DNA of 64,000 nucleotides, taken from IMG/VR virus record IMGVR_UViG_3300047440_000580, positions 1 through 64,000 of that record. One strand, given 5' to 3'. A program made the position numbers and the translations under genes. Positions 1 to 64,000 of the stretch are shown here, piece after piece. The notes under the pieces are model-generated. The model worked only from the letters and a program-made list of their open reading frames with translations. It did no database searches and had not been told where the DNA came from. The stretch is from a virus. Each line of letters begins with the position of its first letter. The stretch's first letter is position 1.

Positions 1-2286
1 CTTCGTCAGGTCCTTGTTCCAGACACGGGCTTCCTGCATCCACCCCTGGGCCTTGAGATTGTTGGCGGCTCCGACCACGAGCTGCCAGATGGAGCTTCCT
101 GAAGACTCCGGCGCCGACAGGGTGGCCGACAGGTTGACGTCGACCTCGTCGTAGTTCAGGCGGTGAAGGCGAAGGTTCAGCGTCCCCGACAGGGAGTTCC
201 GGTGGACCGAGACATTGTACCACTGCTCATTGAAGAGCGGGATGTTCGGGATGCTGAGTAGCCCCTCGCTTCCTGTCAGGAACAGGGAGCCTGTCTCGCT
301 GCCCACGAACGGCGTCGTCCAGTAGACCTGGTACGCCAGCTGCTGTGAACCAGTCGGGACGAGGATGCCACCGCTCGAAGAAAGAGCGGTCTGATAGAGA
401 GCGAAGAGCGATCCGGTCGTGATCAGCGGGGTCAGCTCGGTGCTGGTCGACAGCGGGAAGGAGAACCTCACCTCTGCCGAGAGGGCCGAACCCGTGAACG
501 GGACGGAGGTCACCGAACCCGTCAGCGATCCGGAGCCGTGGCTACCAGAGAAGACCATGGCATACACGCTCTTGTCGGCGTGGATGCGGCTGGTCTGGAT
601 GCCGACGTTCGGCTTGTAGCCGTACTCCTTCAGGCGAACGAAGTTCTTGTTCACGCCGTAGATGCGGAAGAACGACTCAACGCTCTCCCGTGTACCCTTG
701 CTCTTGTAGAGGTACATCAGGTTGACGAGGGTACGCTTCCAGAACTCGTTCTTGATCTGGTAGAGCTTGACGTCCAGCTCCTTGTTCGCGTCCTGGTTCG
801 CCAGGACGTTCTTGCCAAGGAGGTACTGGAACGCATCCGCGCTGAGGAAGTTCCCGGTGAACTCCCAGCCGAAGAACTTGGCGATGTCGGCGAGCAGAGC
901 GTCCGGGGTCTGGTTGAACTGGGTGTAGTTCGCCCGGAGGACCTTCGTGAACTGGTCGATCTTCACCTTGATCTGGTCGAAGTTGCGAGCCAGGATGTAG
1001 AGGAAGTTCTGGAGGACCTGCGTGTTCTCCAGGTTCTCGAGGTTCAGGAAGTTCTCGGGGACGAGCCGAGTGATGATGTTGTCACTGACCCGGTCAAACG
1101 CGCTTCCCGAAGCCTGCTGGGTGGTGATGAGGGTCTGCACCTCGGGCGAATTGAAGTACGACGAGAGCATGAGGCTCGGCTGAGCGTAGGGGATCAAGGA
1201 TCCGGACCCGCGCAAGCCGGTCCAGTAGTTCATGATGCGTCCATTGATCCGGTGACCCGAGAAGTCGAGCACCAGCGGGTCGTTCCCGTCGTCCGGGTTG
1301 ATGGACCCCGACTCGTTGAAGTGCCAGCAACCCATCAGGTTGTTCTGGGCATGGGCCTGGATGTTGTACGTGCCGGTGAAATCCGCCAGCTGCAAGGCCG
1401 AACGCCACACCCTCACCTCATCGAGGGCACCGGAGATGAGTGCCGTCACCTTCCCGGATAGGGTACCACTGCCAATATAGGCCTGGGCATTGGCGATGTT
1501 TATGGGGCCTCCGATGAGGCTGGAGGCGGAGGCGATCGCGGTCGGGAAGATGTTCGCCGAACCGGTGTAGGCCACGAGGACCGGGAAATTCGTGTTGGTC
1601 CGGTCATAGACGAAGGCGTAGTAGGTCGTCTGTCCGTCCGTCCTCGGGGCGGAGACCTCGGAGGTCACGGAGCCCGAGACCATCCGGAAGGTCATGTTGC
1701 TGCCCGAGGCGTAGACGGTGTAGCCGTCTCCCGTGGCGCCCACCTTCTGGATGACGACCATCGCGGCCGAGTTCGTGAAGGCGCCCGAAAGGTTGCACCA
1801 GAACTCCACCGCCAATGAACCCGTTCCCGGGCTCAGGATGCCGGCCTGCTGGGTGGTTCCCGCCCGTGTGTCTCCGTAGATCTGACCGAGGTCGACGATG
1901 GAGATGAAGGAGGAGGAGATCGCGGAATTGAACCTGAGGTGCCCGGTGTTCTTCGGCCAGACGCTGGAGAGGTACCTCTGGTACGGGTCCAGGTCGAACG
2001 TGAACGTGTCGATGACGTCGATGCTGGCGTCGTAGGGGTACTCGTTCAGGATCTTCTCGGCGGTGAGGTTGAAGTAGTCGAGGGCCGAATTGAAGAAGAC
2101 GAAGTTCTTGAAATCGGAGTAGTCGATCTTGGACTCTGCCACCTGAAACTGGCGGAGCTTGCCGATGATGTAGTTCTGCTCTTCCGGCTTGACCGAGATG
2201 GTCGCAAGGCTCTGCGCAGTACCGGCGACGACCTCGCCGGGCTTCTTCATCTGGTCATCGAAAAGTGAGAAGAGCTTGCTAGCCAT
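1..2286 (-). CDS. Large tail/baseplate protein with LamG-like domain, C-terminus cut by window edge
   Basis: The frame is open from an ATG at 2286 to the left edge (762 codons), so the protein is partial at its C-terminus. It begins MASKLFSLFDDQMKKPGEVV. Roughly residues 120-330 are Ser/Gly/Thr-rich beta-type sequence with a DEVRVWRSAL motif, typical of concanavalin/LamG laminin-G folds in phage tail proteins, and a second such segment follows near residues 560-760. The middle part is helical and looks structural. It overlaps the preceding small gene by 8 bases and shares its operon with gp6-, gp25- and gp5-like genes, so a baseplate or tail-fibre-attachment role is inferred. The exact family is not recognised. 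Confidence 0.8.
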   Translation of the reverse strand, partial: MASKLFSLFDDQMKKPGEVVAGTAQSLATISVKPEEQNYIIGKLRQFQVAESKIDYSDFKNFVFFNSALDYFNLTAEKILNEYPYDASIDVIDTFTFDLDPYQRYLSSVWPKNTGHLRFNSAISSSFISIVDLGQIYGDTRAGTTQQAGILSPGTGSLAVEFWCNLSGAFTNSAAMVVIQKVGATGDGYTVYASGSNMTFRMVSGSVTSEVSAPRTDGQTTYYAFVYDRTNTNFPVLVAYTGSANIFPTAIASASSLIGGPINIANAQAYIGSGTLSGKVTALISGALDEVRVWRSALQLADFTGTYNIQAHAQNNLMGCWHFNESGSINPDDGNDPLVLDFSGHRINGRIMNYWTGLRGSGSLIPYAQPSLMLSSYFNSPEVQTLITTQQASGSAFDRVSDNIITRLVPENFLNLENLENTQVLQNFLYILARNFDQIKVKIDQFTKVLRANYTQFNQTPDALLADIAKFFGWEFTGNFLSADAFQYLLGKNVLANQDANKELDVKLYQIKNEFWKRTLVNLMYLYKSKGTRESVESFFRIYGVNKNFVRLKEYGYKPNVGIQTSRIHADKSVYAMVFSGSHGSGSLTGSVTSVPFTGSALSAEVRFSFPLSTSTELTPLITTGSLFALYQTALSSSGGILVPTGSQQLAYQVYWTTPFVGSETGSLFLTGSEGLLSIPNIPLFNEQWYNVSVHRNSLSGTLNLRLHRLNYDEVDVNLSATLSAPESSGSSIWQLVVGAANNLKAQGWMQEARVWNKDLTK

Positions 2287-2461
2287 TCATCTCCGCGTCG
2301 CAGAATCGGACGTACTCTTCTGCAAGAGCCTCGTACGTTTCATCGTCCCCGTCCTGTGCCAGACGGACGAGCGCTTCCTCGTACTTCTTGCGGGTCGAGA
2401 ACCTGAACTCCGGTGTCTTTTGGTCCTGGTCTTCCATCTCTAGAGCTTGCATTGTCCTCAC
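2279..2461 (-). CDS. Small acidic protein between two tail genes
   Basis: This 60-residue protein starts at a GTG that overlaps the TGA of the upstream gene (GTGA), and its own stop overlaps the start of the next tail gene. The tight coupling on both sides is the main evidence that it is real. It is charged and helical with no recognised domain. An internal ATG at 2452 is a possible alternative start. Confidence 0.7.
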   Translation of the reverse strand: MRTMQALEMEDQDQKTPEFRFSTRKKYEEALVRLAQDGDDETYEALAEEYVRFCDAEMNG

Positions 2462-3864
2462 GTTATCCTGAACTTGAATCCCCGGTCGATGATCTGCTTC
2501 CGACCGTCTTGATCAAATAGGAAGACAACGCGATAGACCTGCCCCGGTGCGAGGCAACTCATGAAGAACGAGAAGTAGTTTCCGTTCCCATCGTAGCTGA
2601 GACGGGTCCAGTCGGTCCCGCCCTGGTACGATCCCGTGCCGAAAGGCACGACCTGCTCCTTCGTCCGATCGTTGTCGATCCTGTAGTAGCCGCGGTTGAT
2701 GATGGTCCCCACCGGCGAGACCGACCCGGTATTCACGACGGCCGGGTTGTAGTCGAACGGACGGACGAAGACCCGCAGCTCGGGATCTTCATCGACCGAG
2801 TACTCATTCTTGAGGTTCGGCATGTCCACTTCGAACCGGCCCGTAGACAACGTGGGCTGGGCGAAGTTGTCTGTCGGCATGAAGTTGCCGGTCATGTAGG
2901 CCCGGTTGCCGAGGAACCAGATGTCCGAGAACACCGATCCCGAGTAGGAGCCGGTCGGCAGCAACATGCTGCAGCTGTAGATTCCAGGCTGACCGGTCCA
3001 GCTTGCGGAAGCGACCAACAACGTCCCGCTCAGATCCTCGATGCGGACGGTCAGGCAGTCCGGACCGGACGTGATCCCCGGGATGTTGACCGGCTGGCCG
3101 CGCACCTCGTTGTAGAGGTAGAGCGTGCCGGAGTTGTCGAACACGAAGTTCGAACGGTCGTCCCTGATGGAGTCGTCCCAACGCGCCTCGAGGTACGGGC
3201 GACGGTCCAGGAAGTTGGTGGACCGACCGTGGAACTTCTTGACGAAGTAGTCAAACGGGTCTACCTCCTGCGAGGATGACACACGAAGCAGGAACCCGTT
3301 GTTCCCATTGGTCGGATTGAGCGGAAGCGGGTTGATGCCCAACCAGCGTTCTACCTGGGTGGAGACATCCGCATCGACGTTCTCCGGTCCTTGGTCGACG
3401 TGGAAGGTGTCGATCAGTCCGGTCTCCACGTCGCCGCCGGGAGTGGTCCAGTAGGTGGTCTTCTTGGCCTGCACCCAGTTCGCCTGTCCGAGGTCGAGGA
3501 AAGTCTCCTCGTCGAAGCCCGGACCCTCGTCCCAGGCGGTCGTCACCGAGAGAATCTCGATGTCGTAGCTGGAAGGCAGGGTCTCGGCGTGGCGAGCATC
3601 CTTCAGATTCAGCCGCCACATCGGGTGTTCCGGAGCCTGCAACGATGCGGTCAGGTCCTGGAAGGCTCCCAGGTCGAACTGCATCAGGATGTGACCGAGA
3701 CTCGAGCTCCCGTTCCATCCGAGAGCGCCGGAGACTCCAGCCTTCTTGAAGAGGTCGAGGATCTCGCTGGCGCCGAAGTTGGAGCCGGTGACCGGGACAG
3801 TCGGGAACTGGCGGACCAGGTTGGTGATCCACGTGTCCTTCTGTGGGAAGATTCTGAAGATCAT
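2458..3864 (-). CDS. Baseplate/tail structural protein, family not recognised
   Basis: The start is the ATG at 3864, which overlaps the TAA of the gp6-like gene (TAATG) and has a GGAG ribosome site nine bases upstream; the longer open frame upstream is just a shadow of the gp6-like gene. The 468-residue product opens MIFRIFPQKDTWITN and is rich in beta-type, Gly/Ser/Thr segments. Its N-terminal pattern is seen in phage proteins that decorate baseplates. It sits between the gp6-like wedge gene and the LamG-domain gene, so a structural role at the baseplate periphery is inferred; I cannot name the family. Confidence 0.8.
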   Translation of the reverse strand: MIFRIFPQKDTWITNLVRQFPTVPVTGSNFGASEILDLFKKAGVSGALGWNGSSSLGHILMQFDLGAFQDLTASLQAPEHPMWRLNLKDARHAETLPSSYDIEILSVTTAWDEGPGFDEETFLDLGQANWVQAKKTTYWTTPGGDVETGLIDTFHVDQGPENVDADVSTQVERWLGINPLPLNPTNGNNGFLLRVSSSQEVDPFDYFVKKFHGRSTNFLDRRPYLEARWDDSIRDDRSNFVFDNSGTLYLYNEVRGQPVNIPGITSGPDCLTVRIEDLSGTLLVASASWTGQPGIYSCSMLLPTGSYSGSVFSDIWFLGNRAYMTGNFMPTDNFAQPTLSTGRFEVDMPNLKNEYSVDEDPELRVFVRPFDYNPAVVNTGSVSPVGTIINRGYYRIDNDRTKEQVVPFGTGSYQGGTDWTRLSYDGNGNYFSFFMSCLAPGQVYRVVFLFDQDGRKQIIDRGFKFRIT

Positions 3865-5732
3865 TACTGCGACACTCCCTGGATGTCCACCATCGGGTAC
3901 TTCACCTCGAAGATCGAGTCCTGCGGGCAGTAGATGATCTCGTTCTGACGCTGGTGAGAGACGTCGAACCTCGTGGTGGAGTAGGGCAGGGTGATCTGAC
4001 TGCCCGGCAGCGGAGCGTTTCCGATCACGTTGGTGAAGGTCAGCTCGTACACCGAGATGACTCCCTGGACCGCCTGCAGGTTGGCCGACAGCTCGGAGAC
4101 CACGATGGGGTGACCGATCTGCTGCGAGTCGATGTCGAAGTAGTCCTGCACCACCGCGAGGCACTTGGCCAGCACCTCGGTCCGGTTCACCTTCGGGGAG
4201 ACGGTCACGCCGAACTTCACCCGCAGGTTGATGATCTTGGCGTCCAGGATGTTGATCCCGTCCGTGATCATCCGATACGGAGTCAGGTAGGTAGCGATGT
4301 TCGCCTTCAGGTTGGCGGACGCCAGCTGCAGGTGGTTGTCCGCGTCACGCGCCAGGACGTGAACGTCGATGGCGAGCGGGTTGATGCTGTCCCGGCGGAC
4401 GTACACCTTGTCCGGCTTGCCGAACTTGGCCGGCAGGGTCAGGATGCGGGCGATATAGTCTTCCCTGGTGACGACGCGGTTCTGCGCCGCGAAGAAGGCG
4501 GCCGAGTTCGCCTTGACCTCTCCGATGGTCTCCTCCGGAGATCCACCGTCCGTCTTCTGGACGTTGATGCACTCCAGCGACTGGACCACGGCGCCCTTCT
4601 TGGTGGCGTCCAACGAGGTGGTCGAGAAGTCCAGCTCGGCGTTCGTGACCGTCTTGATGCTGCCGGCGATCACGTTCGTCTGCGGTCCGCCACCCACTCT
4701 ATAGGAGACGGTGAGCGTCGTGTTGTACGGGCTGAGTCCCAGAGTCTGGGTCTTCAGGAAGTTCTGCGGGTCGATCGCGAAGGAGGCGAAGGTCCGACGA
4801 CCGGCCAGCGGTAGGGCGTAGTCGGCCAGGTTCGGGATGAGCTCGTCGTCGAAGTTGACGCCGTCACCCGAGCCGAAGATCAGGGAGGTGGTGCTGTCCG
4901 TCGGGTCTCGGTCGGTGACGTACCGACGGGGGACGGTAACCAGCTTGAGCAGGTAGGGCACGTCCGTGTTGTCGGTCAGGTCCGAGTTCACGTCGGCGTC
5001 GAACACCGCTTCCTGGGCCAGGTAGTCCACCTCGGTCCAGGGGTTCCCCTCGGAGTCATAGACAGAGAGGACCTCGATCACGTCCGGGTTGCTGAGCTTG
5101 ATCTGGAGGAACTGCTCGAAGTTGGTGATCTTGAAGGTCTCGACGATCGTCTGACCGGCCGTGATCTCCATGTCCTTGCGGATGGCGTAGTGGGTCGGGA
5201 GTCCGGTCGCCGAGTCGAACTGGGAGCCGGTAACGAGACGGGGGTAGTCCGGGCTGGAGGCGCTGAAGACCACATCGTCCAGCGTCTCGAAGATGGTGTT
5301 GCTCGGTCCCTGGACCTGGGCACCGGCTCGGAGGATCGGGGCGAACGAGTCATCCGGGATGGACTGGCCGTTGACGGTGATGGCCGGGACCTCGACGAAG
5401 AACGTCTCCTTGCCTCGAGCGGCGCGCTTTCCCTGCGGACGGTAGCCGAGGGACTTGGCGAACGACACGACGTTCTCGATCTGCTGGGCCGACTCCTGCT
5501 TCACTTCCTCGAACTGCATGTCCTGGTAGAGCGAGAGGATGTCCCCGATGAACGCCTGGAGTTCCAGGATCGCCATACCGGGCGATGACTCGTTGTAGTC
5601 CTGGAAGACGCCCGAGTGGTGCGCCTGCGAGAACTGCATGAGGTCGCGCTTGAACCCCTGGAAGTCCTTGTTCAGGTACTTGACAGTCTGGTCCTTGGTG
5701 AAGGCGGTCTTGTTCTGCTTCGGTGCCGGCAT
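3864..5732 (-). CDS. Baseplate wedge protein, T4 gp6-like
   Basis: The 622-residue protein matches the T4 gp6 / baseplate J type: an N-terminal region with the pattern SSPGMAILELQAFIGDILSL near residues 48-68, a long beta-rich middle, and a C-terminal region with TREDYIARIL near residues 430-440. gp6 proteins form the wedge ring that links neighbouring baseplate arms in contractile tails. The next gene downstream in the transcript is another tail protein and the upstream gene is gp25-like, the usual neighbour. Start ATG 5732 gives the normal length for the family. Confidence 0.9.
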   Translation of the reverse strand: MPAPKQNKTAFTKDQTVKYLNKDFQGFKRDLMQFSQAHHSGVFQDYNESSPGMAILELQAFIGDILSLYQDMQFEEVKQESAQQIENVVSFAKSLGYRPQGKRAARGKETFFVEVPAITVNGQSIPDDSFAPILRAGAQVQGPSNTIFETLDDVVFSASSPDYPRLVTGSQFDSATGLPTHYAIRKDMEITAGQTIVETFKITNFEQFLQIKLSNPDVIEVLSVYDSEGNPWTEVDYLAQEAVFDADVNSDLTDNTDVPYLLKLVTVPRRYVTDRDPTDSTTSLIFGSGDGVNFDDELIPNLADYALPLAGRRTFASFAIDPQNFLKTQTLGLSPYNTTLTVSYRVGGGPQTNVIAGSIKTVTNAELDFSTTSLDATKKGAVVQSLECINVQKTDGGSPEETIGEVKANSAAFFAAQNRVVTREDYIARILTLPAKFGKPDKVYVRRDSINPLAIDVHVLARDADNHLQLASANLKANIATYLTPYRMITDGINILDAKIINLRVKFGVTVSPKVNRTEVLAKCLAVVQDYFDIDSQQIGHPIVVSELSANLQAVQGVISVYELTFTNVIGNAPLPGSQITLPYSTTRFDVSHQRQNEIIYCPQDSIFEVKYPMVDIQGVSQ

Positions 5733-5737
5733 CTACT

Positions 5738-6145
5738 TTACCCTCCCCCGGGGCCGGGGACGACTTGGAACAGAGACGCCACGTTGGTCGGCTTGCTGAC
5801 CAGGAAGAACTTCATGGCGACCCCCACCCCGTTGGCTGGGACTCTCGAATCATCCTCGTGGAACGTGATCACCAGGTCCTGGAGCCTGACGAAAGGAAGC
5901 CACTTCTGGAGCTGGTCCACCACCCGGTCGGACATCTTCTGACGGAGCACGTCGTTCTTCAAGGGCTCGAAGAGGAACTCCACGAAGTTGCAGCCGAGGT
6001 GGAAATGCATGGGCCTATCGCCCCAGTTCGTGACCAGGAGCGACTTGATGTTCTGCTTGGCCGCTTCTACCTCGTCGTCCGTGAAGGCGAGAACGCCCAG
6101 CGAACCGGTAGACTGCGTGAAGGGAACTGTCAATCCAATAGGCAT
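5738..6145 (-). CDS. Baseplate wedge protein, T4 gp25-like
   Basis: This 135-residue protein has the size and core of the gp25/GpW lysozyme-like wedge family: NIKSLLVTNWGDRPMHFHLG near residues 33-53 followed by a FEPLKNDVLRQKM helix and a beta C-terminal half. In T4-like phages gp25 joins gp6 and gp53 in the wedge and touches the first sheath ring. I chose ATG 6145; a GTG at 6166 would add seven residues and overlap the upstream gene. It is followed five bases later by the gp6-like gene. Confidence 0.85.
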   Translation of the reverse strand: MPIGLTVPFTQSTGSLGVLAFTDDEVEAAKQNIKSLLVTNWGDRPMHFHLGCNFVEFLFEPLKNDVLRQKMSDRVVDQLQKWLPFVRLQDLVITFHEDDSRVPANGVGVAMKFFLVSKPTNVASLFQVVPGPGGG

Positions 6146-6152
6146 CTTAGTC

Positions 6153-6671
6153 TTAAGCCGGTACACCCGTTGCCAGCGGCAGCGTCGTCGGAGTTGGCGA
6201 CGGTGGGACTGGCACCAGAATGTAGATCAGCTGGTTTGTAGCTTTAAATAGAACGCCCGCAATCTTATCTGCCACATCGTCCAAAGAAGGTTCCTGTCCC
6301 TTCTTCGCGAAGTCCAGCATGATCTGGGCCATGTCGGCTGGTATCGTGGCTCCAGCGGTGGCGGAGGTGGGACCCATGAGCCCCGAGGTGGTGGCCGGGA
6401 CGGTGACCGTAGAACCTGTCCAGTAGGAAATGAAGCCCGGTCCCCACCCCGCGAACATCGGAGCGGAGAGAGCGGACTTCAGAGCGGACTTCTGGACGAC
6501 TGGGCTGAAGGCCTTGAGGGGAAGCATTGCCCAATCGTCGTAGGCAGTTGCCAGGGCGTCGCAGGACTCGTCGTTCGGAACGGGAGCCGTCGAGCTCTTG
6601 TCCTTGGAATCCTTGAGCTTTTGGAGGGCATCCTTGATCTTGGACTTGAGATCTGCCTGTACGTACGGCAT
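6153..6671 (-). CDS. Unknown tail-operon protein
   Basis: The 172-residue product has a charged helical N-terminus, a Gly/Thr/Ser-rich middle and a helical C-terminal half ending in a Pro-rich tail. It lies between the gp5-type spike gene and the gp25-like gene with one-base stop/start overlap at 6671, so it is probably a structural or assembly protein of the baseplate. No family is recognised. Confidence 0.7.
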   Translation of the reverse strand: MPYVQADLKSKIKDALQKLKDSKDKSSTAPVPNDESCDALATAYDDWAMLPLKAFSPVVQKSALKSALSAPMFAGWGPGFISYWTGSTVTVPATTSGLMGPTSATAGATIPADMAQIMLDFAKKGQEPSLDDVADKIAGVLFKATNQLIYILVPVPPSPTPTTLPLATGVPA

Positions 6672-7441
6672 TAGGGAATCACGATCTCTGGCTTGTTGGA
6701 AGCTCCCGTCGAGGCAAGTTGGTCCTTCTGGGGCTTCAGTGGCTCGAGCGGAGGACCAGAAGGACCGACGCCGGTCGGATGCTTGTGGTTGTCGAACTTG
6801 TCGAGGAAAGCCTCGGCCTGAAGGATGTGGTTGGCGGCGCCCTCGGACAGCTCGATCTTGCCAGACTTGTCCACGTCGATGGTGACCTTCTTCCCGCCGC
6901 CGTCGATGACGACCTTGGCGGCAGAGCCGATCTTCATCGTGGTCTTGTCCTTCTCGACCTTGATGTAGTTCTTTCCGTCCGCGATGCTGATGATGGCCGA
7001 GTCCTTGTCGACGAACACGAAGTTCGTGCTGTCCTCGATCACGATCATGGCGTTCTTGCGGAACATGACCCGGACGTTGTCGGACTTCATGACGCCAGCC
7101 GGGACGTCGTTGTCCTTGGGGACCTTGGCGTCGCCCTTGGTGGAGATGTTCAGGTTGTCGTCGAGCTTGGTCTTCATGGCCAAGTACAGGAACGACATGT
7201 CCTTGGAGAAGTCCGGATCCCCGTTCTTGTCCTTGCGACCGGCGACCAGGTGGGCCACTCCGGTGCCCTTCCCCTTTCCGCCATCGTCGACGGTTCCAAG
7301 CCCGTCGTCGACCGTGGCCGGACCGTTCTTGGCACGATCGCGACCGAGGATCAGTGAACTGTTGTTGGAACCGTGGACGGCGTAGTCACCGACACGGACC
7401 TGAAACGGAGGGACGTCCTCCTCGACCATGTCGTAGGACAT
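6671..7441 (-). CDS. Baseplate spike protein, beta-helix part (gp5 C-terminal-like)
   Basis: The 256-residue protein shows short repeating beta strands (residues about 105-215, many VxI/KxT/DxS steps) and then a histidine-bearing motif, DNHKHPTGVGPSGPP, of the kind seen in phage spike proteins near the end of their needle. In T4 gp5 the C-terminal triple-stranded beta-helix forms the membrane-piercing needle. The preceding gene carries the OB-fold part, so the spike appears to be split into two genes. No lysozyme domain is visible in either. Confidence 0.72.
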   Translation of the reverse strand: MSYDMVEEDVPPFQVRVGDYAVHGSNNSSLILGRDRAKNGPATVDDGLGTVDDGGKGKGTGVAHLVAGRKDKNGDPDFSKDMSFLYLAMKTKLDDNLNISTKGDAKVPKDNDVPAGVMKSDNVRVMFRKNAMIVIEDSTNFVFVDKDSAIISIADGKNYIKVEKDKTTMKIGSAAKVVIDGGGKKVTIDVDKSGKIELSEGAANHILQAEAFLDKFDNHKHPTGVGPSGPPLEPLKPQKDQLASTGASNKPEIVIP

Positions 7442-8091
7442 TAGCCCCCGCCCTTGGTGTCATCGAACTTGTCGGCGAGGCGACCGTCCTTGATCCCGGA
7501 CATACTGGCCTCGAGCTCGGTGTTGTACTTCGGACCGTCTCCGCTGCCTGCTCCCGCCGTGTCGTCGAACTTGGAGGCCAGTGTGTCATCGTCGTCCGTC
7601 TTGTAGGTGGACTGGCCGGACTTGAAGTTGACACCCTCGTGCCCCGGCATCTTGCCCACCCACAGGCCGTGTGTCATGTCACGGTCCTCAAACAGGACGT
7701 ACACATGCTCACCGGGCTTGATGGGGACGCTGACGTGTTCCGGGAAAAAGGGCCAGAACACTCGGAGGTTCTGATCTGAGAAGAACTGGTCTCGACCGCC
7801 TGTCAGCAGCCTGGCCTTGATGGAGTTCTTGGGATTGAGCGGGCCGACCTGTGCCTTGACGTCGACCGACTGACCGTTGGGAAGGACGTGCTTGACCTTG
7901 TCGTTGTTGCCTGGCTGCGGACTCTCGAGCTTGCCGCCTACCACATCGACGGCAACGACGAGCGCACGATACAGGACCGGTGCGGCCTCGCCGTGTTCCA
8001 CCAGCTCGCCACGCATGTACTTCTGCAGGAGCTCTGCGAGAAATACTTCCGGGCGCCGGTAGTAGTCATTATACTGTGGTTGACGTGGCAT
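7441..8091 (-). CDS. Baseplate spike/hub protein, OB-fold part (gp5 N-terminal-like)
   Basis: The 216-residue product has the OB-fold pattern of gp5/VgrG-type spike proteins: RVFWPFFPEHVSVPIKPGEH then YVLFED and HGLWVGKMPG (residues about 108-150). This domain normally sits at the top of the spike on the hub. The last 70 residues are acidic and repeat FDDT-containing segments. It overlaps the next gene by one base and is immediately upstream of the beta-helix gene. Confidence 0.75.
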   Translation of the reverse strand: MPRQPQYNDYYRRPEVFLAELLQKYMRGELVEHGEAAPVLYRALVVAVDVVGGKLESPQPGNNDKVKHVLPNGQSVDVKAQVGPLNPKNSIKARLLTGGRDQFFSDQNLRVFWPFFPEHVSVPIKPGEHVYVLFEDRDMTHGLWVGKMPGHEGVNFKSGQSTYKTDDDDTLASKFDDTAGAGSGDGPKYNTELEASMSGIKDGRLADKFDDTKGGG

Positions 8092-8278
8092 CCTTTCCGG
8101 GATCGAGATCGATCCCCCTCTTCTTCATTTCCTCGACGACCGTCGCAGCCTCGAAGCGATCGTCCGAGATCTTCTTGAGCATGGGCGCGACGTACTTGAG
8201 ATTGTAGTCCAGGCGCTTCAGGAGCGCGTCCAGGCGCACCCTCAGTTCGTCGTCACTTGTCTTGCTGAAATCCGCCAT
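8069..8278 (-). CDS. Small helical protein of the tail operon
   Basis: A 69-residue charged helical protein. Its 3' end overlaps the start of the spike OB-fold gene by 23 bases and its start overlaps the upstream stop by one base, so it is translationally coupled on both sides. No domain is recognised. Confidence 0.65.
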   Translation of the reverse strand: MADFSKTSDDELRVRLDALLKRLDYNLKYVAPMLKKISDDRFEAATVVEEMKKRGIDLDPGKDATSTTV

Positions 8279-8610
8279 CAGTTGCTCCCGTCGTCTTCCG
8301 CTTCCTCTCCTTCGATCTCATCGAACATGGTGTCCGCCTCGTCCTCGTCGAAGCCCTCACCCTTTCCCTTGGTGACGGACTCCTTCTTGGCACGTAGCTT
8401 CGCCAGCTCGATGAGCAGGGAGTTGTTCTTGGTGAGTTCGCCCGTGAGCCGGGCGAAGGATTCTGCGAGGGCGATCTTGGCGAGTGGGTCGACGTCTTCG
8501 CCGACAGAGATGGCCTTGTTCAGGAGTTCGGTGAACTCCTTGATCTTGGCACGATCCTCCCCTAGGTTGCCGTGCGCCTCGTCGATGAGATCTTCGGATT
8601 GCTTTGACAC
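8278..8610 (-). CDS. Small acidic helical protein next to the sigma factor
   Basis: A 110-residue helical protein with a strongly acidic C-terminal tail. It starts inside the last 49 bases of the sigma-factor gene. Small acidic proteins in this position of T4-like genomes can be assembly factors or terminase small subunits, but nothing in the sequence decides between these, so I leave the function open. Confidence 0.7.
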   Translation of the reverse strand: MSKQSEDLIDEAHGNLGEDRAKIKEFTELLNKAISVGEDVDPLAKIALAESFARLTGELTKNNSLLIELAKLRAKKESVTKGKGEGFDEDEADTMFDEIEGEEAEDDGSN

Positions 8611-9287
8611 TCTTCACTTTCTCCGGTAGACAAGTACCTGTCCTTCCACTCGTTGAACAGGCCCTTGATCTTCTTCAGGTTCACCACGACCTGCTTGGTG
8701 TTCAGCCCGGTCATCTCCCGGAGGTACAGGTAGACGGCCTTCTTGTTGTAAATAGTGACTAGATCTGAGTTTCGCATGAGGAAGATGACTGCTTCGAGAA
8801 CCTGGGTCTCGGTCTTCTTCGTAAGCTTCTTCCTCCAGGACTCCAACTCCTTGTAGAAGGCGACCCAGAACTCACGTTCCTCGACCTTGTCCTCGTGGGG
8901 AGAGAGAGTGAAGTTGGGGTCGGAGCGGACCATCTCGTGGTCGAGATCATAGTACAGGTCCGACTCGAGCCGGTTGCGCTTGTTCTTCTCACGGGTCTTC
9001 TGGATGAACCAGTTCTTCGCGATGACGTTGAAGTACGAGAATCCCTTGGTCCCCTTGTTCGGATCGAACTTCGGGATCATCTCGTACAGGTTCGCCAGGC
9101 AGTCCTTCTTCAAGGTCTCGACGTCGTCGATGCTGAAGAAGCCGTACACGTAGATCAGGTTCTCCACCAGCTTCTCGAAAGCCGGGCGGATGTGTACGTC
9201 GAAGACCTCGTGCTTCTCCTCGACCACCGTCGAATTGATGAACTTCGCGAGGTACTCGTCCGTCTGCTTCGTGAAATACTGGGCCAT
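8562..9287 (-). CDS. Late-transcription sigma factor, T4 gp55-like
   Basis: The 241-residue protein carries the sigma-70 region-2 core seen in T4 gp55: LANLYEMIPKFDPNKGTKGF followed by SYFNVIAKNWFIQKTRE (residues about 82-120). The aromatic FSYFNVIAKNWF stretch is the part that contacts core polymerase and melts the -10 region. No region 4 is evident beyond a short C-terminal helix, as in gp55, which recognises late promoters through the -10 element alone. It is the first long gene of the baseplate operon reading leftwards. It may recognise the extended -10 motif seen across this window or a separate late motif. Confidence 0.85.
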   Translation of the reverse strand: MAQYFTKQTDEYLAKFINSTVVEEKHEVFDVHIRPAFEKLVENLIYVYGFFSIDDVETLKKDCLANLYEMIPKFDPNKGTKGFSYFNVIAKNWFIQKTREKNKRNRLESDLYYDLDHEMVRSDPNFTLSPHEDKVEEREFWVAFYKELESWRKKLTKKTETQVLEAVIFLMRNSDLVTIYNKKAVYLYLREMTGLNTKQVVVNLKKIKGLFNEWKDRYLSTGESEECQSNPKISSTRRTAT

Positions 9288-9298
9288 CGTGGACCTTT

Positions 9299-9628
9299 CT
9301 AGCCTACCGCTACGGGTGGCTTCGGAACCGTGAGCTTTCGGACCTTCGTCCCTGTAAGTTCTTCGAAGCGACTGAGGTACTCGTCGAGCCGTGCCGACAT
9401 GGTCGCCATGTTCTTGTTGGCGTCCATGATCTCTGGCGCGTTGGACAGCACCGGAGTGTTGGTCAGCTCATCGAAGTACCTGACGTTGGTCTCCACGTCG
9501 TCGACCAGGTAGTTCACCAGATCGTCGAACTGGAGGAGCTTCTGGCTCGCTCGGACCAGAAGCCAGGACGCGACGGCACCGTATGCAACCGCGAGTCCCA
9601 ACAGGATTCCCAAAACTACACCGATCAT
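9299..9628 (-). CDS. Small membrane protein with coiled-coil
   Basis: The start is ATG 9628, overlapping the upstream TGA (ATGA) and preceded by an AGGAAGAGG ribosome site. The 109-residue protein has one N-terminal membrane helix (residues about 2-22, GVVLGILLGLAVAYGAVASW) and then a helical soluble part. Such anchored helical proteins are often phage inner-membrane accessory factors; no function is assigned. Confidence 0.75.
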   Translation of the reverse strand: MIGVVLGILLGLAVAYGAVASWLLVRASQKLLQFDDLVNYLVDDVETNVRYFDELTNTPVLSNAPEIMDANKNMATMSARLDEYLSRFEELTGTKVRKLTVPKPPVAVG

Positions 9629-9816
9629 CTGCCTCTTCCTTTCGAGTACCCGTCCTTGGCCCACCCGCCGCCCTGGAGGGCGAAGGAGGTGGACTGGATC
9701 ACACGGTACATGTTCTCCCCGCATGAAGGACAAGGGTACCCCGGCTTGTCCTTGATGGACTGGACGACCTCCATCGTCTGTTGACAGGGGTCACAGCCGT
9801 AGATGTACGTGGGCAT
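9625..9816 (-). CDS. FmdB-type zinc-ribbon protein
   Basis: The 63-residue protein has two CxxC pairs (CDPC near residue 8 and CPSC near residue 34) spaced as in the FmdB/CxxC_CxxC_SSSS regulatory zinc-ribbon family, and it starts with the family's MPTYIYGC pattern. The family is common in phages and its role is unclear. It overlaps both neighbours by a few bases. Confidence 0.8.
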   Translation of the reverse strand: MPTYIYGCDPCQQTMEVVQSIKDKPGYPCPSCGENMYRVIQSTSFALQGGGWAKDGYSKGRGR

Positions 9817-10001
9817 CAGTAGAGGTCCGGGTCGGAGTCCCTACGATCCACGTACGCCTGGGTCAGCTCGATCGTGCCGTCCGACGGATCGTCGAGCTCG
9901 ATGTCCCGAAGCTGCTGGGAGATGTCGATCCCCTGCGTCAGTCCCCGCTGGACGATCGCCACGATCTCCACCAGGACCGTCTTTCCAAGTTTCAGCGCCA
10001 T
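9816..10001 (-). CDS. Small unknown protein, first gene after an extended -10 promoter
   Basis: This 61-residue protein follows the TATAAT motif at 10022-10027 and has a strong ribosome site (AAGGAGGAG) before ATG 10001. It is probably the first gene of the tail transcript. No domain is recognised. Confidence 0.7.
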   Translation of the reverse strand: MALKLGKTVLVEIVAIVQRGLTQGIDISQQLRDIELDDPSDGTIELTQAYVDRRDSDPDLY

Positions 10002-10019
10002 GTACTCCTCCTTACAGTT

Positions 10020-10033
10020 CCATTATATCACAG
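10020..10033 (-). promoter_or_regulatory. Extended -10 promoter
   Basis: The minus strand reads CTGTGATATAATGG. It has TATAAT with the TGn extension and lies 20 bases before ATG 10001, with a ribosome site in between. It probably drives the leftward baseplate operon. Confidence 0.7.
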
Positions 10034-10954
10034 GTAGGCGACAGATGTACCAAACTTTTGGACCACCTGCGCTGCTGCCGAGTTCGCAAACTTCACTGCC
10101 GATCGGACGTCCCGAGTCTTCAGCGCACAGAAGGCCATGGCGGCCGTGTGGGTGTCCCCACAGCCGGTCACATCCTTGACCATCGCTTGAATCACTGGGA
10201 ACTCCTCGGAGTGATTCACGTAGGAATCCCCGATGATCCTACCAGGGGCCAGGTCCGCCTTCACCGTCTTGGCGTGGTCACACATGATGAGGGTCGCACC
10301 CTCACTACCGCGGGTGACCACCACGTACTGGAAGAACTCGGTGAAGTTGGTGTAGAGCTTGCTGGAGACCTGGGAGGAGTACTCCTTCTCGTTCACCTTC
10401 AGGATGTTGATCCCGTCGAAGATCCGGAGGTCCTCTCGCTTGGAGTCCACGATCGTCATGGGCGCCAGCTTCCTGAAAACCTCCATGACCTTCGGGGTGA
10501 TGGTCCCCTTGTCGTAGTCGGAGAAGATGACGCAGTCGAAGCTCTGCTCCCAGTAGTCCATCATCATCTCGAAGAACTCTACCTCGGGCTGGTCGAACTT
10601 CCTGAAGTTGTCGAGACGCATGACGAAGTTGTTGTTCTCGTCCACGAACCGACGCTTGACCATCGTCTCATGCCCAAGCATCCGGTCGTGCTTGATCCCA
10701 AGCTCGCGCAGACGATGGATGACCACCAACGATCCGCAGATGCCGGCGAGGTGCACTTCCACTTCCGCTCCTCCGAGCGCCTTCAGGTTGTGAGCCACGT
10801 TGGCCGCCCCACCGAGACGGTACTCCTGGCGCAGCTCATCCCAGACGGGGATCTTGGCCTCCTCGGCCTGTCGCACCGTCTTGACGTACGTGTACTGGTC
10901 GAGCATGATGTCCCCGACCACGAGAACCTTGTAGACCTTGTCAGGAGATTCCAC
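10028..10954 (-). CDS. PfkB-family sugar kinase, HldE N-domain type (heptose-7-phosphate kinase)
   Basis: The 308-residue protein has the ribokinase/PfkB hallmarks of the RfaE/HldE kinase domain: VVGDIMLDQY at the start, YRLGGAANVAHNLKALGG near residues 44-61, and DVTGCGDTHTAAMAF near residue 265 with the catalytic Asp in GCGD. In bacteria this domain phosphorylates D-glycero-manno-heptose-7-phosphate at C1 on the way to ADP-heptose. The matching nucleotidyltransferase half of HldE is the adjacent upstream gene, overlapping it by 14 bases, so the bacterial bifunctional enzyme appears here as two proteins. Substrate choice is inferred from context. Confidence 0.85.
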   Translation of the reverse strand: MESPDKVYKVLVVGDIMLDQYTYVKTVRQAEEAKIPVWDELRQEYRLGGAANVAHNLKALGGAEVEVHLAGICGSLVVIHRLRELGIKHDRMLGHETMVKRRFVDENNNFVMRLDNFRKFDQPEVEFFEMMMDYWEQSFDCVIFSDYDKGTITPKVMEVFRKLAPMTIVDSKREDLRIFDGINILKVNEKEYSSQVSSKLYTNFTEFFQYVVVTRGSEGATLIMCDHAKTVKADLAPGRIIGDSYVNHSEEFPVIQAMVKDVTGCGDTHTAAMAFCALKTRDVRSAVKFANSAAAQVVQKFGTSVAYL

Positions 10955-11432
10955 GGATCTTCTCCACGATGTTGGAGGTCGAGTTGCCGTCCAGGAACGG
11001 ACAGGTCACGACCAGGGCGAGATCAGAGCCTACCACCGTCTTGGGATCATAGTCTCCACCCTTGACGATCACATGCGGCTGCAGCGCTCTGATGAGCTCG
11101 TAGGGTGTGTCTTCCTCGAACGTAATGACGTGGTCGACCATCCTGAGATGGATGAGCAGGAGGGCGCGGGTGTGCTCATCCTGGATCGGGCGGTCCTGTC
11201 CCTTCAGGCGCTTGATCCCCTCGTCGGAGTTCAGACCTACCACCACGGTTCCCCGGGCTCCCGCCACGCTCCTGGCGTAGTTCAGGACGTCGAGGTGCCC
11301 ACGGTGGAGGAGGTCGAAGCAGCCGTTGGTGAAGACGATTCGATCGTACCCCGTCTCGGGAAACAGGTACAGCCCGGCCTCCCTGATGGACCGGGCGAAC
11401 CGTTCGTATGTCTCAGACGCCTGCGAATTCAT
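10941..11432 (-). CDS. HldE C-domain-type nucleotidyltransferase (ADP-heptose synthase)
   Basis: The 163-residue protein is a cytidylyltransferase-fold enzyme with TNGCFDLLHRGHLDVLNYAR (the HxGH motif is HRGH) near residues 35-55 and VIVKGGDYDPKTVVGS near the C-terminus, both matching the RfaE/HldE adenylyltransferase domain. That domain joins heptose-1-phosphate and ATP to ADP-heptose. It is encoded directly before the kinase half and after the phosphatase, the natural set for this pathway. Confidence 0.88.
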   Translation of the reverse strand: MNSQASETYERFARSIREAGLYLFPETGYDRIVFTNGCFDLLHRGHLDVLNYARSVAGARGTVVVGLNSDEGIKRLKGQDRPIQDEHTRALLLIHLRMVDHVITFEEDTPYELIRALQPHVIVKGGDYDPKTVVGSDLALVVTCPFLDGNSTSNIVEKIRGIS

Positions 11433-11760
11433 CCGGCCTCAGACTCCTGTCGTCGACGTACCTGTCACCCGGGGGCTTCCCGAAGATCAGCTCGTGGAAC
11501 CACACTCCGTTGTCGATCAGCCAGTCCCGAGTCTTTTCTTCGTAGAGCTCGATGATCTTCTTCACGTCACCGTTGTGGGTTCGCATTCCACGAGCCGTGT
11601 GAATGGTGACGTGCCACCCCTCGTCATAGCAGCGGTTGACCCGGGCGATGACGTCCTTCTTCGGCTGGGCGGTCCAATAGGCGTCACCCCCTGCGGTCTG
11701 TTCGCAGAGGGTGCCGTCGAGGTCCATCACCAGACGTCGGTCGTGAAAGGGATCATTCAT
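11413..11760 (-). CDS. HAD-family phosphatase of the sugar operon
   Basis: The 115-residue protein has HAD motif I, VMDLDGTLCEQ, near residue 14 and motif II in IHTARGM, with a late DRYVDDRS acidic motif. It lacks a cap domain. By position between the HldE-type transferase and a sugar dehydrogenase it could supply the heptose-1,7-bisphosphate phosphatase (GmhB) step, but its sequence is nearer to small capsule-locus HADs, so this is inference. The ATG at 11760 overlaps the upstream stop; a GTG at 11772 is an alternative. Confidence 0.78.
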   Translation of the reverse strand: MNDPFHDRRLVMDLDGTLCEQTAGGDAYWTAQPKKDVIARVNRCYDEGWHVTIHTARGMRTHNGDVKKIIELYEEKTRDWLIDNGVWFHELIFGKPPGDRYVDDRSLRPDEFAGV

Positions 11761-12700
11761 CGATGACCGCACGATCCTTCATCTTCTCCCAGTCGTGGTC
11801 CTCCCGGATCTCGTTGTTCCGGTCGATCACGGCGGTGAAGAGCTTCTCGGGAACGCCCTGCTGACGGCAGACGTTCCGGAGGTTGTTGATGTCCTTCGGG
11901 AAGCAATGGCCTCCCGCGCCCAGAGAACCGTCGTGACCGGGGACGTAGGTGTGACTCACCCCGATCCGGAAGTCCAGCGTCGCCAGGGTGCGGACCTCCT
12001 CGTAGTCGATGCCCATCTTCTGGCAGAGCTGGTACATCTCGTTGCAGAAGAGGACCTTCGTCATCAGGATGCCGTTGGTGAAGAGCTTCGCCATCTCGGC
12101 TTCCTTCGACTCGCAGCCGACGATGACGACCTGGTTCATGAGGATCTTCTCGTAGAGCCGAGCCTCGAAGAACTTGAAGGCGACGCGCCCGTCCTCCGTG
12201 TCACCACCCAGGAGGACGCGGTTCGTGTTCTCGAAGTCGGCCACCGAGTTCTTCTCCGTGAGGAACTCGGGAGAGAAGAGCAGCCTGATCGGCATCTTCT
12301 TCCGCATCTCGTCGGTGAAGCCCGGATAGACCGTGCTCTTGACGACGACGACGAATGAGCTCGGGCTTCTTCCCTGACGCTCTGCCTCGTTCAAGATGTC
12401 CTTGAGCACCGACTCCACGATGCCCGTGTGGCAGGAGCCGTCCTTGCGCATCGGGGTGGGCACGCAGACGAAGATGATCTCCGCCTTCCCGACCACGTCG
12501 GCCAGGGTGTCCATCTCGGGCTTGGCCTTGTCGAAGACCTTGACGTCGAAGAGCTGCGCGGGGTTCCCCTTCTCGTCCGTCTTCCAGCGGAAGAACTGCT
12601 CGACGGCGCGCCCGACGTACCCATAGCCAACCACTCCGACCGTTCCCTTGGTGGAATCGAACTTGGCTACGAAATCGGTAGCGTTGATGTCAATGCTCAT
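11753..12700 (-). CDS. Nucleotide-sugar 6-dehydrogenase (UDP-glucose/GDP-mannose dehydrogenase family)
   Basis: The 315-residue protein has the NAD Rossmann motif VGYGYVGRAV near residue 24, CVPTP, VVKSTVYPG, FSPEFLTE and the catalytic cysteine motif GGHCFPKD near residue 265. This family oxidises the C6 hydroxyl of a nucleotide sugar to a carboxylate. At 315 residues it is about 80-100 shorter than typical members, with most of the C-terminal nucleotide-sugar domain missing, so its substrate may be unusual. Confidence 0.85.
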   Translation of the reverse strand: MSIDINATDFVAKFDSTKGTVGVVGYGYVGRAVEQFFRWKTDEKGNPAQLFDVKVFDKAKPEMDTLADVVGKAEIIFVCVPTPMRKDGSCHTGIVESVLKDILNEAERQGRSPSSFVVVVKSTVYPGFTDEMRKKMPIRLLFSPEFLTEKNSVADFENTNRVLLGGDTEDGRVAFKFFEARLYEKILMNQVVIVGCESKEAEMAKLFTNGILMTKVLFCNEMYQLCQKMGIDYEEVRTLATLDFRIGVSHTYVPGHDGSLGAGGHCFPKDINNLRNVCRQQGVPEKLFTAVIDRNNEIREDHDWEKMKDRAVIDE

Positions 12701-12702
12701 GC

Positions 12703-13728
12703 CTACTCTCCCTTGAACCTTTGATTGAATCTTTCCGCTTGGACCTGCCAGCTTTCCGAAACCGCCTGGTCCACCGCGTTCCTACAGATCTGAGAAGCCG
12801 CCGGGGTGCCGACCAGCTCTACTATCTTGTCGATCCATTGGTTGACAGGCCGCATGACGCCCGTCTCCATGTCTCTGACGTACTCTGAGGGGGTGCCCAT
12901 GCCCGGTGGATAGAGGACCAGGCTGCCGGCGGCCTGCGCCTGGCGAGCGGCTCGTGAACTCGGCTCTTGGAAGGTCGACGAGTACGGCAGGATGCCCGTC
13001 TCATTGAAAAGCTTCCAGAGTTCCGGTCCGTTGCTCACGTTTCCGTGCCAGACGATCGACGGATGGACGATCGGGGACATGTTGGTGTAGTCCGGATGGC
13101 AGACGTGAAGCTTGAACCGACGGTCCCTGGCGTGCAGTTTCACGGCCAATTGCACCGCCCCGATCAGCCCGCGGCCCGGATCCGAGCTCCAGAGCATGGC
13201 GTGGGGGTCCTTGGAGGGCGACGGATGGTAGATCTCCGGGTCCACGCCGAAGGTTAGCTCCGTTTCGATCAGGTTCAGGCACTGGGAAGGGTCCAGACCG
13301 AGCTCTACACCGACCTGGTTCGCGTGCCAGCCCTTGTAGCAGATGATCTTCTTCAGCTTCCCCGAAGAGAGAGCCGCCCGGACGTCCCGCTTCCAGTCTT
13401 CTGGGTAGGTGTGGTCACAGGTGTGGAGGACATTGATGGCGTCCTTGTGGTAGAGCTCCGGAAAGAACTTCCGCCAGTGTACCACCACGTCGTAGCGGTG
13501 ATGGTCGTGGCCGCCCATGTAGCTCAGCTCGGCGTCGTTGCGGAACTTGCCGCCAGACAGAAACTCCTCGGAGGCTCCGATGTAGTTCGTGGTCGTGACC
13601 GTGACGTCGTTCCCACCAAGCTCCGCGTAGTAGAACGGGATCTCCAGGTGGTACTTGTTGAACATGCGGACGTAGCCAGCTCCGAGCTTCTGGTAGTCCC
13701 GCTTGACCCCGACGAACGCGATCTTCAC
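12703..13728 (-). CDS. Glycosyltransferase, GT4/GT-B-like
   Basis: The 341-residue protein has a GT-B layout: an N-terminal acceptor half and a C-terminal half with a SSDPGRGLIGAVQL segment and an acidic FQEPSSRAARQAQAAGSLVL helix that matches the usual EP...A..GxP donor region. The last residues resemble other phage glycosyltransferases in this operon. The sugar and acceptor are unknown. It begins four bases inside the upstream methyltransferase gene. Confidence 0.75.
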   Translation of the reverse strand: MKIAFVGVKRDYQKLGAGYVRMFNKYHLEIPFYYAELGGNDVTVTTTNYIGASEEFLSGGKFRNDAELSYMGGHDHHRYDVVVHWRKFFPELYHKDAINVLHTCDHTYPEDWKRDVRAALSSGKLKKIICYKGWHANQVGVELGLDPSQCLNLIETELTFGVDPEIYHPSPSKDPHAMLWSSDPGRGLIGAVQLAVKLHARDRRFKLHVCHPDYTNMSPIVHPSIVWHGNVSNGPELWKLFNETGILPYSSTFQEPSSRAARQAQAAGSLVLYPPGMGTPSEYVRDMETGVMRPVNQWIDKIVELVGTPAASQICRNAVDQAVSESWQVQAERFNQRFKGE

Positions 13729-14330
13729 TGGTCACCCCAGGTCAGTTCAGCCTTGGTGGCTCTGAGCTTGATGTTCCAGTTCGCCTGCTGGTGATCGTGT
13801 TCCAGGGCGTGGATGTTGGCGAAACCGTTCTTCTCCAGGAGCCTGCCCAACACCTCCTCGGTGAAGGCGGTGTAGTGCCAGTTCCCTTGGACGTCCTGCC
13901 CCCCATAGAGCCTATGGATGGCGGCGTCCTGGATGTCTGCGATGCTCTGGCCACACTTCGAGCACCCATGGCCGTCCGACCCCAGCATCCAGTTGCCACA
14001 CCGGTTGCACTGGTAGTCCAGACCGTCGTCGTCCAGCACGGCGTAGGCGCAGTGTTGGAAGTCCGGCACCTGGATGTCCACCGTCCCGCCGGGAAGCAGG
14101 ACTCGCCAGACTTCCTGCAGGATCTTCTCCGTCTGCTTGTACGGGAAGTGTTCGAGGAAGTCCAACATGAGGATCTCCTCGGCCGACTCATCCTCCCACG
14201 GCCAAGGCAGCTTGGACAGGTCCGTCAGCAGGAACCCGACGTCGGCCGGGATCCACTTCGGACCCAGGAAGTCAACATTGAGATATCCGGGCCGGAGGTC
14301 CGACCCGCATCCGAGATTGAGCTTCATCAC
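13725..14330 (-). CDS. SAM-dependent methyltransferase with inserted zinc ribbon
   Basis: The 201-residue protein starts with a class I motif I, LNLGCGSDLRPGYLNVDF, and contains LDFLEHFPY and WRVLLPGGTVDIQVPDF, as in small sugar/lipid methyltransferases. Between residues about 106 and 125 it carries CxxC...CxxC (CNRC and CSKC), an inserted zinc ribbon that is uncommon in this family. It overlaps neighbours by four bases on each side and probably methylates a product of the surrounding glycosyltransferases. Confidence 0.82.
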   Translation of the reverse strand: MMKLNLGCGSDLRPGYLNVDFLGPKWIPADVGFLLTDLSKLPWPWEDESAEEILMLDFLEHFPYKQTEKILQEVWRVLLPGGTVDIQVPDFQHCAYAVLDDDGLDYQCNRCGNWMLGSDGHGCSKCGQSIADIQDAAIHRLYGGQDVQGNWHYTAFTEEVLGRLLEKNGFANIHALEHDHQQANWNIKLRATKAELTWGDQ

Positions 14331-15217
14331 AGGCTCCTGATGAAATCGACCATCTGCTGGGCGCGATGCTCCGGCTTGTGGCCGGCCATCATCTCACCGT
14401 AGAGGTCATGGGCCAGCTGCTGACGGTGGCCCGGGTCGGCGAGCAGGTAGCGGACCTGGTCCTGGAGGTCCTGCTCGCTGGAGAAGAACCAGAAGCTCTT
14501 GATCCCGTCTCGAGCAGTCTCGTTTGAAACGACGTTCGACAGGACGCAGGAGCGTGTCATGCCCGCCTCGAAGTGTCGGCACTGGTAGCCGTAGCCGAAA
14601 CCGAACTCCTGCCCCACGTCGGTCGCGTGGTTCAGGATGATCTTCGAGCGGTTGTACATCAGGTTCAGTTGCTCGATGTCGTAGATCGCACCGTGGAAGA
14701 AGGTGTGCACTCCCGGCATGTTGTTGACGATCTGGCACATCCTGACCCGGCTCTTGTGGTTGGCACCTGGTGTCAGGCTTCCAATGAAGCAGACGTCGAT
14801 GTCCTTCTCTACCTGAGGGAGCGGGCGGTAGAGCGTGTCATCTGCCGTCAGGAGCAAACGCTCCGCCTTCTTGTACCCGTACTCCCGGGCCAGCTGGGCG
14901 CCGTCTTCGTCGAACGTGAAGGCGAAGTCACAGTACTTCCGCATGTCCAGCATCATCTGCTTGATGTGCGGGAAGCGAAGATCGTCGGGCTGGTAGACGA
15001 TCTTCTTGCCCTTGGTGATGGCCAGGTCATGCCAGTAGCCCTGCATGGTCTTGAAGACCACCGTGGCGTCGGCGTCGTAGTCCCAGACCTGACCGGGCTG
15101 GCTGTCGTCGATGACATTCACCAGGTGCTCGCCGAGACGGTCGAAGCCTTTCTTGAAGGCGATCTCCGTCCCGAACGGGGCGTTCCTGATGAATGCTCCG
15201 ACGAGGTTGATACGCAT
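14327..15217 (-). CDS. CgeB-like glycosyltransferase
   Basis: The 296-residue protein ends with the signature order of CgeB/GT1-like phage enzymes: CFIGSLTPG near residue 145, YNRSKIILNHATDVG near residue 188, then YQCRHFEAGMTRSCVLSN. These residues bind the nucleotide-sugar donor. Overlaps neighbouring genes by four bases. The acceptor is unknown, but related phage enzymes decorate virion or surface glycans. Confidence 0.8.
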   Translation of the reverse strand: MRINLVGAFIRNAPFGTEIAFKKGFDRLGEHLVNVIDDSQPGQVWDYDADATVVFKTMQGYWHDLAITKGKKIVYQPDDLRFPHIKQMMLDMRKYCDFAFTFDEDGAQLAREYGYKKAERLLLTADDTLYRPLPQVEKDIDVCFIGSLTPGANHKSRVRMCQIVNNMPGVHTFFHGAIYDIEQLNLMYNRSKIILNHATDVGQEFGFGYGYQCRHFEAGMTRSCVLSNVVSNETARDGIKSFWFFSSEQDLQDQVRYLLADPGHRQQLAHDLYGEMMAGHKPEHRAQQMVDFIRSL

Positions 15218-15421
15218 CTACTCGTCCTGGGTGCTCACGTAGCCGAGGACCTTGAGGACGCGCTGGCTAAGCTTCTTGAACTGCTCATCGATCAGCGCGT
15301 CTTCCTTCTCGGTCCGACCCTCGTCACCCTCGACGGAGCCGATGTTGAGGACAGCGTCGACCAGGACTTCCTTCGCCAGATCCTTGGGAGAGCACTTCTC
15401 GCCCTTCTTGTTCTTGATCAT
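15218..15421 (-). CDS. Small unknown helical protein
   Basis: A 67-residue charged protein, starting at ATG 15421 just one base after the cupin gene's stop region and ending one base before the next gene. It has no recognised domain; tight packing in the sugar operon supports it. Confidence 0.65.
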   Translation of the reverse strand: MIKNKKGEKCSPKDLAKEVLVDAVLNIGSVEGDEGRTEKEDALIDEQFKKLSQRVLKVLGYVSTQDE

Positions 15422-15422
15422 T

Positions 15423-15794
15423 TCAGTTCCCCTTTTCGACTCGGTATGAGTCGGATTCTTCGTGCATGGTGCTGAACTCGAACAGGTCCGACTCCTCGAT
15501 GGCGCCGATCTGGTGGACCAGACCACGGTCGATGAGGATGGACTCACCCGGCAGGAGGTCGACGTAGTACGGCGCCCCCTTCTCCGGGTCAATCAGTTTC
15601 AGACGGACGTGTCCCTTCTGCAAGTACATCGTCTCCATCTTGTTCATGTGGAAGTGCAGGCTGCAGCACTTGTCCTTGTAGATGTGGAGGAGCTTGCCAC
15701 AGTACTCCGGCTCGTTCTCGATCCAGAGCTCGTAGCCCCACCCGCGCTCGACGCGCTTGATGTCGGACGCGGTCCTCTTCTTTACTTCAGCCAT
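15423..15794 (-). CDS. Cupin, mannose-6-phosphate-isomerase C-domain-like
   Basis: The 123-residue protein has a double-stranded beta-helix cupin core: RGWGYELWIEN, then LHFHMNKMETMYLQKGHVRL with the metal-binding HxH...E, and LLPGESILIDRGLVHQIGAI with the second histidine. Small cupins of this type occur in sugar-nucleotide operons as isomerases or epimerases. The ATG at 15794 overlaps the transaldolase stop by 13 bases and has AGGAGG ten bases upstream. Confidence 0.8.
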   Translation of the reverse strand: MAEVKKRTASDIKRVERGWGYELWIENEPEYCGKLLHIYKDKCCSLHFHMNKMETMYLQKGHVRLKLIDPEKGAPYYVDLLPGESILIDRGLVHQIGAIEESDLFEFSTMHEESDSYRVEKGN

Positions 15795-16495
15795 GAGTCG
15801 ATGTCCTCCTGGAATTGCTTGACCGCCTTGTCCGTCTGGGGATGGGCGATCACCTGCTTGATGATCGACAGGGAAGCCGTCACGATGTCCGCCCCGTTCA
15901 GCCAGCAGTCCTGCAGGTCTTCCGGCTTCCGGATGCTGCCACAGATGATACGGCAGTTTCGGTTCAGATCGTTGGCGAACAGGCTCAGCTCCATGTCGGC
16001 GTCCAGATCCCCGTCCTTCATCCGATTGTAGAAGAACGAGACGATGGGAGCGCCGGCATCGTGGGCCAGCTTCGCCTGAAGGGCTGTCATGGCCGCGGTG
16101 GCGTTCACCTTGACCCCGTCGTCGCCAAGTCTCGAGATCACCTCGAGTGACTCGAAGAGGATCGGGATCTTGACGTGCAGCTGCACCTTGTCGTACTTCC
16201 CGAGGGCGTCCCGAAGACGGTGCGCCTGATCGTACATCTCCTGGGGATCGAGGGTGATGACCTCGACCGAGAGGTGCTTCCTGGCCCGCGCACGAGTCTG
16301 GAAGACCTGGCAGACGTCGTCCAGTCGCTTGACGTAGTGGTCCCACTTCTCCTTCGAGAAGCGAGGTTCCAGCGAGACGACCTTGGTCTCCTTGGCCATG
16401 AGTGACGGGTTGGTCGTCACACCGGCCACGGCGTCCGTCCGGACCGCGAGGGAGATGTCGTCCAGGTTCGCGCTGTCGAGGAAGAGCTCTTTCAT
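15782..16495 (-). CDS. Transaldolase family protein (TalC / fructose-6-phosphate aldolase type)
   Basis: The 237-residue protein opens MKELFLDSANLDDISLAVRT followed by GVTTNPSLMAKE, the classic transaldolase start, and has VKIPIL with the Schiff-base lysine near residue 130 and VNATAAMTALQA. Transaldolases move three-carbon units and can generate sedoheptulose-7-phosphate, the entry compound of the ADP-heptose path. Its place between RpiB-type isomerase, HldE-like kinases and aldolase supports that use, though the reaction is not proven. Confidence 0.88.
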   Translation of the reverse strand: MKELFLDSANLDDISLAVRTDAVAGVTTNPSLMAKETKVVSLEPRFSKEKWDHYVKRLDDVCQVFQTRARARKHLSVEVITLDPQEMYDQAHRLRDALGKYDKVQLHVKIPILFESLEVISRLGDDGVKVNATAAMTALQAKLAHDAGAPIVSFFYNRMKDGDLDADMELSLFANDLNRNCRIICGSIRKPEDLQDCWLNGADIVTASLSIIKQVIAHPQTDKAVKQFQEDIDSWLK

Positions 16496-17412
16496 GGGCG
16501 CTCCTTGGGAACGATCGTCCCCTTATAAGTAGTGCTCAGGCCGGCCCACCTGTTGGCGAAGTCGAGGTCTTCCGACACGGCGTAGGCGGCCAGGAAAGCG
16601 TCCCCGGCCCCGCAGGTGTCCACGGCCCGGACATCGTATGCTTCCGACTCGTGGTACTCGTCCGAGTCCTTGAACATGGTGGCCGAACCGTGGTGTCCCA
16701 GCTTCAGGGTGATCCCAGAGTGGAGGCGTTCCTTGGCCCGTTGGACACGGTCCACGATGCAGTCCACCTCACGGGGACGACCGACCACGGCCTCCAGCTC
16801 CTTGAGGTTCAGGAACATCATGTCGGCGCCGGCGTAGTTGCTGTGGTTGCTTTCCTTCTGGGAGACCTGGCTGTCCACGAAGAGCTTCCCGCCGTAGCGT
16901 TCCTTCTTCTGCCGGATGAGGTCCATCAGGCTGTAGTCCATCGTCCCGTGGCGGTTGTCGCAGACCACCACGGCGTCAGCCACGTTGCGGGCCTGGACAT
17001 AGGCGTCGGCCATGATCTGCTTCAGGTCCTGGGAGTAGTACGCCTCGTTCCGAACGTCGTACTGCACCATCTTGTAGTCGTCGACGTAGAACCGACGCTT
17101 CTCCGTCCACTTCCATCCCTTGCCCACGATCGGGCTGTAGTCGAGCCGGTTGAGCTCGTCCTGGGTGGGGGCGTCAGTGGACTCCACCAGCCGGGTCCAG
17201 AGGCTCTCGTCGCCGCCGACAGTCAGGAGCCGGACGTTGGCACCCAACCTGAGGAGATGTCTGACGACGAGGGCCGCACCTCCGATGAAGCGTTCCGTTC
17301 GCTCGTAGTCGGCCACGATGGTCGGAGTCTCAGCGGAGACACCGAGCTTCTTTCCGTGGGTGTACTCGTCGAGGATCACGTCCCCGACCACCAGGATGTT
17401 CTTATTCGTCAC
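16492..17412 (-). CDS. Second PfkB-family kinase, HldE N-domain type
   Basis: Starting at GTG 17412, inside the last ten bases of the isomerase gene, the 306-residue protein begins MTNKNILVVGDVILDEYTHG and has FIGGAALVVRHLLRLGANVR and the catalytic VDTCGAGDAFLAAYA near residue 260. It is a second heptose/hexose kinase of the RfaE type, clearly diverged from the one at 10028. A longer upstream frame is a shadow of the isomerase gene. Two such kinases in one operon suggest two different sugar phosphates. Confidence 0.85.
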   Translation of the reverse strand: MTNKNILVVGDVILDEYTHGKKLGVSAETPTIVADYERTERFIGGAALVVRHLLRLGANVRLLTVGGDESLWTRLVESTDAPTQDELNRLDYSPIVGKGWKWTEKRRFYVDDYKMVQYDVRNEAYYSQDLKQIMADAYVQARNVADAVVVCDNRHGTMDYSLMDLIRQKKERYGGKLFVDSQVSQKESNHSNYAGADMMFLNLKELEAVVGRPREVDCIVDRVQRAKERLHSGITLKLGHHGSATMFKDSDEYHESEAYDVRAVDTCGAGDAFLAAYAVSEDLDFANRWAGLSTTYKGTIVPKERP

Positions 17413-17851
17413 CGAGGTACCCCAGCTTCTCCACCCTGGCGATGTGACGGCCTTCCTCGAAGGCGGTCTCCAGGAAGGTGTGGATGAGCTCGTCCATGGA
17501 ACCCAGGGGAGTGCGCCACTGGCCGAGGACGAGGACATTGCAGTCGTTGTGCTGGCGCATGAGCTCGGCCGTGGCGCGATCCGTCGCCAGGCCGGCGCGG
17601 ATGGAACGGAACCGGTTGGCGGCGATCAGCATGCCCGTCCCCGTACCGCAGATCAGGATGCCGGTGGCGTCGTCCTTCATGACGCCCTTGCACAGCTTCT
17701 CGGCGATGTCCGTGTAGTCGACCTTGTGCTCGTAGTCGTCCCCGTTGACGTCGCACACGCAGTAGCCAGCGGCCAGCAGGAGCTTCATGATGTAGCCCCG
17801 GGCCGCGTTCCCGTTGTGGTCTGAACCGAGGTAGATGGTGTTACTGTCCAT
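17402..17851 (-). CDS. RpiB/LacAB-type sugar-phosphate isomerase
   Basis: The 149-residue protein has YLGSDHNGNAARG at its start, GILICGTGTGMLIAANRF with the catalytic Cys near residue 70, and RQHNDCNVLVLGQ, all diagnostic of RpiB/LacA/LacB isomerases that interconvert aldose and ketose phosphates such as ribose-5-phosphate and ribulose-5-phosphate. With transaldolase beside it, it could feed heptulose formation. The start chosen, ATG 17851, overlaps the aldolase stop by 11 bases. Confidence 0.9.
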   Translation of the reverse strand: MDSNTIYLGSDHNGNAARGYIMKLLLAAGYCVCDVNGDDYEHKVDYTDIAEKLCKGVMKDDATGILICGTGTGMLIAANRFRSIRAGLATDRATAELMRQHNDCNVLVLGQWRTPLGSMDELIHTFLETAFEEGRHIARVEKLGYLGDE

Positions 17852-18485
17852 AGGTCGTGTTGTACCTTTTGTGCCAGGCCTTGACATCTTCGCCGTGCAT
17901 CAGGCGACAGTTGCCACCGTTGAGGGTGTGGGCGATGTAGTTCTTCTGAGCGATGTTCTCCAAGGCGGCCGCCAGCTCCACAGCCTTGTTTGGAGTGTCG
18001 CCGAAGGTCAGGACACCGTGCTGGTAGAGCAGCACCGCCTTCTCATCCGGATCCAAGAGCAGCTCGTCTCCCCACCGGTCGATGTCCGGCCTTCCGGTCG
18101 TCCGGATGTCGTGACCGAAGTAGTCGGCATGCTCCGTGCACCTGACCTCGAGGTCCCTACCCGAGATGGCGTAGCCGACGGCGTAGGGCGAGTGGGTGTG
18201 GCAGATGGAGTGGACGTGAGGATATTTCCGATAGATCGCCAGGTGATGGGGAAGGTCCACGGAGGGCTTCCGCTTGCCCATCAGGATCTCGCCGTCTGAG
18301 ATCGCCACGCAGACGACGTCTTCGACCTGGATCTGCTCGTACGGCATGCCGCTCGGCTTGATGCAGACGACTCCACCGGGAGCCAGCACGGAGAGGTTCC
18401 CGTGGGTGTCCCGGATCACGTCATTCATCTTGGCCATCCTGCGCAGCCCGCTGACGAGGGCCGCTACGAACACAGAGGTAGTCAC
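17841..18485 (-). CDS. Class II aldolase (fuculose/ribulose-phosphate aldolase family)
   Basis: The 214-residue protein starts at GTG 18485 (GTGA overlap, AGGAG six bases upstream). It has NLSV, KPSGMPYEQI, the zinc-binding HTHSPYAVGYA near residue 113 and a later LYQHGVLTFG histidine, matching AraD/FucA class II aldolases and epimerases, which cleave or epimerise pentose or deoxyhexose phosphates. It is in line with sugar kinases and an isomerase. Confidence 0.88.
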   Translation of the reverse strand: MTTSVFVAALVSGLRRMAKMNDVIRDTHGNLSVLAPGGVVCIKPSGMPYEQIQVEDVVCVAISDGEILMGKRKPSVDLPHHLAIYRKYPHVHSICHTHSPYAVGYAISGRDLEVRCTEHADYFGHDIRTTGRPDIDRWGDELLLDPDEKAVLLYQHGVLTFGDTPNKAVELAAALENIAQKNYIAHTLNGGNCRLMHGEDVKAWHKRYNTTYGQ

Positions 18486-19387
18486 AGCAGCTCCTTGATC
18501 TTGGTAAATACTTCCTCCACCGTGATGGGGGTATCTATGCCCTCTACGACCCGATACTCCTGACACCAGGGATGTGCCTTGACGGAGGAGTTCCACATCT
18601 TGAAGATCCCCACGACCTTCTTGTCTTGGGCTGCCGCCACGTGCATCATGCCGGTGTCATTCCCGACGTACATGTGACAGGAGTTCACGACCTCTAGAGA
18701 ATGGATCAGGTTCGTCGGGATGAGCTGGAGACGGAGGTCGTCCACCATCTTCATGATCGGCATGATGGAAAGCTGGATGTCGGCCATGTCACCCGTGGTC
18801 ACGATCTCGCAGTCTGGAATCTCCGCCAGGATCCGCTTGCAGAGCTCAGCGTAGTTCTCATTCCCCCAGTGCTTCACCTTCCAGAATCCGGCGGCGTCCT
18901 TCTTGTACCCGACCCCGAGGTAGATCCTGAACTTGGCGTTCGGGGGAGGGAGCCACTTCGGCATGAACGAGCAGTCCGGGGTCACGTGGTTGTAGCCCAT
19001 GACCCGGGCGTTCTCCATCTGGTACTCGACCTCGTGCTTCTTCCAGGAAACAAGACCAGTGGTGGAGGGATCTGGTCTGGTCCTGCCGTCCATCATCTGG
19101 AAGGCGTGATAGTGGGTCCCGTTGTGCCAGCGGCCGTCGAAGGGGATCGACATGATCGCCATCTTGTACATCGGGTCTTCCACGGGTTGCGCCCGATCCA
19201 CCCAGATGTTTTTGATGCAGCGGTAATGGGTCTTCAAGGACCGCAGCACTTCCAGGGCGCCGACGTCATCCCGTGTGCTGCCGACCAGGACGTCGAGCTC
19301 ACAGCCGATGTGGTGGAGCGCCTTGATGGCCGGGACCGCCATGACGGCGTTTCCGAGCCCAAAGACCTTCCCGAAGAGGGTCCTCAC
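18482..19387 (-). CDS. GT9 heptosyltransferase-like protein
   Basis: The 301-residue protein, starting at GTG 19387 in a GTGA overlap, has GLGNAVMAVPAIKALHHIG near residue 9 and YVGNDTGMMHVAAAQDKKVV near residue 230, the two halves of the ADP-heptose:LPS heptosyltransferase (GT9) signature. The family uses ADP-heptose, the product predicted for the HldE-type genes here, to extend a glycan. Confidence 0.87.
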   Translation of the reverse strand: MRTLFGKVFGLGNAVMAVPAIKALHHIGCELDVLVGSTRDDVGALEVLRSLKTHYRCIKNIWVDRAQPVEDPMYKMAIMSIPFDGRWHNGTHYHAFQMMDGRTRPDPSTTGLVSWKKHEVEYQMENARVMGYNHVTPDCSFMPKWLPPPNAKFRIYLGVGYKKDAAGFWKVKHWGNENYAELCKRILAEIPDCEIVTTGDMADIQLSIMPIMKMVDDLRLQLIPTNLIHSLEVVNSCHMYVGNDTGMMHVAAAQDKKVVGIFKMWNSSVKAHPWCQEYRVVEGIDTPITVEEVFTKIKELL

Positions 19388-20427
19388 TTGAGCACCGCGT
19401 ACATCTGGAGCATGCGAGCCCGAAGGGTGTGATGAGCCATGGCGTGAGAGTGTCCCTGCCAGGCGATCCACTGGGCCCGCTTCTCCGACTCCAGGGCGAA
19501 CTCGATCTGCTCGTCCAGCCGCTTCAGGTCCTTGAAGTAGAGACAGTGTCTCCGGTCGAGGAACGGTTCGATCTGGACGGCGCCGGAGTCCTGGGTCAGC
19601 ATCAGGCTGCCGACGTAGGGGATCTCGTAGAACCGCAGGGTCTTCCCGTTCTCGGCCGCTCCCCTGAGGTTGAGGCAGATCCGGGACTGGGCCATCACGT
19701 CGAAGTACACGTTCTTGCGGACGTAGGCCCGCATCGTGTTCGGCTCACGTTCCAGATCGATCTTCAGCCGGAGGTGTCCCCACTTCGAGAGGACGTGATC
19801 GATGATCCTGGCCCGATCGGGATGGCTGTTGTAGCCCTGAAAGGAGATGTCGTACTTCTTCTCCTGGGTCCGGTGCGGCGTCCAGTACTGGTCGAAATTG
19901 ATGCACCAGTTGTAGACATGGGCCTTGGGGATGCTGTCGTACTCCGGACGCCAGTTGTCGAGGAACATGGCCTCGAGCCTGGTGCCGTAGCGGGCGGCCA
20001 CGAACTCGGGGCTCCTGTTCCAGAACCTGTCGTGACCGGCCACCACGACCACGGGGACATCGTAGAAGTTCGCCCGAAGCTTCATGTAGAGGGCGTAGGT
20101 CTCGTCCCGTTCGTCCAGGAAGATCCGCTTGATGTTCCCCCGGCTCAGCTCGTCTCGGAGCTCTTCTTCAGAGTACATCGAGACCCGCTTGTTCTCGGGG
20201 GTGAACCCGAGCATCCCGCGCTCCCGTCCCCAGTCCTTCTCCGGATCTCCCGTGAAGGTGAGGTCCCACCGGTGCTTCCAGTGGTATGGGTGGTCGATGA
20301 CCTTGGCCGGACCGAGCAGCTGCACATGTCCGGCGAACAACAGGTCCTGTCCCCAGTCGCTGCCCTCCCGGGCGTCGATGAGCAGGGTCTTCCGTTCGTT
20401 CTCGGGTAGCGGCAGCTTGGGGATCAT
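19384..20427 (-). CDS. CgeB-like glycosyltransferase
   Basis: The 347-residue protein has YDISFQGYNSHPDRARIIDH near residue 200, then AQSRICLNLRGAAENGKTLR and FYEIPYVGSLMLTQDSGAVQ, the donor-binding region of CgeB-type glycosyltransferases. Overlaps both neighbours by four bases. Donor and acceptor are unknown. Confidence 0.8.
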   Translation of the reverse strand: MIPKLPLPENERKTLLIDAREGSDWGQDLLFAGHVQLLGPAKVIDHPYHWKHRWDLTFTGDPEKDWGRERGMLGFTPENKRVSMYSEEELRDELSRGNIKRIFLDERDETYALYMKLRANFYDVPVVVVAGHDRFWNRSPEFVAARYGTRLEAMFLDNWRPEYDSIPKAHVYNWCINFDQYWTPHRTQEKKYDISFQGYNSHPDRARIIDHVLSKWGHLRLKIDLEREPNTMRAYVRKNVYFDVMAQSRICLNLRGAAENGKTLRFYEIPYVGSLMLTQDSGAVQIEPFLDRRHCLYFKDLKRLDEQIEFALESEKRAQWIAWQGHSHAMAHHTLRARMLQMYAVLK

Positions 20428-20984
20428 TTTCCGACCAACGCGACCAGCTCCCCGGCATTCTCCTGGCCGGGATCGAAGAAGGTCTTGAGGGTCATCCCCA
20501 GCTCGAAGATGTGGTCCTTGGTCACGTAGTTCCGATGGACCTCGTTGGGGTTCCCGTCTTCTTCACCCTGCGGCCACGAGCCCCATGGGCAGCAGTAGAC
20601 GAGCGCCTTGCCGGCGTAGTCCAGGAGCTTGGGGGTGCACTCCTTGAGCTCTTCCCAGGTCACGTGCTCGGGACCGTGGTCCCAGAAGATGACGTCCCAG
20701 AACCCCTTGACCAGAGCGGAACCCGGGTCACGAGCGTCACCAGCGATGACGGAGTCTACCTGGTAGCGACCGTTCCAGACGGCGTGCTCCAGGTCCGAGA
20801 TGTTCTTCGGGAAGATCTCCAGCACTCCCAGCGGACCTCCGAGCTGCTTTGCCATGTAGTCATGCCACCACGGCTTGCAGTCATGGCGCCAGCCGACGTA
20901 GAGCATCGACTTGCATCCCGCCTTCTGCAGGAGAGGGATGACATTTGATTCGAAAAAGTCGAACGCGACCTTGTTGTGGGGCAT
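20424..20984 (-). CDS. Class I methyltransferase-like protein
   Basis: The 186-residue protein starts at ATG 20984 with a GGAGG ribosome site four bases upstream. It contains SMLYVGWRHDC (a motif-I-like strand), SVIAGDARDPG and FWDVIFWDHGPEHVTWEEL, the order of a Rossmann methyltransferase. The motif I glycines are partly lost, so activity is uncertain. It is coupled to a second methyltransferase upstream. Confidence 0.65.
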   Translation of the reverse strand: MPHNKVAFDFFESNVIPLLQKAGCKSMLYVGWRHDCKPWWHDYMAKQLGGPLGVLEIFPKNISDLEHAVWNGRYQVDSVIAGDARDPGSALVKGFWDVIFWDHGPEHVTWEELKECTPKLLDYAGKALVYCCPWGSWPQGEEDGNPNEVHRNYVTKDHIFELGMTLKTFFDPGQENAGELVALVGK

Positions 20985-21586
20985 CAGTCCTCCGTCTTCC
21001 TCAGAGCCGCGGTGTCCTGTAGCTCGTGTGGAGGGACGTAGAACCTGTCCACGATCTCCATGTTGCGTTCCTTGATGGCCTTCTCGTAGGCCTGCAGGAT
21101 GCACTCCTCGTAGAGGTCATCGAAGATGATGTATCCGCCCTTCTTCACGAAGCGGTAGTAGAGATCGAAGTCTCCCCACACCGCCTCGAACGGATGATGG
21201 CAACCGTCGATGACGAGGATGTCGGCCTGTCGGCCGGCCAGGTGCCTCTCCACGCTCTCGATGACGTCTGGCCACATGGAGCACCCGACGACGAGCTCGA
21301 TCGGAAAATCCTGTGTCCGACGCCTGAACAGGTTGATCTTGTCCTGGTTGGGGGAAAGATCCTGTACGACGTCCCCACGCTTCCGGCTGTCGATGTCCGG
21401 ACGGTCGGCGACCATCGGATCGACGCAGATGACCTTGGAGCAGAAACCGGCATAGCGCTGGGTTCCCTGCCCGTCGGCGCATCCGATCTCGATGACGAGA
21501 GGACGGCGCCTGTTCTCTTGGTTGCAGCGGGAGATGCACTCCATCACCATCCCACAGACCCTGCAATAGATGTTTGGTTCGATCAT
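20984..21586 (-). CDS. SAM-dependent methyltransferase
   Basis: The 200-residue protein has a clear motif I, VIEIGCADGQGTQRYAG, then VICVDPMV and ADILVIDGCHHPFEAVWGDF, with GGYIIFDDLYEE, like the Mtf24/CmcI-type sugar and antibiotic methyltransferases. It is the first gene after the extended -10 motif at 21598-21603. Confidence 0.83.
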   Translation of the reverse strand: MIEPNIYCRVCGMVMECISRCNQENRRRPLVIEIGCADGQGTQRYAGFCSKVICVDPMVADRPDIDSRKRGDVVQDLSPNQDKINLFRRRTQDFPIELVVGCSMWPDVIESVERHLAGRQADILVIDGCHHPFEAVWGDFDLYYRFVKKGGYIIFDDLYEECILQAYEKAIKERNMEIVDRFYVPPHELQDTAALRKTED

Positions 21587-21593
21587 GTGTCCC

Positions 21594-22262
21594 CTACATT
21601 ATACCACAGATTTTGGAAAGGAACAGGTCCAAGTGCTCGAAGCCGATATTTTTTTCCCACGTCCAGTGGAGACCGATCACGAGCGGACCATGTGAATTAT
21701 ATGGGTTTTCACGTGCTTTAGATTCCGAGATGATGGCGTTGACCGACCCTCCGGCCATCATCTCGTCCGACCTGCCATAGTAGGGAGGGAAGCTGGGGAA
21801 CGTCTGCAGCCCGTTCTCGCAGGCGTACATGGCCACGTCGAAGTCCGTCCCCGGTCCCGAGTGGAGCATCGTGAACCCCGCCTTGAGGAGGGCATTCACC
21901 GTCTTTCGGTCGATGACATTGTGCGGCGGGATGTAGGCGTGCACCGGCTTCCCCGTCTCCTCCTCCAGGATGGCCTTCTCGTTGCGGAGGATGGCGTACA
22001 CCTCCGCCTCGGTCTGGTGGTCCCTGAACTCGTTCGGGAAGCGCTCGTCGTGGTTCACGCCGTGCATGGCCACCCGGATGTTCGGCTGTTGGCCGAGCCA
22101 CCGGAGAGCCTCGTCTGAACTGTAGACCGGGATGACTCCCAGGTCGTAGCTCAGGCTGTACTTCGACATGACCTGGTGGAACTCCTTGAAGGTCTCCAGG
22201 TTGTGCCGGTAGAACTCGTTGGGCTTGGTGCCCGGGAAGTCATCAACCCGAAAGAGGGTCAT
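21594..22262 (-). CDS. Polysaccharide deacetylase-like protein
   Basis: The 222-residue protein begins MTLFRVDDFPGT (the metal-binding Asp pair of NodB-type deacetylases), has VAMHGVNHDERF near residue 64 with the HxxxH metal pair, and HAYIPPHNVID further on. It lacks a signal peptide, so it would act in the cytoplasm, as expected if it edits a sugar before or during assembly. It overlaps the glycosyltransferase upstream. Confidence 0.75.
   Translation of the reverse strand: MTLFRVDDFPGTKPNEFYRHNLETFKEFHQVMSKYSLSYDLGVIPVYSSDEALRWLGQQPNIRVAMHGVNHDERFPNEFRDHQTEAEVYAILRNEKAILEEETGKPVHAYIPPHNVIDRKTVNALLKAGFTMLHSGPGTDFDVAMYACENGLQTFPSFPPYYGRSDEMMAGGSVNAIISESKARENPYNSHGPLVIGLHWTWEKNIGFEHLDLFLSKICGIM
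21597..21609 (-). promoter_or_regulatory. Extended -10 promoter inside the sugar operon
   Basis: The minus strand reads CTGTGGTATAATG, 11 bases before ATG 21586, and overlaps the 3' end of the deacetylase gene. It probably gives the downstream half of the operon its own transcript. Confidence 0.65.
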
Positions 22263-23262
22263 AGCCGAACTCCTGCGTCAGGTAGTTCAGCCAGTTCTGG
22301 CGGAAGACTTCCACCGAGAAGCGAGCAGCGAACTCCCTGGCCTTCTCCCCCATGGTCGGACCGAGGATGACGTGCTCCAGGCAGGAGCGGGTCCCGTTGA
22401 GGGTGTATTCCTTGTCGTAGCCCTTGCGGTCGAGGATGCGTCCGAAGTCTCCCTGGAGCCCTTCCTCGAGAGCCTGGTACATCAGGCCCACGTTGTAGCT
22501 GACGATGGGAACTCCCGAGGCCAGCGTCTCCAGGACGAAGTAGCTGTTCCCCTCGTGGGCTGAAGGGTGGACGACCAGGTCGGCCTGGGAGAGGGCCGGA
22601 TACTTGGGCAGCCCGAAGTAGGCCGGTGCCTCGTCCAGGAGGAGGATGGTCGCGTCGATGTTCCGACCGAGGTACTCGATGTGAGATGAGCCCTTGTTGG
22701 CCGTCGTGGTCCCGTGGATGATGATGGGACGGTCACGCTTCTTCCGGTCCGTCGTGGGGACAAACCTCTTCATATCGATCCCGTTGTTGATGACCGGGAA
22801 GTCGAAGCCCCACTGGAGCTTGCACTGGTTGGCGATGAAGTCGGACACGGCCACGATCTTTCCGCCACGCTCGACCATCTTCTTCCGATAGTCCAGTTGG
22901 ACGGCGGCATGCAGCGGGAACTCCGGCGCGACTCCGTTTGCCACGTCGTCTGCCGTGGTGTGGCTCCAGTTGCCGTGGGCCACGCTGACCACGTTCTTGT
23001 GGTCCTCCAGGCCCAGACCCCAGAAGCCGTCGGCGATAACGATGTCGTCCGGCTTGATCCGCTTGGTGGCCTTGAGCCAGCCGTTGAGGGCACGTGCCTT
23101 GTCCCACTCATGGATGTTGGCGTCCGGTCGACGGAGCTCCTTCAGCATGTCGAACCAGGAGTAGTGCTTACTTTTGGGAAGAGCATACATGAGGTCGCGG
23201 TTGAAACGAGGAACGCCACCACCGGCGCCGATCTGGGTGTAGGACACGAGGATTACGTTCAT
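22243..23262 (-). CDS. GT4-family glycosyltransferase
   Basis: The 339-residue protein begins MNVILVSYTQIGAGGGVPRF and has the GT4 donor region: PIIIHGTTTANKGS, then DLVVHPSAHEGNSYFVLETL with the E-x7-E pattern near residue 230 and SGVPIVSYNVG. It should be a retaining GT-B transferase. It overlaps both neighbours. Confidence 0.87.
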   Translation of the reverse strand: MNVILVSYTQIGAGGGVPRFNRDLMYALPKSKHYSWFDMLKELRRPDANIHEWDKARALNGWLKATKRIKPDDIVIADGFWGLGLEDHKNVVSVAHGNWSHTTADDVANGVAPEFPLHAAVQLDYRKKMVERGGKIVAVSDFIANQCKLQWGFDFPVINNGIDMKRFVPTTDRKKRDRPIIIHGTTTANKGSSHIEYLGRNIDATILLLDEAPAYFGLPKYPALSQADLVVHPSAHEGNSYFVLETLASGVPIVSYNVGLMYQALEEGLQGDFGRILDRKGYDKEYTLNGTRSCLEHVILGPTMGEKAREFAARFSVEVFRQNWLNYLTQEFGYDPLSG

Positions 23263-24023
23263 CCGAGTTCCCTTCTGACGTTGAGCTTGTCCGAGTCTGA
23301 CTCGGGCATCTCACGTCCGTTCTGGAGCCAAGTGCTCTTGTCGTAGCCTGCGTGCACCATCATACCAGGAAACACCAGGTTGGTGCGCCCAGTCTTGCAG
23401 ACAGAGTTTGGGTGATTGCGGATGAACCACCAGTCGACTCCCGATCCCATGCCGTCGTTGGGCTTGGCCCGCACTCGGCTGGTCTCCCAGTCGAGTCGGG
23501 GGATCGGGAACATGCTCATCCAGTATTCTCTACGGGCGAACATGTTGGCCGCCCGGATCCAGTCCTTGAGGATCATGCCGTTCCCGATGTCTTTCCGGAC
23601 GACGTGCTCGATGGACTCGATCCCGGAGGCGAAGCCGAGCTTGTACTGCTTCTCGAAGAGGAGGAAGAACTTGGCCATCTTCGGGAGCCAGCCCTTGGTG
23701 ACCAGCACATCGTCTTGGATGTAGCAGACGAACGCCGCCACCTGAGCCTTGTCGCCGTGGGTCGGGTGGGCGTACCACTCGTTCAGGGCGTTGATGTGGG
23801 CCAAGGCCTGGTTGATGGATGGACCCAGCCCCAGGTTCTCGGTGTGGATCAGGGTGTGGTCGGGGAGGGTCCGGAGGAGCGGGGCGACGGAAGAACCGTC
23901 GACGACGAGGTGGAGGCGGTACTGGTCTCGCTCAGTGTTCTCAGCGATGGCCTTCAGGCACTTTTCGAGGAGGTCCGTCCGACCGGGCTTGTGGGTGACG
24001 AAGATGTCCGCGATGAGGGCCAT
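23259..24023 (-). CDS. GT2-like glycosyltransferase
   Basis: The 254-residue protein has a GT-A fold start, DIFVTHKPGRTDLLEKCLKA, followed by LHLVVDGSS, NLGLGPSINQALAHI and CYIQDDVLVTKGWLPKM, where the QDD acidic motif would bind the metal and nucleotide. It is the first gene behind the extended -10 motif at 24033-24038. Confidence 0.82.
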   Translation of the reverse strand: MALIADIFVTHKPGRTDLLEKCLKAIAENTERDQYRLHLVVDGSSVAPLLRTLPDHTLIHTENLGLGPSINQALAHINALNEWYAHPTHGDKAQVAAFVCYIQDDVLVTKGWLPKMAKFFLLFEKQYKLGFASGIESIEHVVRKDIGNGMILKDWIRAANMFARREYWMSMFPIPRLDWETSRVRAKPNDGMGSGVDWWFIRNHPNSVCKTGRTNLVFPGMMVHAGYDKSTWLQNGREMPESDSDKLNVRRELG

Positions 24024-24031
24024 ACACTAAC

Positions 24032-24044
24032 TATTATATCACAC
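24032..24044 (-). promoter_or_regulatory. Extended -10 promoter between glycosyltransferase genes
   Basis: The minus strand reads GTGTGATATAATAG, nine bases before ATG 24023, in the 15-base gap after the 1041-residue glycosyltransferase gene. Confidence 0.65.
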
Positions 24045-27000
24045 TTCCATCCTGGCGATCCACTCTTTCATCACGGCAGGATTTGAACGCTTCAGCTCGA
24101 AGACCGGCGCCTTCTGGTGCTCTCCGCCCTGGGCCTTCATCTCGGCCGCCTTCTTCAGGACGTCTTCCTCGGTCTTCACCTCGGGAAAGCGGGGCTGCGG
24201 CGCCGGATCGTTGTAGAGGTTGCTCCAGCACTTGTCCCAGAAGTCCCGGAAGTTCCGGATCTTGCGGGGGATGTCCGCCCACGAGTAGTGGTAGACTGAC
24301 GGGAGCTCTCCATAGATCTGGTTCATCTTCTCGCCAAAGGCCTCCGGGTTGGAACGACGGAGCATCTCCATACCCTTGTCGTAGAAGCCGATGTGCGGGA
24401 CGAAGTCGTAGTTCATCATGTCGATGTACTCGCAACCGTCCGACATGCCCTTCCGGGCGAAGGTCTTGCCGGTCTTCTCGTCCACCACCCGAGCGTCCTT
24501 GAAGATGCCGTGGGTGATGTTGAAGACGTTCCGGCTGAGGCGCCACTTCCAGGTGTGACGGTCCGTGCGACAGTGCTTGCTGTCGCCCCAGAGCTCCACC
24601 ACCGGAAGGTGGACCAGGCTGACTTCCTTCGGGAAGCGCTTGACGAGCGCCCTGACCTTGTCGTAGTCTTCCTCGTGGACGACCTCGTCGCAGTCCTGCT
24701 GCCAGAGGAAGTCCCCGGTGCAGAGGGCCCGACCGAACGCCTTCTGCTGTCCGTCCATTCCCGGCTCTTCCCAGTCCCACGGGCGGACCGAGACCTCGAG
24801 CCGCGGCTCTTCCTTCGCCCAGGCCTGGAGCTTCTCCAGGGTCTCGTCCTGGGATCCACCGTCCACCACGACCACCTGGTCGCAGAAGCCGAGCATGGAC
24901 TGGATGGACTCCTTCCACGGGTACCCCTGCTTGCTGGGGTTCAGGATGTGGGTGTAGCCGCTGATGGTCGGGCGGTACTCCTTGTAGTCCGTCATCTTCT
25001 CCATGATGACCGAGGAGTTGGAGTGCATCGCGATGACGCGAAGAGTCTCCTCCACGACCTTCTTCGGAGAGATCTCGTTGACGCAGGGATGGTCCTTGTC
25101 CACCGAGCAGGTGTACTTGTAGCAGGCCCGGTCGCAGGAATAGCGGTCCGGCGTGTCCAGCAGGACGGCCAGCTTCTTCTTGTTGACCGGACCCGTGGAC
25201 GTGGCGTAGGAGCTCCCGTAGAGGGAGACCTGTGGAACGTCCAGACCGTCCGCCAGGTGGGACGTGACCGAGTCGATGCTGAGGAGGAGCTTGGCGCCCT
25301 TGACCACGGAGGCCAGCTGGTTGTAGCTGGTCTTGCCACGGAAGTCGACGACGTCCTTGTACTCCGGATCGTCCGGCATTCCGACCTGGACGACCGGAAG
25401 TCCCGTCATGGCCCGCAGGTTGCTGATGACCTCCTGCCAGTGCAGGTAGTTCCGTGCCTCCCACTGTCCCTTACCCGATCCGGGGTTGAGGACGATGTAC
25501 TCCTCGGGGAGCCCGTCGACCTTGTCCAGGGCGATCCGGTACTCTCCGAACTCCACGTCGCAGAGGTGCGCCATCTCGTTTCCGAGGAGGCGTCCCTTGC
25601 CACGCTTGACCCAGTTGGCCGCCGTGGTCTGGATGGCCAGGTTGGGTGTGAAGACGTCGTCGAAGACCTGCTCGCAGAGCGGGACGTTCTGCATCCAGCC
25701 CTCGAACTGGACGCCCTGGTCGATGTCCGGGTTGTCCCGGATGATCGAGGCGTACTGCTCGTTCGTGGCGAAGAAGATCTTGTGTTCCGGGAACTTCTTC
25801 CGGAGGGAGTTCACGACCGCCGTGGAGATGTAGACGTCCCCGGCCGACATGGGCATCGTGTAGAGGAGGGTCTTCTTCCCGTCCCCCGAGAAGCGCTTCT
25901 TGAGGAGAGCGACCGCCTCCGCCTCCGAGCGGGGGTTCTGGGCGGTGTGGAGCTTCAGGAACTCCCCGATGGACTGGTAGAGCGTGTAGCCGGTCTTCTG
26001 CTCGGAGAAGTTCTCGGCCACGTGCTTGGCCAGTTCGGCCGCCCACTCCTTCGGCTTCTCGTAGCTGAGGGTCAGCTTCTTCAGCTTCAGCTTTACGTCG
26101 TCTTCCTTGGGGTTGGCCCACTGGCTCCCCTTCTCCATGACGCCGTTCCAGATGCAGGACTCGGGGATCTCCTTGAGCTCGTACTCCAGGGGAACGAACT
26201 TCTTCCGTCCGTCGATCTGGAGGAAGTCCAGGTGACCCGACCAGGCGGTGGCCACGACCGGCAGGCCGCAGGCGGCGGCCTCCAGGAGCGGCAATCCGAA
26301 GCCCTCTCCGTGGGTCAGGGACACCAGCGCCTTGACCTGGGGATGCTTATACAGGCCCGCCATCTCGGCATCACTCAGACGTCCGTGGATGAGCTGGATG
26401 CGGGGGAACTTCTCGCATCCGACCAGCTTCTTGATCTCCTTGAGCCGGTGGACCATCGTGTCGTAGTCCATGAGGGACCCGTTGACGATGCCCGCCTTCA
26501 GGACCAGACCCACATTCGGGTCATCCTTGAAGCGCTCGCAGAACCACTTGACGAGGTTGCCGAGGTTCTTCCGGTCCTCGCCCAGCGGCTTGTCCAGCCC
26601 CAGCCCCACGAAGAGGTAGTTGAAGGGTGCGTCGAGCTCGAACTTCCGGACGTCCTCGGGGACGGGATCCGTGTTGTAGTACCGGACGTCCACGCCCTCG
26701 TGGCAGACCGCCAGGGGCTTGGTGACCCTGAGCTGTCCTTCGGGGGTGTTGTACCCCACGTTGAGCATGGTGTTCTTGGAATGCTCCGAGGGGACGACGA
26801 TGAGGTCGATCTTCTCGTTGATCTTCTTGATCCACTCCGGGGAGACGCGGTCGACCTCGATGCCGGCCGTGATGCCGATGTTCACCCGGGCCATCTTCTC
26901 GAACTCGTTCGGGATGGTGACCTGGACGGACACGTCGTACTGCGTGTTCCCCTGGGCCTTCTCCATCTCGTACTTGACGATGAGGTCCTTGATCTTGGCG

Positions 27001-27164
27001 AAGAACGGGGTCTGGTCGAGGATATACGAGGTATTGCCCCAGTTGCAGGCCATCACACTGACGTCGTACTCCCCGCAGGCCAGGAGGGCCTTGAGTACCT
27101 GTCGGGAGTGGACACCGTAGCCCGAGGCCGTGAGGACCGGGGCGCGGAGGAGGAGCTTGAGCAT
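24039..27164 (-). CDS. Three-domain glycosyltransferase fusion (GT4 + GT9 + GT2)
   Basis: The 1041-residue protein joins three enzymes. Residues about 1-430 are a GT4 domain with SLTHGEGFGLPLLEAAACGL and PVVATAWSG. Residues about 445-725 are a GT9 heptosyltransferase domain with SAGDVYISTAVVNSLRKKF, YIVLNPGSGKGQW and LLSIDSVTSHLADGLD. Residues about 755-1041 are a GT2 domain with QVVVVDGGSQDETLEKLQAW and LWQQDCDEVVHEEDYDKV, where DCDE is the metal site. One polypeptide could thus add three sugars in turn. A 932-codon open frame lies antisense to it and is taken as a codon-bias shadow. Confidence 0.88.
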   Translation of the reverse strand: MLKLLLRAPVLTASGYGVHSRQVLKALLACGEYDVSVMACNWGNTSYILDQTPFFAKIKDLIVKYEMEKAQGNTQYDVSVQVTIPNEFEKMARVNIGITAGIEVDRVSPEWIKKINEKIDLIVVPSEHSKNTMLNVGYNTPEGQLRVTKPLAVCHEGVDVRYYNTDPVPEDVRKFELDAPFNYLFVGLGLDKPLGEDRKNLGNLVKWFCERFKDDPNVGLVLKAGIVNGSLMDYDTMVHRLKEIKKLVGCEKFPRIQLIHGRLSDAEMAGLYKHPQVKALVSLTHGEGFGLPLLEAAACGLPVVATAWSGHLDFLQIDGRKKFVPLEYELKEIPESCIWNGVMEKGSQWANPKEDDVKLKLKKLTLSYEKPKEWAAELAKHVAENFSEQKTGYTLYQSIGEFLKLHTAQNPRSEAEAVALLKKRFSGDGKKTLLYTMPMSAGDVYISTAVVNSLRKKFPEHKIFFATNEQYASIIRDNPDIDQGVQFEGWMQNVPLCEQVFDDVFTPNLAIQTTAANWVKRGKGRLLGNEMAHLCDVEFGEYRIALDKVDGLPEEYIVLNPGSGKGQWEARNYLHWQEVISNLRAMTGLPVVQVGMPDDPEYKDVVDFRGKTSYNQLASVVKGAKLLLSIDSVTSHLADGLDVPQVSLYGSSYATSTGPVNKKKLAVLLDTPDRYSCDRACYKYTCSVDKDHPCVNEISPKKVVEETLRVIAMHSNSSVIMEKMTDYKEYRPTISGYTHILNPSKQGYPWKESIQSMLGFCDQVVVVDGGSQDETLEKLQAWAKEEPRLEVSVRPWDWEEPGMDGQQKAFGRALCTGDFLWQQDCDEVVHEEDYDKVRALVKRFPKEVSLVHLPVVELWGDSKHCRTDRHTWKWRLSRNVFNITHGIFKDARVVDEKTGKTFARKGMSDGCEYIDMMNYDFVPHIGFYDKGMEMLRRSNPEAFGEKMNQIYGELPSVYHYSWADIPRKIRNFRDFWDKCWSNLYNDPAPQPRFPEVKTEEDVLKKAAEMKAQGGEHQKAPVFELKRSNPAVMKEWIARMEV

Positions 27165-27174
27165 CGGATGCCTT

Positions 27175-28113
27175 TCAGCGAGCCAGGATGATGCTGGGTT
27201 GGTTTCGCTTCTCGTAGAGGTCCAGGACCTCCAGACCCTGCTTCAGACTGAGCTGGGGCTTCCACCCCAGGACGTCCCGGGCCTTGCTGTTGTCGGCCAG
27301 GGTGACCATCGCCTCGGCCGGACGGTCGGGGATGTAGGTCTTCTCGCCGCCGACCATGTCGGCTACCTGGTTGATCGAGTAGTTCACGCCGGTCCCGATG
27401 TTGAACACACCGGTCGCGTTGCGGTTCATGGCTGCCAGCATGTTGGCCCGGACCACGTCGCCGACGAAGGTGAAGTCCCGGCGCTTCTCGCCGGTCCCCA
27501 CGACCGTCAGCGGCAGGCCTTCCCGCAGCTGCTTCCTGAAGATGGCGATGACGGTGGCGTACGAGCCCTCTTCCTGGTGGCGGGGGCCGTAGACGTTGAA
27601 GTAGCGGAGGGCCACAGTGGAGAGCCCGTAGAGTTTGGTGTAGACCTCACAAACGTCCTCACCGAACTTCTTCCCCAGGGCGTAGGGGTTGAGGCAGTCG
27701 GAAGGCATCGTCTCCTTGAGGGGAGGCTTGTTCTTCAGACCGTAGCAGCTGGAGCTGGCCGAGTAGACGACCCGCTTGACCCCGCCCTGACGGCAGGCCT
27801 CGAGGACGTTGGCCGACCCCATGCAGTTCTGGCTGAACGCCAGAAGGGGGTCGGTGATGCTCGGCTGGATCCGGCTCATGGCCGCCAGGTGGAACACCCA
27901 GTCCTTGTGGTCCACCACCCGCCGAACCATGTCGAAGTCCCGGATGTCTCCCCGGACGACCTCGAGTCTGGGCTCGTCTTTCCAACGGTAGAGGTTCTCG
28001 ATCTTCCCTTCCGAGAAGTTGTCGAGGACCATGACCTCGTGTCCCTGCACCAGGAGCTCGTCGACCAGGTGCGACCCGATGAAACCCGCTCCTCCGAGAA
28101 CTGCAACCGGCAT
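27175..28113 (-). CDS. NAD-dependent nucleotide-sugar epimerase/dehydratase
   Basis: Starting at ATG 28113 with an AGGAGAAG site upstream, the 312-residue protein is an extended short-chain dehydrogenase: VLGGAGFIGSHLVDELL at the N-terminus and YSASSSCYG with NPYALGKKFGE, the catalytic Ser and YxxxK. It resembles UDP-glucose 4-epimerases and related dehydratases. It should supply a modified nucleotide sugar to the flanking glycosyltransferases. Confidence 0.87.
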   Translation of the reverse strand: MPVAVLGGAGFIGSHLVDELLVQGHEVMVLDNFSEGKIENLYRWKDEPRLEVVRGDIRDFDMVRRVVDHKDWVFHLAAMSRIQPSITDPLLAFSQNCMGSANVLEACRQGGVKRVVYSASSSCYGLKNKPPLKETMPSDCLNPYALGKKFGEDVCEVYTKLYGLSTVALRYFNVYGPRHQEEGSYATVIAIFRKQLREGLPLTVVGTGEKRRDFTFVGDVVRANMLAAMNRNATGVFNIGTGVNYSINQVADMVGGEKTYIPDRPAEAMVTLADNSKARDVLGWKPQLSLKQGLEVLDLYEKRNQPSIILAR

Positions 28114-28121
28114 GTCTTCTC

Positions 28122-29444
28122 CTAGACTGAGGCCAGGCGGACGTTCTGACGTCCGCGCCCCTTGTAAATATTGATCTGACCTTCCAGGACCTTGTCCCAG
28201 TCGTCGATCATCTTTTGCTCGCCGAAGTTCTCGGCGACCCACTGACGAGCCTCGAGACCGAGAGCCCTCCGCTTCTGCCTTCCCATCTCGTAGAGCCGGA
28301 CGAGGCCGGAGACCACGTCGTCGTGGTTCACCTTGTCGTCGTAGATGTAGGGGATCGGCTGGCTGCCCGTGCAGGAGCGGGAGGCCGTGAAGACGGGGCT
28401 GCCCCACCACTTGCCCTTGCCGGCGCGGTACATCTTCTTGGCATGGGCCGTGAGCTTCTCCTGGTCACGAAAGTCCTTGAGATCCTTCCACCAGTCGCCC
28501 ATCTGGTACTGGAGACCACCTGTCATGTGGACGATGATGGGGGTCCCTGAGGAGAGAGACTCCAGGGTGCCCAGACCGAACCCCTCGTTGGAGGCGATGT
28601 TGATCGTGGCGTCGCAGACGTTGAGGAGCATGTTCAGCTTGGCCGGTTCGATTCGGGCCTCGCTGATGATGAGGTTGTTGTCGATGTTGAACCGTTCGGC
28701 TACCGCCGAGATGTCCTGCCCTTCGGGATCGTGCACGTTGGTGTGCATGAAGAGGGCGACGTTCTGCTTGCCCACCTTCTCGGCGAACTTGGCGAAGGTG
28801 GCCACCACGTCTCCGGTCTGCTTCCGGCGGGCGTTGCGGTTGTTCCAGAAGAGGATGAACTTCTTGTCCGCGTGGGGACCGAGATGCTCCCGCTTGAACT
28901 TCTGGATCTCTTCCTCGTCGAGAGGCTTGAAGTTGTCCATGGAGACCGAGTGGGGGATGTAGCTGCAGCGCTCGTACCCCATGTCATCCAGGAGGCCCTT
29001 CGTCTTCATCGACAGGGCCACAATGTGGTCGGTCGACTCGTACAGGACCTTGTTGAACTTCGGGGTCGGATCGTTGTCCCAGACGTGCCAGTAGACGATC
29101 GGGCACTCGGCGCGGACCTCGTCCTCGATCTCCCAGAGCCACATAAAGAAGCGTGGATCGGTGAAGATGAAGACCGCGTCCGGACGTTCGGCCATGATCA
29201 TCTGCCGGATCGTGTTCTTGTCGCCGTGGCCCTCGACCGGGAAGATGATCCAGTCGTCCCCGAACTTGTCGGGAGCCACCTTCTGCGGTCTCATGTCGGG
29301 GTGCTTGATCGCGCCACCGAGACAGATGAACTTGTACTTTCCGGTGGCGAGCAGCCCCTCGATGAGGTACTTCGCCTGGGTGCCGACACCCGAGGGAACG
29401 AGGGGGTGATCGGAGAGAAAGAGGATCTTGCGCTTCTCGGCCAT
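28122..29444 (-). CDS. GT4-family glycosyltransferase
   Basis: The 440-residue protein begins ILFLSDHPLVPSGVGTQAKY (the GT4 glycine loop), has KKFILFWNNRNARRKQTGD and NIASNEGFGLGTLESLSSGT with the E-x7-E donor motif near residue 290. It is the first glycosyltransferase of the long leftward operon after the nuclease gene. Confidence 0.87.
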   Translation of the reverse strand: MAEKRKILFLSDHPLVPSGVGTQAKYLIEGLLATGKYKFICLGGAIKHPDMRPQKVAPDKFGDDWIIFPVEGHGDKNTIRQMIMAERPDAVFIFTDPRFFMWLWEIEDEVRAECPIVYWHVWDNDPTPKFNKVLYESTDHIVALSMKTKGLLDDMGYERCSYIPHSVSMDNFKPLDEEEIQKFKREHLGPHADKKFILFWNNRNARRKQTGDVVATFAKFAEKVGKQNVALFMHTNVHDPEGQDISAVAERFNIDNNLIISEARIEPAKLNMLLNVCDATINIASNEGFGLGTLESLSSGTPIIVHMTGGLQYQMGDWWKDLKDFRDQEKLTAHAKKMYRAGKGKWWGSPVFTASRSCTGSQPIPYIYDDKVNHDDVVSGLVRLYEMGRQKRRALGLEARQWVAENFGEQKMIDDWDKVLEGQINIYKGRGRQNVRLASV

Positions 29445-29451
29445 GTGTTAC

Positions 29452-30399
29452 CTAGGCTTTCGGGGGTGGCACAGGGGCGTCACAGTGCTCAGTCCCCAGG
29501 TATGGGCAACGTTCGTTCCAGTCGTCGATGCAGTTCTTGTGGTTCTTGATGAGGGTGCCGGCGTCGAACCTCTTCTTCAGCTGGGTGATGTCCTTGTTTA
29601 GAGACTCCACCGCCCTGCCGACGGAGACAGGACCCGCTGAGATAGGGAGGAATTCGATCGGCTTCACCAGCTCCTTCGATCCCCTGGACACGGGACGTGG
29701 AGCCCTGAGGAGGAGGACGAAGGCGGTACGGACGTTGGCGGGATCCAGCCCGTGCTTCTTGCAGAAGAAATGCTTGTAGAGCAGGATCTGGTAGTGGAGC
29801 TCGTGGTCCGTCTTCTTGTCCATCGGCCAGCCCCAGCCCGCGGTCTTGAAGTCGATGATGTACAGGATGGTCTCGCCGCGCTTCGACTTGGTCTTGACCA
29901 CCATGTCGATGTAGCCCTTGAACTTGATGTCCAGACCGTCGGTCCGGGCGATGGGCTCCTCGAGCTTGTACTCGTTCCAGAGCACCTGGGCCGTGGCCAG
30001 CTCCTCACACTCGTGGAACCGTCTCAGGACCCGCTCACCGGCCTCCAGGAAGGTCTCGGGGCGGAGGGCGGACTTGTTCGGCTTCCCGTTCTCGTCGTGG
30101 GTCGGGGTCCAGAGACGGACCTGTTCCTTCTCCTGGTACTTGAGGACGTTGGACCAGAACAGCCACTCGAACTTCTTCTTGAAGTAGAAGACGGCGATCT
30201 CGATGTCGGTGATGATGGGGTTGCGAGCGTGGCAGAGCTCGATGGTCTCGTGCAGGGCTGTCCCGAAGTCCATGTAGATCCCATAGACCTTGTGGTACAG
30301 CTTGTCGATGGAGTTGAGCTTCCACCGCCACTGGCAGTGGTTGCGAGCTTCCATCCAGCCCGAGTAGCTGATCTTCTTGGGGAACTCTACGTCAGACAG
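29452..30399 (-). CDS. PD-(D/E)XK nuclease, RecB/Cas4-like
   Basis: The protein has GTALHETIELCHARN near its start, FKGYIDMVVKTK and LYIIDFKTAGWGWPMDKK near residue 180, giving the D...DxK nuclease core; a conserved QIL.Y helix follows. I extend the start from ATG 30354 to CTG 30399, since the extra residues match the family's N-terminal KISYSGW.EAR..C pattern and a GGGAGG site lies five bases upstream of the CTG. That makes 315 residues. A C-terminal Cys pair (CIDDWNERCPYLGTEHC) may bind an Fe-S cluster as in Cas4/AddB-type proteins. Likely role: DNA end processing. Confidence 0.8.
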   Translation of the reverse strand: MSDVEFPKKISYSGWMEARNHCQWRWKLNSIDKLYHKVYGIYMDFGTALHETIELCHARNPIITDIEIAVFYFKKKFEWLFWSNVLKYQEKEQVRLWTPTHDENGKPNKSALRPETFLEAGERVLRRFHECEELATAQVLWNEYKLEEPIARTDGLDIKFKGYIDMVVKTKSKRGETILYIIDFKTAGWGWPMDKKTDHELHYQILLYKHFFCKKHGLDPANVRTAFVLLLRAPRPVSRGSKELVKPIEFLPISAGPVSVGRAVESLNKDITQLKKRFDAGTLIKNHKNCIDDWNERCPYLGTEHCDAPVPPPKA

Positions 30400-30400
30400 G

Positions 30401-30751
30401 TTAGCCTCCCGTCTTTGTGATTACAACGACGGTGGCGTTCGGATCGAGCGATCCCGTCTGGAGATTCTGCAGGGTGCTGCGCCAGAGAACATCGTAGCTC
30501 TGGCCGTCGATGGCGACGTGGTTCGGGTTGGCCGACAGCAGGAGGGCGGCGTTGGAAGCCTTCTTCTCCGTATCGGCCAGCTTCTTCTTCAGGTCGGTGA
30601 TCTGACCGTTGGAAGCCGAGAGCGCCTGGTGGTGGAAGGCCAACGATCCCGACAGTCTCTGCCGGTCCGCCCTCAGGGAGGCGATGGTCGCCTGCAGCAC
30701 GGCCGGATCTAGACTTCCCGAACCGAGACTTCCGGAACCGTGCGTTGGCAT
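30401..30751 (-). CDS. Coiled-coil protein, paralogue of the next gene
   Basis: The 116-residue protein has a helical coiled-coil (residues about 20-70) and a C-terminal beta patch with DGQSYDVLWRSTLQNLQTGS and ATVVVITKTGG. The upstream neighbour has the same layout and a matching DG.YD..WRST...VVI.K.GG end, so they are a tandem duplicate. Function unknown. Confidence 0.72.
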   Translation of the reverse strand: MPTHGSGSLGSGSLDPAVLQATIASLRADRQRLSGSLAFHHQALSASNGQITDLKKKLADTEKKASNAALLLSANPNHVAIDGQSYDVLWRSTLQNLQTGSLDPNATVVVITKTGG

Positions 30752-30754
30752 GCC

Positions 30755-31138
30755 TTACCCTCCGGACTTGACGATGACGACCGCGGTCTGGTCCTCGTGG
30801 ACGTTCCGCTTCTGGTAGCCCTCGACAGCCAGGTCTCTCACTGTCGATCTCCAGATTATATCATACTTCCCACCGTCGATGAACACATGATTGCCATCGC
30901 AGAGCGGGAGACCCGCATCCTTGTCCTCGGAGGCCTTGAGCTTCGCCTTCAGCTCCTTGACGTCCGACTTCCAGCCGTTCTTGGCGGCCTTCAGCGAGTT
31001 GTCCGAAGCTGCGAGCTTCGAAGTGGCGTCTTCCAGCGCTGCCTGCAGTTCGGCGACCTGGGCCTGGAGGGCGGTCTTCTCGGGATCTGCCTCGGGTACG
31101 CTCGCGTCCGCGGGAGCAGCAGTCTGATCTTCAGCCAT
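30755..31138 (-). CDS. Coiled-coil protein, first gene of the leftward operon
   Basis: The 127-residue protein has an acidic, Ala-rich N-terminus, a coiled-coil (residues about 22-75) and the same C-terminal motif as its paralogue: DGGKYDIIWRSTVRDL and TAVVIVKSGG. It starts next to the AT-rich control region at 31139-31322. Confidence 0.72.
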   Translation of the reverse strand: MAEDQTAAPADASVPEADPEKTALQAQVAELQAALEDATSKLAASDNSLKAAKNGWKSDVKELKAKLKASEDKDAGLPLCDGNHVFIDGGKYDIIWRSTVRDLAVEGYQKRNVHEDQTAVVIVKSGG

Positions 31139-31322
31139 CTTCCTCTTTCTCCTCTACTCTCTTCTCTAGAAGAAGTAGTATAAAGCTATATAGCTTAAAG
31201 GCTATAGTAGCTGTAGGCGCCTACAGTTTCTTATAAGTAGAGACTCTCACGCTTTCTGACCAAATCTAGTTGTCGTGTGATAGGTATCTTGTACCCAGTC
31301 CACCTGAAAGGAGGTGACTTTC
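31139..31322. promoter_or_regulatory. AT-rich divergent control region with two palindromes
   Basis: This gene-free stretch separates the leftward operon from a rightward small gene. It holds the perfect palindromes AAGCTATATAGCTT (31183-31196) and CTGTAGGCGCCTACAG (31211-31226), TATAAAG-type sequences for a leftward promoter, and GTGTGATAGGTAT near 31277-31287, a weaker form of the phage's extended -10 motif, pointing right. Confidence 0.5.
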
Positions 31323-31475
31323 ATGCAAATGTTGACGCTAGCAGTACTACTAGGCCTTGCCGCGGGCGCGGCCTACCTCGGAGGTTCCAGACTCTGGGGA
31401 TGGCTGAAGGGAGCGGAGGAGAAGGTCGTCGAGGAAGCGAAGAAGGTCGAGGAAGAGGTGAAGAGCAAGCTCTGA
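31323..31475 (+). CDS. Small membrane protein with charged coiled-coil tail
   Basis: This 50-residue gene is too short for routine calls but has a near-perfect ribosome site (AAGGAGGTGA, six bases before the ATG). The product has one membrane helix (TLAVLLGLAAGAAYLGG) and a Lys/Glu tail (EEKVVEEAKKVEEEVKSKL). A strong terminator follows directly. It is the only plus-strand gene for some distance. Confidence 0.8.
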   Translation: MQMLTLAVLLGLAAGAAYLGGSRLWGWLKGAEEKVVEEAKKVEEEVKSKL

Positions 31476-31497
31476 TCCGATCCCTGAAACAGAAAAA

Positions 31498-31538
31498 GCC
31501 CCTGAGAGAGAGAGTGGTCTCCTCAGGGGCTTTTGTTT
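31498..31538 (+). terminator. Rho-independent terminator
   Basis: GCCCCTGAG (31498-31506) pairs with CTCAGGGGC (31522-31530), followed by TTTTGTTTT. It ends the small membrane-protein transcript just before the tRNA array, which is on the other strand. Confidence 0.85.
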
Positions 31539-31613
31539 TGGTAGCGCGTAGGGGTTTTGATCCCCTTCCTTCAGGTTGAGAACCTGACAACCTAGCCAGT
31601 AGTCGAACGCGCC
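31539..31613 (-). tRNA. tRNA-Glu (CTC)
   Basis: Acceptor GGCGCGT pairs with ACGCGCT, the anticodon loop is TTCTCAA, the T-loop is of the ATCAAAA type, and CCA is encoded. It shares its acceptor and D-arm with the second tRNA-Glu at 36358, so the two are probably duplicates. Confidence 0.88.
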
Positions 31614-31621
31614 GTAAGATG

Positions 31622-31650
31622 TGCCGTCGTGGAGTCGAACCACGAACCAG
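31622..31650 (-). other. Orphan tRNA T-arm (possible tRNA remnant or split 3' half)
   Basis: A perfect T-arm (CGTGG TTCGACT CCACG) is followed by ACGGCAC like an acceptor 3' strand, but no matching 5' strand (GTGCCGT) is found in the neighbouring spacer. The remaining 80 bases up to tRNA-Cys contain hairpins but no anticodon arm that I can pair with it. Confidence 0.4.
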
Positions 31651-31733
31651 TGGCAGCAGTCCGTTCCTTTTCGCCTCCCAAGGCTACTTCAGGACAGAAA
31701 GTGGGATCTGTTGCTGGCCCGCCGGGCGGACTT

Positions 31734-31806
31734 TGGAGGCCATCCAGGGAGTCGAACCCTGCCCACGTGGTTTGCAATCACGTTTGCCCAGCCAGGACTG
31801 ACGGCC
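31734..31806 (-). tRNA. tRNA-Cys (GCA)
   Basis: Seven-base acceptor stem with one G-T pair, anticodon loop TTGCAAA read in a CGTGA stem, standard T-arm and encoded CCA. Confidence 0.9.
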
Positions 31807-31820
31807 AATGTTGACGATGT

Positions 31821-31895
31821 TGGAGCCCCCTCGGAGAATCGAACTCCGACCGCCTGATTACGAAACAGGCATGCTACCATTAGCACCAAGAGGGC
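31821..31895 (-). tRNA. tRNA-Thr (CGT)
   Basis: The anticodon loop TTCGTAA sits in a CCTGT/TCAGG stem with one T-T mismatch. T-arm CGGAG/CTCCG and encoded CCA are clear. Confidence 0.88.
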
Positions 31896-31896
31896 G

Positions 31897-31983
31897 TGGC
31901 GGAAAGTAGAGGAATCGAACCTCAGTCGTAAGACCCAAACGCTTAGCAAGCGCCGCTGGAGTTCCCAGGCCAGATTACTTTCC
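31897..31983 (-). tRNA. tRNA-Ser (GCT)
   Basis: Perfect acceptor GGAAAGT/ACTTTCC, anticodon loop TTGCTAA and a long variable arm as expected for serine tRNAs. CCA is encoded. It ends one base before the Thr tRNA. Confidence 0.9.
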
Positions 31984-32041
31984 AAACCTACCTGGCCTGC
32001 GAGCCAGGTGTCCTAGAAGTCGCAGCCCCTAGGATCTTCAG

Positions 32042-32109
32042 TCGCTCAGGTGAGAATCGAACTCACTGCGCTGGGCTTATGAGGCTCAGCTGGTTCCAAA
32101 CCCAGAGCG
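32042..32109 (-). tRNA. tRNA-Met (CAT), no encoded CCA
   Basis: Anticodon loop CTCATAA in a TGAGC/GCCCA stem, T-arm GTGAG/CTCAC, acceptor CGCTCTG against CTGAGCG with one mismatch. The 3' end reads A-CTG rather than CCA. It could be an elongator Met or an Ile tRNA whose C34 is modified. Confidence 0.75.
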
Positions 32110-32110
32110 G

Positions 32111-32198
32111 TTGCGGGGGTAGGAGTTGAACCTACCATTGCAAGCGTTAGCTCGCGAGGGGTATGAGCCCTCATTGGCCACCTGGGCCTGTCCCCGCT
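32111..32198 (-). tRNA. CAT tRNA with initiator-like anticodon stem and a long variable arm
   Basis: The anticodon arm GAGGG CTCATAC CCCTC has three G-C pairs at the loop, as in initiator tRNAs, and the first acceptor pair is an A-A mismatch, another initiator trait. Unlike any normal Met tRNA it has a variable-arm hairpin of 16 bases (GCGAGC/GCTTGC). The T-loop is TTCAACT and no CCA is encoded. Confidence 0.65.
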
Positions 32199-32210
32199 AT
32201 AACTTGAAAC

Positions 32211-32284
32211 TGGAGCCCCGGGAGAGAGTCGAACTCTCGATTCCTCCTTACCAAGGAGGCGGTTTGCCGTTGACCTACAGGGGC
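32211..32284 (-). tRNA. tRNA-Thr (GGT)
   Basis: Anticodon loop TTGGTAA in a perfect CCTCC/GGAGG stem, T-arm GAGAG/CTCTC, acceptor with one mismatch, CCA encoded. Confidence 0.9.
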
Positions 32285-32367
32285 ATTCTCGAACACCTAC
32301 GAACGCTTCAGAGCCTTCCCAACCACCTAGGCCATGGATGTACCTGGCCTGGTGTCACAACACTTCG

Positions 32368-32443
32368 TGGAGCCCCCGGTGAGAATCGAACTCACGTCCC
32401 AGGTTTACAAGGCCCGTATTCTTAGCCACTGAACTACGGGGGC
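32368..32443 (-). tRNA. tRNA-Thr (TGT)
   Basis: Perfect acceptor GCCCCCG/CGGGGGC, anticodon loop CTTGTAA in a CGGGC/ACCTG stem with one end mismatch, normal T-arm, CCA encoded. Third threonine isoacceptor in the array. Confidence 0.86.
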
Positions 32444-32503
32444 GATGCGGCTGGGTTCGCGGGCAAGACCACGACCACTTAGCTCCCTGGCGTCGGGAGT
32501 ACC

Positions 32504-32578
32504 TGGAGCGGGTAGCGGGAATCGAACCCGCCATTTCTGGTTGGAAGCCAGACGTGTTGCCACTAGCACTACACCCGC
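32504..32578 (-). tRNA. tRNA-Gly (TCC)
   Basis: Anticodon loop CTTCCAA in a TCTGG/CCAGA stem, GCGGG/CCCGC T-arm, acceptor GCGGGTG/TACCCGC, CCA encoded. Confidence 0.9.
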
Positions 32579-32583
32579 AAAAT

Positions 32584-32681
32584 TGGGAAGATCGGCCGGT
32601 ATCGCACCGGGCCAGGACGTCTCCCGGCTCATCGCGTTTTCGGATTCACAATCCGCTGACTTTTCGTAGTCCACGACCTTC
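32584..32681 (-). tRNA. tRNA-His-like (GTG) with expanded variable arm
   Basis: The acceptor AAGGTCG/CGATCTT has a G at -1 opposite C73, the specific mark of histidine tRNAs, followed by CCA. The anticodon loop is TTGTGAA. It differs from a normal tRNA in a 28-base variable region with a six-pair hairpin, a five-base D-loop and a T-loop TGCGATA. A more regular tRNA-His lies at 38336. Confidence 0.65.
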
Positions 32682-32683
32682 AG

Positions 32684-32754
32684 AGCGGGATGCGGGAATC
32701 GAACCCGCGCTTCAGGCTTGGGAAGCCCGTTCGCTACCACTACAACAATCCCGC
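32684..32754 (-). tRNA. tRNA-Gly (CCC), no encoded CCA
   Basis: Perfect acceptor GCGGGAT/ATCCCGC, anticodon loop TTCCCAA in a CGGGC/GCCTG stem, perfect GCGGG/CCCGC T-arm. The 3' end is T-CTG, so CCA must be added after transcription. Confidence 0.88.
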
Positions 32755-32875
32755 AACGTGTGACAACCGGCTTTGACCCCTTGCAAGGGGGTTCCCACGC
32801 CACATCCCGCTGGATAATCGCGAATCACCAGACGAGAAGGCCGGCCAAGCTTTAAGACCTCCAAAAGGGCCACAC
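32755..32875 (-). other. 121-base spacer with tRNA-like hairpins, not resolved
   Basis: The ends GTGTG/CACAC are complementary, and a perfect ACCCC-CTTGCAA-GGGGT hairpin looks like an Ala (TGC) anticodon arm, but I find no T-arm. It may be a degenerate, split or rearranged tRNA. Nothing else is seen here. Confidence 0.35.
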
Positions 32876-32949
32876 TGGTGCGGGTAGAGAGAATCGAACT
32901 CTCGCTTCGGACTTGGCAAGCCCGTTCGCTACCATTACAACATACCCGC
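32876..32949 (-). tRNA. tRNA-Gly (GCC)
   Basis: Perfect acceptor GCGGGTA/TACCCGC, anticodon loop TTGCCAA, T-arm GAGAG/CTCTC and encoded CCA. Confidence 0.92.
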
Positions 32950-32953
32950 GAAA

Positions 32954-33021
32954 TGGAGGGGACCCGACGGCTCTCACGTCTTCGAGCGGTTGGGCGCCGC
33001 CAGGTGTTTCCCACTGTCCCC
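32954..33021 (-). tRNA. Compact tRNA-like gene ending in CCA, anticodon uncertain
   Basis: Acceptor GGGGAC/GTCCCC ends in T-CCA and a GGCGG/CCGCT stem carries the loop CGCCCAA (CCC if read at the usual place, with G instead of U33). The D-loop is only five bases and the T-arm (GACG/CGTC, loop TGAGAGC) lacks TTCGA. The length of 68 with CCA is very short. It may be a minimal or decayed tRNA. Confidence 0.45.
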
Positions 33022-33022
33022 G

Positions 33023-33097
33023 TGGTCTGAGAGGTGGGATTCGAACCCACGGCCTCCTGGCTCCAGACCAGGCCGTCTACCGCTGACTTACTCCCAG
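33023..33097 (-). tRNA. tRNA-Pro (TGG)
   Basis: Anticodon loop TCTGGAG in a perfect CCTGG/CCAGG stem, T-arm GTGGG/CCCAC, acceptor CTGGGAG/CTCTCAG, CCA encoded. Confidence 0.88.
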
Positions 33098-33154
33098 ATG
33101 ATGCCCTGTTCGTCCCACCACACTGCGTGGGCACTGCGTCCAGGCTACGTAGAG

Positions 33155-33227
33155 TCGGGATGGTGAGTTTCGATCTCACGACCTCGTGTCCCCCAGACAC
33201 GCGCGCTCCCAGCTGCGCCACACCCCG
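33155..33227 (-). tRNA. tRNA-Pro (GGG), no encoded CCA
   Basis: Anticodon loop CTGGGGG in a perfect CGTGT/ACACG stem with G37, as is usual for proline. The T-loop is ATCGAAA and the 3' end is A-CTC. Confidence 0.82.
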
Positions 33228-33236
33228 TTGCTGAAT

Positions 33237-33311
33237 TGGTCTGGATGGGTGGAATCGAACCACCTACGTCCTCGCTCCGAAGGAGGGTGTCTACCAATGA
33301 CTTACATCCAG
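33237..33311 (-). tRNA. tRNA-Pro (CGG), first copy
   Basis: Perfect acceptor CTGGATG/CATCCAG, anticodon loop TTCGGAG in a CCTCC/CGAGG stem with one mismatch, T-arm GGTGG/CCACC, CCA encoded. Confidence 0.85.
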
Positions 33312-33312
33312 A

Positions 33313-33383
33313 TGGTCCCGAATGCCGAGTTGAACGGCTCCCCCGGTTTGACCCGGTGTGCTGACGTTACACTAACTAAGGGA
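33313..33383 (-). tRNA. Degenerate tRNA, possibly Leu (CAA)
   Basis: It has a T-arm (GCCG TTCAACT CGGC), a D-arm-like segment and encoded CCA, but only four acceptor pairs are firm and the anticodon arm CCGG-GTCAAA-CCGG closes on six bases. CAA is the most natural anticodon reading. It abuts the next tRNA with no spacer. Confidence 0.45.
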
Positions 33384-33460
33384 TGGTCGGAAATACACGA
33401 TTCGAACGTGCGGCCTCTCGGACCCGAACCGAGCGCTCTACCAGGCTGAGCTAATTTCCG
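33384..33460 (-). tRNA. tRNA-Pro (CGG), second copy
   Basis: Perfect acceptor CGGAAAT/ATTTCCG, anticodon loop TTCGGGT (G37) in a perfect CTCGG/CCGAG stem, CCA encoded. It duplicates the specificity of the copy at 33237 with a different body. Confidence 0.85.
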
Positions 33461-33464
33461 GGAC

Positions 33465-33842
33465 TTACAACTTTGAAGGCATCAGAGGGGGGAGGGCTGG
33501 AGGGACATTGTCTGTTGCAACGCTCCCGTCCGTTTCGCTTGGCCCTTCCCAGATGGTGCCGTATCCTTGCCTGTACGCCATGTCCAGGACCTTCTGCATC
33601 TTGGCGCAGTTTTCCTTGGTCATGCTCGTGCAGTCCCACCCCATGTCGTGCTCCCAGCCGAGCTGGAACACGTACTTGAAGGCGGTCCAGACTCGCTTCC
33701 AGAATCCCTTCCAGTTGCGGTGCTGGTAGTGAAGAGTCATGCCGATCTCGACGTCGTACTCGGCGACGGCCATGTGACCCTTGGTCCCACAGTCGCACTC
33801 GATGTACTCACGCGTGATCTCTACTTGAGGCTTCACTTTCAT
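33465..33842 (-). CDS. Unknown protein encoded within the tRNA array
   Basis: The 125-residue protein has a CDCG motif near residue 16 and an aromatic middle (FWKRVWTAFKYVFQLGWEHD). No family is recognised. Its ATG overlaps the encoded CCA of the upstream tRNA-Gln (CCATG), with GGGGG in the tRNA acceptor as the only ribosome-site-like sequence, so tRNA maturation and translation of this gene exclude each other on one transcript. Confidence 0.72.
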   Translation of the reverse strand: MKVKPQVEITREYIECDCGTKGHMAVAEYDVEIGMTLHYQHRNWKGFWKRVWTAFKYVFQLGWEHDMGWDCTSMTKENCAKMQKVLDMAYRQGYGTIWEGPSETDGSVATDNVPPALPPLMPSKL

Positions 33843-33916
33843 GGTTCCCCCACAACGGTTCGAACGTTGATCGTCTGAGTCAGAGTCAGGTGTCCTGCCA
33901 GTTGGACGATAGGGGA
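33842..33916 (-). tRNA. tRNA-Gln (CTG)
   Basis: Anticodon loop CTCTGAC in a CTGA/TCAG stem, T-arm CAACG/CGTTG, and encoded CCA whose last base is the first base of the next gene's ATG. Confidence 0.88.
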
Positions 33917-33920
33917 ATAA

Positions 33921-34733
33921 CTATTCTTCTACGAGCTCCGAGAAATCCTCGGGCTTGGCATTCTTCGCGTCTTCGCAGCTCTTCATGAGCTCCTTCTCCT
34001 TCTCGTCGCGACGATTGGGAGACCAGAAGAAGCAGAGCTCGTTGAAGAGTCCGTAGAGGAACTCGCCGAGCTCGTAGGTGACGCGGACGTCCGTGTTCTC
34101 GTAGCCGTCCGTCGTCCTGTCCGAGACCCAACTGAGCCCGCGCTCAAACTTCTTGGAGCCCTTCCGCTTGAAGCCCATCTTCTTGGGCTTCTGCTTCTTC
34201 CACTTGTGCTTGCACAGCACCACGGTCTGCTTCATCGTGAGAGGCAGGTTGAGCAGGTAGGCCCAGGGCGTGAATTCGATCGCGTAGGAGTTTCCACGCT
34301 TCTCCAAGGGTACGTCCTCGCATCCTTCCTCCCAGTATGCTCCGATTCCGTGAGCAGAGACCGTATGGTCCTGCATGTCCCATTTCTCGATGTCGTCGTA
34401 GTTCGACATCTCGTAGTACTTGTAGACTTCGATCGCCGTCAGCTTCGACTTGCGGTCGGGGTCGCGCTTGGCCACCACGTTCTCGTCCTTGAGGTACTCG
34501 TCCAGGTTCGCGTGACAGAGCTTCGCGACCAGGTCCAGCACCAGCGGATCGAACTTCTTGAGGACGGCGACCAGATCCTTCAGCCGGACCTTGCCCTTGA
34601 TCTCCAGGCCGTGGTGCCAGGCTTCGAGGAAGAGGTGAGTCGTGGTGTTGATCTTCCACGTCTTGTACTTCTTCTTCTTGCCGTCCCACTCGCTGGCCCA
34701 GAACCCGTCCTTCTTGAGGATGACTTTGTCCAT
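33921..34733 (-). CDS. Unknown 270-residue protein within the tRNA array
   Basis: The protein is charged and mixed helix/strand with a Lys-rich middle (KKQKPKKMGFKRKGSKKFER) that could bind nucleic acid. No family is recognised. Its ATG follows directly on the CCA of tRNA-Arg (CCT), and the ribosome site AGGAG, five bases upstream, is the tRNA's own acceptor strand TAGGAGT. The tRNA-Gln gene begins four bases after its stop. Confidence 0.78.
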   Translation of the reverse strand: MDKVILKKDGFWASEWDGKKKKYKTWKINTTTHLFLEAWHHGLEIKGKVRLKDLVAVLKKFDPLVLDLVAKLCHANLDEYLKDENVVAKRDPDRKSKLTAIEVYKYYEMSNYDDIEKWDMQDHTVSAHGIGAYWEEGCEDVPLEKRGNSYAIEFTPWAYLLNLPLTMKQTVVLCKHKWKKQKPKKMGFKRKGSKKFERGLSWVSDRTTDGYENTDVRVTYELGEFLYGLFNELCFFWSPNRRDEKEKELMKSCEDAKNAKPEDFSELVEE

Positions 34734-34809
34734 TGGTACTCCTATCCAGAGTCGAACTGGAATCCCACCCTTAGGAGGGGCGTGCTCGGATCCATTGAGC
34801 TATAGGAGC
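34734..34809 (-). tRNA. tRNA-Arg (CCT)
   Basis: Acceptor GCTCCTA/TAGGAGT, anticodon loop CTCCTAA in a CGCCC/GGGTG stem, T-arm CCAGT/ACTGG-type, CCA encoded and immediately followed by the ATG of a CDS. Confidence 0.88.
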
Positions 34810-34821
34810 ATTATACCACAG
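34809..34821 (-). promoter_or_regulatory. Extended -10 motif abutting tRNA-Arg
   Basis: The minus strand reads CTGTGGTATAATG. The TATAAT ends one base before the tRNA, so a start at the normal distance would fall inside the acceptor stem and remove the tRNA 5' end, while leaving the CDS at 33921 intact. Confidence 0.55.
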
Positions 34822-34823
34822 AT

Positions 34824-35270
34824 TCATTTCTTTGTAACGGCAATCGCATACATTTCGCCGTTTGGCTTACGCCACCTGCGGAGAAGGCCTCTGATATCTA
34901 GTACGTGGATACCATTTTCCCGCTTGTTCTTTTTCGTCCGCTCGGAGTCCACGATCAAGAACCTGTCCCCGATCGTGCAGGCGATCACCGCCCAGTGGGT
35001 GTCCCCGTCGCAGGCCATGATGAGAGGGCATCCCTTGCCGAGGTACTTCTTCAGGGCCGCCTTGGCGTGGGTGGCCTTGGTCGTCTCGTACACCTCTGAA
35101 GTGTAGCCGAGGTGATCCAAGGCATTCAACACCCCTGCCTCCGTGGTGCCGTCGTCGTCCGTGCCGGCGAGCTGGCGTAGACGGTGTTCCCCGACATTCT
35201 TCCCGAAGAGCTTCAGGACGTTCCGGATGGACGCCGCCCCGCATGAGTTCTTCGTCTCCTGGAACCTCAT
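34824..35270 (-). CDS. C39-like cysteine peptidase
   Basis: The 148-residue protein starts with MRFQETKNSCGAASIRNVLK, where Cys10 fits the nucleophile of papain-like C39 peptidases, and has THWAVIACTIGDRFLIVDSE with the His and Asp of the triad. Such single-domain proteins process leader peptides in bacteriocin systems or act as phage host-takeover proteases. No ABC transporter is attached. It lies between tRNA-Arg genes. Confidence 0.8.
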   Translation of the reverse strand: MRFQETKNSCGAASIRNVLKLFGKNVGEHRLRQLAGTDDDGTTEAGVLNALDHLGYTSEVYETTKATHAKAALKKYLGKGCPLIMACDGDTHWAVIACTIGDRFLIVDSERTKKNKRENGIHVLDIRGLLRRWRKPNGEMYAIAVTKK

Positions 35271-35280
35271 ACGATAAATA

Positions 35281-35356
35281 TGGTCTCCTCGGAGGGATTC
35301 GAACCCCCACCCCTGGGCTTAGAAGTCCCGGATCTGGCCACTTGAATTACGAGGAG
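35281..35356 (-). tRNA. tRNA-Arg (TCT)
   Basis: Perfect acceptor CTCCTCG/CGAGGAG, anticodon loop CTTCTAA in a stem with mismatched end pairs, CCA encoded. Confidence 0.85.
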
Positions 35357-35357
35357 G

Positions 35358-35432
35358 TGGTGGAGCCACCGGGAATCGAACCCGGGTCTGAACCTTGCGA
35401 AGGTCCCGTTCTACCGCTGTCACTATGGCCCC
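35358..35432 (-). tRNA. tRNA-Ala (CGC)
   Basis: Acceptor GGGGCCA/TGGCTCC, anticodon loop TTCGCAA, T-arm CCGGG/CCCGG, CCA encoded. Its 5' end overlaps the last ten bases of the neighbouring CDS. Confidence 0.92.
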
Positions 35433-35668
35433 GTGAAGAACTCTTCGAACTTGTCCAGAACCAGACTTTCCGAGCGGTCGTACTTCTCGCAGAAACCGTC
35501 TTGGTGGACGCTGAGGAACCGCGTCTCTTTGTGCTTCGCGTGTTCGTAGGTGTTCTCGGCGCAGTAGCCGAAGTTCCCTAGGGGGAAGTCACCGTGTCGA
35601 CATGTTTTGCACGTAGGACTGATTCGGTACTTCAACTCCCGCAACACTTTCAGCTTGTTCTGGTCCAT
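35423..35668 (-). CDS. Small cysteine-rich protein in the tRNA array
   Basis: The 81-residue protein has four cysteines (CKTC near residue 20, C near 35, C near 60) that could bind a zinc or Fe-S centre. Its ATG shares a base with the CCA of tRNA-Val (CCATGG). No family is recognised. Confidence 0.68.
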   Translation of the reverse strand: MDQNKLKVLRELKYRISPTCKTCRHGDFPLGNFGYCAENTYEHAKHKETRFLSVHQDGFCEKYDRSESLVLDKFEEFFTGP

Positions 35669-36143
35669 GGTGTCCCCGGATGGAATCGAACCATCGTCTC
35701 CACCTTGTCACGGTGGTGTGCTCCCATTTTACCACGGGGACTTCTTTTTGTACAACGGTCATGATGATCGGCTCGAACCCGTTGTGCTTCAGGAGTCGCG
35801 CGGTCTTGATCGTCAGATCTACACATCCTCGCCAGATGCCTGGGTCGGACGCCTTCCTCTTGATCACCCAGCGTCTTCCGACGTTGGCGCCGTAGGGCCC
35901 GTGGTCGACCACCTTGGCCACTACCACCTTGCCTGTCCGGGGGTTTTCGAGCTTCACCCGGGTGCCGCAGGGGAGGTCCCTGTGGGCGATCCCGATGTCG
36001 TCCGGTCCGAGCTCTCTGTGGAGGCAGACTGCTTCGCCTCCCTTCAGTTCGTCGTCCTCCCATCCGAAGATCGATGCGTTGCACGGAGTCGGGGGAGGGG
36101 GCGCGCTCATGAAGAGAGCGATCAAAGCTGTCAGTAGATCCAC
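35589..36143 (-). CDS. RlpA-like double-psi beta-barrel protein with signal sequence
   Basis: From GTG 36143 the 184-residue product begins MDLLTALIALFMSAPPPPTP, a signal-peptide-like start, then has GEAVCLHRELGP, LPCGTRVKLENPRTGKVVVA and VDHGPYGANVGRRWVIKRKA (residues about 33-100), the DPBB core of RlpA/expansin-type cell-wall proteins. It probably acts in the periplasm on peptidoglycan, for example in lysis. The frame stays open through the whole tRNA-Val gene (35668-35741) and stops only at 35589, so its C-terminus is read from tRNA sequence and overlaps the next CDS. Confidence 0.72.
   Translation of the reverse strand: MDLLTALIALFMSAPPPPTPCNASIFGWEDDELKGGEAVCLHRELGPDDIGIAHRDLPCGTRVKLENPRTGKVVVAKVVDHGPYGANVGRRWVIKRKASDPGIWRGCVDLTIKTARLLKHNGFEPIIMTVVQKEVPVVKWEHTTVTRWRRWFDSIRGHHGPEQAESVAGVEVPNQSYVQNMSTR
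35668..35741 (-). tRNA. tRNA-Val (GAC)
   Basis: Perfect acceptor GTCCCCG/CGGGGAC, anticodon loop GTGACAA in CCACC/GGTGG, T-arm GATGG/CCATC, CCA encoded. The gene lies fully inside the open frame of the RlpA-like protein and its CCA overlaps the next ATG. Confidence 0.9.
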
Positions 36144-36169
36144 ATCGGACCAGCCTTTCTGCCTGAGAG

Positions 36170-36244
36170 TGGTGGAGCTAACGGGGGTCGAACCCGTAAT
36201 ACCGGTCTGCCGAACCAGCGTGTTCCCATTAGCACTATAGCCCC
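36170..36244 (-). tRNA. tRNA-Ala (GGC)
   Basis: Acceptor GGGGCTA/TAGCTCC, T-arm ACGGG/CCCGT, CCA encoded. The loop TCGGCAG has C rather than U at position 33, which is unusual. Confidence 0.82.
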
Positions 36245-36273
36245 ATTGTAACACGGAAACTTCTAAAAGTAAA

Positions 36274-36348
36274 TGGTGCCCTCCCACGGAACCGACCCGT
36301 GATCCCTGGGGTTTCAATCCAGTGCTCTTCCGATTGAGCTAAGAGGGC
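36274..36348 (-). tRNA. tRNA-Phe (GAA)
   Basis: Anticodon loop TTGAAAC in a CTGGA/CCCAG stem, acceptor AGAGGGC-type pairing, CCA encoded. The T-loop is GTCGGTT, off the TTCGANN consensus. Confidence 0.85.
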
Positions 36349-36357
36349 ATGATGAAG

Positions 36358-36433
36358 TGGTGACGCGTATGGGTTTTGATCCCATTCCTCCTGCTTGAAA
36401 GGCAGGCCACCTAGCCAGTAGTAAGAACGCGCC
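36358..36433 (-). tRNA. tRNA-Glu (TTC)
   Basis: Anticodon loop CTTTCAA in a perfect CCTGC/GCAGG stem, T-arm ATGGG/CCCAT, CCA encoded. Body closely matches the tRNA-Glu (CTC) at 31539. Confidence 0.9.
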
Positions 36434-36434
36434 G

Positions 36435-36512
36435 TGGCCCCACGTACGGGAATCGAACCCGTCTTCCTCTTCCGTGACAGGGAAGTGCCGCCTGCCAGGC
36501 GGCTCACATGGG
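36435..36512 (-). tRNA. tRNA-Asp (GTC)
   Basis: Anticodon loop CTGTCAC in a perfect CTTCC/GGAAG stem, T-arm ACGGG/CCCGT, CCA encoded. The D-arm is a six-pair stem GCCGCC/GGCGGC with a short loop TGGCA. Confidence 0.86.
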
Positions 36513-36518
36513 AAATCT

Positions 36519-36617
36519 TGGTACCCCCGTAGGGAATCGAACCCTAGTCGTCACGCTTAAAAGGCGTGCTTCCGTCGCTGCCCTTAGGTGAGCAGGCCGT
36601 ATCCATCGGGCGGGGGC
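36519..36617 (-). tRNA. tRNA-Lys (TTT) with oversized D region
   Basis: Acceptor GCCCCCG/CGGGGGT, anticodon loop CTTTTAA in a perfect CACGC/GCGTG stem, normal T-arm and CCA. The D region is about 42 bases instead of about 18 and contains its own CTGC/GCAG stem, so there may be an insertion. Confidence 0.75.
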
Positions 36618-36618
36618 A

Positions 36619-36708
36619 TGGTACACGCGCTAGGGATCGAACCTAGTCTGAGCCGGTAATCTGCCGGAAAGGATCTATAAGGTCCCTCTGACTCCAAGTC
36701 TCGCGTGC
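36619..36708 (-). tRNA. TAT-anticodon tRNA with long variable arm (Ile-type anticodon)
   Basis: Acceptor GCACGCG/CGCGTGT with encoded CCA, T-arm CTAGG/CCTAG. The anticodon loop centres on TAT and the variable arm is a CCGG/CCGG hairpin. Long variable arms belong to Leu, Ser and Tyr tRNAs, so a TAT (Ile, codon ATA) reading on this body is odd. Confidence 0.65.
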
Positions 36709-36709
36709 G

Positions 36710-36785
36710 TGGTGAACCAGGTGGGGGTCGAACCCACAGCCAATGGATTAAGAATCCACTGCTCTGCCAGTTGAGCTTCTGGTCC
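36710..36785 (-). tRNA. tRNA-Lys (CTT)
   Basis: Anticodon loop TTCTTAA in a GTGGA/TCCAT stem, T-arm GTGGG/CCCAC, acceptor GGACCAG/CTGGTTC, CCA encoded. Confidence 0.9.
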
Positions 36786-36788
36786 AAA

Positions 36789-36871
36789 TGGTCCCCCGAC
36801 TGGGAATCGAACCCAGATCACACGGCTTAAGAGGCCGGTCGATGTGCCGTTAGGCTTCCAATCATCGGGCC
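36789..36871 (-). tRNA. Second Lys (CTT)-like tRNA with long D region
   Basis: Anticodon loop CTCTTAA, perfect T-arm CTGGG/CCCAG and encoded CCA. The last two acceptor pairs do not match and the D region is about 26 bases. Confidence 0.62.
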
Positions 36872-36879
36872 AGGGGATG

Positions 36880-36958
36880 TGGCGTATCCTCTAGGAATCG
36901 AACCTAGCTTGACGTGAGTTAACAGCTCACCGCAATCAACCAGACATGCCAAGGATAC
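36880..36958 (-). tRNA. tRNA-Asn (GTT), first copy
   Basis: Perfect acceptor GTATCCT/AGGATAC, anticodon loop CTGTTAA in GTGAG/CTCAC, CCA encoded. Confidence 0.92.
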
Positions 36959-36962
36959 AAAG

Positions 36963-37038
36963 TGGCTCCAGGGGCAGGCTTCGAACCCGCATCTTCTCCA
37001 TTAACAGTGGAGCGGCTTACCAGTTAGCCTACCTTGGA
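36963..37038 (-). tRNA. tRNA-Asn (GTT), second copy
   Basis: Anticodon loop CTGTTAA in a perfect CTCCA/TGGAG stem, T-loop TTCGAAG, acceptor TCCAAGG/CCCTGGA, CCA encoded. Same specificity as the previous gene, different body. Confidence 0.88.
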
Positions 37039-37039
37039 A

Positions 37040-37117
37040 TGGTACCCCAGACGGGATTCGAACCCGCACATCCTGCGGTCTGAACGCAGTGACTCCTACC
37101 AATTGGTCTACCGGGGC
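37040..37117 (-). tRNA. tRNA with Leu (CAG) anticodon on a short-variable-loop body
   Basis: Anticodon loop TTCAGAC in a perfect CTGCG/CGCAG stem, encoded CCA and a D-loop with AATTGG. The variable loop is only five bases, whereas bacterial leucine tRNAs have a long arm. Confidence 0.82.
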
Positions 37118-37201
37118 AAATGCAGGGGCGTGCTACACATCATACACCAACTCGTGCATAGAGGTCACGAGTCCTGGGTCGGTCCAGGTTCTCCCCTTCT
37201 G

Positions 37202-37276
37202 TGCTCTTGATGAGATTCGAACTCACACCTGTCAGCCTTCTCAGGACTGTGCCTCTACCAATTGGGCTACAAGAGC
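37202..37276 (-). tRNA. tRNA with Leu (GAG) anticodon on a short-variable-loop body, no CCA
   Basis: Perfect acceptor GCTCTTG/CAAGAGC, anticodon loop CTGAGAA in CAGTC/GGCTG, T-loop TTCGAAT. Variable loop about six bases; 3' end A-CAG. The 84 bases upstream of it in the plus map (37118-37201) hold three hairpins but no tRNA that I can fold with confidence. Confidence 0.8.
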
Positions 37277-37315
37277 GTCGCCGGTGTTTTAGCTGCTTTA
37301 CCGGTAGCAGTATAG

Positions 37316-37394
37316 TGGTACACCCGGCGGGATTCGAACCCACACTGTTCCTGATTCGTAGTCAGGTGGCCTATCCAGTTGGCCGGACGGGTGC
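37316..37394 (-). tRNA. tRNA-Arg (ACG)
   Basis: Anticodon loop CTACGAA in a perfect CCTGA/TCAGG stem, acceptor GCACCCG/CGGGTGT, CCA encoded. Confidence 0.9.
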
Positions 37395-37395
37395 A

Positions 37396-37473
37396 TGGTG
37401 TCCCTGGCGAGATTCGAACTCGCACTGATCCACCTTCGGAGGGTGGTGGCCTATCCAGTTGGCCGACAGGGAC
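37396..37473 (-). tRNA. tRNA-Arg (CCG)
   Basis: Perfect acceptor GTCCCTG/CAGGGAC, anticodon loop CTCCGAA in CCACC/GGTGG, T-arm GCGAG/CTCGC, CCA encoded. It ends six bases from the RNase P RNA. Confidence 0.92.
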
Positions 37474-37478
37474 AAATT

Positions 37479-37760
37479 GAAGTGGAACGTAAGCGGGGTT
37501 CTGTTCAAGAACGATCATTCGTCTGGGATGACTGTCACCAGTCACCTCTAGCTCTCAACCCGTCAGCATCGGCCGGACCAGCCCCTGACTGCTCGAGATT
37601 GCTCCAGATGGACTCCCCCGTTTCAGCCGAGCATTACCTCGGTTCGTCTCTGTTGAGAGTATCTCCAGGTCACCCCGGACCAGTCGTTAGCTGGCATCCT
37701 GTCCTATGGAGCCCCGACTTTCCTCTGGTTTGCGAAGCCAGCGATCGTTGCATCCACTTC
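37479..37760 (-). ncRNA. rnpB: RNase P RNA (bacterial type), phage-encoded
   Basis: All five conserved blocks of bacterial RNase P RNA are present in order. P1 is a perfect GAAGTGGA/TCCACTTC stem at the two ends. CR-I is GAGGAAAGTCGGGGCTCC (37708-37725), CR-II ACAGAGACGAACCGAGG (37637-37653), CR-III GGAGTCCATCTGGAGCAATC (37597-37616), CR-IV AGACGAATGA (37515-37524) and CR-V ACAGAACCCCGCTTA (37490-37504). In P4 the usual GTCCGGG/CCCGG pair is changed to GTCGGGG/CCCCG on both sides, a compensated change that argues for a functional helix. A TGGTCC motif (37575-37580) sits in a P15-like loop and could pair with tRNA CCA ends. Length is 282 bases, at the short end for type A. It lies among tRNA genes it would process. 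Confidence 0.94.
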
Positions 37761-37766
37761 AAAACT

Positions 37767-37840
37767 TGGTAGTCCCTGAGGGAGTTGAACCCACGTAGAC
37801 GGTTTGTAGGACCGCCACTCTACCGTTGAGTTAAGGGACC
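37767..37840 (-). tRNA. tRNA-Val (TAC)
   Basis: Anticodon loop CCTACAA in a GCGGT/ACCGT stem (C at position 33), T-loop TTCAACT, acceptor GGTCCCT/AGGGACT, CCA encoded. It starts six bases downstream of the RNase P RNA. Confidence 0.84.
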
Positions 37841-37847
37841 GAAAAAA

Positions 37848-37942
37848 TGCAGGTTGGCTCGCCGTCGACGTTGTCCCGAAGGAGACGGTAGAGCGGATTA
37901 CCCGGATGCTCTGCATCCCAGACTCACGAGGTCTGACCTGCA
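37848..37942 (-). ncRNA. 95-nt structured RNA with four helices and a U-tract
   Basis: The ends form a perfect seven-pair stem TGCAGGT/ACCTGCA followed by T6. Inside are CAGAC-CTCGTGA-GTCTG (five pairs, seven-base loop, like a T-arm), GGATGC-AGA-GCATCC, and a long arm GCTC/GAGC with CCGTC/GACGG and a TCC-TTCG-GGA tetraloop hairpin. The helix order resembles a rearranged cloverleaf like the permuted tRNA nearby, but no TTCGA or anticodon is seen. Function unknown. Confidence 0.7.
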
Positions 37943-37945
37943 AAT

Positions 37946-38019
37946 TGGTACGCCATGAAGGAATCGAACCCTCGTCACCCGGTAATCGGCCAGGCGCACT
38001 ACCATTGTGCTAACGGCGC
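37946..38019 (-). tRNA. tRNA-Ile (GAT)
   Basis: Anticodon loop CCGATTA in a CCTGG/CCGGG stem; positions 33 and 37 are C and T, both unusual. Acceptor and T-arm pair with G-T wobbles and CCA is encoded. Confidence 0.78.
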
Positions 38020-38033
38020 ATGAGAGAAAAGAC

Positions 38034-38104
38034 GGCCGGCGTCCTTCCGCTAGACTACCAGGGACCGAGGTCCCCGGGCGGGATTCGAACCCGCGTTTCC
38101 GGCC
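38034..38104 (-). tRNA. Circularly permuted tRNA (3' half before 5' half)
   Basis: On the transcript the 3' half comes first: anticodon-stem strand GGCCGG, variable AAAC, T-arm GCGGG TTCGAAT CCCGC, acceptor strand CCGGGGA, then a short linker, then the 5' half: acceptor strand TCCCTGG, D-arm TAGTCTAGCGGAAGGAC and anticodon-stem strand CCGGCC. The two acceptor strands pair over seven bases and the two anticodon-stem strands over six, so the halves belong together. The break lies in the anticodon loop. The body resembles Glu tRNAs. The anticodon is not resolvable without knowing the join; flanking bases are CTG before and GTC after. Both neighbours are intact tRNAs. Confidence 0.75.
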
Positions 38105-38107
38105 CAG

Positions 38108-38181
38108 TGCTTGCAGAGAGATTCGAACTCTCAGGAAGGTAGGTTTGAGCTACCTATGTCTACCTGTTGCATCATGCAAGC
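38108..38181 (-). tRNA. tRNA with Leu (CAA) anticodon on a short-variable-loop body, no CCA
   Basis: Perfect acceptor GCTTGCA/TGCAAGC, perfect anticodon stem GGTAG/CTACC with loop CTCAAAC, T-arm GAGAG/CTCTC. Variable loop five bases; 3' end A-CTG. Confidence 0.82.
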
Positions 38182-38262
38182 GATGCGAATACCCGGCCCC
38201 AACCCGTCGCCGGTATTCTGACAGTCCCCACCCTAGACTGTCTTGCCCAGTGCTGAGGAAAT
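38182..38262 (-). other. 81-base spacer with two perfect hairpins
   Basis: It contains GACAGTC/GACTGTC and GAATACC/GGTATTC, each seven pairs. No T-arm or anticodon arm is visible, so it is either a processing spacer or a small RNA. Confidence 0.4.
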
Positions 38263-38334
38263 TGGCATGTGCTGTAGGAATCGAACCCACTCCTGGAGTT
38301 TTGGAGACTCTTTGGACACCATGTCCTAGCACAT
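38263..38334 (-). tRNA. tRNA-Trp (CCA)
   Basis: Perfect acceptor ATGTGCT/AGCACAT, anticodon loop CTCCAAA, CCA encoded. Confidence 0.88.
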
Positions 38335-38335
38335 A

Positions 38336-38411
38336 TGGGGTGATCGACGGGGTTCGAACCCGCGCTACGTGATCCACAATCACGCGTGCTTCCTGTTACA
38401 CTACGAACACC
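38336..38411 (-). tRNA. tRNA-His (GTG)
   Basis: Perfect anticodon stem CGTGA/TCACG with loop TTGTGGA, C73 opposite an encoded G at -1, and CCA encoded. One acceptor mismatch. Confidence 0.87.
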
Positions 38412-38414
38412 ATA

Positions 38415-38500
38415 TGGTGCGCGGGCTGAGAGTCGAACTCAGCTGCCACGAGGGAACCGGTTTACAGCCGGCCCAGGGAACCGTCCCTGTCGTCCCGCGC
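38415..38500 (-). tRNA. tRNA-Tyr (GTA)
   Basis: Perfect acceptor GCGCGGG/CCCGCGC, anticodon loop CTGTAAA, long variable arm as in bacterial Tyr tRNAs, CCA encoded. A GCGGCC-TTCG-GGCCGC hairpin lies just upstream at 38505-38520. Confidence 0.9.
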
Positions 38501-38557
38501 ATATGCGGCCCGAAGGCCGCTTCATCGTCAACTATTCGATTGTCAAGTACTGCTCAG

Positions 38558-38628
38558 TGGAGCCGACGGGAATCGAACCCGCCACGGTCTGCTTGCAAGG
38601 CAGTCCTGTCACCTTGAATCTCGACCCC
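38558..38628 (-). tRNA. tRNA-Ala (TGC), no encoded CCA
   Basis: Anticodon loop CTTGCAA in a CTGC/GCAG stem, acceptor GGGGTCG/CGGCTCC with wobble pairs, T-loop TTCGATT. 3' end A-CTG. Confidence 0.83.
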
Positions 38629-38641
38629 AAGAAACCAAATC

Positions 38642-38732
38642 TGGCGGAAGAAGGAGGTCTCGATCCCCAGCCGACTCACGCCGACCACACCGCTTTCGAA
38701 ACGGGTCCCAGTCCAAACCGGGTTCTTCTTCC
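38642..38732 (-). tRNA. tRNA-Ser (CGA)
   Basis: Perfect acceptor GGAAGAA/TTCTTCC, anticodon loop TTCGAAA, long variable arm, CCA encoded. Confidence 0.88.
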
Positions 38733-38734
38733 AG

Positions 38735-38822
38735 TGGCGGAGAGAGGAGGTATCGATCCCCAGGCGCTTTCACGCTCGAGCCGCCTTCCAAGCGGTCCCG
38801 GTCCCTGACCGGTTCTCTCTCC
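38735..38822 (-). tRNA. tRNA-Ser (GGA)
   Basis: Perfect acceptor GGAGAGA/TCTCTCC, anticodon loop TTGGAAG in CCGC/GCGG, long variable arm, CCA encoded. Body close to the neighbouring Ser tRNA. Confidence 0.88.
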
Positions 38823-38823
38823 G

Positions 38824-38909
38824 TGGCGGAGGGCGGAGGATTCGAACCCCTGCCTGACGGTACCATCCCGGTGTTCAAAGCCGGTCGCAGTCCAACTGCG
38901 GCACCCTCC
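38824..38909 (-). tRNA. tRNA-Ser (TGA)
   Basis: Acceptor GGAGGGT/GCCCTCC, anticodon loop TTTGAAC in a CCGG/CCGG stem, long variable arm, CCA encoded. Fourth Ser isoacceptor in the array. Confidence 0.88.
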
Positions 38910-38914
38910 GTTTT

Positions 38915-39088
38915 TTATTCTCCGATCACCCCCTTCGCTTCATCATCCAGCGGCAGCAGTCTGTCCCGGTGCCGCGCCATCTTTCGTTTTCCGTCCGTGA
39001 CGATGAAGAGTCCGGTCGAGGTCGGTCCACTGAGGATCTCGACCTCGATGTTCCCTTCATCATCCACCCCGAAGGTTAGGGCCTTCAT
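38915..39088 (-). CDS. Small unknown protein at the array's upstream end
   Basis: The 57-residue protein starts at ATG 39088 in an ATGA overlap, with GAGG five bases upstream. It is a small beta-type protein (MKALTFGVDDEGNIEVEIL). No family is recognised. Confidence 0.65.
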   Translation of the reverse strand: MKALTFGVDDEGNIEVEILSGPTSTGLFIVTDGKRKMARHRDRLLPLDDEAKGVIGE

Positions 39089-39579
39089 CAGGACCTCGCG
39101 AGGTACCCCTTCACGATGTGGTCGGCAGCGTGGCTTGCAGCCCATGCGTCCGGCTTGATCACCGCGTTGAAGCCCTGCCCGAGAACCAGGCCCACCATCT
39201 CCTGCACGACATCCGAGGACTTGTACTGCGTGTCCGGGTTGGCGTCGATGTGGATGGTCAGCTTGTTGGCCTCCGGGATCTCCGAGTTGAGCTCCATGCC
39301 GAGCTCGACGGACATCCAGGCTTCCTTCAAGAGCCTCTCCCTCAGCGACCGGATACGAGTCATCCGCTCACGGCTGAAGAAGCACCGACCTCCCTTGCCC
39401 GGGGTGAGGATGATCACCACCGTGATGTACTCCGTCACGTTCCCCGCGTTCTGCGAGTCCGTGCCGATGACGAGTTCACGGTCCGGCGATTCAGCCATCA
39501 GGGCCCGTATCTCGGCCTTGAGGTCCACCGTCTTCTTTCCTACCATCGTCTTCCAGGTCTTCTCGATCATGGTCGCCAC
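39088..39579 (-). CDS. RNase H-like protein, YkuK/DUF458 type
   Basis: The 163-residue protein has LVIGTDSQNAGNVTEYITVV near residue 33 (first acidic residue), KLTIHIDANPDTQYKSSD near residue 105 and IKPDAWAASHAADHIVKG at the C-terminus, the pattern of the YkuK family, which has an RNase H-like fold. Its place beside the tRNA array is suggestive of RNA work, but no activity is established for the family that I can cite. Confidence 0.78.
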   Translation of the reverse strand: MATMIEKTWKTMVGKKTVDLKAEIRALMAESPDRELVIGTDSQNAGNVTEYITVVIILTPGKGGRCFFSRERMTRIRSLRERLLKEAWMSVELGMELNSEIPEANKLTIHIDANPDTQYKSSDVVQEMVGLVLGQGFNAVIKPDAWAASHAADHIVKGYLARS

Positions 39580-39600
39580 CTTTCCTGTGTAGCCTGGTAC

Positions 39601-39675
39601 TGGTTCCGAGAGAGGGACTCGAACCCCCGCCGCCCTGGTTCAAAGCCAGGTGTCCTGCCGTTAGACCATCCCGGA
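39601..39675 (-). tRNA. tRNA-Gln (TTG)
   Basis: Anticodon loop CTTTGAA in a perfect CCTGG/CCAGG stem, acceptor TCCGGGA/TCTCGGA, CCA encoded. It is the rightmost tRNA of the array. Confidence 0.9.
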
Positions 39676-39680
39676 AAACT

Positions 39681-39703
39681 AAAAAGGCCCCCTTTCGGGA
39701 GCC
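39681..39703 (-). terminator. Rho-independent terminator
   Basis: On the minus strand GGCTCCC-GAAA-GGGGGCC is followed by TTTTT. It would end the transcript of the small gene at 39732 before the tRNA array. Confidence 0.8.
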
Positions 39704-39731
39704 CTCCATCAGAACCTATCTTAATTCTTGC

Positions 39732-39887
39732 CTAGGTTTGGAGGGCGTTGGACCTGGCAAGATCCCACTTGATCGAATTGGCCTGCTGCGGCTTGATGCT
39801 ACCGCGCTCGGCCGTCCGATACACAAAGGACGAGCGTCCGGTCATGCCGGCGGCTTCGAACTTCGTATGTAGGGTTGACTGTGTCAC
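39732..39887 (-). CDS. Small basic protein, 51 residues
   Basis: Starts at GTG 39887 with AGGAG seven bases upstream and ends before the terminator at 39681. The product (MTQSTLHTKFEAAGMTGRSS...) is basic and unrecognised. The site spacing and terminator are the evidence. Confidence 0.62.
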   Translation of the reverse strand: MTQSTLHTKFEAAGMTGRSSFVYRTAERGSIKPQQANSIKWDLARSNALQT

Positions 39888-39996
39888 AACGATGCTCCTG
39901 TTTATTTACCTAGTTGTCTCAGAAAGTTTTTGCCCAACAAAAGTGAGCGACCTATTTATACCAAACGACCAAAACGGAAATTCCGAGGCAGCTCCC

Positions 39997-40470
39997 ATGA
40001 TCCTGGCGATCCTCATCACCGCCGCCCTTTCCTTCCTCCTAGTGGAGGTCGTGGGCTTCAGCGTGCATCGCCTGGCCCACTCTCCCAAGAGTGGAAAGCT
40101 GTTCCGGGACCATCTCCACCATCACGCCCAAGCCTACCCCCCGAGCCGCTACCAGACCGAAAAGTACCTGGGAGACCTGAAGACCTCGTTCCTGCCGGTG
40201 TTCGTCCCCCTGTTCGTGGGGATGAACCTGCTGATGGTCTCCGTCCTGCCTTGGCCTCTGTACCTGACCTTCTTCGTGGTCACGTCAGCCTTCAGCCTGG
40301 CCAACAACTACCTGCACGACTCGTTCCACATCTCGACCCACTGGCTCCGGAGGTTCTCCTGGCACAAGCGGCTGACCGCTGTCCACCAGGTTCACCACCA
40401 GAACGTGAAGAAGAATCTCGGGATCTACTGGTACGGGTTCGACCGTCTCTTCGGTTCCTACCGCACCTAA
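39997..40470 (+). CDS. Fatty-acid hydroxylase/sterol-desaturase superfamily membrane protein
   Basis: The 157-residue protein has membrane helices (residues about 1-17, 60-85 and 87-100) and the histidine clusters of di-iron membrane hydroxylases: HRLAH near residue 27, DHLHHHAQ near residue 40, HDSFH near residue 108 and HQVHHQN near residue 130. Related enzymes hydroxylate or desaturate lipids or carotenoids. The start ATG 39997 has GAGG eight bases upstream; a longer frame begins at 39748. It is the only rightward gene in this part of the window, so it may be a later acquisition. Confidence 0.82.
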   Translation: MILAILITAALSFLLVEVVGFSVHRLAHSPKSGKLFRDHLHHHAQAYPPSRYQTEKYLGDLKTSFLPVFVPLFVGMNLLMVSVLPWPLYLTFFVVTSAFSLANNYLHDSFHISTHWLRRFSWHKRLTAVHQVHHQNVKKNLGIYWYGFDRLFGSYRT

Positions 40471-40528
40471 CCGCGACTTGTGAATCCATTATAAGTGGAC
40501 TCACACGGGTTGTAAAGGAAAAAGTGCT
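40471..40528. promoter_or_regulatory. Hairpin with minus-strand TATAAT between convergent genes
   Basis: TGTGAATCC and GGACTCACA form a stem around ATTATAAGT. On the minus strand this reads CTTATAATGG, a promoter-like motif, but as a hairpin between converging genes it could equally be a terminator. Confidence 0.4.
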
Positions 40529-40756
40529 TTAGGCGGGAAGAGGCGGGAAGACGATCTCGGGGTCGTTCCCGTTCACGAGCTTCAGGTAGTATCCCCCGAA
40601 GTGCTGGATGTGGCCCGCTGCGCATTCCGAGGCGTAGCTCTCCGAGCCGTCGTCTAGCTTGTAGACATTCGCCCGGTTCATGCACATGATGTGCCCGGCG
40701 TGGTTCCGTCCGAGGTGCTGAGGACAGGGACAGGTTCCGACGTAACTCTTGGCCAT
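40529..40756 (-). CDS. Small putative metal-binding protein
   Basis: The 75-residue protein has CPCPQHLGRNHAGHIMC near residues 9-25, a Cys/His cluster able to bind zinc, and a second Cys/His pair (CAAGH). No family is recognised. It is cotranscribed after the IscA-like gene. Confidence 0.7.
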   Translation of the reverse strand: MAKSYVGTCPCPQHLGRNHAGHIMCMNRANVYKLDDGSESYASECAAGHIQHFGGYYLKLVNGNDPEIVFPPLPA

Positions 40757-40766
40757 TTCCGATCTC

Positions 40767-41111
40767 CTAGAAGCTGACGGACTTCCCGCACCCGCAGGAA
40801 GAGGTCGCCTTCGGGTTGTCGAAGATGAATCCTTTCAGGGGCTTGAAGTCCAGGGTCATGTCACCGACGAACTTGTAGCTCTTGTGGTCGACGAAGATCC
40901 AGGCCTTCCGGAAGTTCCACTGTCCGTCCACCTGGACGGGCGGCGGCTCCAGCAGGTGGTTGTCGTTCGTGAAGGCGACCATCGGGTCCATCCAGCCCAT
41001 GTAATACTGGAAGCCGTTGCATCCCCCGCCACGGACGAAGAACTGGACCCAGCGCTGCTTGCCGGCGTCCTGCCTGATGATCTCCTGCCAGGCTGATTCG
41101 GTGACGTTCAT
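40767..41111 (-). CDS. IscA/HesB-type Fe-S cluster carrier
   Basis: The 114-residue protein has GGGCNGFQYYM near residue 28 and SSCGCGKSVSF at the C-terminus, giving the three invariant cysteines of A-type carriers (IscA/ErpA/HesB), which deliver Fe-S clusters to apoproteins. Candidate clients in this window are the DinG-like helicase and the nuclease with a C-terminal Cys cluster. Confidence 0.88.
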   Translation of the reverse strand: MNVTESAWQEIIRQDAGKQRWVQFFVRGGGCNGFQYYMGWMDPMVAFTNDNHLLEPPPVQVDGQWNFRKAWIFVDHKSYKFVGDMTLDFKPLKGFIFDNPKATSSCGCGKSVSF

Positions 41112-41120
41112 AGGGGATAA

Positions 41121-41603
41121 TTAGTCCAGGTGCTTGGAAAAGACCTTCCTGTAGGTCCCGACGAACTTCGTCCGACTCTTCTTCATCCAGACTTCATCCA
41201 TCTCGATCTTCAGCTTCTTCAGGATGTTCTCCCCACGGGTCCAGGCCGCTTCCTCTAGATCTATGATGACCCGTCGGAGCTTCCGAAGATACTTCTTCGA
41301 GATGGAGACTTCTCCGAGTCGCCACATGTTGAAGAGCCCGACACACTGCATGTGCCGGTAACATTCCCTCTTTCCCATGTCGTCGAAGTCTGAAGCGTGA
41401 CCGAGCTCGTGGGCCAGGCTGTGGATGAGGTGGCGTTCTTCCCGATGGGTCTTGAGGTCAGGAGAGAGGGTGACGACACGCGCAGGGATGTTGTAGTAGC
41501 CCGAAAGCTTTATGGTTCCAAGAGGATGTCTGGAGCTGAAGCGGACGCGGACCTTCTTCTTCTTGGCGTAGTCCTTCAGCTTCTTGAGGTCACTTCTTCT
41601 CAT
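41121..41603 (-). CDS. Zinc metallopeptidase-like protein (HELGH)
   Basis: The 160-residue protein has IHSLAHELGHASDFDD near residue 62, an HExxH zincin motif with Asp/His nearby, in a basic context. It has no signal peptide. It may be a cytoplasmic phage protease; substrates are unknown. Confidence 0.72.
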   Translation of the reverse strand: MRRSDLKKLKDYAKKKKVRVRFSSRHPLGTIKLSGYYNIPARVVTLSPDLKTHREERHLIHSLAHELGHASDFDDMGKRECYRHMQCVGLFNMWRLGEVSISKKYLRKLRRVIIDLEEAAWTRGENILKKLKIEMDEVWMKKSRTKFVGTYRKVFSKHLD

Positions 41604-41772
41604 CCATCGCCCTCAGGATCTTGAGGACGCCGTCTACCATTCGGTAGAACCAGTCGTCTGTGGGCCAGCCCTCACGTTCCCACTTGCGCATGGGATAGGC
41701 TTCGGCGTAGATGCATCCCTCGAGGTGCAGCCTACGGGCTACCTCCTCCACAAGAGGTGGGAGTTCGAGCAT
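41590..41772 (-). CDS. Small unknown protein
   Basis: A 60-residue helical protein that overlaps the peptidase start by 14 bases. Not recognised. Confidence 0.6.
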   Translation of the reverse strand: MLELPPLVEEVARRLHLEGCIYAEAYPMRKWEREGWPTDDWFYRMVDGVLKILRAMDEKK

Positions 41773-41775
41773 CTG

Positions 41776-42141
41776 TCATCGACCCCCGCTTGCCTTTCCG
41801 ACAAGCCAGTCTGGGAGGGCATCGTTCGGACAGTGTGAGGCGCAACACTCACACAGGTACCAGCGGTGGGAACCGACCGGCACCTCAGATCTCACGGTGC
41901 CTCCGTAGAGGCGCTTGTGTTGGGGGTGGGGGCACATGATGCCCCAGTTGGAAAGCTCATCGGCGTACACCACGTAGGGGTCACGCTTCTGCTTGTCGAC
42001 GAAGAGAGCTTGGAAGAAGGAGGTGGAGAACTGGTTCTTTTCGAAGTCGGAGAGGTCCTTCCACGGGATCAGGGGGTGCTTCCCCTCCGCGGCGCAGTAC
42101 TTGAGCCTATGCAGCTCAAGTCTTGTAGGACGCTTCGCCAT
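41776..42141 (-). CDS. Unknown protein with C-terminal Cys/His cluster
   Basis: The 121-residue protein starts at ATG 42141 inside the SLOG-gene 3' end. Its second half has MCPHPQHKRLYGG and CECCASHCPND, a likely zinc site. No family is recognised. Confidence 0.65.
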   Translation of the reverse strand: MAKRPTRLELHRLKYCAAEGKHPLIPWKDLSDFEKNQFSTSFFQALFVDKQKRDPYVVYADELSNWGIMCPHPQHKRLYGGTVRSEVPVGSHRWYLCECCASHCPNDALPDWLVGKASGGR

Positions 42142-42574
42142 GTCTTTCGTTCCAGCCCACTCCTGATAAGTAGCAACGGCCTTCCTGATCAACCAGGAAA
42201 AATTTCTTTTTGAGATCCACAGCATGTGTCACCGTATTTTCTGTGCCGCCCTTCCGGTTGGGATGCACGAGCGCGAATAGAAGACTAGAGTCGACCACGA
42301 TATCTTTGTTTCGAGAGAAGGCCCTGAAGACGAAGTCCTGCTTGGAGGTGATGGGCGGGTCACGGGGGATGGGATGGTCCTTGTACTCCAGGCCGTAGAG
42401 AGCCGCGGCTTCCTTGGCGAAGGAGTCCGGACCCTCGGCCCCTCCTGAGACGATGACGATGTGTTTGTCAGGAAATGCTACCGTCGCGGACCGGACGATG
42501 TCGATGACGATCTGCCGGTCCTTCAGGGTGTTCCGCCGGCGGGAGCCGACGATCCCTATGCGGAGCTCCCCCAT
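42116..42574 (-). CDS. SLOG-family nucleotide-binding protein
   Basis: The 152-residue protein has GIVGSRRRNTLKDRQ at the N-terminus, IVIVSGGAEGPDSFAKEAA near residue 41 and HPNRKGGTENTV near residue 105, the Rossmann-like pattern of the SLOG superfamily (DprA/LOG/YspA types). Members bind nucleotides, and some are sensors or effectors in defence systems. It is a stand-alone domain here. Confidence 0.8.
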   Translation of the reverse strand: MGELRIGIVGSRRRNTLKDRQIVIDIVRSATVAFPDKHIVIVSGGAEGPDSFAKEAAALYGLEYKDHPIPRDPPITSKQDFVFRAFSRNKDIVVDSSLLFALVHPNRKGGTENTVTHAVDLKKKFFLVDQEGRCYLSGVGWNERHGEASYKT

Positions 42575-42575
42575 G

Positions 42576-44180
42576 CTAGAAGGGCTCTTCCATCTCCATG
42601 TCGCTGGTCAGGTGCTTCGGGAACATGTGCCCCCACTTCTCGAGCATGTCGAGGTAGCACTCGTCCAGGATGTAGGTGGCCGTGAAGTCCGTCTCCGAGC
42701 GGACGCAGCGTCCCATGGCCTGGGCGAGCGCCCGGACGGTCCGCCAGTTGTACCACTCCCGGTCCGAGCTCATCTTGGCCTTGACGACCGGGTCTCCCAT
42801 GTTCGGGTACGGGACCTTGCAGATGATCTGGAAGCGACCGAGGTCGTCCCGAAGGTCGAGCCCCTCAGTCATGCCGGGAGAGACGATGACGGTCGGGTCC
42901 GGGCTCTTCATGTGCCGATTGATGATGTCCTTCCGGTCGTTCGCGTTCTTCTGGACCAGGAGCCGCTTGTTCGTGATCTTGCCGACTTCCTTGGTGATCT
43001 CGTAGTTGGCGGTGTGGATGATCCCCTTCTCATTGGGGTGGGCGTCCAGGATGCGCTTGATGGCCCTGCCGATGAGCGGGAGGGACTGGTCGATCCCCTG
43101 CCTGGACATCTTACCCACCGGTCGGAAGTGCACACCGAACGACTTCGGTGAGAACGGGGTGGGGATGGAGATGAAGCCCGCGTCCGCCGGAAGACCGGCG
43201 CTCCGGGTGAAGACGTCCTTGTCGAGGATCGTTGCCGACATGAGGAGGACGCGTTGCGCCTGGCTGTAGAGGATGTCGTTTGCCAGCCCCGCAACCTCCA
43301 GCGGCTGGTAGGAGATCGTCTGCCCGCCCTGGTCCCAGTTCGTCAGGATGGTGCCACCCTTGTCCAGGATGCGGTTGATCTGGCACAGACGCTTGTCCAG
43401 CATCTCGTTGTCCTCGGCGATCTTCTCGAGCGCCCCGGGACCGAGGTTCTTGCCGAACATCTCGATGAGCTTCTTGGCCACCTTCTCCATCTTGTCGAGA
43501 ATGGTCTTCTTGTACTCGCCGCCCAGCCAGTCGATCAGCTTCTGGGGAGAGGTGCCGAACTTGGGGAGCTCCAGGTTGAGCTTGCCCGCGTCCTTCCAGT
43601 CGACGTTCACGGTCGCCCAGCGACGGACCTCGTCCTCGATGTTGTGGGCCTCGTCGAGCACGAGCAGGTGCCGCTTCGGCAGTTGACCGGCGTAGACGGA
43701 CTCCGAGAAGAAATAGGAGTAGTTCGTGATCCCGAGGGGACCTTCAGCGAACGCTTTCTTGGCCTCTCGGTACGGGCAGCTGCTGCAGGCCAGTCGAGGA
43801 TCGAAAGTCTCGCCCTGGACCTTCATGAAGGCCGTCCGGACTCGGGAAGTGGCCGCGCAAGTCGGACCGAGCTTGGGATGGACGCAGGGGAAGTTCGCCG
43901 CGGACCGCAGGTCTCGCGCGTGGGAGAAGTCCTTGACGTACTGGTCCTGAAGGATCTTCTGCGAGGTGAGGACGACGGCCCCGGGCTTGTAGGGATCCAC
44001 CGGTTCCTCGATGGACGCCAGCCACCCGGCCATCGTCACCGCGATGGCGGACTTGCCGACACCCGTGCCAAGCTCAGCGAGGAGGACCCGCTTGCCGGCT
44101 AGAGCGTCTTCGCAGAGTTGATCGAGCGCCCGAGCCTGGTCGGGACGTGGTTCCTTGAGCGGAAAGTATGGTCTCCACAT
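42576..44180 (-). CDS. XPD/DinG-type superfamily 2 helicase
   Basis: The 534-residue protein has Walker A AELGTGVGKSAIAV near residue 36, DEAH-type LVLDEAHNIEDEVRR near residue 175, MSATILDK, PGMTEGLDLRDD and QAMGRCVRSETD (motif VI). Four cysteines between residues 98 and 142 (CVH...CAAT...CSSC) fit the Fe-S cluster of DinG/XPD helicases, which unwind DNA 5' to 3'. The ATG lies only six bases after a TATAAT motif and has no ribosome site, so it is predicted to be leaderless. Confidence 0.87.
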   Translation of the reverse strand: MWRPYFPLKEPRPDQARALDQLCEDALAGKRVLLAELGTGVGKSAIAVTMAGWLASIEEPVDPYKPGAVVLTSQKILQDQYVKDFSHARDLRSAANFPCVHPKLGPTCAATSRVRTAFMKVQGETFDPRLACSSCPYREAKKAFAEGPLGITNYSYFFSESVYAGQLPKRHLLVLDEAHNIEDEVRRWATVNVDWKDAGKLNLELPKFGTSPQKLIDWLGGEYKKTILDKMEKVAKKLIEMFGKNLGPGALEKIAEDNEMLDKRLCQINRILDKGGTILTNWDQGGQTISYQPLEVAGLANDILYSQAQRVLLMSATILDKDVFTRSAGLPADAGFISIPTPFSPKSFGVHFRPVGKMSRQGIDQSLPLIGRAIKRILDAHPNEKGIIHTANYEITKEVGKITNKRLLVQKNANDRKDIINRHMKSPDPTVIVSPGMTEGLDLRDDLGRFQIICKVPYPNMGDPVVKAKMSSDREWYNWRTVRALAQAMGRCVRSETDFTATYILDECYLDMLEKWGHMFPKHLTSDMEMEEPF

Positions 44181-44184
44181 CCTA

Positions 44185-44198
44185 CCATTATACCACAG
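44185..44198 (-). promoter_or_regulatory. Extended -10 promoter, leaderless start
   Basis: The minus strand reads CTGTGGTATAATGG. TATAAT is separated from ATG 44180 by GGTAGG only, so transcription should begin at or next to the ATG. Confidence 0.72.
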
Positions 44199-44200
44199 CT

Positions 44201-44479
44201 TCAGTTCAAGGTGTTGTTCTTTGCGTTCTTGTCCGCCAGCTGCTGGGCGAGCGCTTCGGCTGCTGCTTTGGTGAAGTCGGCCGAGAGGGCGGCCATGTAG
44301 TAGAACTCCTGCGCCGAGAGCATGTAGTTGTGCTCGTCGACCTTGCTCTGAGTCCTGTCGTACCGACGCTTGGCGGCCAGGGCTCTGAGCTTTGCCCGGC
44401 GGACCAACCGCTTCAGGGCTTCCAACGCGTCCTTGACCGAGTCTCCTGCTTCAGAGACGATGCTGAGCTTCTTGTCCAT
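44201..44479 (-). CDS. Small helical protein
   Basis: The 92-residue protein is rich in Ala, Lys and Glu and probably all helical. It overlaps the glycosylase 3' end. Not recognised. Confidence 0.65.
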   Translation of the reverse strand: MDKKLSIVSEAGDSVKDALEALKRLVRRAKLRALAAKRRYDRTQSKVDEHNYMLSAQEFYYMAALSADFTKAAAEALAQQLADKNAKNNTLN

Positions 44480-44903
44480 TGGGATACTTAGATGCCCACT
44501 CGACGTAGTTCCGGAGTTCCTTGTCCTTCACGTCTGGGACGATCTCTCCTTTGACGAACATGTTGTAGGAGTCTGCGGCGTACTTCCCGACTCCATAGAG
44601 GGAGAGTGGGTCGTTGCCGTCCCACTTCAGAAAATCTCCGGTCATGCACAGGACCCTCGTGGCTCTCCTATTTTGGAACCCCAAGGGGCGAAATAGGACC
44701 GTCATGTCGGCCAACGCCGTGGACGTCGGAGCATCATGCAGGGACTGGGCTGTGGGGTACATCTCGAAGAACTTCTGCCAGATCGGCTTGGCGACCTTGG
44801 CGGAGACCTGGTTGAGGAGGATGCATCCGACGAGCAGCTTCCACGGCTCGTTCCGGAACTCCTCCTGCATGAGGGCGTAGGGCGAGATCTCAGTCGGGAT
44901 CAA
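44451..44903 (-). CDS. HhH-GPD DNA glycosylase-like protein
   Basis: Starting at TTG 44903 in a TTGA overlap with AGGAG six bases upstream, the 150-residue protein has WKLLVGCILLNQVSAKVAKP near residue 20 (the first helix of endonuclease III/MBD4 types), and PLSLYGVGKYAADSYNMF near residue 115, the helix-hairpin-helix with the catalytic Asp position at AADS. MBD4-like enzymes remove T or U mismatched with G. It lacks a C-terminal Fe-S loop. Confidence 0.78.
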   Translation of the reverse strand: MIPTEISPYALMQEEFRNEPWKLLVGCILLNQVSAKVAKPIWQKFFEMYPTAQSLHDAPTSTALADMTVLFRPLGFQNRRATRVLCMTGDFLKWDGNDPLSLYGVGKYAADSYNMFVKGEIVPDVKDKELRNYVEWASKYPNGQEAQHRL

Positions 44904-45466
44904 TTGTTCTCCTTCTTCGGCTTCCGGACCCGCTTGACATGCGGGCTTTCCTTGTCCCGATGGGAGATGACCTTCACCCCATTCTTGTTGATCTCCCGCA
45001 TCCGTCGGCTGAACTCCTTGTCGGCCTTGTCCGCCTTCGCCTCCACCTCGGGCCACATCTCCGCCATGGTCTGCAGGACGATGTCTCGCTGGTCCGGGGT
45101 GAACACGACGCAGTGGAGCCAGCCGTGGATCTTGTAGTACTTCTGTCCGTCGGGAGTGGTCCGCTCGGGGGCGTCGATGAGCTTCCTGACGAAGTACTGG
45201 AAGTCCTGGGATGGGATGTCGAGGTGGAAGGTGTCGATCTTGATCTTCTCGATCGGACGATCGACCATGATCATACCGGGACGGTCGCACCAGCCGGTGT
45301 CGGTCCCTGAGACATCGACCACTTCCCCGGCCCCCTCTTCCTCGTGCTCACGGGTGGTGAGGTCCTGGATGATGGCGGCGACCAGCTGTTTCGGTACGTA
45401 GTGGGCCTTGTAGCCCGTCACGTGGACGAAGGCCCAGAGGTGGTCGCTCAGGTCATCAGTTTTCAT
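44900..45466 (-). CDS. 2H-phosphoesterase-like or unknown protein
   Basis: The 188-residue protein has two histidine-bearing segments, DHLWAFVHVTGYKAHYVP near the start and GWLHCVVFTPDQRD near residue 113, that vaguely recall 2H phosphoesterases, but the HxT/S pairs are not complete. The C-terminus is strongly basic. I leave the function open. Confidence 0.6.
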   Translation of the reverse strand: MKTDDLSDHLWAFVHVTGYKAHYVPKQLVAAIIQDLTTREHEEEGAGEVVDVSGTDTGWCDRPGMIMVDRPIEKIKIDTFHLDIPSQDFQYFVRKLIDAPERTTPDGQKYYKIHGWLHCVVFTPDQRDIVLQTMAEMWPEVEAKADKADKEFSRRMREINKNGVKVISHRDKESPHVKRVRKPKKENN

Positions 45467-45659
45467 TGCTCGGATCGCGCGTCAAGTCCTGGACCTCGGG
45501 CAGTCCGAAGATGAGCGTCCCTTCGTCGAAGATGTCCTTCTGGCGGAGCATGCGGATCCCGTCCTCCTTGAAGAGCTCGAGAGCCCGCTCGTACTCGGAC
45601 TCGTCGAAGGAGGCGTAGCCGGACCCACTCTTGAAGACGACCTTGTAGCGCATGTTCAT
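45456..45659 (-). CDS. Small unknown protein after RtcB
   Basis: The 67-residue protein starts at ATG 45659, overlapping the RtcB stop (ATGA). It has a short beta/helix layout and is unrecognised. Coupling to rtcB suggests a shared use. Confidence 0.65.
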   Translation of the reverse strand: MNMRYKVVFKSGSGYASFDESEYERALELFKEDGIRMLRQKDIFDEGTLIFGLPEVQDLTRDPSNEN

Positions 45660-46819
45660 CCCTTCACGCAGAGCACTTGCTTCAGCTCTGCCACGATCTC
45701 CACCAGGTCGGACTGGTTCGCCATGACCTGATCGATGTCCTTGTAGGCGCCCGGGATCTCGTCCAGGACCGCCTCGTCCTTCCGGCACTCGACGCCCGCC
45801 GTCTGGGCGATCATGTCGTCCAGCGTGAACGAACGCTTGGCCTTGCCGCGGCTCATCCGGCGGCCCGCCCCGTGGGACGCGCTGCAGAACGACTCCGGGT
45901 TACCGACTCCCCGAACGATGTAGGACTTGGTTCCCATCGATCCCGGGATGATGCCGAGCTCTCCGGCCTGGGCCGAGATCGCCCCCTTGCGGGTCACGAT
46001 CAGGTCCTCACCGAAGTGGTTCTCCTCCGACACGTAGTTGTGGTGACAGAGGATCGGCTTCTCGAACTTCACCTTCCCGAAGTGCTCGATCATGATCTGC
46101 TTGTAGATTTCGAACATGGCCTTGCGGTTCAGGAACGCGTACTCTTGCGCCCAGTACAGGTCGTGCCGGTACGCCTCCATCTCCGGGGTCCCAGCCAGGA
46201 AGACCGCGAGGTCCTTGTCCGGGAGGCCCGTGTTGTGGGTCAGCTTCTGGGCGACCGCCATGTGGATCTCGGCCAGGGTCTTGCCGATGTTCCGGCTGCC
46301 CGAGTGGAGCATCATCCACACGTTTCCCTCGGTGTCCAGGCAGAGCTCGATGAAGTGGTTTCCGCCACCGAGCGTACCCACCTGCTTCCGGGCCTTGCCC
46401 TCGAGGTCACGGACCCCACGGCTCAGGTCGCCGAACTTCCTGAAGAGGTCGTTGGACGCCTTGACCACGGCGTTGGTGTGCTCGTTGAACCCGACCGGGA
46501 TCCGCTCCTCGAGGTCGAGGCGGATGCGCTTCAGGCTGTCCGGCAGGTCGCTGGCCTTCAGGTCCGTCTTGATCGCTCCCATGCCGCAGCCGATGTCGAC
46601 TCCCACGGCCGCCGGCGAGACCGCGCCCTTCATGGCGATGACGGACCCGACGGTCGCGCCCTTGCCGAAGTGGACGTCGGCCATCGAGGCCACGTGGTGG
46701 AAGACCCACGGCAGGGCCGCGATGTTCTTCAGTTGGTCGAGGGCGACCGACTCTACCTCGTGGATCGGTGCCCAGAGGTGGATCGGTACGTTCTTCCCGT
46801 TCAGCAATGCGATTGACAT
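45656..46819 (-). CDS. rtcB: RtcB-type RNA ligase
   Basis: The 387-residue protein has all RtcB motifs: VGVDIGCGMGAIKT near residue 72 with the metal-binding Asp and Cys, GGGNHFIELC near residue 150, HSGSRNIGK, HHNYVSEEN near residue 255, GIIPGSMGTKSYIV and SASHGAGRRMSR with the His that takes the GMP. RtcB joins RNA ends bearing 2',3'-cyclic or 3' phosphate to 5'-OH ends; it repairs cleaved tRNAs and seals spliced tRNA halves in archaea and animals. Here it could counter host tRNA-cutting defences or join the halves of the permuted tRNA at 38034. Confidence 0.95.
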   Translation of the reverse strand: MSIALLNGKNVPIHLWAPIHEVESVALDQLKNIAALPWVFHHVASMADVHFGKGATVGSVIAMKGAVSPAAVGVDIGCGMGAIKTDLKASDLPDSLKRIRLDLEERIPVGFNEHTNAVVKASNDLFRKFGDLSRGVRDLEGKARKQVGTLGGGNHFIELCLDTEGNVWMMLHSGSRNIGKTLAEIHMAVAQKLTHNTGLPDKDLAVFLAGTPEMEAYRHDLYWAQEYAFLNRKAMFEIYKQIMIEHFGKVKFEKPILCHHNYVSEENHFGEDLIVTRKGAISAQAGELGIIPGSMGTKSYIVRGVGNPESFCSASHGAGRRMSRGKAKRSFTLDDMIAQTAGVECRKDEAVLDEIPGAYKDIDQVMANQSDLVEIVAELKQVLCVKG

Positions 46820-46836
46820 GTCCGTTGCTCCTGTCC

Positions 46837-46849
46837 TATTATACCACAG
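46837..46849 (-). promoter_or_regulatory. Extended -10 promoter of the rtcB gene
   Basis: The minus strand reads CTGTGGTATAATAG, 18 bases before ATG 46819, with AGGAG between. This promoter is of the leader-bearing kind. Confidence 0.7.
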
Positions 46850-46872
46850 AATTGCGTAAGATGATACCTAGG

Positions 46873-47706
46873 TTACTTCTGGCAGGACGGGCAAAAATAC
46901 GTTGAACGACCGCGCAAGTCCTTCTTTTCGATGAAACCTTCACAGCGGGCGCAGTCCTTGCGCCGGTAGCACCAGAGTCCCGAGTAGTCCAGCTTCCGCA
47001 TCAGCGCCTCTCGGAGGACCAGCTGTCCGGACTCGAAGAGCCGTTGCCACTCGTCAGTGGTCAGCTTCTTGACGATCTTGAACGGGTTGATCCCGGCGGC
47101 GTGGAGCGCCTCACAGGCATAGATGTTCCCGAAGCCGGCGACGGCCTCCTGGTCCATCATGGCGTGCTTGACCTCGACCTTCTGGTTGAAGAGCATGGCC
47201 GCGTCCAGGACGTTCCACTCCCGCTTGGACTTGTCGATGCTCATGTCCACATTCACCGTGTTGAACGCCTCGGGTCCCATGTTGGCGAAGGTCCCGATGT
47301 CCTCGATGCTCCGGCACGGCTGGTAGTAGCGGAAAGAGCCAAAGAGCCGGGCGTCGTGGAACCGGACGGTCTTCAGCTCCTTGTCACACAGGACGTCGAA
47401 CTCCATGCGGACGTCGCTGTCCTTGGCCGTCCTGGCGCCCTCGACGTAGTCGAAGCACCACTCGTCGCCCTTGATGTCCCAGTAGCCGGACATGGCGTTG
47501 TGGGCCACGGCGATCCCGTTGCTGAGGTGGAACGTCATGTACTTCCCGCGACGGCCCACCGTGTGGAGGGTCTGGCCCACCATGGCGGTCGCCTGGTCGT
47601 ACCGGCCACCGGGACTGCGGAGCACCCGGACAGCCTTGACTTCCCCGTCGATGGCCCGCTCCCGCAGGTAGGCCACCATCGTCTCTACTTCAGGAAGCTC
47701 GGGCAT
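46873..47706 (-). CDS. mutM: Formamidopyrimidine-DNA glycosylase (MutM/Fpg) family
   Basis: The 277-residue protein starts MPELPEVETM, giving the catalytic Pro-Glu after Met removal, has GRRGKYMTFHL with the conserved lysine near residue 53, and ends in a CxxC...CxxC zinc finger (CARC and CPSC). It would remove oxidised purines. It matches the normal family length of about 270-280. Confidence 0.93.
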   Translation of the reverse strand: MPELPEVETMVAYLRERAIDGEVKAVRVLRSPGGRYDQATAMVGQTLHTVGRRGKYMTFHLSNGIAVAHNAMSGYWDIKGDEWCFDYVEGARTAKDSDVRMEFDVLCDKELKTVRFHDARLFGSFRYYQPCRSIEDIGTFANMGPEAFNTVNVDMSIDKSKREWNVLDAAMLFNQKVEVKHAMMDQEAVAGFGNIYACEALHAAGINPFKIVKKLTTDEWQRLFESGQLVLREALMRKLDYSGLWCYRRKDCARCEGFIEKKDLRGRSTYFCPSCQK

Positions 47707-47707
47707 G

Positions 47708-48289
47708 TCACTTCTTCTTTCGGATGAAGTTGGCGATCTCGATGCGCTTCCGCTCGGGGAGAGCGTCGACGAACAGCTTCCCGTCGAGGTGGTCGATCTC
47801 GTGCTGGAAGACCTGCGCCCAGAAACCCTTGTAGGTCTCCTCGACGTGCTTGACTTCCCAGCGTCCGTCGATCCTCAGCATCGTGCTGTACTTGACCTTG
47901 ACGGCCCGGTGGCGACGGACCTTCATGCCGAATCCCGGGAAGGAGAGGCACGCCTCGTCCAGCATGTCAGTCTCGGGAGACTTCTTCAGGATCTCCGGGT
48001 TGATGACGAACGGCGGGATCGCCATGACGACCGGGTCGTCCTTCCCCATCCTGGCAGTGGTCGTCTGGTTCATGGCGACCACCCGCATGTCGACGCCGAT
48101 CTGATTGGCCGCCAACGCGGCTCCGAGATCTGACTCTTCGAGTGTGTCTTCCATGTCCGTGAACAGCTTCTCGAGACAGATCAGGATGGTGCCCCCGATC
48201 TCCTGGTCTTCCAGGTCCTCGAGGACGACGGGCTTGCACTTCTGCCGGAGGATCTTGTCGGGGTACTTTATGATCGTTCTGACGGCCAT
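47708..48289 (-). CDS. def: Peptide deformylase
   Basis: The 193-residue protein has the three deformylase motifs: GAALAANQIGVDM near residue 60 (G-x-G-L-A-A-x-Q in cellular forms), DEACLSFPGFGM near residue 115 (EGCLS, here EACLS) with the metal Cys, and FQHEIDHLDGKLFVD near residue 160 with HExxH. It would remove the formyl group from new proteins. Phage deformylases are known, mostly in marine phages. The gene is probably leaderless, with TATAAT six bases before the ATG. Confidence 0.93.
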   Translation of the reverse strand: MAVRTIIKYPDKILRQKCKPVVLEDLEDQEIGGTILICLEKLFTDMEDTLEESDLGAALAANQIGVDMRVVAMNQTTTARMGKDDPVVMAIPPFVINPEILKKSPETDMLDEACLSFPGFGMKVRRHRAVKVKYSTMLRIDGRWEVKHVEETYKGFWAQVFQHEIDHLDGKLFVDALPERKRIEIANFIRKKK

Positions 48290-48294
48290 GGAAC

Positions 48295-48306
48295 CATTAT
48301 ATCACA
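48295..48306 (-). promoter_or_regulatory. Extended -10 promoter, leaderless start of deformylase
   Basis: The minus strand reads GTGTGATATAATGG with only GGTTCC between TATAAT and ATG 48289. Confidence 0.72.
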
Positions 48307-49135
48307 CGTCGTGGAGTCCGAGGACGTAATTTGCGTCGACCCTGTCCTCGATCCCCCTGAACCAGACGTGACACACCTCGGGCAGGTGGATCTGTCCCTT
48401 CTCGAAAGAGAAGAGGTCGAAGTGTGCTCCGAAGATCCCGCCGCCCGTGTCGGTCACGGTGATCCAGCCGTCGTGGACGAAGCCACCGACCGTCATCCCG
48501 TCGAGCTCCTTGATGTAGCACTTCGTCCCCACGGGGACCAGTCCACCCTTCCCCTTGAAGCGGGGGTCGTCCTTGGGAGTGCGTCCGATGTCCGCGGCGA
48601 CCGTGCGGAACGGGTCCAATGGAAACCCATTGGCAGAGCCGTAGCCCTTCCCTGCGGCCTCTCCTGTGACGACCACGTAGGCGAAAGCCTTGACCACCCG
48701 GTCGTTCACGACCATGAGACCGGAGTAGCCGGGGCTACGCTTCGAGAGGTACTTCTTGTGGTAGTCCCACACCGGCTGGTACTTGTCGGCGTCGACTGGG
48801 ACGTACTTCCCTGAGACGTTGATGAGCTTCCCGTTCGCCAGGATTCCGGTGCCCTCCAGCGAGAGAGAGCTGAAGAACGAGGGTGAGGCGTAGCCGAGGA
48901 CTACCCCGTCCGTCCGAAGCACGGGAACGGTCTGCGAGCCGGCATGGTTCTTCTGGTCTGAGACGTAGTACTGCGTGATCCGCCACTTACGGAGCTGGGC
49001 GTCGGTGGGCTTGGCCTCGGGGGGAGCGGTCGGGGCGGCTGCGGGGCCCTGCGTAGACTGAACAGCATCGGCTACCTGGACCACATTCGGTGGCCAGTGG
49101 GTGAAGATGTTGAGGATTTGTTCGATGATGTCCAT
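48302..49135 (-). CDS. 3D-domain (DPBB) protein, probable cell-wall enzyme
   Basis: The 277-residue protein has WITVTDTGGGIFGAHFDLF near residue 230, the Asp-rich 3D motif of MltA/YabE-type double-psi beta-barrel murein enzymes. It starts with a helical segment (ILNIFTHWPPNVVQVADAV) but no clear signal peptide. A lysis or tail-associated peptidoglycan role is inferred. Confidence 0.75.
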   Translation of the reverse strand: MDIIEQILNIFTHWPPNVVQVADAVQSTQGPAAAPTAPPEAKPTDAQLRKWRITQYYVSDQKNHAGSQTVPVLRTDGVVLGYASPSFFSSLSLEGTGILANGKLINVSGKYVPVDADKYQPVWDYHKKYLSKRSPGYSGLMVVNDRVVKAFAYVVVTGEAAGKGYGSANGFPLDPFRTVAADIGRTPKDDPRFKGKGGLVPVGTKCYIKELDGMTVGGFVHDGWITVTDTGGGIFGAHFDLFSFEKGQIHLPEVCHVWFRGIEDRVDANYVLGLHDV

Positions 49136-49162
49136 GGCCTAAGTAGCCACGGACGTAAGAAA

Positions 49163-49342
49163 TCAGAGCTCTTGGAAGAGTTCGATGAGCCCCTTGGTGC
49201 AGTCGGCGATCCCTCCGCCGATGATCTCGAAGATGTCTGCCGCCCCTCGGAGGATGCGGACAGTGAGGGCGAAGGCCAGGATCACCACGACCATCAAGAG
49301 CCAGATCGGGGTGAGAACTATATTGATGATGCGACCGAGCAT
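49163..49342 (-). CDS. Small membrane protein
   Basis: The 59-residue protein has a membrane helix (NIVLTPIWLLMVVVILAFAL) followed by an amphipathic C-terminus. Its start lies inside the 3' end of the archaemetzincin gene. It could be a holin-like or spanin-like component next to wall enzymes, but this is only contextual. Confidence 0.7.
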   Translation of the reverse strand: MLGRIINIVLTPIWLLMVVVILAFALTVRILRGAADIFEIIGGGIADCTKGLIELFQEL

Positions 49343-50118
49343 GGGGGCACCTCTTCTTTCTTGAGACTTTCCTGGAACTGTGAACGTCCGGCCAGCACGT
49401 CTCCGAGGCACTTGCTGCAGAAGTCGTGTGGCATGATGTCGATCCCTGGCTTCCCGTCGAGGGAGGGTCCGATGTTCATGACACAGGGGATGACCTCGGT
49501 CTTGGTGTCGTGGTGGGTGAGCCCCAGCGTATGCCCGACCTCGTGGACGACCAGCTTCACCAGCCGGCTCCACGGGATGTGAGTGCTCCCGAGCTTCCCG
49601 ATCCCGAACGTGGAGACCACGCAGACGGGGAGCGCCATGCTGCCGTAGCCGTAGACCCAGATGTTGTTCTTCTGGGCGGCGTACAGCTCCTGGTCCGTGA
49701 CCATCACCACCCGGCCGTGCTTGAGAAACTCGGCGCCCTTCTCCAGGACCGCCCCGGCTTCCGCCCTCCTGCGGTTGGGATCGTAGACTTCCGGCCAGAG
49801 GGTGCGACGACGCAGGACCTTCACGGGGACTCCGAAGATGTCCCAGGCGATCCGGCAGATGACGTCGATGGTGAGGACAGACACTTCCCCGATGGGGACG
49901 ATGACGATGGCCGGTCCCTTCCCCTGCGCCATGTCCAGCATGCGTGGCGAGAATCGGAGGGAGGCTTCCTCGACAAACCCCTTGGGGATCCCACGGCCGG
50001 CACGCATGAACTCGTGCAAGGCCAGGCGACCAAGCAGGGCGGTGTGTTCGTAGAAAGAATCGGCTGAGTCTGAGCCGACATCTACACAGATGCTGAGGCC
50101 GAGGTCTCGCAAGCGCAT
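49318..50118 (-). CDS. Archaemetzincin-type zinc metallopeptidase
   Basis: The 266-residue protein has HEVGHTLGLTHHD near residue 165 (HExxHxxGxxH zincin), then PCVMNIG and HDFCSKCLGD, giving the extra cysteines that mark archaemetzincins. Earlier parts show the beta-sheet core (VIVPIGEVSVLTIDVICRI). The family occurs in archaea, some bacteria and eukaryotes and is rarely noted in phages. Confidence 0.8.
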   Translation of the reverse strand: MRLRDLGLSICVDVGSDSADSFYEHTALLGRLALHEFMRAGRGIPKGFVEEASLRFSPRMLDMAQGKGPAIVIVPIGEVSVLTIDVICRIAWDIFGVPVKVLRRRTLWPEVYDPNRRRAEAGAVLEKGAEFLKHGRVVMVTDQELYAAQKNNIWVYGYGSMALPVCVVSTFGIGKLGSTHIPWSRLVKLVVHEVGHTLGLTHHDTKTEVIPCVMNIGPSLDGKPGIDIMPHDFCSKCLGDVLAGRSQFQESLKKEEVPPCSVASSI

Positions 50119-50131
50119 CTCCGAAATTTTC

Positions 50132-50629
50132 CTAGGCTCCTGTCGCCTGCTCGTTCTCTGGGATGTACGGCGCGATCTTCTCGACGACGGTGGCCAGCTT
50201 GGCGGCGATCTCGGTGGTGGAAGCCCCGTTGGCCGCCAGCTCGTGGATGATGCCGATCATGCCGAGCGCCCAGGTCATCACGGCCTGGGCCTTTCCCACC
50301 TGCTGGAGGATGTCGGAGTTCAGCCAGCCATAGGACCAGGAGGCGGACTCATCCGAGTCCGGATCGTGGGGATTGTCTTCCAACGTGGCCCCGCGGTTGG
50401 CTGCCTCACGACCGCTCTTCTCGGCCTCGAGGATCTTCTCTTGGACTCGGACCTGCTCGAGGTAGAGCTCGATCTTCCCCTCGAGCAGGAGGTTCTTGTC
50501 GGACAGCTCCTGGTTCTTGTTCCTGAGGAGCTGGACCTCCTGCACGATCTTCTCGGCGCAGGTGACACATGTCCCAATCTTCTGCTCCATCCCGGTGACG
50601 AGAGGAGCTCCGCAGGTGAGGCACGGCAT
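50132..50629 (-). CDS. Zinc-ribbon and coiled-coil protein
   Basis: The 165-residue protein has CLTC and CVTC near residues 3-25 (a zinc ribbon), then a coiled coil (residues about 30-75) and a helical C-terminus. Not recognised. Confidence 0.68.
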   Translation of the reverse strand: MPCLTCGAPLVTGMEQKIGTCVTCAEKIVQEVQLLRNKNQELSDKNLLLEGKIELYLEQVRVQEKILEAEKSGREAANRGATLEDNPHDPDSDESASWSYGWLNSDILQQVGKAQAVMTWALGMIGIIHELAANGASTTEIAAKLATVVEKIAPYIPENEQATGA

Positions 50630-50883
50630 TAGTTGAGCTTGTCCTTGTCGTCCGGCGGGGACTCGTCATCCGTCTCATGCTTCGGCATGTAGATGACGCC
50701 GTCACGCACGGTCGCTCCGAAGAACTGTGCCACCGCCTGATTGACGCAGTTGGCAAAATTCATTCTCCAGATGAGGTCCAGCTTCCAGAGCTGGCGACGC
50801 CACCACCAGATGGGGGCGACTACGCCGGCCACAAAGCCAGCGAAAATCCAGACGATCGCAGTGAGGACGGGTCCCATGTTCAC
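50629..50883 (-). CDS. Small membrane protein
   Basis: The 84-residue protein has one N-terminal membrane helix (TAIVWIFAGFVAGVVAPIWW) and an acidic tail. It overlaps the next gene start by one base. Not recognised. Confidence 0.7.
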   Translation of the reverse strand: MNMGPVLTAIVWIFAGFVAGVVAPIWWWRRQLWKLDLIWRMNFANCVNQAVAQFFGATVRDGVIYMPKHETDDESPPDDKDKLN

Positions 50884-50912
50884 CTCTTATATTTAGAACA
50901 TCTCCCGGCTTT

Positions 50913-51224
50913 TTACCGATTGGCCCAGAGGAGATCTCTGGCCGCCACGAGGGTGTCCAGCTTCTTCGTGATGGTCCCGTCCGGTCTTTCCTTGGCGATG
51001 TCCCGGATGGCGACTTCCAGCCCGAGGATGATGAGGTCCTTGGCTTTCGGGTCCGCGTTCTTCCAGTTCTCGGCGGCCATCTCGGCAGAGGTCTTCCGGC
51101 CGGCCTCGTCCTTGAACTTGGCTTCCTCGTCCGAGACGTCGAACTTCTCGCTCGGAGCACCGCCCAGAGCCTTTTCCTTCTTGCGACGGAAGAGGCCCGG
51201 GATGACTGACGACGGGAAGCCCAT
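50913..51224 (-). CDS. Small helical protein
   Basis: Starts at ATG 51224 in an ATGA overlap. The 103-residue product is charged and helical (EEAKFKDEAGRKTSAEMAAE). Not recognised. Confidence 0.65.
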   Translation of the reverse strand: MGFPSSVIPGLFRRKKEKALGGAPSEKFDVSDEEAKFKDEAGRKTSAEMAAENWKNADPKAKDLIILGLEVAIRDIAKERPDGTITKKLDTLVAARDLLWANR

Positions 51225-51637
51225 CAGCCGCCCGCTTTCTTGAGCTCTGCCAGCTCCGCTTCCGCGGCCGCCAGGCGAAAGCCCATGGGCTCGAGCTGGT
51301 CCCGCAGGACAGCGAACTCCTTGATGAGCCGGATGGTGCAGTCGACGGGCGATTCTTCCTTGCCGACCTCCTCCGGGAGGTAGAGGATGATGGCCTGGGT
51401 GATCTCCCCGAACGCCATCTCCATCTCCTGCTTGATCGCGCTGAGCTGGACGATCTGCTGGCCGTAGCCGAGGAACAGGGTCTTCAGGTCGCGTACCCAC
51501 GCCGGCAGGCCCTTCAGCGGACCCTCGGCGATGGGGGTGTTGTCCGGAACGTACATCTGGGGCTGGTCGGACTCGAGTTCCTCGGGAGACGCTTCCTGCG
51601 TCTCCACTTCCAGCTCGGGCGGCGTCTCTTCGCTCAT
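51224..51637 (-). CDS. Acidic helical protein
   Basis: The 137-residue protein has an acidic, disordered N-terminus and helical rest ending AAAEAELAELKKAGG. Not recognised. Confidence 0.65.
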   Translation of the reverse strand: MSEETPPELEVETQEASPEELESDQPQMYVPDNTPIAEGPLKGLPAWVRDLKTLFLGYGQQIVQLSAIKQEMEMAFGEITQAIILYLPEEVGKEESPVDCTIRLIKEFAVLRDQLEPMGFRLAAAEAELAELKKAGG

Positions 51638-51646
51638 CGTATCTCC

Positions 51647-51936
51647 TTAGCTTGCCTGACCCGGCTTGATCCGCGGCATCCTGTCGATGAGGGCCTCGGT
51701 CAGCCGGATGTTTTCTGCCTTGATGTCTTCGAACATCTTCATGAGCTTTTTGGCGGCCACGTCCGTCTTCTGGGCGAGCTGCTCGTACTCGTCGTTCAGG
51801 GCGATGAGACGCTCACGTTCGTTCTTCAGCCAGAGCAAGGTCTTGTTGAGCTCGTTGACCGTGAGGGCCCAGTCCTCCAAGAGCTTCTTCTTGATGAGAA
51901 CGTAGTCCCCGATGTTCAAAGCGTCCTTGGCGTCCA
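51647..51936 (-). CDS. Helical protein, probably leaderless
   Basis: The frame is open from ATG 51946, but that codon lies in the TATAAT motif, so I choose ATG 51936, seven bases behind it. The 96-residue protein is a coiled-coil type (LKNERERLIALNDEYEQLAQ). Not recognised. Confidence 0.68.
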
Positions 51937-51943
51937 TAGATCC

Positions 51944-51956
51944 CATTATATCACAG
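51944..51956 (-). promoter_or_regulatory. Extended -10 promoter, leaderless start
   Basis: The minus strand reads CTGTGATATAATGG; TATAAT is followed by GGGATCT and then ATG 51936. Confidence 0.7.
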
Positions 51957-51957
51957 A

Positions 51958-52347
51958 TCAGGGAACGATGTCATACCCCGTTTCGTAGCAGGCGTCCCTG
52001 GTGGCATCCTTGCGGTCCCCATAGATGCCTTCGACCTTCGTCGAGTGAGGCGGAACCCGGACGTCCAGGTTCACCATGGTCTTGCAGTCGAAGTGCACCA
52101 CGACGGTCCGGGAGTAGGGGTTGTCGACGAAGAGCAGCTTCTCGCAGAGGTCGTGGCTGTCGTCGGCCCAGCGGACGAACTGCTCGTGGGTCTGCGGCTG
52201 GTTCTCCTTGCCCAGGTAGGGCTTGATCGTCGAGCAGCCGAACAGGGCGGCGCCCAGGACGACGATGGTGAACAGGCCGAGGATGACGGCGATGAGCGCC
52301 GCTCCGACCTGATGCAGGGTGATCTTGGGTCTCAGTTCTCGGTCCAT
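51958..52347 (-). CDS. Membrane-anchored protein with lipobox-like motif
   Basis: The 129-residue protein has a membrane helix (GAALIAVILGLFTIVVLGAA) ending in LFGCS, which fits a lipobox, and a soluble domain with two more cysteines. A cell-envelope location is likely; function unknown. Confidence 0.7.
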   Translation of the reverse strand: MDRELRPKITLHQVGAALIAVILGLFTIVVLGAALFGCSTIKPYLGKENQPQTHEQFVRWADDSHDLCEKLLFVDNPYSRTVVVHFDCKTMVNLDVRVPPHSTKVEGIYGDRKDATRDACYETGYDIVP

Positions 52348-52350
52348 GGG

Positions 52351-52545
52351 TCATTCCTTTCGGGTGGGCTTCTCGGGTTGCTCCTCGAGCGGAAACTCGA
52401 AGGGTGTGACGGTTCCGTAGAGCGCCTTCACTTCCGCGGGCTTGGCACACAGGAAGTGGGCCATGGAGACCCTCTCGCCCTTCACTTCGACGATGATGCA
52501 GGAGCCGAACCCCAGGTCCTTCTTACAGCGTACGCACTGGTCCAT
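52351..52545 (-). CDS. Small Cys-containing protein
   Basis: I choose ATG 52545, which has GGGGAGG five bases upstream, over the longer frame from 52572. The 64-residue protein begins MDQCVRCKKD and may bind zinc. Not recognised. Confidence 0.62.
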   Translation of the reverse strand: MDQCVRCKKDLGFGSCIIVEVKGERVSMAHFLCAKPAEVKALYGTVTPFEFPLEEQPEKPTRKE

Positions 52546-52708
52546 CCGGGCCTCCCCATACGAGGCGGACACCTTCCGCCTTCGTGATCTTCTTGCGGTT
52601 GACCATCTTGAGGATCTTCACTGCGTGATTGTGGCAGTCGAAGCAGAACCCGCTGCCGGGACCGTACTTCTCCTCGCCACAGATCGTGCAGGGTTCGATG
52701 TTACTCAT
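52523..52708 (-). CDS. Small zinc-finger-like protein
   Basis: The 61-residue protein has CTICGEEK and CFDCHNH, two Cys pairs of a zinc ribbon, and a basic helix. It overlaps both neighbours. Confidence 0.68.
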   Translation of the reverse strand: MSNIEPCTICGEEKYGPGSGFCFDCHNHAVKILKMVNRKKITKAEGVRLVWGGPDGPVRTL

Positions 52709-52943
52709 AGGTCGGTTCCTTTTCCTCGCCCTCGTCCTTCGGGCGACGCTTCCGGCGCATGTACTCGAGGTAGGTCACCTCAGCCAGCGCCCGGTCATCC
52801 TGAAGGTACTTCAGGCGGCTCTTCGCGAGGTACGGGTAGAGCCCGTCCCACTTGATGACGAAGAGCTCCGTGGAGACCTGGTTCTCCGGTTTCTCCAGGT
52901 GGTTGTACACGTCCTGGACGCAGGTGAACCCGGGATCAGCCAC
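52701..52943 (-). CDS. Small unknown protein
   Basis: An 80-residue helical protein coupled by overlaps to its neighbours. Not recognised. Confidence 0.63.
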   Translation of the reverse strand: MADPGFTCVQDVYNHLEKPENQVSTELFVIKWDGLYPYLAKSRLKYLQDDRALAEVTYLEYMRRKRRPKDEGEEKEPTYE

Positions 52944-53166
52944 GGATTACCTCGAACCAGTCGTAGTAGTCCTCCTCGTAGTACACCCCGAAACGGATGC
53001 GCTTCGCGGGGTCTTCTCCCACGAAGAACGAGTAGGCCGCGTCGAACTCGTTGGAACCAGGTTGGATGTCCAGGACTGTCAAGATGTCCTCCTTGTTCTC
53101 CGGTTGCGTCGGGGGGCACCAGTCGGAGTATCCGAACTGGGGCATCTCTGTTCCAAGAACGCTCAT
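52936..53166 (-). CDS. Small acidic protein
   Basis: Starts at ATG 53166, overlapping the upstream stop. The 76-residue product is acidic and aromatic-rich (YYEEDYYDWFEVIRG). Acidic small phage proteins are sometimes DNA mimics; nothing here proves that. Confidence 0.62.
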   Translation of the reverse strand: MSVLGTEMPQFGYSDWCPPTQPENKEDILTVLDIQPGSNEFDAAYSFFVGEDPAKRIRFGVYYEEDYYDWFEVIRG

Positions 53167-53408
53167 TGCTTTCTTCCGGTCTGCCCCAGCTTCTTGAGTC
53201 TTGAGGCGACGTCGCCCAGCTTCCAGCCCTTGGCCTCCGCCTCGTCGGCAGAGAAGACCACGACCGAGCCGCAGGTGCACAGCATCTCCACTGACGCCTT
53301 GGAGATCGTGGCCCCGTCCACCGTGTGCATGGCATGGTCCGGGTCGGCCGCCTCCAGGATGTCCCGAGACGTGGCCGTGTCGATTGGGAAAATCGGATTT
53401 TTCTCCAT
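53163..53408 (-). CDS. Small protein, probably leaderless
   Basis: ATG 53408 lies six bases after TATAAT with no ribosome site. The 81-residue product has a mixed fold with a CTC pair. Not recognised. Confidence 0.65.
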   Translation of the reverse strand: MEKNPIFPIDTATSRDILEAADPDHAMHTVDGATISKASVEMLCTCGSVVVFSADEAEAKGWKLGDVASRLKKLGQTGRKQ

Positions 53409-53412
53409 GGTC

Positions 53413-53426
53413 CTATTATACCACAG
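53413..53426 (-). promoter_or_regulatory. Extended -10 promoter, leaderless start
   Basis: The minus strand reads CTGTGGTATAATAG; AGGACC separates TATAAT from ATG 53408. Confidence 0.72.
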
Positions 53427-53430
53427 AAAA

Positions 53431-53664
53431 TTACTGGTTGTCACCAAATGGTCGACCGCAGTGACCACAACGCTTCATGAGCGTCGCGCAACCCCCGCAG
53501 AGACGGCAGCCGCCGTCCTGGCTGAGGTTCATGCGGTTGATCTCGTTCCCGCAGTTCCGGCAGGCGAACTTGTCGTTCGGCGGTGCCATGTCTTCCTGGG
53601 GGTGACGGACGCCACGGCAGCAGCGGGGGTTCTTGCAGTTCGATTCGACCTGGGGCATTGTCAT
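53431..53664 (-). CDS. Double zinc-ribbon protein
   Basis: Starts at ATG 53664 (ATGA overlap). The 77-residue protein has four Cys pairs (NPRCC, CRNCG, CRLCGGC, CGHCG), enough for two zinc ribbons. Not recognised further. Confidence 0.68.
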   Translation of the reverse strand: MTMPQVESNCKNPRCCRGVRHPQEDMAPPNDKFACRNCGNEINRMNLSQDGGCRLCGGCATLMKRCGHCGRPFGDNQ

Positions 53665-53951
53665 ATCCTCTTTCTGGAGAAACGCCGGACGACCGGCTTG
53701 GGTGGGTTGGGCGGGCCGTCGAGGACGGCGTAGTACTCGTGGTAGGTGATCGCGGTGGCGGTCCCCATGGCATCGAAACGGATCTCGATGCCACAGCCGT
53801 CGTCCCAGTCGGCGGTGATGATGTCCGGCGACAGGACATACTTCCGGACCTTGTAGCCGCGGTTCTTCAGCTGCCACTCCACAGAGTCCTGAGAAGTGCC
53901 GAAGAGCAGCTGGAAGAAGCGCTCGTGCTCGTAGAAGATCCCGTGATCCAT
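53661..53951 (-). CDS. Small unknown protein
   Basis: Starts at ATG 53951 in an ATGA overlap. The 96-residue protein is mixed helix/strand with a basic C-terminus. Not recognised. Confidence 0.63.
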   Translation of the reverse strand: MDHGIFYEHERFFQLLFGTSQDSVEWQLKNRGYKVRKYVLSPDIITADWDDGCGIEIRFDAMGTATAITYHEYYAVLDGPPNPPKPVVRRFSRKRI

Positions 53952-54160
53952 CAGTTCACCGTCGGGAGCGACCCGTTGGCCTGGATGAGCACGATGATCT
54001 TGTCCTTGCCGGACTCCTCCATGCTCCGCATGAACTCCTGGATCTTCTCCTTCGAAAAGGCGAAGACGACGTCCCCGTTCTCGTTGCGGACGTACGCGGC
54101 CCCGTTCCGGGCCAGGCTGTCGTTGAAGCGGTCCATGGCGTCCTTCTGGTCGTCTTTCAC
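53951..54160 (-). CDS. Small unknown protein
   Basis: A 69-residue charged protein linked to both neighbours by four-base overlaps. Not recognised. Confidence 0.62.
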   Translation of the reverse strand: MKDDQKDAMDRFNDSLARNGAAYVRNENGDVVFAFSKEKIQEFMRSMEESGKDKIIVLIQANGSLPTVN

Positions 54161-54357
54161 TGGAGTCCCTCGCAGTCTTTGTGGTCTGCCACGGCATAGG
54201 TGCTACACCGCACGCACAGGATGAGGTCGATCATCTTCCCTTCCGCCTCGGCGAACTCCTCGAGGTAGGGGATGAGGGCGACGGCTGTCTGCACGTCGAT
54301 GAAGACGCGCGCCGGACCGTGCTCGGTCAGAAGGGGGACGACGAGGATGCGGCTCAC
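54157..54357 (-). CDS. Small unknown protein
   Basis: A 66-residue protein with two cysteines near its C-terminus (LCVRCSTY), overlapping neighbours by four bases. Not recognised. Confidence 0.62.
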   Translation of the reverse strand: MSRILVVPLLTEHGPARVFIDVQTAVALIPYLEEFAEAEGKMIDLILCVRCSTYAVADHKDCEGLQ

Positions 54358-54959
54358 TTGTAGTACCCGTCGTAGAACGGCTTGTACTTCGCCACGTCGG
54401 CCTCCAACTCCTTGATCTTGGCTTCCGCCTCGTTCAGCTGGTCCTTGACGGACTTTCCGGAGCGGCGCTGCACCACGACGTCGAACTGCTCCCCGTGGTA
54501 GTTCATGACGCAGGTGATGTTGTTCCAGTAGGACTTGTCGTCCTTCCGGAGCAGGTCGGCGATGCTGGCCGCGATGACCATCATGGCCCAGTTGTTCCGC
54601 CAGGAGATCTCGAACGGCGTGCCGTGCTCCCAGTGGATCTTGGCCAGCTCTGGCTTCAGCTTGCCGGTCTTCAGGCCCTTGACGAAGGCGGAGAAGCCCT
54701 CCTTGATCCGCTTGGACATGCGTCCACCGATCGTGGCCTCGTCCTTGGGCAGGTAGATCTCGGCGATCCTGAGGAAGGACTGCGCCTGGTCCAGGAGCTC
54801 CTTCTCGCGGTCGTACTGCTTCTTCAGGTAGTTGCCGGTGTCAAACAGGATGCCGGCCATCTGCTCCACGAGCTCGTTGCCCTCTTCCCGGGCCTGGAGC
54901 TCGATCCGCTCGATCTCGGCCTCGTCGAAGGGCTTCGTCCTGTCACGCTTGAAATCCAT
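54354..54959 (-). CDS. Helical protein with C-terminal coiled-coil
   Basis: Starts at ATG 54959. The 201-residue protein is mostly helical and ends in a coiled coil (NEAEAKIKELEADVAKYKPF). Not recognised. Confidence 0.68.
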   Translation of the reverse strand: MDFKRDRTKPFDEAEIERIELQAREEGNELVEQMAGILFDTGNYLKKQYDREKELLDQAQSFLRIAEIYLPKDEATIGGRMSKRIKEGFSAFVKGLKTGKLKPELAKIHWEHGTPFEISWRNNWAMMVIAASIADLLRKDDKSYWNNITCVMNYHGEQFDVVVQRRSGKSVKDQLNEAEAKIKELEADVAKYKPFYDGYYK

Positions 54960-54966
54960 GGGATAT

Positions 54967-55164
54967 CTATCCCTTCCCCTCGAGGGTGGGCAGACCATCG
55001 CACCACGCGATGAACGCGCGGAGATGTTCGAGGGTCAGCTCGTCATCCGACCCGTTCAGGATGCGCAGGTGGTGGGGTCGGCCGTTCTCCCACCAGACCT
55101 GGAAGCTAATCGCGCCGACTTTCACGTTGTCGGCCCGGTGCGTGGGGGTCACTTTCAGCGCCAT
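54967..55164 (-). CDS. Small unknown protein
   Basis: A 65-residue protein whose start overlaps the end of the 53-residue gene upstream. It has a small beta-sheet pattern. Not recognised. Confidence 0.62.
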   Translation of the reverse strand: MALKVTPTHRADNVKVGAISFQVWWENGRPHHLRILNGSDDELTLEHLRAFIAWCDGLPTLEGKG

Positions 55165-55316
55165 CCTTCCACTTCTTCCTGGAGGTCGTGCAAGGTGACC
55201 TCCCCGTTGTTCAGAGCGATGGAAAGCTCCACCAGGCGTTCGGCGTATGCCACTTCTTCGGTCTTCTTGGGCTCAGGCCTTCGGGACCGAAACTCGAGGA
55301 GGATTCCCGTCTTCAT
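55155..55316 (-). CDS. 53-residue protein, probably leaderless
   Basis: ATG 55316 lies six bases after TATAAT. The short product (MKTGILLEFRSRRPEPKKTE...) is charged and overlaps the next gene by ten bases. It is too short for routine gene calls but its promoter and coupling support it. Confidence 0.65.
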   Translation of the reverse strand: MKTGILLEFRSRRPEPKKTEEVAYAERLVELSIALNNGEVTLHDLQEEVEGWR

Positions 55317-55321
55317 GATAC

Positions 55322-55333
55322 CATTATATCACA
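55322..55333 (-). promoter_or_regulatory. Extended -10 promoter, leaderless start (leftward)
   Basis: The minus strand reads TTGTGATATAATGG; GGTATC separates TATAAT from ATG 55316. Together with the plus-strand motif 55 bases away it forms a divergent promoter pair. Confidence 0.7.
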
Positions 55334-55382
55334 AGTTGTGAGCACGGGAACACACAAGTTTCCTATTTACTTTGGAACTCCG

Positions 55383-55395
55383 TGTGATATAATGG
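55383..55395 (+). promoter_or_regulatory. Extended -10 promoter (rightward)
   Basis: GTGTGATATAATGG points right. A first ATG follows seven bases later at 55401, and the better supported start at 55431 follows 38 bases after it. Opposite in direction to the motif at 55322. Confidence 0.72.
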
Positions 55396-55430
55396 TATCC
55401 ATGGTTGACACCAAACAGGAGAAAAACTCG

Positions 55431-55916
55431 ATGGACAATCAAGCATTTGTTCAGGACGCGACCGTCATGTTGGCGGCCGGCCTCGTGGAGCGCAGCGCGG
55501 ACCTCATCCGCGACGGCTGGATCCGCGGAACCTTCTACAAGATGGTGGAAGGGAAGACCCCGGTGGCCTTCTGCATCCTCGGAGCCCTCGAAGAGGCGCT
55601 GAACGAGCTGATGCCCCGTAGCCAGTACGTGGAGGACGCCAGGCACCAGGTCCACGACGTGGCGTGCGCCTTCATCCTCGACGAGGTCGAGGAGCAGACC
55701 CGCGAGAAGACCTCCAGCATCCCCGGCTGGAACGACTCCGGCACCCGCACCCAGGAAGAGGTCGTGAGCGTCATGGAGGCGGCGGCCAGCCGGCTCTGGG
55801 ACATCAGCCTCGACTCCAGCGAGAAGCTCGCAGACATCACTCGCCTCGTTTCGTCGGCGGCCCAGCGTGGTGCTGGTCTGCGTACGGCGGAGCTCACCCT
55901 GTCCGACAACAACTAG
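55431..55916 (+). CDS. Unknown helical protein, first gene of the rightward operon
   Basis: I choose ATG 55431, which has AGGAG nine bases upstream; ATG 55401 in the same frame is a possible leaderless start. The 161-residue protein is helical (LEEALNELMPRSQYVEDAR). Not recognised. Confidence 0.75.
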   Translation: MDNQAFVQDATVMLAAGLVERSADLIRDGWIRGTFYKMVEGKTPVAFCILGALEEALNELMPRSQYVEDARHQVHDVACAFILDEVEEQTREKTSSIPGWNDSGTRTQEEVVSVMEAAASRLWDISLDSSEKLADITRLVSSAAQRGAGLRTAELTLSDNN

Positions 55917-55930
55917 CGAAAGGCCTCACC

Positions 55931-56938
55931 ATGAAGGTCCCCCACGTTCAGCCCGCGCCGATGAAGCGCCTGTCGACCGTGATCGTACCCCCGGATGCCC
56001 CGCGCATCTCGACGGGGTTGCCTTCCCTCGACACTTGCCTTGCCGGCAGTGACGAGGAGCCGGCCGGGCTGCCCGAAGGGGCGTCCGTCCTCATCAGCGG
56101 CGCGCCAGGAGGTGGCAAGTCCACCCTGGCCGCCCTGATGGCCAACGCCTCCGCCCTCTCCCTCATCCTCCACGGCGAGGAGCCCGAGCGGAACGTGAAG
56201 AAGCGGTGGGAGCGCCTGAAGCTCACCCAGGACCCGTACCTGGCCTCCCTGAGGGACGTCGAGGTGGCGCTGGACAACGTCCGTGACGCCCAGGCCAACC
56301 TGGTGGTGGTCGACTCGGTCCAGACGCTGGTCCGCGAAGGCAAGCGTCGGCACGACTACCAGGCCATGGCCGCTGAGGAGCTCGTCGGTACCATCTGCGG
56401 CTCGGGCGGGGTGGCGGTGCTTGTCTGCCACGTCTCCAAGGACGGCACGGCTCACGCCGGCGACCAGAGCCTGGCCCACCTCGTCGACGTGCACCTCCAC
56501 GTCACGACGAACGCCAAGAAGGGTGAGCGGAAGCTGGAAATCCGGAAGAACCGCCACGGGCGGGCCGGCTTCGAGGTTCCGCTCACCATCACCCAGTTCG
56601 GGGTGGACGTCGGCACCCCCTCAGCGATGGGGAGCCTCGCCTCGGCCCGGTCGGGGCTGGAGAAGGCCGCTGAGAAGGCCATCGAGCTCCTGCTCATCGG
56701 AAAGACGCTGACGGGGTACGACTTCGACCTGGCGGGCGTCTCCGGCGGCATCTGGCGGGCCGGTCTCGAGATGGGGGCCAAGCGCCTCCAGCGAGACGGC
56801 AAGGAGATCGAGTGCATCAAGGTGCAGGGCCGCCGTGGCTTCCGCATCAAGGTGGAAGGCCCTCTCCCCGAGGGCGCCATCGTAATCCCCTTCCCGGTGA
56901 ACACCGTGCCGGGAGAAGAAGACAACGTGAACGAATGA
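55931..56938 (+). CDS. RadA/RecA-superfamily ATPase
   Basis: The 335-residue protein has STGLPSLDTCLAG near residue 27, Walker A SGAPGGGKSTLA near residue 56 and Walker B NLVVVDSVQTL near residue 120, as in RadA/Sms branch-migration factors. It lacks the N-terminal zinc finger and the C-terminal Lon-like domain, so it is a reduced form. It should act in recombination or replication. Confidence 0.85.
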   Translation: MKVPHVQPAPMKRLSTVIVPPDAPRISTGLPSLDTCLAGSDEEPAGLPEGASVLISGAPGGGKSTLAALMANASALSLILHGEEPERNVKKRWERLKLTQDPYLASLRDVEVALDNVRDAQANLVVVDSVQTLVREGKRRHDYQAMAAEELVGTICGSGGVAVLVCHVSKDGTAHAGDQSLAHLVDVHLHVTTNAKKGERKLEIRKNRHGRAGFEVPLTITQFGVDVGTPSAMGSLASARSGLEKAAEKAIELLLIGKTLTGYDFDLAGVSGGIWRAGLEMGAKRLQRDGKEIECIKVQGRRGFRIKVEGPLPEGAIVIPFPVNTVPGEEDNVNE

Positions 56939-57273
56939 CCCGAGACGACGAGGGGCACCGGGCCCTGTTTGCCCTCCTTTTCCTGGCCCTCTTCTGGATC
57001 TGCCTGGGCTGCTGCCACGGGTGCTCCTCGTCGAACGCGGGCGAAGCCCCGTTGGACATGGGGGTTTCCCAGAGCGTAGACCAGCACCCCGAGCGGTGCC
57101 GGGGACCGCAGGACTCCGGCAAGGTCATCTGGTGGGTCTTCCGGCCCGACCAGGGGATCAACGAGCTCGTGCTGGAGCCGGTGGAGGCCATCGTCCGGCA
57201 GGTCGGCTCGAAGTACGTCTGCAAGAACCACGCCAAGGAGCAGCACGGCTTCTGGTGGGAGCAGAGCAGATGA
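56935..57273 (+). CDS. Small lipoprotein-like membrane protein
   Basis: In an ATGA overlap with the ATPase gene. The 112-residue protein has a hydrophobic N-terminus (LFALLFLALFWICLGCC) ending in a lipobox-like LGCCHGC. Not recognised. Confidence 0.7.
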   Translation: MTRDDEGHRALFALLFLALFWICLGCCHGCSSSNAGEAPLDMGVSQSVDQHPERCRGPQDSGKVIWWVFRPDQGINELVLEPVEAIVRQVGSKYVCKNHAKEQHGFWWEQSR

Positions 57274-57569
57274 GCTCGGACCGGATGATCGACCCGTACG
57301 ACCCGGTCCCCGAGGCTGCGGCGGCGGCCGATGTTTCACCGAATCTACAGGCAGATTCGGCCGAAAGCATCGTCCTCGCGCTGGCAGCGGCGGACCCGCT
57401 CGCCTTCGTGGCGGCGGTCCCGAAGGAGGAGGGGCTGGGGGTCATCTTCCACCGGAAGTACACGGCCTTCCTCGAGTGCGTCCTCTGCCACGGGGAGATC
57501 CCCCACGGCCACACGGACTCCTGCCCCTGGTGGCGGGCGGAATGCTACAAGAAGGAGCGGGGACTATGA
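57270..57569 (+). CDS. Small protein with Cys/His site
   Basis: The 99-residue protein has CVLCHGEIPHGHTDSCPWW near residue 70, a likely zinc site. ATGA coupling to the upstream gene. Confidence 0.65.
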   Translation: MSSDRMIDPYDPVPEAAAAADVSPNLQADSAESIVLALAAADPLAFVAAVPKEEGLGVIFHRKYTAFLECVLCHGEIPHGHTDSCPWWRAECYKKERGL

Positions 57570-57832
57570 TCAAGGTGCAAGACATCATCGGGCACGGGCC
57601 ACGGAACGCGGACGCCGCCCAGGTCCAGACGGTCGTCGACCTCATCAAGGGAAGCTCGGAGCTCCAGACGAACTTCTTCCTCAACTTCCAGGGGCTGGCG
57701 GCCGAGCTGCTCGTCCAGTCGAAGCAGGGGAAGGGGACCGCCACCCAGGACTTCCGGGACACCTGCGCCTGGCAGGCGGCGAACATCAACCGGTTCGTGG
57801 CGGCCGTGAAGAAGAAGCTGGGGGCCACGTAG
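57566..57832 (+). CDS. Small helical protein
   Basis: An 88-residue protein in ATGA overlap with the gene before it. Not recognised. Confidence 0.65.
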   Translation: MIKVQDIIGHGPRNADAAQVQTVVDLIKGSSELQTNFFLNFQGLAAELLVQSKQGKGTATQDFRDTCAWQAANINRFVAAVKKKLGAT

Positions 57833-57994
57833 ATGTTGGACGCGTTCATCATCGACGAGATCCGGCGCCGGGAGGAAGTGGAAGACCGTCCGACCGTGGA
57901 CATCCCCTACTGGGACCCGGACTGGACCCCGCCCGAGCCGATGGACACCGGCAGCTCGGACCGGGGCGTCACAATCATCGACATGAACCCCTAA
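57833..57994 (+). CDS. 53-residue acidic protein
   Basis: The ATG directly follows the TAG of the previous gene. The product (MLDAFIIDEIRRREEVEDRP...) is acidic. Too short for routine calls; coupling supports it. Confidence 0.6.
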   Translation: MLDAFIIDEIRRREEVEDRPTVDIPYWDPDWTPPEPMDTGSSDRGVTIIDMNP

Positions 57995-57995
57995 C

Positions 57996-58009
57996 CTGTG
58001 GTATAATGG
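57996..58009 (+). promoter_or_regulatory. Extended -10 promoter, leaderless start
   Basis: CTGTGGTATAATGG; GGTACC separates TATAAT (58002-58007) from ATG 58014. Confidence 0.75.
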
Positions 58010-58013
58010 TACC

Positions 58014-58190
58014 ATGGCGACAACGGATCGGCTCGGCAAGGCGTCTGTCCTGGTGACCATCCTCCTCGGGCTGAACACCCTCTACGAGGGGCACGTCAAC
58101 CGGCGGCGGAACCGGGAGCTGGACGAGAAGGACCGGAAGATCCGGGACCTAGAGGACCGGCTCAAGAAGCTGGAGCGGGAGAAGAAGTGA
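58014..58190 (+). CDS. Small membrane coiled-coil protein, probably leaderless
   Basis: The 58-residue protein has a membrane helix (GKASVLVTILLGLNTLYEG) and a charged coiled coil (DRKIRDLEDRLKKLEREKK). No ribosome site precedes the ATG, only the extended -10 motif. Confidence 0.72.
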   Translation: MATTDRLGKASVLVTILLGLNTLYEGHVNRRRNRELDEKDRKIRDLEDRLKKLEREKK

Positions 58191-58765
58191 TGGGCGAGGC
58201 GCTGCACAAGCTGGTCTTTCTGGACATCGACGGGGTCGTGAACTCGGGGCGGAACTACCACGAGTGGAACGCGGCCCACGACGAGGCCCTTCAGCGGAAG
58301 CGGGAGCAGGGGACCGTCGGGATGACGGGCGGGGACGACCGGTGGGTGACCCCGGCCGACGACCCGTTCGTCCTCAAGCTCTTCGACGAGGAGAACGTCG
58401 GCTACCTGAACCGCATCACCCAGGAGGCCGGGGCGAAGATCGTGGTCTCGAGCTCCTGGCGGATGTTCTACGCCCGGCACTTCGACCACCTGGTAGGAAT
58501 CCTGGCCGGGGCGGGCGTCACCGCCGAGGTGATCGCGCCGACCCCCTGTCACATCCCCCACCGCGGGGCGGCCATCGACGGCTTCCTCCAGTCGAACTTC
58601 AAGGGGAAGTCGGTCCACATGGTCATCCTGGACGACGAGCCGAAGTACAGCTTCACCCAGAACTGCGACCCCTGGCTGGTCCAGACGGACGGGGCGAAGG
58701 GGCTGCAGGAGAAGGACATCGCCCGGGCCCTCAAGGTCCTGAACGGAAGACGATGGAACGGATGA
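58190..58765 (+). CDS. HAD-family protein of the RNA-repair-associated type
   Basis: The 191-residue protein has KLVFLDIDGVVNSGRNYH at the start (motif I), KIVVSSSWRMFYARHF (motif II) and VHMVILDDEPKYS (motif IV), the pattern of the HAD domain found in multidomain 'Swiss army knife' RNA-repair proteins. It probably removes phosphates. With RtcB in the same window it may help repair RNA ends, which is inference. It begins in a TGATG overlap. Confidence 0.8.
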   Translation: MGEALHKLVFLDIDGVVNSGRNYHEWNAAHDEALQRKREQGTVGMTGGDDRWVTPADDPFVLKLFDEENVGYLNRITQEAGAKIVVSSSWRMFYARHFDHLVGILAGAGVTAEVIAPTPCHIPHRGAAIDGFLQSNFKGKSVHMVILDDEPKYSFTQNCDPWLVQTDGAKGLQEKDIARALKVLNGRRWNG

Positions 58766-58902
58766 GCCTGGAGCTCCACGACGAGCTGAAGACGGCCCGG
58801 CGGCTGGCCTGGATCAACGTGGCTGAGTACGAGGACCCGGGCGACTACGACGACAACGACCCCCTGCTTGACTGCAGGGATCCAGACGAGGGAGACCGAT
58901 GA
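58762..58902 (+). CDS. 46-residue acidic protein
   Basis: ATGA overlap on both sides. The product ends in an acidic tail (EDPGDYDDNDPLLDCRDPDE). Short, supported by coupling. Confidence 0.6.
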   Translation: MSLELHDELKTARRLAWINVAEYEDPGDYDDNDPLLDCRDPDEGDR

Positions 58903-59237
58903 AGAACGAGATGCCGCAGGCCGCGATCGTGCTGGTGGACCGGGAGGGCCGGAAGACCGCCCCGAACATCAGCAACCCGGTGCACAGCACCCTGGACATG
59001 GAGCTCGTCCTCAAGGAGGAGATGATCCACATCAAGATGTGGGCCATGGCGGCCGCCCAGGGGAACGGCTCGGCCGGCTGCGAGGTGACCGACCTCCGGA
59101 CCGGGGAGGTCGTCTACGCCGGGGGCGGGAGCTACTTCAGCCTCGGGGAGGGGTCGAAGCCGAGGATCTACGTCCCGGGTCCCTGGGAGAAGGTCATCCT
59201 GGACCGGGCCAAGCAGTACACGGAGCGTCTCCGATGA
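58899..59237 (+). CDS. Small unknown protein
   Basis: A 112-residue mixed-fold protein (ATGA coupling). Not recognised. Confidence 0.65.
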   Translation: MKNEMPQAAIVLVDREGRKTAPNISNPVHSTLDMELVLKEEMIHIKMWAMAAAQGNGSAGCEVTDLRTGEVVYAGGGSYFSLGEGSKPRIYVPGPWEKVILDRAKQYTERLR

Positions 59238-59533
59238 AGTCGACGCGGAAGATCCGGCTGACCTCGGACGTGCGCCCCCTCACGGAGGAGCAGATCAAGG
59301 GTCTCAGCGACCATGGCCTGAAGGCCTACCGGACGAAGGTCCTGGCCTTCCGGGACCTGGCCCACGACGCGGCGAACGAGTACTGCTGCGGCCAGCGGGC
59401 GGGGTGCAACGTGGTGGTGAACACCCGGCCCCGGGAGGAGCTCACCGAACGGGAGGTGGCCCGTATCCGGAAGATGGACTTTCTGGCGGCGGCCTGTAAC
59501 CGGGAGTGGCGGAAGCGGGACCTCGGGCGATGA
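59234..59533 (+). CDS. Small Cys-containing protein
   Basis: A 99-residue protein with EYCCGQRAGCN near residue 50. ATGA coupling on both sides. Not recognised. Confidence 0.63.
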   Translation: MKSTRKIRLTSDVRPLTEEQIKGLSDHGLKAYRTKVLAFRDLAHDAANEYCCGQRAGCNVVVNTRPREELTEREVARIRKMDFLAAACNREWRKRDLGR

Positions 59534-59805
59534 AGCTCGTAGAGGTACCGGTCTGGGAGCACCCCTTCACCTGCGAGCACTGCCTCGCGAAGGCGGTGGC
59601 CACCCGGGGAGACCTCGAGCTGGCCCGGATCGGGAGCTACGACGAGATCGACTACGAGTACTACTACGTCGAGTGCCCGAACTGCAAGTCCCACGTCATG
59701 CTGGACGGGGACAAGGAACCGATGAAGGGGAAGACGAAGGTCTTCGTGCCGCAGGACGAGAAGTCGGCGGCCCACGCCAGACGGAACAAGAAGTGGGGAA
59801 GATGA
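59530..59805 (+). CDS. Small zinc-ribbon protein
   Basis: The 91-residue protein has CEHC near residue 15 and CPNC near residue 50, a zinc ribbon, and a basic tail. ATGA coupling. Confidence 0.66.
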   Translation: MKLVEVPVWEHPFTCEHCLAKAVATRGDLELARIGSYDEIDYEYYYVECPNCKSHVMLDGDKEPMKGKTKVFVPQDEKSAAHARRNKKWGR

Positions 59806-60179
59806 TGAGCCGAAACGTCCAGAGCCTCTACGTGACCCGCACCTACGGGGGCTTCCTCGAGGGGACCTACGAGATGTGCAACCGGCACCTGAGGAACTCC
59901 ATCCCGAACCAGGCCAAGCGCCTCTGGGGGGAACGGGCGACCCACGTCTTCTGGCCGGAGACGGACCCGACGAAGAAGTGGCCCGAGCATGTCTACTACG
60001 CCTGGCTGGACGACCCGCTGACGGGCCCGGTCTCGGGATGGCGGCCGGACGACCCGGACGGGCGGGAGCTGGTGGTCGTCTGGTTCTCGGACGAGCCGGT
60101 CGGGGAGATCGAGCACGACCTGGCTGCCCTCGTGACGGATGAGCTCTTCCGGGAGAAGGGGAAGGACTACCAGATATGA
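59802..60179 (+). CDS. Unknown protein
   Basis: The 125-residue protein is aromatic-rich (HVYYAWLDDPLTGPVSGW) and mixed fold. It starts at ATG 59802 or 59805. Not recognised. Confidence 0.65.
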   Translation: MMSRNVQSLYVTRTYGGFLEGTYEMCNRHLRNSIPNQAKRLWGERATHVFWPETDPTKKWPEHVYYAWLDDPLTGPVSGWRPDDPDGRELVVVWFSDEPVGEIEHDLAALVTDELFREKGKDYQI

Positions 60180-60409
60180 TCGACCTCCTGAAGAGGGCCC
60201 GGAAGCTGCTGGACGGGGCCATGATCCGCTACACGAGCTCTGAGACGGAAGCGGAGCGCAAGCTAGTCTTCCAGGAGCTGTCCAACCTGATCTCCTCCTC
60301 CGAGGCGGAGCTGGCCGCCCTGGACGCCTACGTGTCGCAAAAAGAAGAAGAGTCGCTCCAGGAGAAGCCGGCCCCAGGGGCGGTGGTCCGCCTGCCGGTG
60401 ATCCAGTGA
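60176..60409 (+). CDS. Small helical protein
   Basis: A 77-residue helical protein in ATGA coupling. Not recognised. Confidence 0.64.
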   Translation: MIDLLKRARKLLDGAMIRYTSSETEAERKLVFQELSNLISSSEAELAALDAYVSQKEEESLQEKPAPGAVVRLPVIQ

Positions 60410-60501
60410 TCCGAGGGGTGTGCCGGGTGGCCCGGGCCCTGCCCGGACTCGCACTGTTCCTCCTGTTCTGGCCGTGGAAGCCGCGCTGGACATGGATCTG
60501 A
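60406..60501 (+). CDS. 31-residue membrane peptide
   Basis: Starts at GTG in a GTGA overlap and encodes one short hydrophobic segment (LPGLALFLLFWPW) with basic flanks. Coding is supported only by coupling. Confidence 0.5.
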   Translation: MIRGVCRVARALPGLALFLLFWPWKPRWTWI

Positions 60502-60647
60502 GGTGGTGGGAGACGGCCTACCCGACCGGAAGCTTCGCGTACCGGCACGCCGCGTGGACGGAGGCCGCCTGGCTGGCCGACGTCCTGCGCCTCCGCCGGT
60601 TCTGGGACGCCGCCGGTCCGGAGCAGTACTTCGGATGCGCCCTCTAG
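60492..60647 (+). CDS. 51-residue aromatic-rich protein
   Basis: ATG 60492 overlaps the previous gene by ten bases. The product is Trp/Tyr-rich (MDLRWWETAYPTGSFAYRHA). Not recognised. Confidence 0.58.
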   Translation: MDLRWWETAYPTGSFAYRHAAWTEAAWLADVLRLRRFWDAAGPEQYFGCAL

Positions 60648-60698
60648 TCACTCTAGTGACGCTCCGAGGCCCTTTCCACGTGCGGGTGGTAGGATTCC

Positions 60699-60821
60699 AT
60701 GGTCCCGTCCTCTGACCTCCCTGGGGCCCTCCTGGGGACCGAGCTCTGGCTCTGGGGCGGGATCCTGGCCCTTACCCTCTGGATCGTCCTCTCCGACCTG
60801 CCCCGGAAGCCCCCTAAGTAA
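60699..60821 (+). CDS. 40-residue membrane peptide
   Basis: The frame encodes one membrane helix (LWLWGGILALTLWIVLSDL) with a short charged tail. The ribosome site (AGG, five bases upstream) is weak. Confidence 0.5.
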   Translation: MVPSSDLPGALLGTELWLWGGILALTLWIVLSDLPRKPPK

Positions 60822-60954
60822 CCCTTAGCTAACAAAATCAATGGCTTAGGCGAAAACCTGGGCTGGAAAAATGGGCCTCGCATCTCGGGAGCAGATCAAG
60901 CCGGGCCTAAATGCCTAATATTCCATATGAACCCCAATACCCCTTTCCTTTATA

Positions 60955-61049
60955 ATATCATAGGCTTATAGGACGGCTCATATTCCTTAATGGTTCCAAT
61001 AGGATACACGCCTATGCACTATCTGCATACCGCCGTAAGCCTATGATAT
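60955..61049. repeat. Perfect 14-bp inverted repeat in the AT-rich region
   Basis: ATATCATAGGCTTA at 60955-60968 is the exact reverse complement of TAAGCCTATGATAT at 61036-61049, with 67 bases between them. The arms could pair or be bound by a dimeric protein. Confidence 0.8.
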
Positions 61050-61085
61050 CGTTATGTTCTTAGGCCTGTTTTTAAAAATGGAATT

Positions 61086-61098
61086 TGATATAATAGGT
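61086..61098 (+). promoter_or_regulatory. Extended -10 promoter
   Basis: TTTGATATAATAGG; TATAAT at 61089-61094, with an 87-base leader to ATG 61182. This is the longest leader among the motif sites seen. Confidence 0.65.
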
Positions 61099-61181
61099 TC
61101 ATAAGGCAAGGAAGGATGGAAAGGAAAAGGCCGGAATCATCCGGTCCCCTCCCCCTCCCCTCGCCCCAACGGAGCCAACAC

Positions 61182-61616
61182 ATGAAGACCAACGTCACCT
61201 ACATCGACGCCGCGAAGTTCGAGACCCTCATCACCGCCTCGGGCCTCCCGATGTCGGGACAGAAGGGGTTCGTCAAGGTCACCGGTCCCAAGGGGCGTCA
61301 GGTCTACGTGGCCTCCACGAAGCGGGTCGGTCGGGTGGACATCAGCGGGTTCACGATGGAGGGCCCCGGCTACGTCTCCCCCCACTGCGGTCCCTTCGGG
61401 AACGTGAAGCAGCAGCTCGACTTCTCCCTCCCCGAGGACGAGGTGCTCAGCAACTTCGCCGCCCTCCTCGAGCACATGAAGACCCTGGCCCCGGTCGAGA
61501 AGGCGGTCCGCGCCCCGGCCACCCCGAAGGCGGACGAGCCCAAGGGCTGGTCGGGCAAGGCGGAGCGGGCCAAGAAGATCGCGGCCAAGTCCAAGGCCTC
61601 TTCGCCGGCCGCCTAG
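61182..61616 (+). CDS. Unknown protein, paralogue of the gene at 62561
   Basis: The 144-residue protein has a conserved core (MKTNVTYIDAAKFETLITAS and VYVASTKRVGRVDISGF) and a Lys/Ala/Pro-rich basic tail that could bind nucleic acid. GGAG lies seven bases before the ATG. The paralogue keeps the core and the tail type. Function unknown. Confidence 0.78.
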   Translation: MKTNVTYIDAAKFETLITASGLPMSGQKGFVKVTGPKGRQVYVASTKRVGRVDISGFTMEGPGYVSPHCGPFGNVKQQLDFSLPEDEVLSNFAALLEHMKTLAPVEKAVRAPATPKADEPKGWSGKAERAKKIAAKSKASSPAA

Positions 61617-61625
61617 TCCGGTCCC

Positions 61626-61668
61626 GAGGTGGCCTCCTCTACGCCGGGAGGCCACCTCTTCTTCTTCC
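61626..61668 (+). terminator. Rho-independent terminator
   Basis: GAGGTGGCCTCC (61626-61637) pairs with GGAGGCCACCTC (61647-61658), followed by TTCTTCTTCC. Confidence 0.8.
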
Positions 61669-61813
61669 ACCCGAGGCGGCCCGGTGAGGCGAGGAGAAGA
61701 GGAGCCCCAGGGAGCTGCCCTCTCCGCCACCGGACCACCGCCTCTTTTCCGGAGGGGTAGACACCAACGGGACTCCTGGGGCCTCGGCCTGTCCCGCCTC
61801 CCCTCCTCTTCTG
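61669..61813. other. Gene-free stretch
   Basis: Nothing clear is seen here beyond polypurine and polypyrimidine runs. Confidence 0.4.
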
Positions 61814-61875
61814 GCCTCGGCTGCCTGGTGGCAGAGGGTAACCACTCCCTGCTGGGTTCGATCCCCGGTCTTGGC
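61814..61875 (+). other. tRNA-like remnant on the plus strand
   Basis: A T-arm (CTGGG TTCGATC CCCGG), a D-arm-like hairpin (CTGCC TGGT GGCAG) and a middle hairpin AGGG/TCCCT occur in tRNA order. The acceptor pairs only five of seven and the middle loop has no usable anticodon, so it is probably decayed. Confidence 0.35.
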
Positions 61876-61917
61876 CCTACTGTTTGGCTGTCCAACCCGT
61901 ACCACGGAGGTTCCTCT

Positions 61918-62019
61918 ATGCGTAGAAGCAACACGACCGACTGGCTCCTGGCCGCCATGGTGGCCTGCCTCACCGCCTCATGGGCCTGCCTCTGCGCCAG
62001 CCAGGCGGTGGCCCGATGA
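61918..62019 (+). CDS. 33-residue membrane peptide
   Basis: GGAGG lies seven bases before the ATG. The product has a short hydrophobic segment (WLLAAMVACLTASWACLCAS). It overlaps the next gene (ATGA). Confidence 0.55.
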   Translation: MRRSNTTDWLLAAMVACLTASWACLCASQAVAR

Positions 62020-62327
62020 AGACCTACAGCCGCAAAGAGATCCGGCACGACCAGTGGGAGATCCTTCAGCTGAAGGCCTACGCCTCCCTGCGGTTCCTCC
62101 GGGCCCGCCTCATCGAGGAGGAGACCACGGACGAGGAGGACATCGTGGAGCTGGTCGACCGCATCCTCCGCTGGGAGGGCGTCCTCTCCGCCACCTGCCG
62201 GCTCCTGGGCGCCTCCTCGGAGATCGACCTCCAGGACTACCAGGCCTCCCTGTGGCAGGACCCGTCGGAGCACCAGGTCGACCACATGATGGCCCTCGCG
62301 GCCGCCTCCTCGCCGGACCTCCAGTAA
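62016..62327 (+). CDS. Small helical acidic protein
   Basis: A 103-residue helical protein (RARLIEEETTDEEDIVELVD). Not recognised. Confidence 0.68.
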   Translation: MKTYSRKEIRHDQWEILQLKAYASLRFLRARLIEEETTDEEDIVELVDRILRWEGVLSATCRLLGASSEIDLQDYQASLWQDPSEHQVDHMMALAAASSPDLQ

Positions 62328-62332
62328 CGTGA

Positions 62333-62361
62333 CGGCCCCCGGTCATCTCCTCTCGGGGGCC
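62333..62361 (+). promoter_or_regulatory. Strong GC hairpin after a stop codon
   Basis: GGCCCCCG (62334-62341) pairs with CGGGGGCC (62354-62361) but has no T-run after it, so it is either a weak terminator or an mRNA-end stabiliser. Confidence 0.45.
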
Positions 62362-62382
62362 CCTCCCGCCCGCCACTCCCTT

Positions 62383-62394
62383 CATTATACCACG
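62383..62394 (-). promoter_or_regulatory. Extended -10 motif pointing left, no gene found
   Basis: The minus strand reads ACGTGGTATAATGA. No convincing minus-strand gene follows, so it may drive an antisense RNA or be chance. Confidence 0.4.
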
Positions 62395-62476
62395 TATGCC
62401 TCCGGTTGTACACCCCTTTTTGCCGCGAAAAAAAGTGCGTCCCTCGTCACTTTTTCCTTTACGTTCGGTCCGAAGT

Positions 62477-62490
62477 TTGGTATAATGGTT
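62477..62490 (+). promoter_or_regulatory. Extended -10 promoter
   Basis: TTTGGTATAATGG; TATAAT at 62481-62486, with a leader of about 70 bases to ATG 62561. Confidence 0.68.
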
Positions 62491-62560
62491 ATATCAAGTG
62501 GCGGAAATGGTTCGAGGAATTATCCTCCGGCCATCGAAGCCAAGAAAAACGGAGAACGAG

Positions 62561-62986
62561 ATGAAGACCAACGTGACGTATGTGGACGCGGCGAAGTTCG
62601 AGACCATCATCCTGGCGAGCGAGCTCCCCATGACGGGCCAGAAGGGGTTCGTCAAGGTCCAGGGGCCGACCGGGCGGGCCGTCTACGTGGCCAGCACCAA
62701 GCGGGTCGGCCGGGTGGACATCTCGGGCTTCGAGGTCTCCTACGGGGTGTCCCCGCACTGCGGACCGTTCGGCAACGTCAAGCAGCAGCTGGACTTCTCG
62801 AAGCCGGAAGACGAGATCCTCTCGGACTTCACGCAGCTCCTGGCCGACCTGAAGGCCCAGGCCCCGGTCGAGAAGAAGCAGCGTGCGGCCTCGAAGCCCA
62901 AGGCCGACGAGCCCAAGGGCTGGACCACCCCGGCCGCGAAGGCCGCCCGGAAGGCCAAGATCGCGGCCCACAGCTCGCAGGCCTAA
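62561..62986 (+). CDS. Unknown protein, paralogue of the gene at 61182
   Basis: The 141-residue protein starts at ATG 62561 (GGAG seven bases upstream) and shares its core with the earlier paralogue (MKTNVTYVDAAKFETIILAS, STKRVGRVDISGF) and a basic Lys/Ala tail. Each has its own promoter, so the two may be expressed at different times or levels. Confidence 0.78.
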   Translation: MKTNVTYVDAAKFETIILASELPMTGQKGFVKVQGPTGRAVYVASTKRVGRVDISGFEVSYGVSPHCGPFGNVKQQLDFSKPEDEILSDFTQLLADLKAQAPVEKKQRAASKPKADEPKGWTTPAAKAARKAKIAAHSSQA

Positions 62987-63018
62987 AGCCTACCCTCGAA
63001 TCACTTAGCCTCCTCTTT

Positions 63019-63053
63019 GCCCCCGGTGGCCAACGGCTACCGGGGGCTTTTCT
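63019..63053 (+). terminator. Rho-independent terminator
   Basis: GCCCCCGGT (63019-63027) pairs with ACCGGGGGC (63039-63047), followed by TTTTCT. It ends the rightward transcript; nothing is seen between it and the leftward gene at 63218. Confidence 0.85.
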
Positions 63054-63217
63054 ATGCCCACGGGACGCCTCGCCTCTAAGCCCTGGCCAGATACCTCTAG
63101 CTCGACATAGAACGAGGGGCCCAGCTCTTCTCCTCCCAGATCCGCCTCTAAGCCCCTGCTACTCTACGCGCGCGCGAGGGGCCGTATCGCGGGCGGGTAT
63201 CGGGCGAGGCCATCTCT

Positions 63218-63508
63218 TCACCCGCCCCAGTAGCACCTCCCGTACTGCGCCAGGTAGTCCCGGTGCGCCTGCCCGCTTCTTCCACAGTCGAAGCACGGCC
63301 TCTCTAGCTCCTCGAACTTCTCGAGGAAGAGAGACATGGGCCGGTCCCAGGGCAGGTCCTTCTTGAACTGAGGGGGTGACTCCTCGTAGACGGCCCTCTC
63401 CTCCTGGGTCTCGCTGTCCCTTGTCACGCTGAGGAGCACGTAGGTCTGCCTGGTCTTCAGGTTGACGTACTCTCTCCCTGGCTTGATCGCGTCTCTCCTC
63501 ATGCTCAT
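63218..63508 (-). CDS. Small Cys-containing protein
   Basis: The 96-residue protein starts at ATG 63508 (ATGA overlap) and ends with CFDCGRSGQAHRDYLAQYGR, a probable zinc site. Not recognised. Confidence 0.68.
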   Translation of the reverse strand: MSMRRDAIKPGREYVNLKTRQTYVLLSVTRDSETQEERAVYEESPPQFKKDLPWDRPMSLFLEKFEELERPCFDCGRSGQAHRDYLAQYGRCYWGG

Positions 63509-63783
63509 GTCTGCCCGACCTCCTCTTCGATCTCGTTGTACAGGTCGTAGAACTCCTCTTGCCCGAGGCTGTCCTCCCCGATCAGGTCCATCGTCTTCCT
63601 GAGGAGTACCTTCAGCCTCTCGTTCTCCTCTTCGGCGGTCTCTTTGCTCAGTTCTTTGTTGGCCGCCCGCGCCCTGCCCTTCAGGGGCTTGTCGGACTTC
63701 ATGATGCCCTTGCAGGTACGGCACCTCCGCTCCGTCTTCGGGGAGTTGTGTCTGGCCGTCTTTCCCTTGCCGTATTTCTGCAT
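63505..63783 (-). CDS. Small protein with CxxC and coiled-coil
   Basis: The 92-residue protein has a basic N-terminus with CRTC near residue 21 and an acidic coiled-coil C-terminus. Not recognised. Confidence 0.66.
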   Translation of the reverse strand: MQKYGKGKTARHNSPKTERRCRTCKGIMKSDKPLKGRARAANKELSKETAEEENERLKVLLRKTMDLIGEDSLGQEEFYDLYNEIEEEVGQT

Positions 63784-63786
63784 GTC

Positions 63787-64000
63787 TTAGCCCACCTTGT
63801 TCCAGATGGAGTTGGCTTGCCGCGCCGATTCCGTCTGGCGATCGTACTCCTCGGCCTGTCTACGTTCCTCCGCCCGACGGACCGGGTCGTGAAAGAACGG
63901 GCCCTTGATCTCCTTCCCGGGCTTCAGGGTGTAGCGTCTGGTCTCGGGGTGCTGGACCATCCAGAGGGAGATCAGGCCCTGGCGGTTGCCCGAGCCGTAG
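63787..64000 (-). CDS. Partial unknown protein, N-terminus beyond the window
   Basis: The minus frame is open from the right edge to the TAA at 63787-63789 (70 codons). The visible part is basic (ETRRYTLKPGKEIKG, then RRAEERRQAEEYDRQ) and unrecognised. Confidence 0.62.
   Translation of the reverse strand, partial: YGSGNRQGLISLWMVQHPETRRYTLKPGKEIKGPFFHDPVRRAEERRQAEEYDRQTESARQANSIWNKVG

Follow-up and report, generated by a model that had tools for sequence, protein, structure and literature searches.

Introduction

RNase P, a near-universal core ribozyme, has been regarded as cellular and organellar. In fungal mitochondria the RNase P RNA, RPM1, is encoded beside tRNA genes. Archaeal type A RNase P RNA lacks helices P13 and P14, which are not universal among RNase P RNAs, and the RNA from Pyrobaculum lacks nearly the whole specificity domain (PMC4919922). 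Self-cleaving conjugates of a pre-tRNA and RNase P RNA have been engineered in the laboratory (Frank, Harris and Pace 1994, according to the passage of PMC11143913 that cites them). Phages encode theta ribozymes, which adjoin phage tRNAs, are HDV-like and self-cleaving, and act in tRNA 3' processing (PMC10879173). RNase P is not mentioned in a survey of huge phages (PMC7162821) or in two overviews of jumbo phages (PMC13282480, PMC7824862), and an Rfam run on circular megaphages reported only tRNAs and a tmRNA (PMC8172020). A search of the full-text literature, with subscription journals and most preprints outside its reach, returned no report of a phage-encoded RNase P RNA, and the occurrence of such RNAs in phage tRNA arrays has apparently gone unnoticed.

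The RNA described here lies in a stretch of 64,000 nucleotides (the window) of the IMG/VR record IMGVR_UViG_3300047440_000580. It shares P1-P5, P15-P18, P6, the J15/16 GGU, P7-P10 and P12 with bacterial class A RNase P RNA (RF00010, the E. coli M1 RNA type) and differs from it in being phage-borne, in lying in a tRNA array, in its length of 284 nt, and in having neither a cognate rnpA nor P13/P14. It resembles archaeal type A RNA in the missing P13/P14; however, the archaeal type lacks P18 and has several proteins, whereas the window RNA has P18 and finds its best match in the model for bacterial class A. The shortest of the phage RNAs reported below appear, like the Pyrobaculum form, to lack nearly the whole specificity domain. 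Like RPM1, the phage RNA is encoded near tRNAs, but RPM1 belongs to an organelle and is partnered by a large protein of another kind (RPM2). As in the engineered conjugates, ribozyme and substrate tRNA are on one transcript, here a predicted one; unlike in those conjugates, tRNA-Arg follows the natural 3' end of the phage RNA and cleavage in cis is only putative. Theta ribozymes are likewise phage-encoded ribozymes for tRNA maturation, a role that is putative for the RNase P RNA, but they differ from it in fold, in self-cleavage and in the tRNA end on which they act.

A phage tRNA array contains a full-length RNase P RNA

We ran cmscan over the whole window and found a match to RF00010 (bacterial RNase P RNA, class A; gathering score 100 bits) at 37761-37474 on the minus strand, with 166.9 bits, an E-value of 4.7e-52 and coverage of model positions 1-367 of 367, untruncated. 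The original prediction, made from the sequence alone, had placed an RNase P RNA within a tRNA array at this site and named an Infernal search with Rfam models as its check. The match, which includes P4 and CR-V, and the tRNA genes on both sides confirm that claim. The predicted minus-strand segment of 282 bases (37479-37760) had the correct strand and ends within one base; measured from P1 end to P1 end, the RNA occupies 37478-37761 (284 nt) and is followed by a 4-nt 3' trailer. The features of the array are:

31539-39675, minus strand: array of 35 tRNA genes, all on the minus strand (ARAGORN)
37767-37840, minus strand: tRNA-Val(uac), 5 nt upstream of the RNA, with an encoded CCA end (ARAGORN)
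37474-37761, minus strand: phage RNase P RNA (rnpB-like), class A without P13/P14 (full RF00010 model)
37396-37473, minus strand: tRNA-Arg(ccg), beginning 4 nt past the P1 end (ARAGORN)

ARAGORN thus bore out the two predicted neighbours, whereas the predicted spacing of six bases on either side did not hold: 5 nt (37766-37762) follow the CCA of tRNA-Val and 4 nt (37477-37474) precede G1 of tRNA-Arg (37473). CCA is encoded by 30 of the 35 tRNAs, and several neighbouring tRNAs are 1 nt apart, as in multimeric precursors. No sigma-70-like promoter or minus-strand terminator was found around the RNA. A gene for a PF04308 RNase H-like protein also lies among the tRNA genes (39088-39579, minus strand).

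The IMG/VR record that contains the window has 73,655 bases and is probably a fragment. The following genes, among others, accompany the array:

3864-5732, minus strand: baseplate wedge protein (phrog_219, 2.7e-23)
42576-44180, minus strand: DNA helicase, phage-type (phrog_2488, 1.1e-93)
45656-46819, minus strand: RtcB RNA ligase (tRNA repair), same strand as the RNA (PF01139, 9.3e-125; phrog_1075, 6.7e-139)

Because it encodes a baseplate wedge protein, the record belongs to a contractile-tailed phage. Glycosyltransferases are also encoded in the window; one protein of 1041 aa (24039-27164, minus strand) carries three different glycosyltransferase domains in one chain, and a nucleotide-sugar epimerase (27175-28410) adjoins it. 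RnpA (PF00825) was found neither in the window, as originally noted, nor in the full 73,655-base record. None of the records tested, those of 450-500 kb included, yielded an RnpA over the threshold in a search that detected PF00825 in 10 of 14 control genomes. As even records of 450-500 kb contain no detected RnpA, borrowing of the host protein is the natural inference.

The catalytic domain is complete and the specificity domain reduced

The main helices, named by the established class A nomenclature, are:

37753-37761, minus strand: P1, 5' strand, 9 of 9 pairs with 37478-37486; 7 of the 9 pairs double-changed among nine phages
37478-37486, minus strand: P1, 3' strand, pairs with 37753-37761
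37712-37720, minus strand: P4, 5' strand in CR-I (AAGU-CGGGG, bulged U), 8 of 8 pairs with 37491-37498
37491-37498, minus strand: P4, 3' strand in CR-V (CCCCGCUU), pairs with 37712-37720
37701-37704, minus strand: P6 pseudoknot, 5' strand GGAC, pairs with GUCC at 37575-37578 in L17
37575-37578, minus strand: P6 pseudoknot, 3' strand GUCC in L17, pairs with 37701-37704

The catalytic domain has all of its elements, namely P1, P2, P3, P4, P5, P15, P16/P17, P18 and the P6 pseudoknot; the presence of P6, P16, P17 and P18 marks the RNA as class A rather than class B. The GGU motif, which reads the 3' CCA of tRNA, is present in J15/16 as GACGGGUUGAGAG. The window element, in a phage, is a class A RNase P RNA of full length and with its structure intact. 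Two details of the original prediction stand: the end stem P1 is perfect, with nine pairs (37761-37753 with 37486-37478), and the compensated change in P4 (AAGU-CGGGG/CCCCGCUU) is real, one C-G pair being flipped to G-C with the U bulge retained and 8 of 8 positions paired. Its five conserved blocks are present in that the full model is matched, but not all are canonical. The specificity domain retains P7-P10 and P12 and a core of ACAGAGA/CUGAAA, with ACAGAGA instead of ACAGAAA, and CR-IV is altered. There are no residues in the P13/P14 stretch of the RF00010 model, and clade relatives (see below) also lack these helices. With its smaller specificity domain and changed CR-IV, the RNA could be less active or act on other substrates. 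Minimum free energy folding gave a z of -1.93, weak evidence by itself.

The flipped P4 pair also occurs at 16 bacterial genome loci, mainly in Acidimicrobiia and Clostridium and in one genome of the Deltaproteobacteria. That bacteria share it argues for its maintenance rather than a viral origin and, because these bacteria are unrelated, it assigns no host to the phage. None of the 16 loci has a tRNA beside rnpB in stretches of up to 8 kb.

Related RNAs are found in the tRNA arrays of other phages

We scanned IMG/VR for patterns of the CR-V and CR-I motifs and then applied the Rfam model to whole records. The search of other viral genomes that had been proposed with the original prediction thereby found RNase P RNA, one per record, in 47 of 50 chosen records (contigs of up to 497 kb), a fraction that is not a prevalence because the records were chosen for the motif. 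The curated score was exceeded by 38 of the 47 matches. About 31 distinct phage RNase P RNAs lie inside tRNA arrays on the strand of the tRNAs, and for about 10 of them roughly 0-9 nt separate the RNA from the adjoining tRNA on either side. Marker genes (terminase PF03237 and baseplate phrog_219) identify only part of these records as viral, so the viral status of the remainder rests on the IMG/VR classification and the tRNA arrays. A CCA-adding-type enzyme (PF01743) is encoded in 11 of 32 records tested. Isolated rnpB copies without tRNAs (L047, L048, L055 and similar IMG/VR contigs) were excluded, being probably or plainly of bacterial origin.

In a maximum-likelihood tree the window RNA pairs with that of L030 (support 100/99) within a phage-only clade that also contains L003, L009, L042, L052, L056, L070 and L106, with weaker support (84/88). 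A homologue of the window helicase is encoded in the records of six of the eight clade relatives (L009, L042, L052, L056, L070 and L106). Other phage RNAs fall into several separate groups of the tree, so that acquisition on more than one occasion is likely, although the tree resolves its deep branches poorly and may misplace some of the long ones.

Cultured phages carry shortened forms

An isolate-phage search, at the sensitivity of blastn, led to Microbacterium phage A3Wally (MZ150783), in which an unannotated form of the RNA, about 215 nt long, lies at about 93855-94070 with a tRNA gene on either side. It is 97% identical to the contig behind L133, and copies 88-92% identical to it are present in Big4, Zooman and one further record. 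The RNAs of Big4 (L300:2506-2726) and Zooman (L301:2501-2721) match the RNase P model at 51-53 bits, below the curated score. Their P4 has changed from AAGU-CCGGG/CCCGGCUU to AGUU-CCGGG/CCCGGGCU, so that letters universal elsewhere are altered on both strands with pairing kept. These altered letters suggest that the role of the RNA may differ in some phages, and this P4 may be either a test of what catalysis tolerates or a step toward the loss of catalysis. No RnpA was found in A3Wally, Big4 or Zooman.

In IMG/VR, L156/L033, L151/L133, L150/L089 and L152/L054 have RNAs of about 200-260 nt in which the specificity domain is mostly missing or replaced. The RNA of L033 is 97.6% identical to that of L021 over 124 nt but has about 80 nt less in the stretch from CR-I to CR-V. 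Found many times and free to shrink, the viral copy provides a natural experiment to tell which elements the ribozyme cannot do without. Not all database matches were kept: 'Microcystis phage MaAM05' (MW495066.1, L302), whose rnpB is ordinary and has FabI, EngB and GlyS around it, looks bacterial, and rnpB matches in 'Acinetobacter phage MD-2021a' and in plasmids, some of the plasmid records being chromosome-sized, were likewise excluded as of probable or plain bacterial origin.

The phage RNAs are under selection for structure

The structure derived from the window RNA was applied to nine phage RNAs and compared with shuffled controls; as the sequences are not independent, the numbers in this section are indicative. 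Paired cells amounted to 83.1% (67.7% when shuffled), double changes occurred at 51 of 82 pairs (30.8 when shuffled), and covariation was 0.466, compared with 0.182 for shuffled sequences and 0.06-0.09 for slid partners. P4 was fully paired in 51 of 57 sequences, counting canonical and flipped forms in a set that includes some probable bacterial copies, and L260 has a further compensated P4. The P6 complement was present in 24 of 26 class-A-like phage RNAs through many different 4-mers, compared with 49% when partners were swapped between sequences. Strong covariation of the helices and a P6 rebuilt in many ways indicate that the phage RNA is under structural selection. The original prediction had argued from one compensated P4 pair that the RNA is not a decayed copy; covariation across nine phages, covariation in P6 and the pairing of P4 give that claim a much stronger basis, and its overall interpretation is supported for the window RNA.

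Proposed function and alternatives

We consider it probable that the phage RNA is a working ribozyme that relies on the RnpA of the host, processes the tRNAs of the phage and is itself released by those same cuts. The RNA would be transcribed within the polycistronic tRNA array and join the host RnpA protein, and the complex would cut the 5' leaders of phage tRNAs, leaving dozens of phage pre-tRNAs less tied to host RNase P alone. Its own 5' end would be set by 3' processing of the upstream tRNA-Val and its 3' end by RNase P cleavage at the downstream tRNA-Arg. As the cut at tRNA-Arg would give the ribozyme its own 3' end, release could be self-reinforcing: molecules initially liberated by the RNase P of the host could then liberate more. 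The RtcB of the window and the PF01743 enzyme of other records fit a phage-run programme of tRNA maturation. A viral RNase P RNA further suggests that the takeover by phages extends past tRNAs, synthetases and CCA addition to the maturation of tRNAs as such. We also favour, with rather less assurance, the broader reading that large phages are a hitherto unrecognised second reservoir of RNase P RNAs, self-releasing, embedded in arrays, lacking rnpA and spread over several lineages, some of them about 200-240 nt long without a normal specificity domain, that mature phage tRNAs with the host protein. With cultured phages of Microbacterium foliorum at hand, the question can already be put to laboratory test.

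The loss of P13/P14 in the window RNA and its clade, and of most of the specificity domain in some phages, would also suit a true RNase P ribozyme selected for other or relaxed substrates, such as phage or host mRNAs, tmRNA, antisense RNAs or odd phage pre-tRNAs, which a remodelled specificity domain would permit. We regard this as unlikely, since a position flush with tRNAs across many lineages indicates tRNA processing. It is very unlikely that the RNA is a decoy that titrates host RnpA, blocks host RNase P and stops host tRNA maturation. The lack of RnpA in the phage and the altered, otherwise universal P4 letters of Big4 and Zooman agree with such a role, but a decoy could dispense with P4, P6, P15 and the GGU loop, all of which are kept and covarying, and it would also harm the 35 tRNAs of the phage itself.

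A passenger rnpB, captured accidentally by a tRNA array prone to recombination and drifting there, would account for the patchy distribution and for close relatives that lack the RNA; deep phage-only clades with strong covariation make this highly improbable. Host DNA contamination or a chimeric assembly has precedents among IMG/VR and phage records with rnpB that look bacterial, MaAM05 for example. For the window we rejected it as scarcely credible, given array tRNAs within 5 nt of the RNA, phage genes on both sides, no rnpA, and the same arrangement in finished isolate genomes.

It counts against the proposed function that not every phage of this kind requires an RNase P RNA: over the stretch covered, none was detected in L225 or L227, whose RtcB proteins are 68-73% identical to that of the window. 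Both carry a tmRNA (L225:1078-1468, L227:7180-7555) within large arrays of 35-38 tRNAs.
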